Source: Gammaproteobacteria bacterium
GTDB lineage: Bacteria; Pseudomonadota; Gammaproteobacteria; Steroidobacterales; Steroidobacteraceae
Length of the DNA: 32,080 nt
Direction of reading: 5' to 3'
Assembly: GCA_009926865.1 (NCBI GenBank)
Contig: RFOD01000026.1
Coordinates: forward strand, 1 to 32,080
The notes under the pieces were generated by a model. That model was not told where the DNA came from and searched no databases. It worked only from the letters and a program-made list of their open reading frames with translations. The stretch's first letter is position 1. Every line of letters begins with the position of its first letter. Positions 1 through 32,080 of the stretch are shown one piece after another. The translations under genes and the position numbers were made by a program.

Positions 1-286
1 CAATCTTTGAAAACATCGGAAAACTGACGTCGTATTGGGTCTGACAGAAGTTACGGATCTCCGCCTCATCCCCTGGCTCCTGATGACCAAATTGATCACA
101 GGGAAACCCAAGCACCGTCAAACCGCGATCCCCGTACTGGCGCTGTAGCGCCTCAAGCCCCGCATATTGCGGGGTAAACCCGCAGCGGCTCGCCACATTC
201 ACGACGACGAGGACGCGGCCCTGAAGACTGGCGAGCGACAGTTCACGGCCCTCGATATCTTTGGCAGTCATTTCGTAAATCGACAT
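1..286 (-). CDS. glutathione peroxidase (BtuE-like), 3' end outside window
   Basis: Reading from the ATG at 286 toward base 1 gives 95 codons with no stop, so the gene continues beyond the left edge. The product begins MSIYEMTAKDIEGRELSLAS and contains NVASRCGFTPQY, the thioredoxin-fold peroxidatic loop of the glutathione peroxidase/BtuE family; Cys35 is the expected peroxidatic residue (cysteine, not selenocysteine). GFPCDQFGHQEPG is the second family signature, carrying the catalytic Gln. The protein should be a cytoplasmic thiol peroxidase reducing hydroperoxides with thioredoxin or glutathione. The start lies 5 bp after the stop of the NnrU-like gene, whose last codons supply a GGGATGA ribosome-binding site, so the two are probably translationally coupled. 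The family call is secure; the reductant is not determinable. Confidence 0.93.
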   Translation of the reverse strand, partial: MSIYEMTAKDIEGRELSLASLQGRVLVVVNVASRCGFTPQYAGLEALQRQYGDRGLTVLGFPCDQFGHQEPGDEAEIRNFCQTQYDVSFPMFSKI

Positions 287-291
287 AGCTT

Positions 292-870
292 TCATCCCAT
301 AGAAAACGGCGCGACGCCGAATAGTCTCAAATGCGCTTGAGTAACAAAGTGAACATAGAGCGCCAAACCCAAGCCCACCACCAATACGTCATTGAACCGC
401 CAAGCAGGAGTCCGCGGATTGACCCGAGATGGACGATACTTCAAAGAAATACGATCCGCGACTGCCCATACGAGTAACGAACCGAAAAGTAATACATCGG
501 CTAGCATGCCATTCGCGAGCAAATGCGCGAGTGCCCAGAGCTTAATGGCCACCAGCATCGGATGCTTCGCGACCCGAGAGATACGTCCCGGTAGATAAGC
601 GGCGAGCAGCAATGGGAAGACCGGCAACATGAGAAGCGCCGTTACGTGGCGTAAGCCAGCCGGTGGCAGGTAAAGAAACGTAGGCTCCAACCGAGCCAGG
701 CTATAGCCCGACCAAATCAATAAAAACCCCGCCAAGGCGATCGCAGAGTAGGCCGCTTTCCACGCCCACACCCCAAATCGTTCTACCCATTGATCACGCT
801 GCTTCGGCGCGACCATGCTGACCGAGTGAATCCCGAGAAAAAGGCATAGCCCCACTATCAGTTGTGTCAT
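292..870 (-). CDS. NnrU-like integral membrane protein
   Basis: About 192 residues with five or six hydrophobic segments. The N-terminus MTQLIVGLCLFLGIHSVSMV and the sequence LPGRISRVAKHPMLVAIKLW are typical of the NnrU family, whose founding members sit near denitrification genes and which relates to isoprenoid/heme-modifying membrane proteins such as 15-cis-zeta-carotene isomerase. The HP of KHPML and the histidines near the N-terminus (IHS) are conserved in that superfamily and could be heme ligands. I prefer the ATG at 870, behind a GGGGG tract and matching the family N-terminus; an ATG at 894 would add eight residues. It is followed at 5 bp by the glutathione peroxidase. No denitrification gene is visible nearby, so a role in nitric-oxide metabolism is not supported here. 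Confidence 0.85.
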   Translation of the reverse strand: MTQLIVGLCLFLGIHSVSMVAPKQRDQWVERFGVWAWKAAYSAIALAGFLLIWSGYSLARLEPTFLYLPPAGLRHVTALLMLPVFPLLLAAYLPGRISRVAKHPMLVAIKLWALAHLLANGMLADVLLFGSLLVWAVADRISLKYRPSRVNPRTPAWRFNDVLVVGLGLALYVHFVTQAHLRLFGVAPFSMG

Positions 871-1023
871 GAGCACCCCCAACCCGATGGCCATCTTGAT
901 TCCGATAGAGCATGTTCCGCCCTGCCTCGTGCCGACGCAAGCCCAGGACTTCGTGACGGGTCAAAACACCCGACGCCAACCCCGCGCGTCCCTCGTCTAA
1001 GACACTCCTTCTAGGGTCTCCCT

Positions 1024-2667
1024 CTAGGGCCTCCCGAGGTAATAAGACGGCGTTGCCAAGCCCACGTTACGGACCCAACCGGTGATGGATGTCGCGACCA
1101 AGCGGTGCGCCACTCCGGAATAAAGCGGAATGACAGGCAGGTCGCGCAAGATGCGTTCCTCGGCCGCGTAATACCCACGTGCGCGGGCTTCAATCGTGCG
1201 TTCGCGCTCCGCCTTGTTGATCAGCGCATCGACCTCAGGCTCGGCATAGCCAAAGTAATTTAAGAAAGAGTCGCTGCGAAAGCGATTAATGAAACTCGCG
1301 GGGCCCTGCACCACGGAGAAGACGCTGTAGTCCATCAAATCAAATCGGCGTGCATTGAGTGCCTCGCTATAGGCACGCGACTCTAAACCTTGCGCATCGA
1401 CTCGTACACCGAATGGCGCCCACATCGCATCCAACGCGAGAAAGGTACGCTGAGTCAAAGAATTGGAAGAAAAAATAGCCTGTAAACGCAAAGGTTGTTG
1501 ACGCGATAACCCCAACTCGCGAGACAGCGCCTGAGCACGAGCAAGACGCGTAGAGCGTTGCGCCCGAGAGGATACAGGGAGTTTGCGTTCGAGATAATCC
1601 GTCGCCGCCATAGGGACTAAACTCTCGCTCGGCTCTTCCCCGAGCGCGCGAACCTTACTGCACAAGGTCTCCCGGTCCACCGCCAGCGCTAACATCCTGC
1701 GCAGCCGAGGGTCTGCGACCGTTTGGCGTCGCAAGTTGAACCCCACCCACCCGCCGGTGTGGGTCGGTGCACTCTTGAGCTGCGTTGGTAACTCCTCGCG
1801 CGCGAGCTGTAAGGCCGAACCCTCGCTAATCTGAGCGATATCCAGCTCGCCGGCGCGAAACAAACGTAGTCGAGTCGCATCATCAATACCAAACAGCCAA
1901 TGCACGCCCGACGGCGGCGCACCACGCACGTTCGCAGCACGAGCGCCTACGAGTCGTTGCTGAAAACGCTCATTACGCACGAGTTGCAACCGGCCATTTT
2001 GTCGCCAGGCGATGGGCCGATAAGCGCCGTTGACGATCATCTGTGGCGGCTTTGCCCAATCCTGCCCCCATCGTAAAAGTGCATGCTGCGGGACGATGTA
2101 AGCGACAGCCAGCAGCTTCAAAAGATCCGTCTCAGCGCGTTCGAGCTCAATGACAATCTCGCGCTCGCGCTCGATCCGTACTCCTAATTCTTTGGGGTCT
2201 TTGTTACCTGTACGGATAGCGCGCGCGTTACGGATGGCGTCATAGCGATACGACAATAGCGCCCCTGTGGCGGGATCTAGCAAGCGCCGCAAACTGAATT
2301 GCACGTCATCGGCACTTAAGGCTCGACCATCAGACCAAAATAAATCCGGGTGTAAGATGAACCGATAACGCTGGCCGTCTGCGTCGATTTGCCAACGCTC
2401 GGCGCAGCCTGGAACCAAAAGCCCCGCGCCATCGATGGCGGTCAACCCTAGGAATAAATCGGCTGCGATTTCCATATCCGCTGAAGACAGCGGTCGGTGT
2501 GGATCCAGACTGGTCAAATTACCGCCGCGCGAACGGCGCAAGATGAATTCACCCTTCGGATCACTGACCGAGGCGCTGGAACGCGATATTTGAGCGGCAC
2601 CACTTTCGAGAATTGGCCATCCCGCTAGACCGACGGCGGTCCCAGTCACAAAATCACGTCGACGCAT
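1024..2667 (-). CDS. oligopeptide ABC transporter solute-binding protein, SBP_bac_5 family, probable Tat substrate
   Basis: A 547-residue periplasmic binding protein of the OppA/MppA/DppA class. The N-terminus MRRRDFVTGTAVGLAGWP has a twin-arginine RRxF motif and a short hydrophobic stretch, suggesting Tat export. Family hallmarks are the early LTSLDPHRPL segment, DGQRYRFILHPDLFWSDGR and the RRLLDPATGALLSYR stretch; near the C-terminus are LPVIPLYSG and VGLATPSYYLGR. The product is clearly paralogous to the binding protein at 7159-8754, sharing the WSDGRxL, RRxLDPAT and IRNARAI blocks. It lies 45 bp downstream of the MFS gene on the same strand. No permease or ATPase gene is present, so it must use a transporter encoded elsewhere or act as a chaperone or sensor. 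The ligand is unknown. Confidence 0.92.
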   Translation of the reverse strand: MRRRDFVTGTAVGLAGWPILESGAAQISRSSASVSDPKGEFILRRSRGGNLTSLDPHRPLSSADMEIAADLFLGLTAIDGAGLLVPGCAERWQIDADGQRYRFILHPDLFWSDGRALSADDVQFSLRRLLDPATGALLSYRYDAIRNARAIRTGNKDPKELGVRIEREREIVIELERAETDLLKLLAVAYIVPQHALLRWGQDWAKPPQMIVNGAYRPIAWRQNGRLQLVRNERFQQRLVGARAANVRGAPPSGVHWLFGIDDATRLRLFRAGELDIAQISEGSALQLAREELPTQLKSAPTHTGGWVGFNLRRQTVADPRLRRMLALAVDRETLCSKVRALGEEPSESLVPMAATDYLERKLPVSSRAQRSTRLARAQALSRELGLSRQQPLRLQAIFSSNSLTQRTFLALDAMWAPFGVRVDAQGLESRAYSEALNARRFDLMDYSVFSVVQGPASFINRFRSDSFLNYFGYAEPEVDALINKAERERTIEARARGYYAAEERILRDLPVIPLYSGVAHRLVATSITGWVRNVGLATPSYYLGRP

Positions 2668-2712
2668 GTCGACATGTTAACAAGCTAGAGGCGTGACCGC
2701 AGTTGCTGGGTC

Positions 2713-3957
2713 TTAACGCGACTTGGCGCGAGCCACTACCAACAATATGGCACCGAGCGCCGTCAGACCTGCTGACATCACAAAGGGCGCAGCAGGACCC
2801 AACTTGAAATACACGGGACCTGAGAGCGCCGGACCAATGATGCGCCCTGCACTGCTCGAGGCATTGAACGCCCCCATCACCGACCCTCGCGAGCGAGGAT
2901 CGGCTTCAAACGACACCAAACTACTGATCGCGGGTAAATAGAGACCATTGGCCAGCCCAAAAACCCCTATCGCCAACCAAACCATGAGCGGGTTAACAGC
3001 CGTTGCAAACAACACAAGACCGATCACGACACCAATCACGGACGCGATAGCAATCGGCCGCTCACCAAACCGTCGCGTCAGCGGCCCAATCAATCCTGCT
3101 TGTCCCACCGCCGACAACAAGGCGAACACCGTGAAATGCAGACCGACTTCCACTAACGAATAACCAAATAAATCCCGTGCCCAGAACTGATACACCGACT
3201 GCATCGTGCCCGCGGCAACTGCGACAATCAGTGATGTTCCGACCAGACCGAGTAAGACCGGTCGACTGAACAACGTGTCGAACATGGATTTTTTCTTTGT
3301 AGGTGCTTGCTCGGACGTCTGTCCCGCATCCTCTCCTAAAGAAGAGTTAGTGGGCTGACCCGCCTGCGAAGCCCGACCAAACGGACGACGCAGCGACTCG
3401 GGCAAACTCTCTGGCAACCAAATCATCGTGCCGACCAAAGCCAGTAATGACAGCGCTGCTGAGGCCAAGCCCGGCCAATGCAAGCTTGCCTCACCCCCGA
3501 TCGTGCCCAAGAACCCTCCGAGCGCAGGGCCGATGGCAAAACCCACCCCAAATGCCGACGCGACAATCCCCAAGCCTTTGGCGCGATCTTTGGGTTCCGT
3601 TACATCGGTGGCATACGCAAAGGCAGCAGCCAAATTACCCGACATGATGCCGCCAAATGCGCGTGACACGAGTAGTGACTCAAGACTCGGGGCATAAGCG
3701 AGCCACAGGTAGGCGAGCACACTACCCGCTAAACTGAACACGAGAATCGGCTTACGGCCCCACGCGTCACTGCAGCGACCCCAGAAAGGTGTGGCGACTA
3801 ATTGAAAGAGAGAAAAGACACCGGCGCCGCCGAATGTCTTCCAAAAATCAGACGCCCCCATCTGCTCGACGACGATCGGAAAGGGAATGGTGGTGATGCC
3901 AAAGCCGGCAAGACTGATAAACACCACTAACCACAAGAGGCCAAGACTCTTAGTCAT
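2713..3957 (-). CDS. MFS transporter, DHA1/TetA-like
   Basis: About 414 residues and 12 predicted membrane helices in two six-helix halves, split by a hydrophilic central loop (roughly residues 195-230, rich in Q, S, K and E). The loop between helices 2 and 3 has the drug:H+ antiporter signature WGRCSDAWGRKPIL, and GIVASAFGVGFAIGPALGGFLG resembles antiporter motif C of 12/14-helix exporters. This places the protein with TetA-like multidrug/tetracycline exporters, although the natural substrate cannot be read from sequence. The ATG at 3957 is favoured, with GAGGCGG upstream; an in-frame TTG at 3984 would add nine non-conserved residues. The gene sits between a flavoenzyme and a peptide-binding protein, suggesting export of that pathway's product or substrate. 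Confidence 0.92.
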   Translation of the reverse strand: MTKSLGLLWLVVFISLAGFGITTIPFPIVVEQMGASDFWKTFGGAGVFSLFQLVATPFWGRCSDAWGRKPILVFSLAGSVLAYLWLAYAPSLESLLVSRAFGGIMSGNLAAAFAYATDVTEPKDRAKGLGIVASAFGVGFAIGPALGGFLGTIGGEASLHWPGLASAALSLLALVGTMIWLPESLPESLRRPFGRASQAGQPTNSSLGEDAGQTSEQAPTKKKSMFDTLFSRPVLLGLVGTSLIVAVAAGTMQSVYQFWARDLFGYSLVEVGLHFTVFALLSAVGQAGLIGPLTRRFGERPIAIASVIGVVIGLVLFATAVNPLMVWLAIGVFGLANGLYLPAISSLVSFEADPRSRGSVMGAFNASSSAGRIIGPALSGPVYFKLGPAAPFVMSAGLTALGAILLVVARAKSR

Positions 3958-4028
3958 AGCGACGATTATCCGCCTCGGCGGCAAGTTCGCGGGGCGGGTA
4001 ACCCCCGATCATCCGCAGGGAGGTCGGC

Positions 4029-6023
4029 TCAGAGCGCCATCGCGCAACGATAGCCCTCGGCCGTCGCGACGAGTAGCGAGCGAGGCGCATGGGCATCACC
4101 GATCATCGAGACTTTCACACCCGCTTCGCGTAGCGGCACAACGAGCGCATCGTTCGGGAATCGCGGCGTCGCGTGGGTGAGCAGGGTGACATCCTCGATC
4201 ACACACTCGCCGAGGCCACGTACCTCACGGAGCGTGACTCGACCCTCCAGCAAGCCCTCATCAAAGACCATCTCGTGCCAGGGGGCCACCTCGATCTTAC
4301 GATCGGCTAAACGTTGATGAATACCTTGACGATTCACCAATGGTTCTTCAGCCGCCACCCCCTCACGCGGAGTCACAATCACCACGCGATCGTAAAAACG
4401 GGTTAATAACTCGGCGGTGGAATAGGTGAACACCGTGTGATCGTGATCGTAGATCACAGCGGTACCCGACTCTCGCTGTTTACGACCCACGAAACGCGCT
4501 GCCACTGTCCGAATATCAGCAAAGAATTCCTCATCGCGCCACTCCTCTGGCAACCAGCTCGGCCATGCGGGTGTTGACCCTGTGGCGAGCACGACCTGAT
4601 CTGGCTTGAAGGCGAGGATTTCGGCGATCGTTGCGCGCACACCGAGTTCAAACCGCACACCATAGAAATCCGCGCGTAATTTTTGGTAATCGTAAACACT
4701 ACTTAAGCTCTCGCCGCCCGGTAATGCTGCGTGTATTCGCGCCTTGCCGCCCACTTCGGTCGAAGCGCTCCAGACCACAACCTCATGGCCACGGGCTGCC
4801 GCCACCCACGCCGCCTCCAAGCCTGCGGGCCCTGCGCCGACAATCGCTACGCGCTGTCGAGTCGAAGCGGCGGCGGGCTGCCAATCACACTCGTCCTCCA
4901 AACCCACGCGTGGGTTGTTATCGCAGGCCAAGAGGCCTCCCGCGACGATCGCCCCCCAACAGGTATTGCAGGAGACGCAATAACGAATTTCCGCCTCGCG
5001 ACCTGTCGCGGCTTTAAGCCCCCACGCCGGATCCGTCACAAGCGGTCGACCGAGCATCACCAAATCGGCCAGCCCATCGCGGACAAATCGCTCGCCCTCA
5101 TTCGGATCGGTGATCAGCCCGAGCGCTCCAATCGCCACGCCGGGCGCCGACTGCGCCAGCGAGGCAATCCGCTCTACGAACGGCGCGCGCGGACCGTGCA
5201 TGTCTGGCAAATGCCAGCCAAGCGTGTGCGAGTGCGCGCCCCAACACCAGGTCAAATAATTCGGGACACCGGTGGCATGGACTTCGCGCGTAATCGCAGC
5301 GGCAGTCTCTAGGTCGATGCCATCGGGCATCCCGTCTTCACCCGGCAATTTGACCCCAATGATGAACTGCTCACCGCAGGCCTCGCGCAAGGCCAAACAG
5401 AGCTCGGTCAGTAAACGCGCCCGCCCAGACAAATCACCGCCGAACTGATCCTGACGTTGATTCGAGCGCGCTGCTAAAAATTGATGGAATAAATGCCCAT
5501 GGCCAGCTGAGATCTCAACACCCGAAAAACCGGCATCTCGTAAAATGACTGCGGCATGCGCAAAATCTTTGATGAGCCGTAAGACTTCCTCGGTACTGAG
5601 CGCGTGTGGAACCGTCCAACTGAGGTCATCCGGCAAAGGGGATGGGCCTATTGCATCATGGCTACGGCCACTTTGGTGACGCCCCCGACCCGGATCTTGG
5701 ATTTGACCGAGCAGATGCGAGCCCTCCGCACGCACGGCTGCCGCCCAGCGCGCCAAGCCCTCACGATTCGTCTCATCCAACACCATCACTTTTTGTGGAT
5801 TTCTTTGGCGCGGCAAAAGATTCAGCGGCTCGGTCACCAACAAGGACGCGCCACCCCGTGCTCGTGTTCGGTGATAAGTGATCAGACGCTCGGTCACTTT
5901 GCCCGCTGTCACGTAGCGGGTCGACATCGAGGCGTGCACGATGCGATTACGCAGCTCAAAGCCCGCTAACTTAAACGGCGAAAAGAGATGGGGATACGCC
6001 GTCTCCCCGCCCGCGGCGATCAT
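4029..6023 (-). CDS. FAD/FMN- and 4Fe-4S-containing NADH:flavin oxidoreductase (TMADH / 2,4-dienoyl-CoA reductase family)
   Basis: A 664-residue two-part flavoenzyme. Residues about 10-345 form an old-yellow-enzyme TIM barrel binding FMN (LFSPFKLAGFELRNRIVHAS at the N-terminus, SNQRQDQFGGDLSGRARLL, and the phosphate-binding end GLADLVMLGRPLVTDP). Cys349, Cys352, Cys355 and Cys367 (CxxCxxC-x11-C) form the 4Fe-4S site, with spacing nearer to trimethylamine dehydrogenase than to FadH. The remainder is a dinucleotide-binding module beginning VAIVGAGPAGLEAA at 392-405. The usual HGAHGY active-site motif reads SAGHGH at 172-177, so only one catalytic histidine of the pair remains. The reading frame overlaps the methyltransferase stop by ATGA. 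Oxidative N-demethylation or enoate reduction is possible; the substrate is unknown. Confidence 0.9.
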   Translation of the reverse strand: MIAAGGETAYPHLFSPFKLAGFELRNRIVHASMSTRYVTAGKVTERLITYHRTRARGGASLLVTEPLNLLPRQRNPQKVMVLDETNREGLARWAAAVRAEGSHLLGQIQDPGRGRHQSGRSHDAIGPSPLPDDLSWTVPHALSTEEVLRLIKDFAHAAVILRDAGFSGVEISAGHGHLFHQFLAARSNQRQDQFGGDLSGRARLLTELCLALREACGEQFIIGVKLPGEDGMPDGIDLETAAAITREVHATGVPNYLTWCWGAHSHTLGWHLPDMHGPRAPFVERIASLAQSAPGVAIGALGLITDPNEGERFVRDGLADLVMLGRPLVTDPAWGLKAATGREAEIRYCVSCNTCWGAIVAGGLLACDNNPRVGLEDECDWQPAAASTRQRVAIVGAGPAGLEAAWVAAARGHEVVVWSASTEVGGKARIHAALPGGESLSSVYDYQKLRADFYGVRFELGVRATIAEILAFKPDQVVLATGSTPAWPSWLPEEWRDEEFFADIRTVAARFVGRKQRESGTAVIYDHDHTVFTYSTAELLTRFYDRVVIVTPREGVAAEEPLVNRQGIHQRLADRKIEVAPWHEMVFDEGLLEGRVTLREVRGLGECVIEDVTLLTHATPRFPNDALVVPLREAGVKVSMIGDAHAPRSLLVATAEGYRCAMAL

Positions 6024-7123
6024 GGATTAGGCAGACTCGCACCGAATACGTAGGTGGCGCCACCGGGACGACGTGCGTAATCGGCAAAACAGTGCTCAGC
6101 AGGAAAGTCCGCCTGTTGCATCGCCTTCAACATATCCGTCTCCGCAAAACCCGTCCAGAACGGCTCACCGTTCCAACGCACCTGCCAATCGTTCATGACC
6201 TGATCATCCAGCCCAAGTCGCGTTACTTGCGTCGCCACATCGACATGCAGCATGGCGCCACCCGGCGCTAGAACTCGACGGCACTCGCGAAGAATGGCGG
6301 GTAGATGGGTAGCATTGGTCTCGTGGAAGAAAATATTAGACACGACCAAATCAAAACTGGCTGAATCAAGCCCCGTCGCTGCGGCATCGGCCTGACGAAA
6401 CTCGATGGGAATACCGCGCTCTGCAGCAATGAGATGACCAAAACGCAGCAAGCCCGCAGCGACATCCACCGCCACGTATTGCGCCTCGGGGTAAGCTCGC
6501 GCAATCGCCTGCGAATGTACGCCGATTCCACAACCCAAATCCAAAATGCGGCGTGGACGTAAATCCGGGAAGCGCTGCTTGAGTTCGTTCAACAATAAGT
6601 TCGCGCGTCCATCGCCGGTCGCATGCCGCTGGCCCTTGCCGACGCCATAAATCAACGAAGCGCCGATGTAGCGAAGGCCCGGGGTGAGATCATCTTTATC
6701 GATGGCTCCGACATAGCCCCCCGGCTGACGATGAATCTCGGTGTCGCTAATGGGCGTCGGAATGGTAAGCGTCGGATCTAAATGCAGACTGCCCACGGCT
6801 GGCGCAGCTGCAAAACGCTGGCGCGCATCGGCCGCCACGCGTTGCGTCGTCGCCTCAATGGCATCCCACATCATCGTTTGTGAGTGATGCGTGAGCACGG
6901 CCCAACGACGAAACTCGGGGGTTTGCTCAAGCGCCGATTGGACATCGTCGCGTCGGCTAGGCGTGACGCCGCGCATCGTGGTGAGCTGGGGCGCCACTCG
7001 GCTCTGATAGGCCTCGCGTACTTTTTGTTGCGCCGAACCGTTCGCCAAATATTTGAGGCCCAAGATAAAATCTTGTCGCGCCTGCTCTATGGCGTTGACC
7101 GTATAAACACTTTGCTCACTCAT
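6020..7123 (-). CDS. class I SAM-dependent methyltransferase, unknown substrate
   Basis: About 367 residues from the ATG at 7123, which follows an AGAGAG ribosome-binding site; an upstream in-frame start at 7186 would overlap the preceding gene and is less likely. The C-terminal half is a Rossmann methyltransferase: motif I ILDLGCGIGVHSQAIA (near residue 193), the acidic end of beta-2 in YVAVDVAAG, motif IV LVVSNIFFHET and a following ILRECRRVLAPGGAML. The N-terminal ~150 residues are helical, contain conserved-looking Trp and His residues (RRWAVLTHHSQTMMW) and match no domain I recognise. It starts 35 bp after the binding-protein stop and its TGA overlaps the flavoenzyme ATG, so methylation and flavin chemistry are probably in one pathway. 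Confidence 0.88.
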   Translation of the reverse strand: MSEQSVYTVNAIEQARQDFILGLKYLANGSAQQKVREAYQSRVAPQLTTMRGVTPSRRDDVQSALEQTPEFRRWAVLTHHSQTMMWDAIEATTQRVAADARQRFAAAPAVGSLHLDPTLTIPTPISDTEIHRQPGGYVGAIDKDDLTPGLRYIGASLIYGVGKGQRHATGDGRANLLLNELKQRFPDLRPRRILDLGCGIGVHSQAIARAYPEAQYVAVDVAAGLLRFGHLIAAERGIPIEFRQADAAATGLDSASFDLVVSNIFFHETNATHLPAILRECRRVLAPGGAMLHVDVATQVTRLGLDDQVMNDWQVRWNGEPFWTGFAETDMLKAMQQADFPAEHCFADYARRPGGATYVFGASLPNP

Positions 7124-7158
7124 ACTGCTCTCTTTCAAATGGGCTATTGTGGCGCCAC

Positions 7159-8754
7159 TCAGCGAGACCCGACACTCATCAACCACGTGGGATACAAGCC
7201 GCGCGGATTATCCGCAAATCCACTGACACGCTTGGACACAAGCCGGCGACCCACCAAATAATAGACGGGGGCAACCGGCTGATCTTTGAGTACCATTGAC
7301 TCTGCTTGGCGCAGGATAGCCGAACGCTGCGTGACATCGACTTCTTGGGCGGCTTTCGCAAGAAGACCATCAAACTGCGGATTACGATAACCTGCAGTAT
7401 TCATACCCACCGCCGAGCCGACTGAAAGCATCCGCTCAAGGTAGGCATACGGGTCGCTGAATGAGGCGAGCCAAACAAATCGGGCCGCATCAAAATTACC
7501 TACGCCCACTTCTGTCACCAGAGCTTTAGTTTCTTTTTGCTGCAAATCAGCCCGCACCCCCACCTGACTCCACATCGCACCGATCGCGACCGCCACCTTG
7601 CGGTTAAGATCGGTGCTTGGAAACGCTAGGCGAATTCGTAGCGGCTTACCCGGCCCGTATCCGGCTTCCGCCAGTAATCGCTTGGCTTCGGCCAAACGCT
7701 TAGCCGAGCCCCAGGTGGCGTAATCCGGTTGCGCGCCGCGGTCGTAGTTGAGGACCCCCGGTGGCACGATGGAGTAGGCACCCACCCCCGGGAAACCCAG
7801 CACATTACGCGCGATCACCTCGCGCTCAATCGCCATCGCCAGTGCTCGACGGACACGCACATCCGCGGTGGGTCCACTGCGCGTATTGAAGACCACAACC
7901 TCGTTGGCGATCCCACGACCGAGTCGTAACGACTCCCCGTGCTGCGCTCTTAGCTCGTCCGTTCGCTCAGGGGGCACCACCATGATCAAGTCGAGCTCAC
8001 CGGCATTAAAACGTCGAACCAAGGTTCCAGGATTTCCAAGCGGATAGTGCACGACGCCATCGAGCTTGACTTGATCGGCACCCCAAAAATTGGGATTCAC
8101 CCGCGCTCGTACATAAGCGTTAGGTCGCCACTCCTCCAAGACAAACGGGCCGTTGCTGACAATGTTTTCGGGCCGCAACCACTCATTGCCATGTTTTTCG
8201 ATCACATGGCGCGGTACGGGCATCGCTGCCGCGGCGATCACATCAATAAAATAAGGCGTCGGATTTTCCAGCTCGATCCGTACCGTCTGAGGATCGGGTG
8301 CGGATACCGCAAGCGCCGTGACCGGCATGGCACCGGTCGCGATAGCACGGGCATTACGGATCGGAAATAAACGCGACGCCAACGGAAAAGCGGTCGCCGG
8401 ATCCAGCATTCGACGGAAGGAGTACACCCAATCCTCGCTGGTGAGCGCCCGTCCGTCTGACCATTTCAAATTACGACGCAGCTTGAAGTCGTATCGGCGG
8501 CCATCGGCACTCAAGGTCCAAGATTCGGCACTACCCGGGATTGGCCGACCGGTCATACCCGGCGTCGTTAAACTCATGAAGAGATCAAGTACCACCAACT
8601 GTTCGCCTGGCAGGGAGACTTTATGCGGGTCGATAGTGGCCGGATCATCCGTCCCCACCCGGTGAAAAATGCGCTCCGCACCGAATGCCATTGCTCCCCA
8701 CAGGCTCGAGGCCGTAATAAGCAAGAGCATCCCAAGCCGAATCGAGCGCAGCAT
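7159..8754 (-). CDS. oligopeptide ABC transporter solute-binding protein, SBP_bac_5 family
   Basis: About 531 residues with a Sec signal peptide (basic MLRSIRLG, hydrophobic MLLLITASSLWGAMAFG, cleavage probably near AFGA/ER). Mature-domain family blocks are RVGTDDPATIDPHKVSLPGE, LKWSDGRALTSEDWVYSFRR and the late PVAPVYYLVGRRLVSK. Two in-frame ATGs exist: the one at 8760 touches the AGGAGG Shine-Dalgarno directly, while the one at 8754 has six bases of spacing, so 8754 is the likely start. It is the first protein gene after tRNA-Arg on this strand and heads the methyltransferase-flavoenzyme-MFS set. It resembles the binding protein at 1024-2667 but uses a Sec rather than a Tat signal. No ABC permease is nearby. 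Confidence 0.92.
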   Translation of the reverse strand: MLRSIRLGMLLLITASSLWGAMAFGAERIFHRVGTDDPATIDPHKVSLPGEQLVVLDLFMSLTTPGMTGRPIPGSAESWTLSADGRRYDFKLRRNLKWSDGRALTSEDWVYSFRRMLDPATAFPLASRLFPIRNARAIATGAMPVTALAVSAPDPQTVRIELENPTPYFIDVIAAAAMPVPRHVIEKHGNEWLRPENIVSNGPFVLEEWRPNAYVRARVNPNFWGADQVKLDGVVHYPLGNPGTLVRRFNAGELDLIMVVPPERTDELRAQHGESLRLGRGIANEVVVFNTRSGPTADVRVRRALAMAIEREVIARNVLGFPGVGAYSIVPPGVLNYDRGAQPDYATWGSAKRLAEAKRLLAEAGYGPGKPLRIRLAFPSTDLNRKVAVAIGAMWSQVGVRADLQQKETKALVTEVGVGNFDAARFVWLASFSDPYAYLERMLSVGSAVGMNTAGYRNPQFDGLLAKAAQEVDVTQRSAILRQAESMVLKDQPVAPVYYLVGRRLVSKRVSGFADNPRGLYPTWLMSVGSR

Positions 8755-8773
8755 CGTCATCCTCCTGTTACCA

Positions 8774-8788
8774 GCCGCGCGTCGCGGC
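8774..8788 (-). other. short GC-rich hairpin between tRNA-Arg and the first operon gene
   Basis: GCCGCG and CGCGGC form a perfect six-pair stem with a CGT loop (plus-strand reading), lying between the tRNA 3' end at 8808 and the AGGAGG ribosome-binding site just upstream of 8754. No T-run follows in the direction of transcription, so it does not look like a strong intrinsic terminator. It may be an RNA-processing or weak termination element that partly separates the tRNA from the downstream mRNA. This rests on sequence symmetry alone. Confidence 0.35.
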
Positions 8789-8807
8789 GCACGGACATAC
8801 GAAATGC

Positions 8808-8884
8808 TGGCGCGCCCGGAGAGATTCGAACTCCCGACCCTCAGGTTCGAAGCCTGATGCTCTATCCAACTGAGCTACGGGCGC
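8808..8884 (-). tRNA. tRNA-Arg (anticodon TCG), CCA encoded
   Basis: The minus strand folds as a complete 77-nt cloverleaf: acceptor stem GCGCCCG/CGGGCGC, D arm GCTC-AGTTGGATA-GAGC, anticodon stem TCAGG/CCTGA with loop CTTCGAA, five-base variable loop, T arm GGGAG-TTCGAAT-CTCTC, discriminator G and a genomically encoded CCA. Anticodon TCG decodes CGA and possibly CGG. A TAGACT hexamer about 20 bases upstream of the 5' end could be a -10 box. The SBP_bac_5 gene starts only about 50 bp beyond the 3' end in the same direction, so the tRNA promoter may also feed that operon. Confidence 0.97.
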
Positions 8885-9008
8885 TTACGTCAGTGCTGAG
8901 TCTAGCATCGACCAGCCCCCTCACGCGCAAGGTGGCACAACACGGCGCATGCACTTACTATTGGGATGTCCATTCGATGGGTTTTCGTTCAGTGAGGAAT
9001 GTTCTGCC

Positions 9009-9374
9009 ATGAAGACGATGCTTGCCTTGGCCGCTGCGGCCACCTTGCTTGCCGGTACGGCCCACGCGGCTTGCACCTACCCCCAATCGCCTGACAGCGT
9101 GCCGGATGGGTCAAAAGCCTCGCTAGAAGAAATGCTCGCCAGCCAAAAGCAGGTCAAGGGTTTCGATTCCAGCATTACCGACTATCAGGCCTGTCTGCAG
9201 AAAGAGCACGATGATGCGCTCGCAGCCAACCCTGATATGACGGACGATCAAAAGAACGAGCGCATGAAAATCCTCGTCCAGAAGCAAAATGCGGCGGTGG
9301 ATGAGGCCCAGCGCTGGGCAGATCAGCTTAATGCCCAGATTCGTGTCTACCGCGAAGCTAACGCCAAGAAATAA
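9009..9374 (+). CDS. small secreted helical protein of unknown function
   Basis: 121 residues beginning MKTMLALAAAATLLAGTAHA, a clear Sec signal peptide with an AHA/AC cleavage site. The mature ~100 residues are hydrophilic and mostly helical, with two cysteines (just after cleavage, and in DYQACLQKEHDD) that could pair in the periplasm. ASLEEMLASQKQVKGFDSSI and NERMKILVQKQNAAVDEAQRW look like helices or a short coiled coil. I recognise no named family with certainty; such proteins are common in gammaproteobacteria as hypothetical periplasmic proteins. The ATG at 9009 is preceded by GTGAGG; an earlier in-frame ATG at 8949 would bury the signal peptide inside the protein and is rejected. Confidence 0.8.
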   Translation: MKTMLALAAAATLLAGTAHAACTYPQSPDSVPDGSKASLEEMLASQKQVKGFDSSITDYQACLQKEHDDALAANPDMTDDQKNERMKILVQKQNAAVDEAQRWADQLNAQIRVYREANAKK

Positions 9375-9412
9375 TTTTTACGCCGCTCGGGCGATCGGCG
9401 CCACGCTGCGGC

Positions 9413-9440
9413 TTGTTGTCTACGCATGCCGGGATACACT
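9413..9440 (+). promoter_or_regulatory. putative sigma-70 promoter giving a leaderless moeA transcript
   Basis: TTGTTG at 9413-9418, a 16-base spacer and TACACT at 9435-9440 form a plausible -35/-10 pair. A start seven bases after the -10 box falls on the A of the moeA ATG at 9447, and no Shine-Dalgarno precedes that ATG, so the transcript may be leaderless. The consensus match and spacing are seen directly; leaderless initiation is inferred. Confidence 0.5.
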
Positions 9441-9449
9441 CCCGGCATG
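9425..9449. promoter_or_regulatory. perfect 10-bp inverted repeat spanning the moeA -10 box and start codon
   Basis: CATGCCGGGA (9425-9434) and TCCCGGCATG (9440-9449) are exact inverted repeats around a five-base centre TACAC. The centre is most of the proposed -10 hexamer and the right arm ends in the moeA ATG. The arrangement suits an operator for a dimeric regulator, or a hairpin hiding the start codon. It does not resemble the ModE operator, and no downstream T-run supports a terminator. Confidence 0.5.
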
Positions 9450-10655
9450 ATTTCTCCTGCTGAAGCCGATCAGCTCATTGCCGAGCATTTGACCTGCCTG
9501 CCCATCGAGTCCTTGCCACTCGTGCAGTGCTTTGGCTCGATCTTGCGTGAAAACATCTACGCCGAACGGGATCAACCCCCGTTTGACCGAGTCGCGATGG
9601 ACGGCGTTGCGTTATCGAGCGAGGCTGTGCGAGCGGGTCGACGCGAGTTCATATGGCAGGCCATGCAGGCAGCCGGTGATCCGCCACTGACCCTGCAAAA
9701 TGACGCCTCGGCGATCGAGATCATGACGGGGGCCGTGCTACCCGCCGGTGCGGACGCCATCGTCCCGGTCGAGCAGCTGCAACGCATACAGGAGAAGATC
9801 CTGCTCAACCCGGATCTACTCGTCAAAGCCCGACAGAATGTGCATGCGCGAGGTAGCGACGGTCTGCAGGGCACTCAACTATTGACGGCGGGGTTGAAAC
9901 TGGGCGGACCGGATATCGCCATCGCGGCGGGCGCAGGTATGGCGCGTATCCGCGTCAGCGCTCAACCGCGCATGTTGGTGGTCTCCACGGGTAATGAACT
10001 CATCGAACCCGGTGAAGCGATCGAGCCACATCAGATTCGCCGCTCCAACGCTTACGGCATGGTCGCGAGTCTCAGACAAAACGGCTTTCAAAGAATTGCA
10101 GATGATCATCTACCTGATGATTTCGATACCTTGAAGACGCGCCTGCGAGTCCACCTCGATACCCATGACGTGCTGATCCTCTCAGGCGGGGTCTCGATGG
10201 GTAAGCTCGATTTGATTCCCAAAGTCTTAGAGGAATTGGGCGTGCGTCAGGTCTTTCACAAGATCACGCAGCGACCCGGTAAACCTCTGTGGTTTGGCAT
10301 CGGGCCTGCCGGTACGGCGGTATTCGCGTTGCCGGGTAACCCCGTCTCGAGTCTCGTCTGTCTCACCCGCTACGTGATACCGGGGCTCTATCAGGCGATG
10401 GGTGAAAACACTATGCCACCCGAGCGCATCGCCTTAGCGGCCGAGTTTGAAGTCAAACCCGCACTCACCTATTTTTTACCAGTACGAGTTGTGCAGGATG
10501 ATTGGGGTCGGTTTTGGGCCGAGCCGCGGCCCACCAATGGGTCGGGTGATTTCAGTTCACTTAGCGGGACCGACGGATTTTTGGAACTGCCCCCAGGACC
10601 TCAGGCCTACGCCAAAGGTTTTGTGAGCCGCCTATATCGATGGAATAGAACGTGA
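9447..10655 (+). CDS. moeA: molybdopterin molybdotransferase MoeA
   Basis: 402 residues, close to the usual ~410. MoeA inserts molybdate into adenylylated molybdopterin in the cytoplasm, the last step of Mo-molybdopterin formation. Seen in order: N-terminal MoeA domain with PPFDRVAMDGVAL (catalytic-type Asp near residue 52), the jelly-roll segment with TGAVLPAGADAIVPVEQ, the G-domain with VVSTGNELIEPGE, ILSGGVSMGKLDLIPKVLEE and FALPGNPVSSLV, and the C-terminal domain IV. The ATG at 9447 is chosen because the family begins ISPAEA-like and the promoter places transcription there; an upstream ATG at 9426 lies in the inverted repeat. Its stop overlaps the moaA GTG, making it first gene of the Moco operon. 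Confidence 0.95.
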   Translation: MISPAEADQLIAEHLTCLPIESLPLVQCFGSILRENIYAERDQPPFDRVAMDGVALSSEAVRAGRREFIWQAMQAAGDPPLTLQNDASAIEIMTGAVLPAGADAIVPVEQLQRIQEKILLNPDLLVKARQNVHARGSDGLQGTQLLTAGLKLGGPDIAIAAGAGMARIRVSAQPRMLVVSTGNELIEPGEAIEPHQIRRSNAYGMVASLRQNGFQRIADDHLPDDFDTLKTRLRVHLDTHDVLILSGGVSMGKLDLIPKVLEELGVRQVFHKITQRPGKPLWFGIGPAGTAVFALPGNPVSSLVCLTRYVIPGLYQAMGENTMPPERIALAAEFEVKPALTYFLPVRVVQDDWGRFWAEPRPTNGSGDFSSLSGTDGFLELPPGPQAYAKGFVSRLYRWNRT

Positions 10656-11668
10656 ACGCCACCCCACGAGATACCTTGGGCCGCCCGATGCGCGATCTTC
10701 GGATCTCGGTCATGGATCGCTGCAACTTTCGCTGCCCGTATTGCATGCCCGCGCACACCTTCCATGAAGGTTATCGTTTTTTAAAATCTAGCGAACGCCT
10801 GAGCTTCGAAGAAATCACCCGATTAACGCGCATCGCCACGCGTATGGGGCTACGCAAACTACGCATCACGGGCGGCGAACCCCTGCTACGCCCTAACCTC
10901 GCCGACTTGATTGGTGATTTGTCCACAATGACGGGGATCGAAGATATTGCCTTGACCACGAATGGCATTCTGCTCGCCAAATACGCGACCGAGCTCAAAG
11001 CCGCAGGTCTTTCGCGTATTACCGTGAGTCTCGATAGTCTCGATCGCGAGATCTTTCAAAGTTTGAGTGGTGGCTTCGACGGCGTACAACAAGTATTAGA
11101 AGGCATTGACGCCGCGCTTCGAGCAGGTCTCACACCGCTCAAAATTAACGCGGTCATTCAGCGTGGCATTAATGATAACGGTGCGCTCGACCTAGTACGC
11201 CACTTCCGCGGCACCGGTGTAATCGTGCGTTTTATCGAATACATGGATGTCGGTAACCGTAACAACTGGCAAGCTGAGCGCGTGGTCCCCTCTGCAGAAC
11301 TCTTTGAGCGCATTAATGCGCAGTGGCCGCTAGAGCCGCTGCAACGCGACTATGTCGGTGAAGTCGCCGAGCGCTATGGCTTTCGAGACGGGCTTGGCGA
11401 AGTGGGCTTCATTTCCTCGGTCTCACAACCCTTTTGCGGCAGTTGCTCGCGCGCGAGACTCTCTTCGGAGGGACGGCTCTATACCTGTCTCTTTGCTGAG
11501 CAAGGCGTCGACCTTCGCACCGCTCTGCGGACTGGGGCCAGCGATGAACAGCTCCTCGAACAACTCATCAGCATTTGGAGCGGACGCAGTGATCGCTACA
11601 GTGAGCAACGCTTGGTCATGCGTGAGAGGCATACCGACAAAGTGGAAATGTTTCACATTGGTGGATAA
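10652..11668 (+). CDS. moaA: GTP 3',8-cyclase MoaA
   Basis: 338 residues; a radical-SAM enzyme that converts GTP to 3',8-cyclo-7,8-dihydro-GTP, the first Moco step. The N-terminal radical-SAM cluster motif MDRCNFRCPYCMP gives Cys24, Cys28 and Cys31. The C-terminal second 4Fe-4S motif is Cys262, Cys265 and Cys279 (CGSC-x13-C). RITGGEPLLRP is the SAM-binding GGE motif, and the chain ends in HIGG, the conserved C-terminal GG needed for activity in this family. The GTG start at 10652 overlaps the moeA TGA (GTGA), indicating translational coupling. The moaC ATG follows five bases after the stop. Confidence 0.97.
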   Translation: MNATPRDTLGRPMRDLRISVMDRCNFRCPYCMPAHTFHEGYRFLKSSERLSFEEITRLTRIATRMGLRKLRITGGEPLLRPNLADLIGDLSTMTGIEDIALTTNGILLAKYATELKAAGLSRITVSLDSLDREIFQSLSGGFDGVQQVLEGIDAALRAGLTPLKINAVIQRGINDNGALDLVRHFRGTGVIVRFIEYMDVGNRNNWQAERVVPSAELFERINAQWPLEPLQRDYVGEVAERYGFRDGLGEVGFISSVSQPFCGSCSRARLSSEGRLYTCLFAEQGVDLRTALRTGASDEQLLEQLISIWSGRSDRYSEQRLVMRERHTDKVEMFHIGG

Positions 11669-11673
11669 GGCAT

Positions 11674-12207
11674 ATGAGCCCGCGTAAACCCGTAGCCCGT
11701 TCGCAAACTGTGCAGCCAAAGAAAAAAGTCAGTCGCTCAGGCCTAACGCATTTAGACCCCAAGAATCGACCCCAAATGGTCGATGTGTCCAGTAAATCGG
11801 TCAGCCTGCGCACAGCGACCGCCGAGGCTCGCGTGGTGCTACCGACACCGGTACAACGGGCTTTGAAAGCGTCGGGACATCAATCCAAAAAAGGACCCGT
11901 CTTTGCGACGGCGATCATTGCCGGCGTGCAAGCGGTCAAGCGAACGGCGGAACTGATTCCGCTCTGTCACCCGCTGCCGCTTGAGCATATCGAGATCGAT
12001 ATCACACCCCAACGAGGGGGCGCTCTCCAGATCGTGTGCACTGTGAAAACACAGCACACCACGGGCGTGGAAATGGAAGCGTTAACCGGAGCGAGTGTCG
12101 CAGCGCTCACGATCTATGATATGTGCAAAGCGCTGTCCCACGATATCGTGATCGAGTCGGTGCGCTTGCGGAAAAAAACCGGGGGTAAGCGTGACTTTGA
12201 GCGCTGA
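11674..12207 (+). CDS. moaC: cyclic pyranopterin monophosphate synthase MoaC
   Basis: 177 residues; turns the MoaA product into cyclic pyranopterin monophosphate. The conserved core begins at about residue 33 (QMVDVSSK) and includes LIPLCHPLPLEHIEID (residues 95-109), GVEMEALTGASVAALTIYDM (131-150) with catalytic-type Asp149 and Lys152, and SVRLRKKTGGKRDF near the end. The first ~30 residues are a basic, Ser/Lys/Arg-rich extension absent from most MoaC proteins (about 160 residues). The TGA overlaps the next gene's GTG by 17 bases. Confidence 0.96.
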   Translation: MSPRKPVARSQTVQPKKKVSRSGLTHLDPKNRPQMVDVSSKSVSLRTATAEARVVLPTPVQRALKASGHQSKKGPVFATAIIAGVQAVKRTAELIPLCHPLPLEHIEIDITPQRGGALQIVCTVKTQHTTGVEMEALTGASVAALTIYDMCKALSHDIVIESVRLRKKTGGKRDFER

Positions 12208-13042
12208 GAGACCCCTCTTCGGCTTAGTATTGGCGGGTGGCCACAGCCGGCGGATGCAGCGCGATAAAGCGGCACTCGCCTACGCTGGGCAACCTCAATT
12301 GACCCGCGCGATGGCGCAACTCGCATCCCTCACGGATCAGTGCTTTGTCTCCGTTCGGCCCGACCAAGTTAATGAGCCATTGCGCGCGCAATGGCCCCAA
12401 ATCATTGATCGCGAAGGGGAGAGCGGCCCTCTGGCAGGCATCCGCGCCGCGCAGGCCTACGCACCTCATGCGGCTTGGTGGGTGCTCGCTTGCGATTTAC
12501 CGCGACTCGAGCCTGCGGCCTTAGAACATTTGCTTGCCAAACGTGATTCAAGTCAATTCGCGACCTGCTATCTGTCTGCTCATGATGGCTTACCGGAGCC
12601 GTTGTGCACCCTCTATGAACCGGCCTCGGCACCCGCATTAGAGCAATACGCGCGAAACGGCGGTCGATGTCCACGTAAGTTTCTTCTGACGCACCCTGTC
12701 TGCACGCTAGAGCCGTTTTCACCCGAGGCTCTCGACAACATCAATTCCGCAGATGAATATTGGCAAGCCATGCAAGATAGTCGCTTACACCACGCCCCTG
12801 CGCGTCGCTTAACGCTCAAATACTTTGCCGTGCTGCGCGAGCAAGCCGGTCGCAGTAGCGAAACCATTGAGACCGAGACGAGCTCGGCCGCTGCGCTCTA
12901 TGCAGAGCTGCGCGCCAAGTACGATTTCACGCTACCCGAGGCAATGCTGAAGGTAGCCATCAACGGCGAGTTTACCGATTGGAGCACACCACTCGCCGAC
13001 GGCGATGAAGTGGTCTTTATTCCACCCGTTGCGGGAGGCTAA
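12191..13042 (+). CDS. MobA-MoaD fusion: molybdenum cofactor guanylyltransferase joined to molybdopterin synthase sulfur carrier
   Basis: 283 residues in two parts. Residues 1-~193 are MobA-like nucleotidyltransferase: LVLAGGHSRRMQRDKAALAY (13-32, P-loop-like GTP site with Lys26), ESGPLAGIRAAQ, WVLACDLPRLEP (metal-binding Asp102) and LDNINSADEY. Residues ~205-283 are a full MoaD: LTLKYFAVLREQAG at the start and FIPPVAGG at the end, with the free C-terminal Gly-Gly that is adenylylated and thiocarboxylated. The linker is only about ten residues. MobA converts Mo-MPT to the bis-MGD form used by DMSO-reductase-family enzymes, as encoded at 18781. The GTG at 12191 lies inside moaC after GGGGGTAAGC. 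The TAA directly abuts the MoaE fusion gene. I know of no standard fusion of this pair. Confidence 0.93.
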   Translation: MTLSAERPLFGLVLAGGHSRRMQRDKAALAYAGQPQLTRAMAQLASLTDQCFVSVRPDQVNEPLRAQWPQIIDREGESGPLAGIRAAQAYAPHAAWWVLACDLPRLEPAALEHLLAKRDSSQFATCYLSAHDGLPEPLCTLYEPASAPALEQYARNGGRCPRKFLLTHPVCTLEPFSPEALDNINSADEYWQAMQDSRLHHAPARRLTLKYFAVLREQAGRSSETIETETSSAAALYAELRAKYDFTLPEAMLKVAINGEFTDWSTPLADGDEVVFIPPVAGG

Positions 13043-14644
13043 GTGTCCGCGGCGCGCTTTACATTTAGCCAAAGTCCCCTCGATGGCGCAGCCCTCAGAG
13101 AGCGCCTGACCGATGTACGCTGCGGTGGATTTTGTGCCTTTGAGGGCTGGGTACGCGACCACAACGAAGGTCGAGCCGTCCGTCGCCTTGAATATGAGGC
13201 CTTCGAAGCGCTCGCCGTCACCGAGGGCGAACGCATTATCGCCGAGGCCTGTGAGCGTTTTGGGGTCACGCGGGCGCTTTGCGTGCACCGAGTTGGCGAT
13301 CTCGATCTAGGCGAGATGGCTGTTTGGGTAGGTGTCAGCGCCGGCCATCGGGATGAAGCGTTCAAGGCGGCACGCTATATCATTGACGAAGTTAAACATC
13401 GTGTCCCGATCTGGAAAAAAGAGCATTACGTCGATGGGGATTCGGGCTGGGTGAATTGCGAGCGTTGCGCCGTGCACGCCCACGATCACTCCCACGATCA
13501 CGATCACGATCACGACCATCACCACGCCCAAGCACAGAGCCCGGCGACCGTGTCACCGTCCGTGGACTACAGCCGTCAGCGCGCGCTTGCGCAGGTGGGT
13601 GAGCCCGGTCAGGCAAAGCTACGCGCGAGTCGTGTCGCCGTCATTGGGGCCGGCGGACTTGGGGTCCCAGTGATGCAATATTTAGCGGGTGCGGGTATCG
13701 GCCATCTCACCGTCATCGATGGCGATGCGCTTCAGGCCTCTAATCTGCATCGGCAGACCTGGTACGCCTTAAGTGAGTGCGGGCAACCCAAAGCGCAGCT
13801 CGCCGAAGCACGTATTCGAGCCTTAAACCCAGAGGTATCGATCAAAAGTCACCTCGAGCGACTTTCCGCTCAAAACATCGACACCTTACTAGTGGAACAT
13901 GACGTACTGATCGATTGCTCGGATAATTTTCGCTGCAAATTTTTACTCAATGATTGGGCGCAAACCCACGGTGTGCCCCTCGTGACCGCGAGTGTCCACC
14001 AGTTTGAGGGTCAGCTACAGGTCATTGACCCGAGACGCCGTAGCAGTTGTCTACGCTGCCAATGGCCACGGGCCACCGAAGATGGTGTCGTGGGCACTTG
14101 CGCCGAAGCAGGTGTACTTGGCCCCACGCCCGGCGTACTCGGTAGCCTGCAGGCACTCGAGGCATTGAAATTGATTCTGGATATGCCAGGTTCGCTCGGC
14201 GATGAAGTCCTGCTCGTGGACTTACTGCACCTGGGCACCCAGCGCCTGCGTAGCCGACGCCGATCAGGCTGCCAAGATCGCTGTGCGCTATCTATGGAGG
14301 GGCTTGAGGCAGCGAAGGAAGCGGCACAAGCCACCTCGGCCATGACCGATAACGCGGCAGATCTCGAGCTTTTCTTTGATGATTTACGTATTGCAGAGCA
14401 ACAGGGTCTACAGCTGATCGATATCCGTGATCACAAAGAAATCGGACAAGCGCCCTTACCGCTTGCGAGTATCCCTCACCGCCCCATGCTGGAGTTACTT
14501 TCAGGCGACAACTTACCGCAGGCGGGACGCTACCTACTTATTTGCAGTCGTGGCCAACGCAGTCTCACGGCCGCCAGACGCCTACGGGAGCGCGGTCTCG
14601 AAGCCTATTCCCTTAAAGGGGGCGCGGTACGCTGGCAATCTTGA
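13043..14644 (+). CDS. MoaE-MoeB-rhodanese fusion: molybdopterin synthase large subunit with its E1-like sulfurylation module
   Basis: 533 residues. Residues 1-~142 are MoaE, with the catalytic Lys pair region KHRVPIWKKE (118-127). A His/Asp linker follows (145-161). Residues ~175-415 are a MoeB/ThiF adenylyltransferase: VAVIGAGGLGVPVMQYLAGA, VIDGDALQASNLHRQ, the thioester-type Cys353 in GTCAEAGVLGP, and zinc cysteines Cys336, Cys339, Cys410 and Cys414 (the last pair CxxxC rather than CxxC). Residues ~440-533 are a rhodanese domain with active-site loop CSRGQRS (Cys501). One chain could therefore activate MoaD, load sulfur and use it in molybdopterin synthase. The GTG start is directly after the previous TAA, with GGGAGG upstream. 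A shorter MoeB-rhodanese arrangement is known (MOCS3-like); joining MoaE is the odd part. Confidence 0.93.
   Translation: MSAARFTFSQSPLDGAALRERLTDVRCGGFCAFEGWVRDHNEGRAVRRLEYEAFEALAVTEGERIIAEACERFGVTRALCVHRVGDLDLGEMAVWVGVSAGHRDEAFKAARYIIDEVKHRVPIWKKEHYVDGDSGWVNCERCAVHAHDHSHDHDHDHDHHHAQAQSPATVSPSVDYSRQRALAQVGEPGQAKLRASRVAVIGAGGLGVPVMQYLAGAGIGHLTVIDGDALQASNLHRQTWYALSECGQPKAQLAEARIRALNPEVSIKSHLERLSAQNIDTLLVEHDVLIDCSDNFRCKFLLNDWAQTHGVPLVTASVHQFEGQLQVIDPRRRSSCLRCQWPRATEDGVVGTCAEAGVLGPTPGVLGSLQALEALKLILDMPGSLGDEVLLVDLLHLGTQRLRSRRRSGCQDRCALSMEGLEAAKEAAQATSAMTDNAADLELFFDDLRIAEQQGLQLIDIRDHKEIGQAPLPLASIPHRPMLELLSGDNLPQAGRYLLICSRGQRSLTAARRLRERGLEAYSLKGGAVRWQS
13475..13525 (+). repeat. GATCAC-type hexamer repeat encoding a His/Asp linker
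   Basis: Imperfect tandem copies of CACGAT encode alternating His and Asp (residues 145-161 of the MoaE-MoeB-rhodanese protein, ten His in seventeen residues). It lies exactly at the MoaE/MoeB domain junction, so it is a coding low-complexity linker. It could bind metal such as zinc, nickel or copper. Replication slippage may change its length between strains. Confidence 0.85.
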
Positions 14645-14697
14645 TTAAAGAACCGGGCCTCGTGGGGCGCCCTTCGCTCACGACCTGAGCGGATTTC

Positions 14698-15972
14698 TCA
14701 GGGCCGCACCTGACCCGATCCACGGACGACATATTTGTAGCTTGTCAGCTGCTCGACCCCGACTGGGCCGCGCGCATGAAACCGATCAGTCGAAATACCG
14801 ATCTCGGCACCCATGCCAAATTCTCCACCATCGGCATACTGCGTCGAGGCGTTATGGAGCACGATGGCGCTATCCACCCGCGACAAAAAGAGTTCTGCGG
14901 TGGCGGCATTGTCGGTGACGATACTTTCCGTATGCCCCGAGCCATATCGGGCGATATGCTCGATGGCCCCCTCCACGCCATCAACGACTTTCACCGCAAG
15001 GATGGCATCCAAATATTCCGTCCCCCAATCCGCCTCATTGGCCGCTGCAACGCGCGCATCGACCGCCTGAGTCTCGGCATCACCGCGCACAGCACAGCCT
15101 GCCTCGAGCAAGGCCCGAACGAGAGGCGCAAGCTGGGATGAGACGGCCGCGCGATCTACCAACAAGGTTTCTGCCGCCCCGCAAATCCCCGTCCGTCGCA
15201 GCTTGGCATTGAGCACAATGGATTCGGCCATGGCGAGCGTCGCATCGCGATCCACATAGACATGACAGTTGCCATCTAAGTGACCAATGACGGGGACACG
15301 GGCCTCGCGCTGCACGCGCTCCACCAGACTTTTGCCGCCCCGTGGCACGACGACATCAATGAATTCCCGCATCTCGGACAGCATCACGCCTACGGCTTCA
15401 CGATCGATCACTGGCACACGCTGCACAGCGCCAGCGGGCAATCCAGCAGCCTCGATACCCGCGATCATCGCTGCATGGATGGCAGCACTCGACTGCGCAC
15501 TCTCTGAGCCACCGCGTAGGATTGCGGCATTACCCGACTTCAAACACAGCGCTGCCGCATCCGCCGTTACGTTCGGGCGGCTTTCGTAGATGATGCCGAT
15601 GACACCAAGCGGCACCGCCACCCGAGAGATTTGTAGGCCATTGGGACGCTCCCAGGCCGCTAACACTCGACCCACCGGATTCGCGAGTGTCGCGACCTCT
15701 TCGACACCTCGCGCCATCGCCTCCACCCGCTTTGCATCAAGACGTAGGCGATCTTGCATCGCAGCACTCATCTGCCCAGAGGTCGCTGCACGCAAATCAA
15801 GCTCGTTCGCAGCGAGAATCTCGCCCACTCGCGCGCGTAGCTCAGCCGCAGCCCCTTGCAGCGCCGTATTTTTTTGCTCACTGGTCGCGCGCGCCAAAAT
15901 GGGCTGTGCCCGTCGGGCTGCACGCCCCAAGTCAAACATCAAATCTTTGATATCCAAACCCATCTCCATCAT
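14698..15972 (-). CDS. proA: gamma-glutamyl phosphate reductase ProA
   Basis: 424 residues, the expected size. It reduces gamma-glutamyl phosphate to glutamate-5-semialdehyde with NADPH, the second step of proline synthesis. Visible motifs are the cofactor segment [36 protein letters not shown], and the catalytic Cys264 in [14 protein letters not shown]; near the C-terminus is [18 protein letters not shown], the ProA PROSITE-type region. The ATG overlaps the proB stop (ATGA), giving the normal proB-proA order. It is convergent with the MoaE fusion gene across only 53 bp, in which I see no convincing terminator. Confidence 0.97.
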
Positions 15973-17111
15973 TGCATGACTAAATCGTCTCGATGGACGA
16001 GTTCATCACGCCCTGCAAAACCCACAATTTGTCGGATTTCATCACTCCGACGTCCCATAATTTGACGTACCTCAGCGTCATCATAGGCCACGATACCGCG
16101 AGCGATTTCCCGGCCTTCGTGGTTGAGCACACTCACCGTATCGCCACGATCAAAAGTCCCCTGCACTTCGCGCACCCCCGCCGGGAGCAGGCTTTTACCG
16201 GCTTGTAATGCGCGACAGGCGCCATCGTCGATGAGGAGCGCGCCCGCGGGCCTCAACACCCCCGCGATCCACTGCTTACGCGCCGTGACGGGATTCTCGA
16301 CGGGCTGAAACCACGTGCAGGGCGCACCATCCAAGACTCTCTTGAGAGGATGCTTGTGGGTCCCGGCCGCGATCCCGAGGTAACAGCCAGCCGCTACGGC
16401 AATGCGTGCAGCCGCTAGCTTTGCCGTCATCCCGCCCCGTCCAAAATCCGAGAGCGTGTCGCCACCCATCGCTTCAATTTCAGGCGTGATCTGCGCGACA
16501 TGTGTAATCAACATCGCCGTCGGGTCTCGACGTGGGTCAGCGGTATAAAGGCCATCAATGTCCGACAGCAACAAGACACAATCCGCTTCTACCATCTGTG
16601 CGACGCGCGCGGCGAGGCGATCATTATCGCCATAGCGAATCTCCGCGGTCGCCACCGTATCGTTTTCATTGATCACGGGCACTGCGCCGCGTTGCAGCAA
16701 AGTCTGAAGTGTCGCTCTGGCGTTGAGGTAACGCCGCCTTTGCTCACTGTCCTCAAGCGTCAAAAGAATCTGCGCGACGGGTACACCATGCTGCTCAAGC
16801 AAAGTTTGGTAGGCCTGTGCCAGACGTATCTGCCCAACTGCGGCGGCGGCCTGACTGTCTTCTAACCGCAAAGGACCCGCCGCCAGTCGTAAGTGCCTCC
16901 GACCCAGCGCGATGGCGCCTGAGGACACGAGGAGCACCTCGCGCCCAGCCGCTCGCAAGGCGATGACATCTTCAATCAGCGCAGCCAGCCAGTCACGATT
17001 CAACTCCCCCGTCGCGCCATTCACGAGTAGCGATGAACCGACTTTCACGACCAAACGACGTGAACCTTGCAGGGGATGGGGGGGGTACTCAGACAAAATG
17101 TGCGCAGTCAT
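15969..17111 (-). CDS. proB: glutamate 5-kinase ProB with PUA domain
   Basis: About 380 residues from the ATG at 17111, which follows GGAATC; an in-frame start at 17195 would add a non-conserved 28-residue leader and run into the neighbouring divergent gene. Residues ~1-260 are the amino-acid-kinase fold: [49 protein letters not shown] and [18 protein letters not shown]. The C-terminal ~100 residues form a PUA domain ([20 protein letters not shown], then [20 protein letters not shown]). It catalyses the proline-feedback-inhibited first step of proline synthesis. It is translationally coupled to proA. Confidence 0.97.
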
Positions 17112-17135
17112 GCCATCGATTCCTTGAACGATGGC

Positions 17136-17143
17136 ACTATAGT
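17136..17143. promoter_or_regulatory. palindromic ACTATAGT, candidate -10 box in the proB/DUF6763 divergent gap
   Basis: The 85-bp gap between the divergent proB and the acidic-protein gene contains ACTATAGT, a self-complementary octamer that supplies TATAGT on both strands. On the minus strand it would start transcription about 18 bases before the proB ATG. No strong -35 element is seen on either strand, so this is tentative. Confidence 0.3.
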
Positions 17144-17196
17144 CGAGAGTCCGAGTAAAATCCCGTCGCGGCGCAAGACTTGTCGAGGTATGCATT

Positions 17197-17532
17197 GTGA
17201 GCAGAGATAACGAACCCGTTACCGGTCAGTGGTACGAAAACGTGGATGACGAAGAAACCTTCCGCGTGCTGTCGGTGGATGAGGATGCTGAGATCATCGA
17301 GATCGAATATCTCGATGGCGAACTCGACGAACTCGATCTCGATGAATGGCAAGAGCTCGATCTCGAACTGATTGACGAGCCGGAAGGCTGGTCAGAGGAC
17401 GAGGAAGACGAAGAAGACGAGGATGAGGACGACGAGGACGACGAGGACGACGAGGACGACGAGGACGACGACGACGACGATTGGGATGACGACGGTGATG
17501 ACGACTGGGAAGACGACGGTCGGGAACGTTGA
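17197..17532 (+). CDS. acidic DUF6763-like small protein with poly-Asp/Glu tail
   Basis: 111 residues. The first ~60 residues ([20 protein letters not shown], then [19 protein letters not shown]) look like the DUF6763 family of gammaproteobacterial small proteins, a compact beta fold of unknown function. The rest is almost pure Asp/Glu from about residue 67, ending WEDDGRER. The predicted charge is extremely negative, which suggests binding to cations or basic proteins, but nothing is proven. The GTG start at 17197 follows GAGG; the ATG at 17190 is in another frame with an early stop. The TGA overlaps the TTG start of the VIT-family gene (TTGA). Confidence 0.75.
17396..17517 (+). repeat. GACGAGGAC-type tandem repeat (coding, acidic tail)
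   Basis: Repeats built from GAC, GAG and GAT triplets, mainly the nonamer GACGAGGAC between about 17420 and 17475, encode the Asp/Glu tail. Triplet-based repeats preserve the frame when copies are gained or lost, so tail length could vary among strains. Confidence 0.85.
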
Positions 17533-18587
17533 GTCAGTCGCCCGCACAAGATCCTCATCACTCGGACGCGCCAGATAGCTGGTACCACGAGAAAGAATCC
17601 GCGTGGTTGTACGCGCGTGTCGCTGAGTGCGAACGAGATCCTAAACGCGCCAATTTATTTCGGCAGCTTGGCGAGGCCGCCGAAGACCAAGCCCTCACGT
17701 GGCAACGCCTGCAAGGCGGCGTCGAGCGCCCCTTCTTGCCCTCGATGCGCGCGCGCATTGTGGCGAAACTCGTGGCACAGATCGGCCCGCAACGCGCGCG
17801 GCCGGTCCTCGCCGCGATGAAGTTGCGCGGTCTTTCGATCTACAGTGCCACATCGCGACCCGGGCATCACATGCCGACCTCGCTCGCCGACTTTGGTGAG
17901 CGACATCAAAGTGTGTCGGGCGGAAACCTGCGCGCCGCCGTGTTCGGGATCAATGACGGGCTTGTCTCGAATGCCGCTTTGGTGATGGGTGTGGCAGGCG
18001 CCGGCGCCGAACCGCGCTACGTACTGATCACGGGTATCGCAGGTTTGCTCGCAGGTGCGCTTTCGATGGCAGCGGGTGAGTATGTCTCCGTGCGATCACA
18101 ACGCGAGATGTACGAATATCAAATCGCGCTCGAGAAAGAAGAACTCGATGAATATCCAGACGAAGAAGCCGAAGAGCTGGCGCTCATCTACGCCGCGCGT
18201 GGCCTTGAGATGGAACAGGCACGCCGCATCGCCCGAGACTTGTTGTCTGATCCCGAGCAAGCACTCGATGTCCTCGCGCGCGAAGAACTGGGACTCAACC
18301 CCGATGATCTCGGCTCGCCTTGGGGTGCCGCCACCGCGTCGTTTCTGGCCTTCTCGGTCGGTGCCGTGCTACCGCTGATTCCGTTTTTTGCAGGCCAACA
18401 TGGCGATGGCAGTCTCGGCTGGACCGTTGCCATCACCACCCTCGCCCTGCTTGCCGTGGGCGCAACGATCAGCCTCTTCACCGGTCGTAGCGCTGTTAAG
18501 AGCGCGCTGCGTATGGTGCTCATTGGAGGTGGCGCAGGTGCGCTCTCTTGGGCGGTTGGCAGTCTCGTTGGCGGACTACTCAGCTAA
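17529..18587 (+). CDS. VIT1/CCC1 family metal transporter with N-terminal ferritin-like domain (MbfA-like)
   Basis: 352 residues. Residues ~17-125 are helical and resemble a rubrerythrin/ferritin-like domain (WYHEKESAWLYARVAECERD, then LFRQLGEAAEDQALTWQRL). Residues ~130-352 are a VIT1/CCC1 transporter with about five membrane helices: GGNLRAAVFGINDGLVSNAA (131-150), AGALSMAAGEYVSVRSQREM, a Glu-rich cytosolic metal-binding stretch and three C-terminal helices. Such fusions, for example MbfA in alphaproteobacteria, export iron or manganese. The ferritin-like part has AEDQA where a classical di-iron site would have ExxH, so ferroxidase activity is doubtful. The start is a TTG overlapping the previous stop (TTGA) after GGGAACG; no ATG lies near. 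Confidence 0.88.
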   Translation: MSQSPAQDPHHSDAPDSWYHEKESAWLYARVAECERDPKRANLFRQLGEAAEDQALTWQRLQGGVERPFLPSMRARIVAKLVAQIGPQRARPVLAAMKLRGLSIYSATSRPGHHMPTSLADFGERHQSVSGGNLRAAVFGINDGLVSNAALVMGVAGAGAEPRYVLITGIAGLLAGALSMAAGEYVSVRSQREMYEYQIALEKEELDEYPDEEAEELALIYAARGLEMEQARRIARDLLSDPEQALDVLAREELGLNPDDLGSPWGAATASFLAFSVGAVLPLIPFFAGQHGDGSLGWTVAITTLALLAVGATISLFTGRSAVKSALRMVLIGGGAGALSWAVGSLVGGLLS

Positions 18588-18620
18588 CCCTAAATCGCGT
18601 CGTTCGCTCATCAGCTCGGT

Positions 18621-18686
18621 ACGGTTAACCGCGGTGCGGGCCACCTCGGGTGTCGTGCTGCAAGGACCCGCACTAGCACGGTTAAC
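18621..18686 (+). repeat. two ACGGTTAAC sites upstream of the molybdoenzyme gene
   Basis: ACGGTTAAC occurs at 18621-18629 and again at 18678-18686, 57 bases apart, in the 193-bp gap before the molybdenum enzyme. The first copy extends to the palindrome CGGTTAACCG (18622-18631). The spacing is between five and six helical turns. They could be operator half-sites for the enzyme operon, but two copies of a nine-base word can also arise by chance. No other structure stands out in this gap besides the AAGGAGAG ribosome-binding site near 18768. Confidence 0.3.
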
Positions 18687-18780
18687 TTTGCACTTCGTGC
18701 TCGCGCGCTGTGCTCGCACCAGTCGCGCTGCGAGAGTCATCGTTCGATAGAAGCAGTTGTGATTCGTAAGGAGAGTCGTC

Positions 18781-21741
18781 ATGAACTTGTCCGTGCTGTT
18801 ATGGGGTATTCCGCAGGCCATGCGCGCCATGGCCAAGATTTACCCTGAATATGCGGCCCGACTCAAAGAACGTGATCTCATCGCACAGTTTCGCTTGCGT
18901 GATCGACCCGAGGGACGTTGGATTCAGCTACAGGGCGGAAAAGTACGGACGGGCAAAGGTCTGCATGCTACGCCGGATCTCGTGATTCACTTCAAAAATA
19001 GAGAAATTGCCGAAAGCTTCCTGACGCCTCCTTTCGACTTGCTTGAGCGAGTCGATGCAGCCAAAAATTTCAAACTGGGCTTTGACGGCCCTGACGATCT
19101 GGCCGTGTGGTTCATGGCTACGCTCGCCCGACTGGAGTCCGTGACTTGGAAATCTGGCACCGATATGGGTGACGGCGTCAAGCGTTACACCAACGGCACC
19201 AACACGGGCCCCATTTTTGTTTATGTCAAAGACGGCAAGATCATCCGCACGACACCGATCGATTTTACGGACGAAGACGCCCCCTCGTGGGCGCTGCATG
19301 CGCGAGGCCAAACCTTCAAGCCTTCGCGTCGTACGACGGTTGCCTCGCACGGTATGTGCCAAAAGTCGATGGTCTACTCAAAGAATCGAATTCTCTATCC
19401 AATGAAGCGCGTGGACTTTGATCCGGACGGTGAGCGCAACATCCAAAATCGCGGTAAATCCAAATTCGTACGCATCAGCTGGGAAGAAGCGACAGAGATT
19501 GTTAGCAAAGAAATTAAACGCGCGAAGGCAGTGGGCCCAGGCGCGATCTGCGTCGCCAACGGCTCGCATCACCAGTGGGGCAATCTCGGACACTACTTAA
19601 GCGCCTTTAATCGTTTCTGGAACCTCATTGGCGTGACCAAACTCGTGCACAACCCCGACAGCTGGGAAGGCTGGTTCTGGGGCGCCATGCACCACTGGGG
19701 TAATAGCTTACGTCTTGGCTGCCCTGAGTTTTATGGGACTGTCGAAGATTGCTTGCAGGAAGCCGAACTAATGGTGTTTTGGTCGAGTGACCCTGATGCC
19801 ACCTATGGTTTTGATGGTACCGAGCGACGCGAGTGGGCGAAGCAGCTCGGCATCAAGATGATCCACATTGATCCCTACCTCAATCACACGGCCGCGCACC
19901 TCGGCGGTAAGTGGATCTCACCGAAGCCTGGTACGGATGCCGCGATGGCCCAGGCGATTTGCCATGTCTGGATCACAGAGGGTCTCTACGACAAAGAATA
20001 CGTTGAGAAACGGACGACAGGCTTTGATGAGTGGAAGGCCTATATCTTGGGTGAATCGGACGGTGTTGCCAAAACACCCGAGTGGCAAGAAGCCGAAACG
20101 GGCGTCCCCGCGCGGGATGTGCGGGCACTCGCTCGCGAGTGGGGCACCAAAAAGACCTATCTCGGTGCCGGCGGCTGGGGGGTGGGCCTCGGCGGCGCCA
20201 ACCGCGGCCCGATGGGCGTGCAATGGGCACGCATGATGACCATCCTCGGCGCCATGCAAGGTCCGGGGCGTCCGGGGTCAAACTTTGGCAATCTACAGTT
20301 TGGCGCACCGCTCGATTTCAACTTTTATTTCCCGGGTTATTCAGAGGGAAGTTTCTCGGGCGAACTGCAGTTCAGCGCGAACTCCGCCAATAACTATCAG
20401 CGTATGCCGCACATCGTGACCATGAGCTCGGTCCGACAGGCGATCCCAAGAATATGGCTGCCCGAGGCGATCACCCAAGGCCGCGCACTCGGCTACGTCA
20501 CGGACGTCTCGTCGGTCCAGGGACAGTTTTTCCCCATCGGCTATCCCTCGCCCGGTCACGTCCGGGTCGAGATGCTCTACAAGTACGGCAGCGCATCCTT
20601 TGGCACGATGGTGGACTCCAACCGCTGGGTCCGAATGTACCAGCATGAGAGCCTCAAATTTGTAGTGAACCAGTCGGTTTGGTGGGAAGGCGAGACCCCC
20701 TACGCTGACATCATCTTGCCCGCGTGCACGGTCTTTGAACGCTGGGATATCAGTGAGTGGTACAACGTAGGCGCAGGCTATGTGCATCACATGTACTCGA
20801 TGAACAATCACCGTGTGGTGACCTTGCAGCACAAGGCCATCGAACCGCTCGGTGAATCGAAATCCGACTACGACATATTTTTGGCGGTCGCGGAAAAACT
20901 CGATCTTGGAGCTGTGTATTCCGAGGGCGGTACCACCGAGCTCGATTGGTGCAAGCGCGTGTTCGAATCCTCGGATCTCGCTAAGCTCATCTCTTGGCGC
21001 GAATTTTTGCAAAAGGGCTATTACGTGATTCCGCCAGACCCCGAGGCCGCCCGCGCGCCCACGGCGCAGCGCTGGTACTACGAGGGCCGCAAAAAAGACA
21101 CCCCCGAGCCCTACCCGCTGCCCTCAGACTATGTGGATGGCTACGGCAAAGGCCTGCAAACCCCATCGGGTAAGTTTGAGTTCGTGGCGCAGACGCTCAA
21201 ACGGATTGATGACCCGGATCGACCACCGCTTAATCAATATATGCCGCGCTATGAAGATCCCTCGCGAGACCCTGAGGTCGCGGACTTCCCCTTACAGCTC
21301 TTGTCTCCCCACTCGCGCTACCCATTCCACGTGATGGGGGATGATGAGGGCAGTAGCCTCTTGGATATTCGCGAACACCGCGTGTTCAAAGACGGTCGCT
21401 ATTACCTCACGGCGCGTCTCAATCGCGAGGACGCGGCCGCGCGTGGCATCAAAGATGACGATTTAATTCGGCTCTGGAACCACCGTGGCTCGGTGGTCTG
21501 CGCCGCCCAAGTCACCGATCGTTTACGTCCAGGCGTGGTCAGTGCACCGACCGGTTCCGCACAATATTGCCCCGTTGGAGAGCCCGGTAAATCGACAGAT
21601 CTCGGTGGCTGCGTCAATTTATTGAGCCCGAGTAAGGCCATCACCCAAAAATCCCACGGTATTCGCCCTAACACCACTCGTATCCAAATTGAAAAGTGGT
21701 CGGGAGTTGATACGTGGCAACCGTTGGCGGAGAGCGCCTGA
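18781..21741 (+). CDS. SCP2-like domain fused to a pyrogallol-transhydroxylase-type molybdopterin oxidoreductase
   Basis: 986 residues. Residues ~1-118 resemble an SCP2 lipid-binding domain (LIAQFRLRDRPEGRWIQLQG, then PDLVIHFKN, ending FKLGFDGPDDLAVWF). From Met129 onward the chain tracks the large subunit of Pelobacter pyrogallol-phloroglucinol transhydroxylase: GPIFVYVKDGKIIRTTPIDF, YPMKRVDFDPDGERN, SHHQWGN, HNPDSWEGWFWG, FYFPGYSEG, DIILPACTVFERWDISEW. As recalled from that structure, His144, Asp174 and Ser175 (Mo ligand) map to His263, Asp293 and Ser294; Arg153 maps to Tyr272. No CxxCxxxC cluster motif occurs at the N-terminus, matching that family. No signal peptide, so cytoplasmic. AAGGAGAG precedes the ATG. 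Bis-MGD is expected. The true substrate is unknown; hydroxyl transfer or hydration on a lipid-like aromatic is a guess. Confidence 0.9.
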   Translation: MNLSVLLWGIPQAMRAMAKIYPEYAARLKERDLIAQFRLRDRPEGRWIQLQGGKVRTGKGLHATPDLVIHFKNREIAESFLTPPFDLLERVDAAKNFKLGFDGPDDLAVWFMATLARLESVTWKSGTDMGDGVKRYTNGTNTGPIFVYVKDGKIIRTTPIDFTDEDAPSWALHARGQTFKPSRRTTVASHGMCQKSMVYSKNRILYPMKRVDFDPDGERNIQNRGKSKFVRISWEEATEIVSKEIKRAKAVGPGAICVANGSHHQWGNLGHYLSAFNRFWNLIGVTKLVHNPDSWEGWFWGAMHHWGNSLRLGCPEFYGTVEDCLQEAELMVFWSSDPDATYGFDGTERREWAKQLGIKMIHIDPYLNHTAAHLGGKWISPKPGTDAAMAQAICHVWITEGLYDKEYVEKRTTGFDEWKAYILGESDGVAKTPEWQEAETGVPARDVRALAREWGTKKTYLGAGGWGVGLGGANRGPMGVQWARMMTILGAMQGPGRPGSNFGNLQFGAPLDFNFYFPGYSEGSFSGELQFSANSANNYQRMPHIVTMSSVRQAIPRIWLPEAITQGRALGYVTDVSSVQGQFFPIGYPSPGHVRVEMLYKYGSASFGTMVDSNRWVRMYQHESLKFVVNQSVWWEGETPYADIILPACTVFERWDISEWYNVGAGYVHHMYSMNNHRVVTLQHKAIEPLGESKSDYDIFLAVAEKLDLGAVYSEGGTTELDWCKRVFESSDLAKLISWREFLQKGYYVIPPDPEAARAPTAQRWYYEGRKKDTPEPYPLPSDYVDGYGKGLQTPSGKFEFVAQTLKRIDDPDRPPLNQYMPRYEDPSRDPEVADFPLQLLSPHSRYPFHVMGDDEGSSLLDIREHRVFKDGRYYLTARLNREDAAARGIKDDDLIRLWNHRGSVVCAAQVTDRLRPGVVSAPTGSAQYCPVGEPGKSTDLGGCVNLLSPSKAITQKSHGIRPNTTRIQIEKWSGVDTWQPLAESA

Positions 21742-22586
21742 TGAGCAAGAGCTGGCATTTGATCGTCGATGTGGAGCGCTGCAATAACTGTCGCGCCTGC
21801 TTTCTGGCCGTCAAAGACGAATACATTGGGAATGACTTCCCAGGGTACTCCGCACCCCAACCTGCGCAGGGCCACAATTGGCTCGACATCCGTCGGCATG
21901 AACGCGGTCGATATCCCATCGTCGATGCGCATTTCGTCCCGGTGATGTGTAACCACTGCGAAGATGCGCCCTGCATGAAAGTCGCTGAGAATGGCGCGGT
22001 CACGCGGCGTGATGATGGTCTCGTGATCATTGATCCCGTTAAAGCCAAAGGGCAAAAGCAGATCGCAGAGGCCTGCCCCTATGGCGCAGTCAGCTGGAAC
22101 GAAGAGGCGCAACTCCCGCAGGCTTGGACTTTCGATGCCCACCTACTCGATCAGGGCTGGGATCGGGTCCGTGCCGAGCAGTGCTGCCCCACCGGCGTGT
22201 TCCGGACCCTCAAAGTCGACGATGCCGAAATGCAACGCCTGACCGAGGCCGAAAATCTCACGGTGCTGCAACCTGAGCTCGGTACTCGCCCGCGCGTGCA
22301 CTACAAGAATATGCACCTCATCACCGACTGCTTCATCAGCGGTACGGTGGTGGAAAATCGTCAAGGCGTGGAGGAATGCGTGGCCGAGGCAGAGGTCGTG
22401 CTCTCGCGTGAAGGTGTGGAAATCGCTCGCACGCGCACCGACACCTTTGGCGAGTTCAAGCTCGATCATCTCCCACCCCACAGTGGCGAATATCAGGTGG
22501 AGGTGTCTGGGCCAGCCGGGCGCCAGCAAGCGCAAGTCACGCTGGGCGCTGAAAGTCCCTATATCGGCGTGCTGACGCTGCGCTGA
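21741..22586 (+). CDS. transhydroxylase-type iron-sulfur small subunit with C-terminal beta domain
   Basis: 281 residues from the ATG at 21741, which shares its A with the large-subunit TGA (TGATG) behind GGAGAG. The N-terminal ~155 residues are ferredoxin-like: Cys14-x2-Cys17-x2-Cys20, Cys70-x2-Cys73-x4-Cys78, Cys112 in EACPYGA and Cys148-Cys149. PELGTRPRVHYKNMH bridges to a C-terminal beta-sandwich (residues ~200-281, carboxypeptidase-regulatory/transthyretin-like, with TFGEFKLDHL). This domain order is that of the transhydroxylase small subunit. The usual fourth Cys of the first motif is Val (FLAV) and the CxxC expected after the ACPYG segment is missing (WTFDAH), so fewer clusters than the three of the Pelobacter enzyme are likely. 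It should act with the 18781 protein in the cytoplasm. Confidence 0.9.
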   Translation: MSKSWHLIVDVERCNNCRACFLAVKDEYIGNDFPGYSAPQPAQGHNWLDIRRHERGRYPIVDAHFVPVMCNHCEDAPCMKVAENGAVTRRDDGLVIIDPVKAKGQKQIAEACPYGAVSWNEEAQLPQAWTFDAHLLDQGWDRVRAEQCCPTGVFRTLKVDDAEMQRLTEAENLTVLQPELGTRPRVHYKNMHLITDCFISGTVVENRQGVEECVAEAEVVLSREGVEIARTRTDTFGEFKLDHLPPHSGEYQVEVSGPAGRQQAQVTLGAESPYIGVLTLR

Positions 22587-22634
22587 GGCCTTGAAAAGCG
22601 CCCTCAGGGACGCCAAATTATCTTGCAGGGTGAG

Positions 22635-22658
22635 TCGAGCGGTTTTCGGCCCGCTCGA
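22635..22658 (+). terminator. possible hairpin terminator after the molybdoenzyme operon
   Basis: TCGAGCGG (22635-22642) and CCGCTCGA (22651-22658) form a perfect eight-pair stem with an eight-base loop about 50 bases after the small-subunit stop. No T-run follows, so intrinsic termination is uncertain. A TATGAT hexamer near 22698 further downstream could be the -10 box of htpX. Confidence 0.35.
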
Positions 22659-22740
22659 TGAACCACTGCGCTCGGAATGAGTCCAAGTCGCAGTAGGTTA
22701 TGATGTCCCACTGACCCCTTAGCAGGAGCTGGTACCGCAC

Positions 22741-23628
22741 ATGAAGCGCATTTTGTTGTTTCTAATCACTAACTTGGCCGTGATCGTGGTGTTGTCGATC
22801 ACGATGAGAATCCTGGGCATCGATCAGTACATCGCGGCTCAAGGAGGCAGCCTCTACGGACTGCTGGTATTCGCGGCGGTATTCGGTTTTGGCGGTGCTT
22901 TCATCTCGCTGGCGATGTCCAAGTGGAGCGCCAAGCGCATGATGGGCGTGCAGATCATTCAGGAGCCCCGCAATGCGGATGAGCGCTGGCTGGTCGACAC
23001 GGTCCGTAAGCAAGCTCAGCAGTGCAATATCGGCATGCCCGAGGTCGGCATCTTCAACTCGCCTGAGCCCAATGCCTTTGCCACCGGCGCCAATAAAAAC
23101 AAGGCGTTAGTCGCTGTTTCCACGGGACTTCTGCAACGCATGAGCCGCGGTGAAGTCGAGGCGGTGCTCGGCCATGAGGTGGGTCACGTCGCCAATGGCG
23201 ACATGGTGACCCTGACCCTGATTCAGGGCATCGTGAACACCTTCGTGATTTTCCTCGCCCGCATCATTGGTAACTTTGTCGATCGCGTGGTCTTTCGGAA
23301 CGAGAACGGCGGTGGCATGGGCTATTTCGTCGTCGTGATCGTGGCGGAAATTGTGCTGGGTATTCTCGCCAGCACCATCGTGATGTGGTTCTCGCGACAG
23401 CGTGAATTCCGCGCGGATGCGGCAGGAGCCAAGCTCGCTGGCGCCGGCAACATGATCGGTGCACTCGAGGCATTGAAGCGCGTGCATAACCCTGAGGGTA
23501 TGCCCGAGCAGATGGCGGCCATGGGGATTAACGCGGGTCGTGGCTCGGGCTTGAAGCGCTTGTTCATGAGCCATCCGCCGCTGGATGAGCGGATCGCGGC
23601 GCTCAAGCAAGCGCATCGCCTGAGCTAA
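22741..23628 (+). CDS. htpX: protease HtpX (M48 family membrane zinc metalloprotease)
   Basis: 295 residues, the standard length. Two N-terminal membrane helices (IITNLAVIV-like start and [20 protein letters not shown]) are followed by the zinc site HEVGH (145-149) within [16 protein letters not shown], then two more helices and the third-ligand segment [32 protein letters not shown] near the C-terminus is typical. The enzyme degrades misfolded inner-membrane proteins alongside FtsH. The ATG at 22741 follows GCAGGAGCTGG. It appears to be a separate transcription unit from the molybdoenzyme upstream. Confidence 0.97.
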
Positions 23629-23664
23629 GACCGCCTGAACTCAGGCCAAGTGATCTTTGCCATC

Positions 23665-23700
23665 GACGGTCGGTGCGCCAGTTGGGGTGCACCGACCGTC
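23665..23700 (+). terminator. 12-bp stem hairpin downstream of htpX
   Basis: GACGGTCGGTGC (23665-23676) and GCACCGACCGTC (23689-23700) pair perfectly around a 12-base loop, 37 bases after the htpX stop. The expected T-run is not directly adjacent; a run of six T lies about 20 bases further. It most likely ends htpX transcription, or acts as a leader element for the downstream desaturase operon. Confidence 0.5.
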
Positions 23701-23773
23701 CTTGCACCACGGCGCGGCGCGATTTTTTCGTCCAGATTGAGCCCGATGGGCGATTGATTTAGGGTTTTATGTC

Positions 23774-24757
23774 ATGACCGCGCCCACTCTGTCTTCGCCC
23801 TCGACACCACGCTGGCGCCGTGGCTGGCAAGCGCTCATCCGTTGGTTCGACACAGGGCCACTTGAGGTGCCAGCCGATGGCGTAGCACTGGCTGCGATTC
23901 CGGATCGAGTGGAATGGACGCGGATCCTGCCTTTCATTGGCATGCATCTCGCTTGTTTGGGCGTGATCTGGGTGGGCTGGAGTCCGGTGGCGGTGCTGGT
24001 GGCCGTCCTCGCCTACTTCGTGCGCATGTTTGCGATCACGGGCTTCTACCACCGTTACTTCTCACATCGTTCGTTTAAAACGTCGCGGCTCGGCCAATTT
24101 ATCTTTGGCGTGATCGGCGCGACGGCAGTGCAGCGCGGCCCGGTTTGGTGGGCAGCTCACCATCGCCATCACCACGCGTATTCGGATCGACCGGAGGATG
24201 TGCACTCGCCCGCCCAGCACGGATTCCTGCGCTCGCACATGGGATGGTTTTTGACCGCGCGCGGTTTCCAGCCCGATCTGCGCCGAGTCCGAGATCTTTT
24301 GAAGTTCCCGGAACTTCAATGGCTCGATCGATTCGATATCGTGGTCCCTGTGCTCTTTGCCGTCAGCATGTTCGGCTTGGGCGGACTCTTGCAGTCGATT
24401 GCCCCCGAGCTCGGCACCAGCGCCGGACAAATGCTCATCTGGGGGTTTTTCATCTCGACGGTTGCCTGCTATCACGGCACGTACACGATCAACTCGCTCT
24501 CGCATGTCTTTGGTAAGCAGCGCTATCGTACCGGAGATACCAGTCGCAATAACTGGCTACTTGCCCTAGTAACGCTTGGCGAAGGCTGGCATAACAATCA
24601 TCACTTTTATCCGAGCGCGACCCGCCAAGGCTTTTATTGGTGGGAGATCGATATCACCTACTACCTCCTCAAATTACTGAACTGGATGGGCATTATTTGG
24701 GATCTCAAGCCCATCCCAGCGCAAGTACGCGATCACTCACCGCGTAGGCTGCGCTAA
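23774..24757 (+). CDS. acyl-CoA / fatty acid delta-9-type desaturase
   Basis: 327 residues of a membrane di-iron desaturase. The three histidine boxes are present: HRYFSH (93-98), HHRHHH (129-134) and HNNHH (273-277 in GEGWHNNHHFYPS), with NSLSHVFG adding another ligand. Hydrophobic helices lie around residues 50-90 and 185-235. The product introduces a double bond into an acyl chain (CoA- or lipid-linked) at the inner membrane using O2. It heads the lipid set: the FAD protein starts five bases after the stop. Its product would be the natural substrate for the methylase at 26907. Electron donor and exact regiochemistry cannot be read. Confidence 0.94.
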   Translation: MTAPTLSSPSTPRWRRGWQALIRWFDTGPLEVPADGVALAAIPDRVEWTRILPFIGMHLACLGVIWVGWSPVAVLVAVLAYFVRMFAITGFYHRYFSHRSFKTSRLGQFIFGVIGATAVQRGPVWWAAHHRHHHAYSDRPEDVHSPAQHGFLRSHMGWFLTARGFQPDLRRVRDLLKFPELQWLDRFDIVVPVLFAVSMFGLGGLLQSIAPELGTSAGQMLIWGFFISTVACYHGTYTINSLSHVFGKQRYRTGDTSRNNWLLALVTLGEGWHNNHHFYPSATRQGFYWWEIDITYYLLKLLNWMGIIWDLKPIPAQVRDHSPRRLR

Positions 24758-24762
24758 GCACG

Positions 24763-26079
24763 ATGGCTCGCATCGCCATCGTCGGTAGCGGAATTGCCGG
24801 TCTCACCAGCGCTTGGCATCTACACCGACATCACGACATCGCGCTCTTTGAAGCAAACGACTACGTAGGCGGCCATACGGCGACCGTCGATGTGGAGTAT
24901 GGCGGTCAGCACTACGCGATCGATACCGGCTTCATCGTATTCAATGATTGGACCTATCCCAACTTCATCTCGCTTCTTGAGGCCATCGGTGCTCGCTGGC
25001 AATGGTCCAATATGAGTTTTTCGTTGCGCTGCGAGCGCACGGGCCTTGAGTACAACGGCACCTCCCTAAACTCGCTCTTCGCGCAGCGTAGTAACCTACT
25101 TAATCCCGCGTTTTTGCGTATGCTCGTGGATATCCTGCGCTTCAATACGCGTAGCCGTGCGCTACTGGAGGACACCCGTTTTGAAACGCTGACGCTCGGT
25201 GAATATCTACGCGCTAGCGGCTATTCTCGCGCGTTCATCGAGCGTTATGTGATTCCCATGGGTCGCGCGATTTGGTCCGCCACAGGCTCTGGCATGCTGG
25301 AGTTCCCCGCACGCTTTTTTGTGGATTTTTTTGATCGCCACGGCTTTTTGAATATTAATGATCGCCCGACCTGGCGCACGATCTGCGGCGGCTCTCGCGA
25401 GTACGCTCGTAAACTGATCGCACCGTTTACAGAAAAGATTCGTCTTAACACACCCGTCAAGGCAGTCACTCGATTAGAGGATGGTCGGGTACGCCTACAG
25501 AGCGAGGGGCCAGAGGGTCAAAGTGATGAATACTTTGATCGCGTGTTCTTCGCCTGTCATAGCGATCAAGCCCTATCAATGCTGACCGACGCAACCGCCT
25601 TGGAGCGGGACGTGCTCGGGGCCTTTCCGTATCAACTGAACGATGCGACGCTACACACCGATGAGCGTGTACTGCCACGCACACCGCTCGCCCGAGCCGC
25701 CTGGAACTACCATCTGCTAGATCCCGATACGGAGCGCGTCGCACTCACCTATGACATGAACGTGCTGCAGTCGATTGAGGCGCCCGTACGCTTTTTGGTG
25801 ACTCTGAATCGAGAATCCGACATCGACCCTGCGCAGATTCTCGGTCGCTATCGTTATCACCACCCGGTTTACACCCCTGCTGCCGTCCGTGCGCAGCAAC
25901 AACGCGAAGCGCTCAATCGGGGTAGCAGCTACTTTTGTGGAGCCTACTGGCGTTACGGATTTCATGAGGACGGCGTCGTGAGCGCGTTATGGGCGCTCAC
26001 CGATCACGCCACCCAGCACGGACTGACACCCCCGCCGGCACCCCTATTGGCGCCGGTGAGACGTAGCCTGCATCGATAA
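24763..26079 (+). CDS. FAD-dependent amine-oxidase-like protein (COG2907 type)
   Basis: 438 residues. The N-terminus ARIAIVGSGIAGLTSAWHLH is an FAD-binding Rossmann loop followed by the acidic FEANDYVGGHTATVD ribose-binding segment. YAIDTGFIVFNDWTYPNF and GMLEFPARFFVDFFDRHGF are characteristic of the COG2907 flavoproteins that sit with DUF1365 and cyclopropane-synthase-like genes in many proteobacteria. It is often annotated as NAD/FAD-binding protein or amine oxidase; a lipid desaturase or oxidase role is more likely from context. It starts five bases after the desaturase and ends ten bases before the DUF1365 gene. The chemistry is not established from sequence. Confidence 0.9.
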   Translation: MARIAIVGSGIAGLTSAWHLHRHHDIALFEANDYVGGHTATVDVEYGGQHYAIDTGFIVFNDWTYPNFISLLEAIGARWQWSNMSFSLRCERTGLEYNGTSLNSLFAQRSNLLNPAFLRMLVDILRFNTRSRALLEDTRFETLTLGEYLRASGYSRAFIERYVIPMGRAIWSATGSGMLEFPARFFVDFFDRHGFLNINDRPTWRTICGGSREYARKLIAPFTEKIRLNTPVKAVTRLEDGRVRLQSEGPEGQSDEYFDRVFFACHSDQALSMLTDATALERDVLGAFPYQLNDATLHTDERVLPRTPLARAAWNYHLLDPDTERVALTYDMNVLQSIEAPVRFLVTLNRESDIDPAQILGRYRYHHPVYTPAAVRAQQQREALNRGSSYFCGAYWRYGFHEDGVVSALWALTDHATQHGLTPPPAPLLAPVRRSLHR

Positions 26080-26089
26080 GCCCGCTGCA

Positions 26090-26851
26090 ATGAAAAGCTG
26101 CCTCTACGAAGGGTTCATCCGCCACCGACGCTTCACACCACGCGTCAATGATTTTCGGTACCAACTTTTTTTGATGTATCTCGACTTATCTGAGTTGCCT
26201 CAATTATTCGATAAGTACTGGTTTTGGTCCGCACGGCGCCCAGCCCTCGCATGGTTTCGAAGAGCCGATTTTCTCGGTGACCCCTCCCAATCGCTCGATA
26301 CGGCAGTGCGCGATCGAATCGAAACGGAATTTGGGGTACGACCGAGCGGACCTATTCGATTACTCACCCATATCCGCTACTTTGGCTACAACTTTAACCC
26401 CGTCAATTTTTACTACGTTTTTGACGAGGCGGACACAGCGCTTGAATATGTGGTCGCGGAGATCACCAATACACCCTGGGATGAGCGTCATGCCTACGTG
26501 CTCCGCCTGGCCGATGCAGAAGCCGTCGGTGCGCAGGTAAAGCGCTGGCAGTTTGATAAGGCTTTTCACGTGTCACCGTTTTTGCCCATGGACATGCGTT
26601 ACGACTGGCGGTTTACGGCTCCGAGCTCCTCGCTCGCCGTCCACATGGAAAACTCGCAAAATGGACAGCGAGTCTTCGATGCAACACTCACCTTGAGTCA
26701 AGTACCGCTTACCAGCTACGCTTTGGCGCGAGCCTTGTTAGCCTTTCCGTTGATGACGGTCAAAGTCAGTGCACTGATCTACTGGCAGGCGCTCAAGCTA
26801 TGGCTCAAACGAACACCTTTTTTTACTCATCCGGACAAACAACCCCAATAA
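26090..26851 (+). CDS. DUF1365 family protein
   Basis: 253 residues matching the DUF1365 family: CLYEGFIRHRRFTPRVNDFR at the start, then LLTHIRYFGYNFNPVNFYYV and VVAEITNTPWDERHAYVL, and the KAFHVSPFLPMDMRYDWRF block. A hydrophobic C-terminal helix may tether it to the membrane. The function is unknown; the family is almost always encoded between a COG2907 flavoprotein and a CFA-synthase-like methylase, as here, implying a role in fatty-acyl modification. It begins ten bases after the preceding stop. Confidence 0.92.
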   Translation: MKSCLYEGFIRHRRFTPRVNDFRYQLFLMYLDLSELPQLFDKYWFWSARRPALAWFRRADFLGDPSQSLDTAVRDRIETEFGVRPSGPIRLLTHIRYFGYNFNPVNFYYVFDEADTALEYVVAEITNTPWDERHAYVLRLADAEAVGAQVKRWQFDKAFHVSPFLPMDMRYDWRFTAPSSSLAVHMENSQNGQRVFDATLTLSQVPLTSYALARALLAFPLMTVKVSALIYWQALKLWLKRTPFFTHPDKQPQ

Positions 26852-26906
26852 GCACCCCGATAAGCTCTGATGTGATCCCGCTCTGTCTGCCCCTTGTGAT
26901 CCCCCT

Positions 26907-28226
26907 ATGAGTCGAGAACCGCTAACGAAATCATCCATCATTCCTCTCGACTCGGGCTCGGTGGCCGATGTCGTCTCGCGGTTGGGGACGCCGAGCGCGC
27001 TGGCCCGTCTGGGTCGTCACCTCCTACTCAAACAATTTGAGCAGTTACGTGAGGGGGAATTACACCTCGTCGAAGCCGATGGCCAACATCATCGATTTGG
27101 CGCGCGCACAGCGCGTCTCGACGTCTCGGTCACCCTGCGCGTCCATCACCCACAGCTATTCGCCGATGCGGCCTTCGGGGGTACCGTCGGTGCCGGCGAG
27201 GCGTACATTCGTGGGCTATGGCAGTGCGATGATCTGACCAACCTAATCCGACTCTTTGTCGCTAATCGCGATGTCATGGACGGTCTCGATCGTCGCTGGG
27301 CCCTGATCAGTCGGCCTTTTCTGAAACTTTTTCATTTCTGGCATCGCAATAGCCGCCAAGGGAGCGCGCGTAATATCGCCGCGCACTACGATTTGGGTAA
27401 TGCGCTCTATGAATTGATGCTAGATCCCACCATGGCTTACTCCTGCGGAATTTTCGACGACGAGCAAAGCACGCTGGAACAGGCGTCGATCGCCAAGTTC
27501 GATGCGGTGTGTCGCAAGTTACGCCTGCAGCCTGGGGACTCAGTCGTGGAGATCGGCACGGGCTGGGGTGGGCTCGCCATTCACGCGGCACAGCACTATG
27601 GCGCCAAGGTCACGACCACCACCATCTCGCGTGAGCAACATGACTATGCTCGCGAACAAATCGATCGCTTAGGGCTACACGATCGCATCACTTTGCTGCT
27701 CGAAGATTATCGCGACTTACGCGGGCAATTCGATAAGGCCATGTCGATTGAGATGATCGAAGCAGTCGGTGCCGAATACTTAGATACCTATCTCAAAAAA
27801 TGCTCGCAGTTATTAGCACCCCATGGGGCGATGCTACTGCAAGCGATCACCATCCAAGATCAGTTCTACGAACAAGCGCGTAAATCCGTCGATTACATAC
27901 AACGCTTTATTTTCCCAGGCAGTTTCATTCCGAGCGTCACGACGATTGCCGAGTCACTCACGCGGACGACCGACCTCAAAATCTCCCACTTGGAAGATAT
28001 CGGACCGCATTACGCGCGAACCTTGCGCGAGTGGCGACATAACTTCATGGGACAGCTCGATCGGGTGCGTGAACTAGGCTATCCCGACAGCTTTATCCGT
28101 TTGTGGGAGTACTATCTATGCTACTGCGAGGGTGGCTTTGCAGAGCGGCAACTCGGTGATGTGCAAATATTGCTGACTAAACCGGATTGTCGCTTACCCG
28201 CGATTGCCTGGACCGCTAGGTCATGA
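26907..28226 (+). CDS. cyclopropane-fatty-acyl-phospholipid synthase-like methyltransferase
   Basis: 439 residues. An N-terminal lipid-binding region (to about 140) precedes a SAM-methyltransferase domain: HYDLGNALYELMLDPTMAYS, the CFA hallmark SCGIF, motif I VVEIGTGWGGLAIHAA, then MSIEMIEAVGAEYLDTY and YIQRFIFPGSFIPSV. CFA synthases transfer a methylene from SAM to a cis double bond of membrane phospholipids. The sequence QAITIQDQFYE replaces the HTI-type segment of the E. coli enzyme, as in the CFA-like subgroup, so methylation without ring closure is possible. Its TGA overlaps the next gene's ATG (ATGA). Confidence 0.93.
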   Translation: MSREPLTKSSIIPLDSGSVADVVSRLGTPSALARLGRHLLLKQFEQLREGELHLVEADGQHHRFGARTARLDVSVTLRVHHPQLFADAAFGGTVGAGEAYIRGLWQCDDLTNLIRLFVANRDVMDGLDRRWALISRPFLKLFHFWHRNSRQGSARNIAAHYDLGNALYELMLDPTMAYSCGIFDDEQSTLEQASIAKFDAVCRKLRLQPGDSVVEIGTGWGGLAIHAAQHYGAKVTTTTISREQHDYAREQIDRLGLHDRITLLLEDYRDLRGQFDKAMSIEMIEAVGAEYLDTYLKKCSQLLAPHGAMLLQAITIQDQFYEQARKSVDYIQRFIFPGSFIPSVTTIAESLTRTTDLKISHLEDIGPHYARTLREWRHNFMGQLDRVRELGYPDSFIRLWEYYLCYCEGGFAERQLGDVQILLTKPDCRLPAIAWTARS

Positions 28227-29650
28227 TGCGCGAGGGACCCAGCAGCGCGCTTGGTCAACTACAACAAAGATTTGGCGCGGATCTTATTGTCACCGATCCC
28301 GCGCAACTCGCCGTCGTCTCGGTCGATCATCGCCAACTCTATCGCGGTCAAGCGCTCGCGCTCGCCTTACCGCGCACGGTGGAAGACGTTAGCGCTTTAC
28401 TGGCCCTATGCAATGCGCTGCGTATCGCAGTCGTCCCACAAGGCGGTAACACGAGCTATTGTGGGGGCGCGACCCCCGATGCGAGTGGCCAACAATTAGT
28501 AATATCGCTACGTAGGCTCAATCGCATTCGATCGGTTGAGCCCGAAAATGATTCTTTGGTCGCCGAGGCGGGCTGTATCCTCGCCGACGTACAACGCGCA
28601 GCCGAAGAGGCGGGCCGCTTTTTTCCGCTCAGCCTCGGCTCTGAAGGCAGCTGTCAGATTGGGGGTAATCTTTCGACTAATGCGGGCGGACTGAATGTCC
28701 TTCGTTACGGAATGACCCGTGACCTCGTGCTGGGGCTCGAGGTCGTGCTCGCCGATGGCCGCGTGCTCTCGACTCTCAGTCGCTTACGTAAAGACAATAC
28801 GGGTTACGACCTCAAACATGTGTTCATTGGCGCCGAGGGCACGCTCGGCGTTATCACCGCCGCAAGCCTCAAACTCTTTCCGCCGCCCGCCTTTGCCGCC
28901 ACCGCACTGGTCGCCGTGCAGTCGGTCGATGCCGCGATTGAACTTCTCATGCAGGTCAAGCACGACTCGGCAGGTCAGGTGAGTTCGTTTGAGCTGATTC
29001 CGCGCAGTGCGCTCGAGTTGGTCCAGCAATATGTTGAAGCTGCGGAGATACCGCTCGCACTTGAGTCGGACTGGTATGTACTCATTGAGATTACGAGCTC
29101 GCAAGCCGCGTATCGCATCACCGAGATCTTAGAGCAAGGTCTCTCGCGGGCCATGGAGCAAGCGTGGATCACCGATGCTGTCATCGCGCAGTCTGAGCGC
29201 GAGCGGCAGAATCTTTGGTATCTGCGTGAGCACATTCCGGAAGCGCAACGACGCCGAGGCGAGAGCCTCAAGCATGATGTCTCGATCAGCATCGATCGCT
29301 TAGCCGCATTCTTGCGACAAGCCGCTGACTGGGTTGCCCAAAACGTTCCCGAAGCCCATCTCATTTGTTACGGCCACGCAGGCGATGGCAATCTCCACTT
29401 TAACTTGAGCCAGGCACCGGGCAGCGCTACTGGAGCCCTCCTCGCTCAACAAGATCGCGTTAAACGGGCGATCCACGATCTCGTTCAAAGCTTTGATGGC
29501 AGCTTTAGCGCCGAGCATGGTATTGGTCAACTCAAGGTGACCGAACTCGAGCGCTATAGTTCGCCGTTAGAACTTGAGTTGATGCGGCAAATCAAACGTG
29601 GCTTTGACCCTAATCATATTTTAAATCCCGGCAAGGTCCTGAATGTCTGA
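28223..29650 (+). CDS. GlcD/D-lactate-dehydrogenase-type FAD-binding oxidoreductase
   Basis: 475 residues of the FAD-linked oxidase (PCMH/VAO) superfamily. The N-terminal FAD-binding half has VPQGGNTSYCGGATPD, the PLSLGSEGSCQIGGNLSTNA block and FIGAEGTLGVITAASLKLFP. The C-terminal half has LKHDVSISIDRLAAFL, YGHAGDGNLHFN and FSAEHGIGQLK, where the histidines line the substrate/metal site, ending FDPNHILNPGKVL. Such enzymes oxidise D-lactate, glycolate or D-2-hydroxyglutarate. The adjacent glyoxalase I makes D-lactate the attractive guess, through the methylglyoxal route. The ATG overlaps the upstream stop (ATGA), and its own 3' end overlaps the next gene by eight bases. Confidence 0.92.
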   Translation: MMREGPSSALGQLQQRFGADLIVTDPAQLAVVSVDHRQLYRGQALALALPRTVEDVSALLALCNALRIAVVPQGGNTSYCGGATPDASGQQLVISLRRLNRIRSVEPENDSLVAEAGCILADVQRAAEEAGRFFPLSLGSEGSCQIGGNLSTNAGGLNVLRYGMTRDLVLGLEVVLADGRVLSTLSRLRKDNTGYDLKHVFIGAEGTLGVITAASLKLFPPPAFAATALVAVQSVDAAIELLMQVKHDSAGQVSSFELIPRSALELVQQYVEAAEIPLALESDWYVLIEITSSQAAYRITEILEQGLSRAMEQAWITDAVIAQSERERQNLWYLREHIPEAQRRRGESLKHDVSISIDRLAAFLRQAADWVAQNVPEAHLICYGHAGDGNLHFNLSQAPGSATGALLAQQDRVKRAIHDLVQSFDGSFSAEHGIGQLKVTELERYSSPLELELMRQIKRGFDPNHILNPGKVLNV

Positions 29651-30023
29651 ATGCACACTATTGCACGCGATGCTCCCGGTGAGCGATCTCGAGCGCTCTT
29701 TAGCGTTTTATGCTGAATTCTTTGGCTTTTACGAAATTCGGCGTATCGAGCTTGAGCAGCCCAGCCGAACGCTGGTGTTTATTGGCGCGGCGTCTGCAGA
29801 TCCCGGGGCGATGCAGCTTGAGCTCTGGCACGAGCCAGGGCAGAGCGTGCGCCCGATAAGCGGGCATGTCGGCATTGGCGTTAACGATATTGCCGAGCGC
29901 CTCGCGCAGCTACGCGCCGCGGGTGTACCCGTATTACAAGAGGCTGCCGCGTTACGACCCGGGGGTCGTATCATTGCCCTCGTTACAGATCCCGATGGCC
30001 ACGAAATCGAATTACTCTCATGA
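29643..30023 (+). CDS. gloA: glyoxalase I (lactoylglutathione lyase), VOC family
   Basis: 126 residues, slightly shorter than E. coli GloA (135). The paired beta-alpha-beta-beta-beta modules carry all four metal ligands at family spacing: His8 (LLHAML), Glu60 (MQLELW), His75 (SGHVGIGV) and Glu123 (HEIELLS). LVTDPDGHEIEL is the C-terminal signature. The enzyme isomerises the methylglyoxal-glutathione hemithioacetal to S-lactoylglutathione; a GloB hydrolase is not in this window. The gene overlaps the GlcD-type dehydrogenase by eight bases and the MFS gene by ATGA, so all three are co-translated. Other VOC activities are possible, but the ligand set favours GloA. Confidence 0.87.
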   Translation: MSECTLLHAMLPVSDLERSLAFYAEFFGFYEIRRIELEQPSRTLVFIGAASADPGAMQLELWHEPGQSVRPISGHVGIGVNDIAERLAQLRAAGVPVLQEAAALRPGGRIIALVTDPDGHEIELLS

Positions 30024-31405
30024 CTGAAGCGAATCCAAACACCCCCATGAGTGCGACAAGTCAGGTGAGCGCGAGCGCTCCCGATGCCAGCGAGCCGGCG
30101 TGGCCGCGACCCGCGATCGCCTGGTACATGGTGATCGTGCTGATGCTGGCTTATATTTTGTCGTTCATTGACCGGGTCGTCATTGGTTTACTCGTCGGCC
30201 CGATTCGAGCAGATCTTGGTATCAGCGAGACCCAAATGAGTTTGCTCTATGGTCTCGTATTCGCGGTCTTTTATACGGGCGTGGGTGTGCCGATCGCCTG
30301 GGCGATCGACCGCTATAACCGGCGTAATATCATCGCAGCCGGCGTCGCCCTATGGAGTGGCATGACCGCACTCTGTGGGGTCGCACGCGGCTTTGTGGAG
30401 ATCGCGCTCGCACGGATTGGGGTCGCCGTTGGCGAAGCGGTGCTCTCACCGGCCACCTATTCCATGGCGGGCGACAGTTTTCCCGAGCAACGACTCGGAC
30501 GAGCGCTCTCCGTGTTTGTGATTGGCTTGCCGCTCGGCGTGGGTCTTGCGCTCATCATTGGGGGTGCGGTCATCCAGTTTGTCTCGGCTTCGCCCGAGTA
30601 CACCCTGCCCTTCATCGGAACGATTCGCGCCTGGCAGCTCACTTTCTTAGTGGTGGGCATTCCAGGGCTCATGCTCGCCCTGTGGATTATGACGCTGCCT
30701 GAACCTACACGGCGACGTAAAACCGGCGAAGTCGAGCAAGCCTCCATCCCCGTGACCATCCGCTTCATGCTCGCGCGTTGGCGCGCCTATGGTGCACTGA
30801 TCTTAGGGTTCTCGGTTCTCGGCATGGTGCTCAATGTGATTCAAATCTGGGGCGTTCAATATTTTGTTCGGGAACTACAAGTACCCCTTGCCGATGCTGG
30901 GATGCGTGTGGGACTTGCGATCGGGATCTTTGGCACGCTCGGCGTGCTGTCGGGCGGTTGGCTCACAGACCGTTGGCGCGAGCAGGGTCATCGCGATGCA
31001 GCGATGCGAGTAGGGTTAACCGCCGCCGTGGGACTCATCCCCTTTGCGGCGACGTGCACGCTACTGGGCAACCTCACCTGGTCGACGATATTTTTGATCC
31101 CGATCGGTTTCTTTACTGCGTTTGCTTTCGGTGCCGGTGCGACAGGGCTCGTCATCCTGACCCCTGCGCGTATGCGAGCCCAAGCCTCGGCCATTTATTT
31201 ATTGTTTGTGAATCTCATTGGTATCGGACTGGCGCCCTATATCACCGCCGCTCTCACGCAGTATGTGTTCGCGGATGATCTGGCGGTCGGTCGCAGTAGC
31301 GCGATTGTAGCGGGGGGTGCGGCGGTGCTCGCCGCGGGGCTCTTTCGTTGGGGCTTACCGCATTTTCGGAGTGAGCTCATCGCTATGGACACGCGTCGCT
31401 CGTGA
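30020..31405 (+). CDS. MFS transporter, spinster-like
   Basis: 461 residues, a ~35-residue soluble N-terminal tail followed by 12 predicted membrane helices. LMLAYILSFIDRVVIGLLVG, the motif-A-like AIDRYNRRNII and GVAVGEAVLSPATYSMAGD resemble spinster-type MFS carriers (sphingolipid/lysolipid-like transport in eukaryotes; uncertain in bacteria). A cytosolic loop near residues 230-245 separates the halves. The ATG overlaps the glyoxalase stop and the TGA overlaps the next GTG, so it is embedded in the operon. The substrate might be an organic acid or lipid product of the neighbouring genes; sequence does not decide. Confidence 0.9.
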   Translation: MTEANPNTPMSATSQVSASAPDASEPAWPRPAIAWYMVIVLMLAYILSFIDRVVIGLLVGPIRADLGISETQMSLLYGLVFAVFYTGVGVPIAWAIDRYNRRNIIAAGVALWSGMTALCGVARGFVEIALARIGVAVGEAVLSPATYSMAGDSFPEQRLGRALSVFVIGLPLGVGLALIIGGAVIQFVSASPEYTLPFIGTIRAWQLTFLVVGIPGLMLALWIMTLPEPTRRRKTGEVEQASIPVTIRFMLARWRAYGALILGFSVLGMVLNVIQIWGVQYFVRELQVPLADAGMRVGLAIGIFGTLGVLSGGWLTDRWREQGHRDAAMRVGLTAAVGLIPFAATCTLLGNLTWSTIFLIPIGFFTAFAFGAGATGLVILTPARMRAQASAIYLLFVNLIGIGLAPYITAALTQYVFADDLAVGRSSAIVAGGAAVLAAGLFRWGLPHFRSELIAMDTRRS

Positions 31406-32080
31406 GCTTATCTCAAGCGGGAACGCGAGCGTCATCGACAGCACCCGGCGCCTGCGTCGGCGGCCTGCATGAGGTGGTGGTGGGTGTACGCGACTTAGAA
31501 GCGAGCCTCGCGTACTTCGCAGCCTATGGCTGCTACCCGCTTGAGCACGGCTCACTGAGTGCGGAGCACGCTGAGAAACTCTACGGGGTGCGTAGCGCCG
31601 TCCACTCGGTACGTTTGGGTCACCTCGACTCCGACCACGGTTTGATTCAACTGGCTTGCTGGGAGCAGCCACTGAATGCGGGGCTCGGTGTGACCGCCAA
31701 TCTACGGGCCTCAGGCTCACGCTGGGGCGTGCGACTCACCGAGAGCGTCATGAATCTCGTTAATCACGCAGAACGATCGCGCGCGGCGGGTGAGATCCTC
31801 ACCCTGCTCCCCCCGCAGTTGGCGGTAATCGGCGAAGTGAGCGGCGAGCACGCTGCCAAAGCATTCAAGGACCCCATCGTCGGTGTGCGTGAGATGGTGC
31901 TGCTACAGCCAGAGTATCGACAGGTTTTCTTTGAGCGCTTCAACTATGCCAGCCCCCGCTACGGACAGATTGACCCCCAAAGCCTACTGAAAACCAGTCA
32001 GCACACCCATTGCGGCCTCATGATTGCCGACGATGACCCGCACATCCTCGATTTCTACGACGAGATTTTGGGGTTGCAGC
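31402..32080 (+). CDS. tandem VOC-domain protein, 3' end outside window
   Basis: An open frame from a GTG overlapping the MFS stop (GTGA) runs 226 codons to the right edge without a stop. After a short Ser/Ala-rich leader, GGLHEVVVGVRDLEASLAYF begins one vicinal-oxygen-chelate module; IVGVREMVLLQPEYRQVFFE begins another strand, and HTHCGLMIADDDPHILDFYD near the edge starts a second full VOC module. It is thus at least a two-module protein such as an extradiol dioxygenase or glyoxalase-like protein. The histidine in GLHEVV is the usual first metal ligand, and HTHCG carries a candidate in the next module. The activity is unknown. The GTG overlap with the upstream gene fixes the start. Confidence 0.8.
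   Translation, partial: MSLSQAGTRASSTAPGACVGGLHEVVVGVRDLEASLAYFAAYGCYPLEHGSLSAEHAEKLYGVRSAVHSVRLGHLDSDHGLIQLACWEQPLNAGLGVTANLRASGSRWGVRLTESVMNLVNHAERSRAAGEILTLLPPQLAVIGEVSGEHAAKAFKDPIVGVREMVLLQPEYRQVFFERFNYASPRYGQIDPQSLLKTSQHTHCGLMIADDDPHILDFYDEILGLQ

Follow-up and report, generated by a model that had tools for sequence, protein, structure and literature searches.

The window, by which we mean the whole stretch of 32,080 nucleotides that was analyzed, carries an open reading frame of 986 amino acids (ATG start, 0 internal stops) that joins an N-terminal SCP2-like domain to the large subunit of a molybdenum enzyme; a gene for a TthS-like small subunit follows it (Table 1). The likely ATG of this second gene overlaps the stop codon of the first as TGATG, and the open reading frame listing starts it at a GTG at 21714. 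All of the motifs quoted in the initial annotation were found in the 986-residue frame. The fusion that it had proposed, of an SCP2-like fold to a catalytic part resembling the transhydroxylase large subunit (TthL), was borne out by the predicted fold of the N-terminal part and by the match of the remainder to TthL of Pelobacter (PDB 4v4c_A, E = 1e-267). The gene, called SCP2-TthL below, is a recurring and apparently unstudied variant of the enzyme converting pyrogallol to phloroglucinol; a literature search, with most subscription journals outside its scope, found no paper title that mentions SCP2 together with this enzyme.

Upstream on the same strand lies a block of molybdenum cofactor genes (9426..14644), an assignment that covers the four genes listed in Table 1 and not the stretch at 11674-12207. 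These genes are context and no proof that the block serves SCP2-TthL alone. Because PF00384 matches three places in the window's own genome (G000), we rejected the idea that SCP2-TthL is the sole molybdenum enzyme of that genome.

Table 1. Features of the window that bear on SCP2-TthL
Feature	Coordinates	Strand	Basis
moeA	9426-10655	+	Sequence search; within molybdenum cofactor block
moaA	10652-11668	+	Sequence search; molybdenum cofactor block
mobA-ThiS/moaD fusion	12191-13042	+	Sequence search; molybdenum cofactor block
moaE-ThiF/moeB fusion	13043-14644	+	Sequence search; molybdenum cofactor block
AAGGAG, ribosome-binding-site-like, 7 nt 5' of the SCP2-TthL ATG	18768..18773	+	Sequence
SCP2-TthL, 986 aa: SCP2-like domain followed by the large subunit of a molybdenum enzyme	18781..21741	+	Open reading frame; Pfam and PDB matches
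SCP2-like domain, residues 1-128	18781..19164	+	Predicted fold and PDB matches; PF02036 in 14/44 N-domains, not in the window copy
TthL-type catalytic part, residues 133-975	19177..21705	+	4v4c_A, E = 1e-267; PF21423, PF00384, PF01568
Codon of His263 (TthL His144)	19567..19569	+	Alignment; His in 44/44 rows
Codon of His271 (TthL Tyr152)	19591..19593	+	Alignment; His in 37/37 rows of the window's clade
Codons of Asp293-Ser294 (TthL Asp174-Ser175)	19657..19662	+	Alignment; Asp in 40/44 rows, Ser in 44/44 rows
Codon of Tyr520 (TthL Tyr404)	20338..20340	+	Alignment; Tyr in 44/44 rows
TthS-like small subunit	21741..22586	+	4v4c_B, E = 2.2e-65; Fer4_11, CarboxypepD_reg (C-terminal)

The N-terminal domain and its recurrence

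Taken alone, residues 1-128 of the window protein matched no Pfam family at E ≤ 1, and the sole chain in a PDB sequence search, a dynein (E = 0.9), was set aside as a chance match. We then used a set of 44 N-terminal domains, made up of the window's own and 43 from the 73 loci whose start is covered. Within this set, individually weak matches at E ≤ 1 were obtained to PF02036 (SCP2) in 14 domains (best E = 0.0019) and to Alkyl_sulf_C in six (best E = 0.0039). A model built from the 44 sequences (pLDDT 83, pTM 0.74) gave 28 PDB matches at E ≤ 0.001 in a fold search (best 3bn8_A, E = 2.0e-05). The matches were SCP2-type proteins, alkylsulfatases and YjcS, with UbiJ among the best; the alkylsulfatases and YjcS presumably carry an SCP2-like C-terminal domain. 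By predicted fold the N-terminal domain is SCP2-like, so that the earlier assignment of residues 1-125 stands as to the fold, though the window copy itself matches no Pfam model. Furthermore, the N-terminal part is under purifying selection (pN of 0.11-0.15 versus pS of 0.65-0.86 in nine comparisons).

Surveyed across homologues, the domain is present in all 73 assessable loci of the 79 kept from the best 80 of 104 relatives, and the more distant homologues have no N-terminal SCP2-like domain. Homology runs from residue 1-7 in these 73 loci, so the domain reflects neither chance nor a mis-called start; the other six start within the first three bases of the available DNA, and one of the 73 (L028) has a stop inside its N-terminal part. 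The window's clade comprises at least 72 loci in species-representative genomes, and a more distant SCP2-bearing group comprises seven. In a phylogenetic tree, a branch supported at 98/99 has the homologues without SCP2 to one side. The outgroup joins through a branch of length 8.45 at a point that is not credible, so the tree gives no direction for the gain or loss of SCP2. The family is rare, and the description "widespread in the phylum" was toned down: in an evenly drawn sample of 398 genomes from the phylum, PF21423 exceeded its cut-off in one, the window's own. A search of 369 genomes from the class with a profile of the N-terminal domain found the fusion in two.

Within the genus, SCP2-TthL occurs in 13 of 23 genomes and is missing from six genomes of 93-100% completeness; the gene is also found in Acidobacteriota-labelled genomes. 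This distribution bears on a possible role in quinone biosynthesis. UbiT, acting with UbiU/V, is an analogue that pairs SCP2 with hydroxylation, and the rank of UbiJ among the fold matches would suit a quinone-pathway hydroxylase that combines SCP2 with hydroxyl transfer in a comparable way. Such a role is very improbable because the occurrence is patchy, and both the Acidobacteriota-labelled carriers and a separate PF02036 protein encoded in the window's own genome speak against it as well.

Catalytic residues and lost cysteines

The catalytic part aligns at residues 133-975 with residues 4-869 of the 875 in 4v4c_A. Since the aligned part starts at residue 4 of the Pelobacter protein, homology and the known enzyme do have a common beginning, as first proposed, but at residue 133 of the window protein rather than 129. 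The PDB sequence search gave matches at this level to the Pelobacter enzyme alone, in three entries; the next matches were to DMSO reductase (E = 6.5e-67) and acetylene hydratase 2e7z (E = 5.7e-14), which bears out the TthL-type assignment. A fold search with the full-length model also ranked 4v4c_A first (E = 7.8e-82, 47% identity). The window protein has all four of His144, Asp174, Ser175 and Tyr404 (TthL numbering), of which we take Ser175 to be the molybdenum ligand and the other three to be catalytic, and Trp176 is kept in all 44 aligned rows. Residues 133-200 contain one cysteine and thus no N-terminal [4Fe-4S] motif.

Near the active site, a change from Tyr152 to His is fixed in the window's clade. 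The position holds Tyr in TthL, in both SCP2-free homologues of the 48% type and in all nine rows of the other SCP2 group, and Ser in two 36%-type homologues. The full-length model has pLDDT values below 50 at the active-site stretches (262-271, 294-316 and 505-551), so that the pocket and the placement of SCP2 relative to the funnel are unreadable from it.

In the window's clade, 68 of 72 loci gave small-subunit matches, 70 in total. TthS has 12 cluster cysteines, which we take to hold three [4Fe-4S] clusters; the window copy keeps eight of these and has lost C23, C126, C129 and C145. These four are absent, and the other eight present, in 68 of the 70 clade small subunits, the remaining two being gapped there. 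L154 and L155 keep one of the four, and all four are present in the two small subunits encoded next to SCP2-free large subunits of the 48% type. Going by the ferredoxin family rule and their joint loss, the four are expected to be the ligands of a single, outer cluster ("FS4"). The initial annotation was silent on this loss.

With the four cysteines gone, electrons probably do not exit through the small subunit, which fits a redox-neutral reaction. The pattern argues against an ordinary redox hydroxylase or dehydroxylase that passes electrons via the small subunit, an identity that we consider distinctly unlikely, although PMC10100899 names resorcinol hydroxylase (RhL), which our tree does not include, as a Ser-ligated relative. 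The small subunit of L074, a locus within a phloroglucinol cluster, is without the four cysteines, which shows that an enzyme lacking them can occur together with that pathway.

Substrate and comparison with known systems

TthLS converts pyrogallol to phloroglucinol with 1,2,3,5-tetrahydroxybenzene, and the reaction presumably involves a recycled tetrahydroxy co-substrate. Judged from sequence, we think it fairly probable that tthL-tthS encodes a member of the TthLS family, a variant phenol transhydroxylase with bis-MGD molybdenum and a Ser ligand. An enzyme of this type would move hydroxyls between polyhydroxylated aromatic rings with zero net redox change. By alignment, the large subunit retains the catalytic His, Asp and Tyr and the Ser metal ligand; the small subunit, without the four cysteines expected to hold FS4, would probably not let electrons leave; and the SCP2-like domain is a fixed part of a large family branch. 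We infer, weakly, that this domain most likely holds a phenolic ligand (the substrate or the recycled co-substrate) or docks the enzyme.

As the initial annotation had stated, no phloroglucinol degradation genes were found among the window genes searched. Its suggestion that the SCP2 domain points to a hydrophobic or CoA-linked substrate gained no confirmation, since other SCP2-bearing genes lie near genes of that pathway (described in PMC10470551). All four phloroglucinol pathway families adjoin SCP2-TthL in L068, L069 and L074 (three of the seven loci in the more distant SCP2-bearing group), and in a fourth genome, G059, three of the four lie about 7 kb from the SCP2-bearing gene. Enzymes with the SCP2 domain thus apparently take part in the breakdown of plain pyrogallol and phloroglucinol. 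The likely substrate at L068, L069 and L074 is thus plain pyrogallol, and the reaction of the deltaproteobacterial branch is most likely pyrogallol to phloroglucinol.

For the window's clade, neither DPGC nor TAL was found in the available flanks. DPGC, the only pathway marker searched in the window's own genome (96.9% complete), had no match there, and among the 23 same-genus genomes it gave weak matches only, in six of them and none above 32 bits. A VOC-fold gene lies directly upstream in 15 of 63 loci of the clade; a place for it in the system of the window itself was rejected, the own genome having a weak VOC match only (E = 5.1e-4). The flanks without DPGC and TAL, the change at Tyr152 and the upstream VOC-fold gene suggest that the phenol of this clade may differ. 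For the window's branch, we infer from the fixed change and the absence of DPGC that it is probably a phenol different from pyrogallol.

Two roles for the SCP2 domain were weighed against these observations. Delivery of a hydrophobic phenol (lipid-linked, prenylated, sterol-like or CoA-linked) to the transhydroxylase site is a tentative proposal that would suit the SCP2 fold, the occurrence of the domain in every one of the 73 assessable loci (from the best 80 of 104 relatives), the change at Tyr152 in 37 of 37 clade rows and the lack of the pathway markers, but a small soluble phenol is expected at the SCP2-bearing L068, L069 and L074. The phloroglucinol clusters at these 3 of 7 sister-group loci are instead consistent with a structural or membrane-docking add-on, all branches being plain pyrogallol-phloroglucinol transhydroxylases, as are the retained catalytic residues and the lower conservation of the N-terminal domain (mean pairwise identity of 0.62 versus 0.78 for the catalytic part, 37 rows). 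An add-on is possible but doubtful; the DPGC record of a genus in which 13 of 23 genomes carry the gene counts against it, as do the clade-specific substitutions. A more specific scheme, which we regard as speculative and unlikely, would make the enzyme of the window's clade a separate one, an SCP2-fed molybdenum transhydroxylase that rearranges the hydroxyls of a lipophilic phenol while no electrons leave, some species feeding the ring to the upstream VOC-fold dioxygenase-like protein. The window's clade pairs an added carrier-type domain with a trimmed electron path and offers a direct way to ask if redox-neutral hydroxyl transfer requires every iron-sulphur cluster. In addition, its loci are candidates for polyphenol breakdown.

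The variant transhydroxylase shares with TthL/TthS of Pelobacter acidigallici (PDB 4v4c) the catalytic chain (133-975) with His144, Asp174, Ser175, Trp176 and Tyr404, the two-gene LS arrangement and a small subunit with a C-terminal regulatory-like domain. Unlike TthL, whose chain starts at the molybdopterin part, it adds 128 N-terminal residues of SCP2-like character; its small subunit is without four cluster cysteines; it has His for Tyr152, Tyr for Arg153 and Leu for Trp354 (by alignment, with substrate contact not implied); and its own genome is without DPGC. The added domain resembles the SCP2 superfamily (UbiJ, AF1534, insect SCP2-like 2 and the C-terminal domain of the alkylsulfatases SdsA1 and Pisa1) in predicted fold, whereas the window copy is fused to a molybdoenzyme and is too distant to be matched by the Pfam model. 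The bis-MGD DMSO reductase superfamily to which the enzyme belongs also includes gut catechol dehydroxylases and acetylene hydratase, but the window enzyme is without their N-terminal [4Fe-4S] motif. Its similarity to acetylene hydratase 2e7z is far lower than to TthL (E = 5.7e-14), and it has Ser where PMC10100899 gives a Cys ligand for that enzyme. The dehydroxylases are placed away from the transhydroxylase in PMC7028382.

The SCP2-TthL fusion and its distribution

The SCP2-tthL open reading frame encodes 986 aa, starts with ATG, has no internal stops and carries an AAGGAG placed 7 nt 5' of the ATG. Residues 133-975 matched TthL, the large subunit of Pelobacter acidigallici pyrogallol-phloroglucinol transhydroxylase (4v4c_A, E = 1e-267), with the alignment entering TthL at residue 4; the next-best PDB matches were DMSO/TMAO reductases (E = 6.5e-67 and weaker), and acetylene hydratase reached E = 5.7e-14 in the PDB sequence search. 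The open reading frame and TthL-type catalytic part proposed in the initial annotation were borne out. Pfam assigned AhtL-like_1st (PF21423), Molybdopterin and Molydop_binding, and the top PDB fold match of the full-chain predicted model (mean pLDDT 74) was 4v4c_A (E = 7.8e-82). At two other loci (L070:8001-10945 and L099), SCP2-tthL lies in two frames with a break near codon 607-610, either an assembly error or a broken gene.

Coordinates of features in the window
Feature	Position	Strand	Remarks
SCP2-tthL	18781-21741	+	
Small-subunit gene	21741-22586		ATG overlaps SCP2-tthL stop as TGATG
Molybdenum-cofactor operon	9426-14644		Two fusions: mobA with ThiS/MoaD-type, MoaE with ThiF/MoeB-type domain
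Fatty acid desaturase, amine-oxidase-like FAD protein, DUF1365, cyclopropane-synthase-like methyltransferase	23774-28226		Consecutive
Two SBP_bac_5 solute-binding proteins flanking old-yellow-enzyme-like oxidoreductase and methyltransferase	1024-8760	minus	2713-3984 outside search

Residues 1-128 of the window's copy matched no Pfam model at E ≤ 1 and, by sequence, nothing past a chance match among solved chains. We compiled 44 N-terminal domains, the window's own plus those of 43 among the 73 loci with a start (many near-duplicates were omitted, and L028, with a stop inside the frame, was excluded). The SCP2 profile proposed for this region gave no match to the window copy but matched 14 of the 44 domains at E ≤ 1 (PF02036, best 0.0019); Alkyl_sulf_C matched six at the same cut-off (best 0.0039). 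A structure model from the 44 domains (pLDDT 83.2, pTM 0.74) gave 28 PDB matches at E ≤ 0.001, and because the fold matches were SCP2-type proteins (AF1534, UbiJ, insect SCP2-like), alkylsulfatases and YjcS, the initial call of an SCP2-like fold was right as far as the predicted structure shows. The C-terminal domains of alkylsulfatases and YjcS are SCP2-like. The N-terminal domain evolves under purifying selection but varies more than the catalytic part: across 37 rows, pairwise identity averaged 0.62 in the former and 0.78 in the latter. Of 369 genomes of the class, three had stand-alone relatives of the domain; L148, L149 and L150 hold stand-alone SCP2-like proteins related to the domain (E 9.4e-19 to 7.0e-9), and the catalytic-part profile found no TthL-type gene in their stretches.

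The 79 homologous loci come from the best 80 of 104 relatives in a genome-contig scan, and the weaker ones may lack the domain. The match ran from residue 1-7 in 73 loci and began within the first three bases of available sequence in the other six; the N-terminal domain first noted in the window copy was present in 73/73 assessable loci among these best 80 of 104. Group II, the window's clade, comprises 72 loci (70-88% identity to the window protein), by record title from Gammaproteobacteria, Rhodospirillaceae, some Acidobacteriota and a few others; group I comprises seven (L068, L069, L071-L075; 52-55%). In even draws the fusion was rare (2/369 genomes of the class), and PF21423 exceeded its cut-off in 1/398 genomes of the phylum. 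SCP2-tthL was carried by 13 of 23 same-genus genomes, some copies being in pieces at contig ends; six same-genus genomes without it are 93-100% complete. Among 98 relatives, SCP2-less homologues were found in G059 (one of 48% identity, two of 36%) and G049 (48%, plus a 35% fragment). In a 53-row unrooted tree, the five SCP2-less rows, TthL included, all fell to the same side of a 98/99-supported branch.

Active-site residues and loss of four small-subunit cysteines

TthL His144, Ser175, Trp176 and Tyr404 were kept in 44/44 aligned rows, and the catalytic Asp174 in 40/44; L071 and L075 have Ile instead, L072 and L073 Glu. The Tyr152 position holds His in 37/37 group II rows and Tyr in TthL, both 48%-type SCP2-less homologues and 9/9 group I rows; the Arg153 position holds Tyr in 37/37 group II rows and Lys in both 48%-type homologues, while group I rows have Trp, Tyr or His there. 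Both 36%-type homologues retain His144, Asp174, Ser175 and Trp176 but have neither Tyr152 nor Tyr404.

The adjoining gene encodes a product like TthS, the transhydroxylase small subunit (4v4c_B, E = 2.2e-65; Pfam Fer4_11 and CarboxypepD_reg). The aligned TthS stretch has 13 cysteines, of which all except C209 are presumably cluster ligands. Scanning 83 loci (the 79 plus L152-L155) gave 81 matches, 70 of them in 68 of the 72 group II loci. C23, C126, C129 and C145 were all lost, and C13, C16, C19, C68, C71, C76, C109 and C149 all kept, in the same 68/70 group II matches; the other two were gapped, one lying in L048 and one in L024, where a second match is clean. The same four were lost in L072, L073, L074, L075 and the G059 SCP2 copy (L152), and one of them was kept in L154 and L155; all 12 were present in L068, L069 and the two small subunits beside 48%-type large subunits (L152, L153). 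No match was found in L002, L021, L061 and L076, where the sequence ends at or near the gene, or in L071 despite 7.9 kb of downstream sequence. An extra C-terminal cysteine, which TthS lacks, occurs in 56/62 rows, the window included.

In ferredoxins, Cys 4 of motif I pairs with Cys 1-3 of motif IV. By this rule C23, C126, C129 and C145 would together ligate the outer [4Fe-4S] cluster, a sequence-based assignment that their near all-or-none loss supports.

Phloroglucinol clusters and other neighbours

Genes for a Cyclase, an SDR, a 3-hydroxyacyl-CoA dehydrogenase and a BKACE protein adjoin SCP2-tthL in L068, L069 and L074; they share its strand in the first two and run opposite to it in L074 (Pfam named the L069 set, three of the L074 set and the L068 SDR). 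PMC10470551 shows the same four families (DPGC, PGR, TfD, TAL) to degrade phloroglucinol in Clostridium scatologenes. Among open reading frames of 80 aa or more called in the window and the 79 loci, DPGC and TAL profiles matched only those of L068, L069 and L074. G059 has DPGC, a cupin, PGR and TfD ~7 kb from its SCP2 gene, in an island that also has SCP2-less copies; TAL was not found within C18:1-62000. This island (contig 18; L151, L152) holds three strong DPGC copies and four TthL-type genes, one with SCP2 and, without it, one 48%-type and two 36%-type. Strong DPGC matches (>260 bits) occurred in 3 of 98 relatives (G032, G049, G059), and matches including weak ones in 26; the DPGC profile had no match in the window's genome.

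Of the 63 group II loci whose upstream sequence spans 1200 bases or more, 15 have a VOC-fold gene directly upstream on the same strand. His191, His243 and Glu326 of its product are invariant in 16/16 and resemble the extradiol-dioxygenase triad; the protein is two-module (L010:6841-7836 and 15 further loci). TorD-like chaperone, NmrA-like reductase and DUF1838 genes lie close to SCP2-tthL in 9, 10 and 7 group II loci, respectively, counted as sequence clusters with one member of each named. The window's molybdenum-cofactor operon is 4 kb upstream of SCP2-tthL, and nine other group II loci also have moeA homologues close to SCP2-tthL, but the window's genome has two further PF00384 matches. The desaturase-to-methyltransferase row resembles lipid-modification clusters.

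Substrate and relation to the known transhydroxylase

The initial annotation had argued from the SCP2 domain that the substrate may be hydrophobic or CoA-linked. This was not established: phloroglucinol clusters lie beside SCP2-tthL in three of seven group I loci, and because SCP2-bearing loci sit in such clusters, SCP2 alone is no proof of a hydrophobic substrate. The group II substrate is likely a different phenol. SCP2-TthL would transfer a phenol hydroxyl without net redox, and with its small subunit would have no electron exit. SCP2-TthL, with its fusion, its TthL-type catalytic residues and, throughout most of group II, the four-cysteine loss in its small subunit, is a new, recurring variant of an already known enzyme type.
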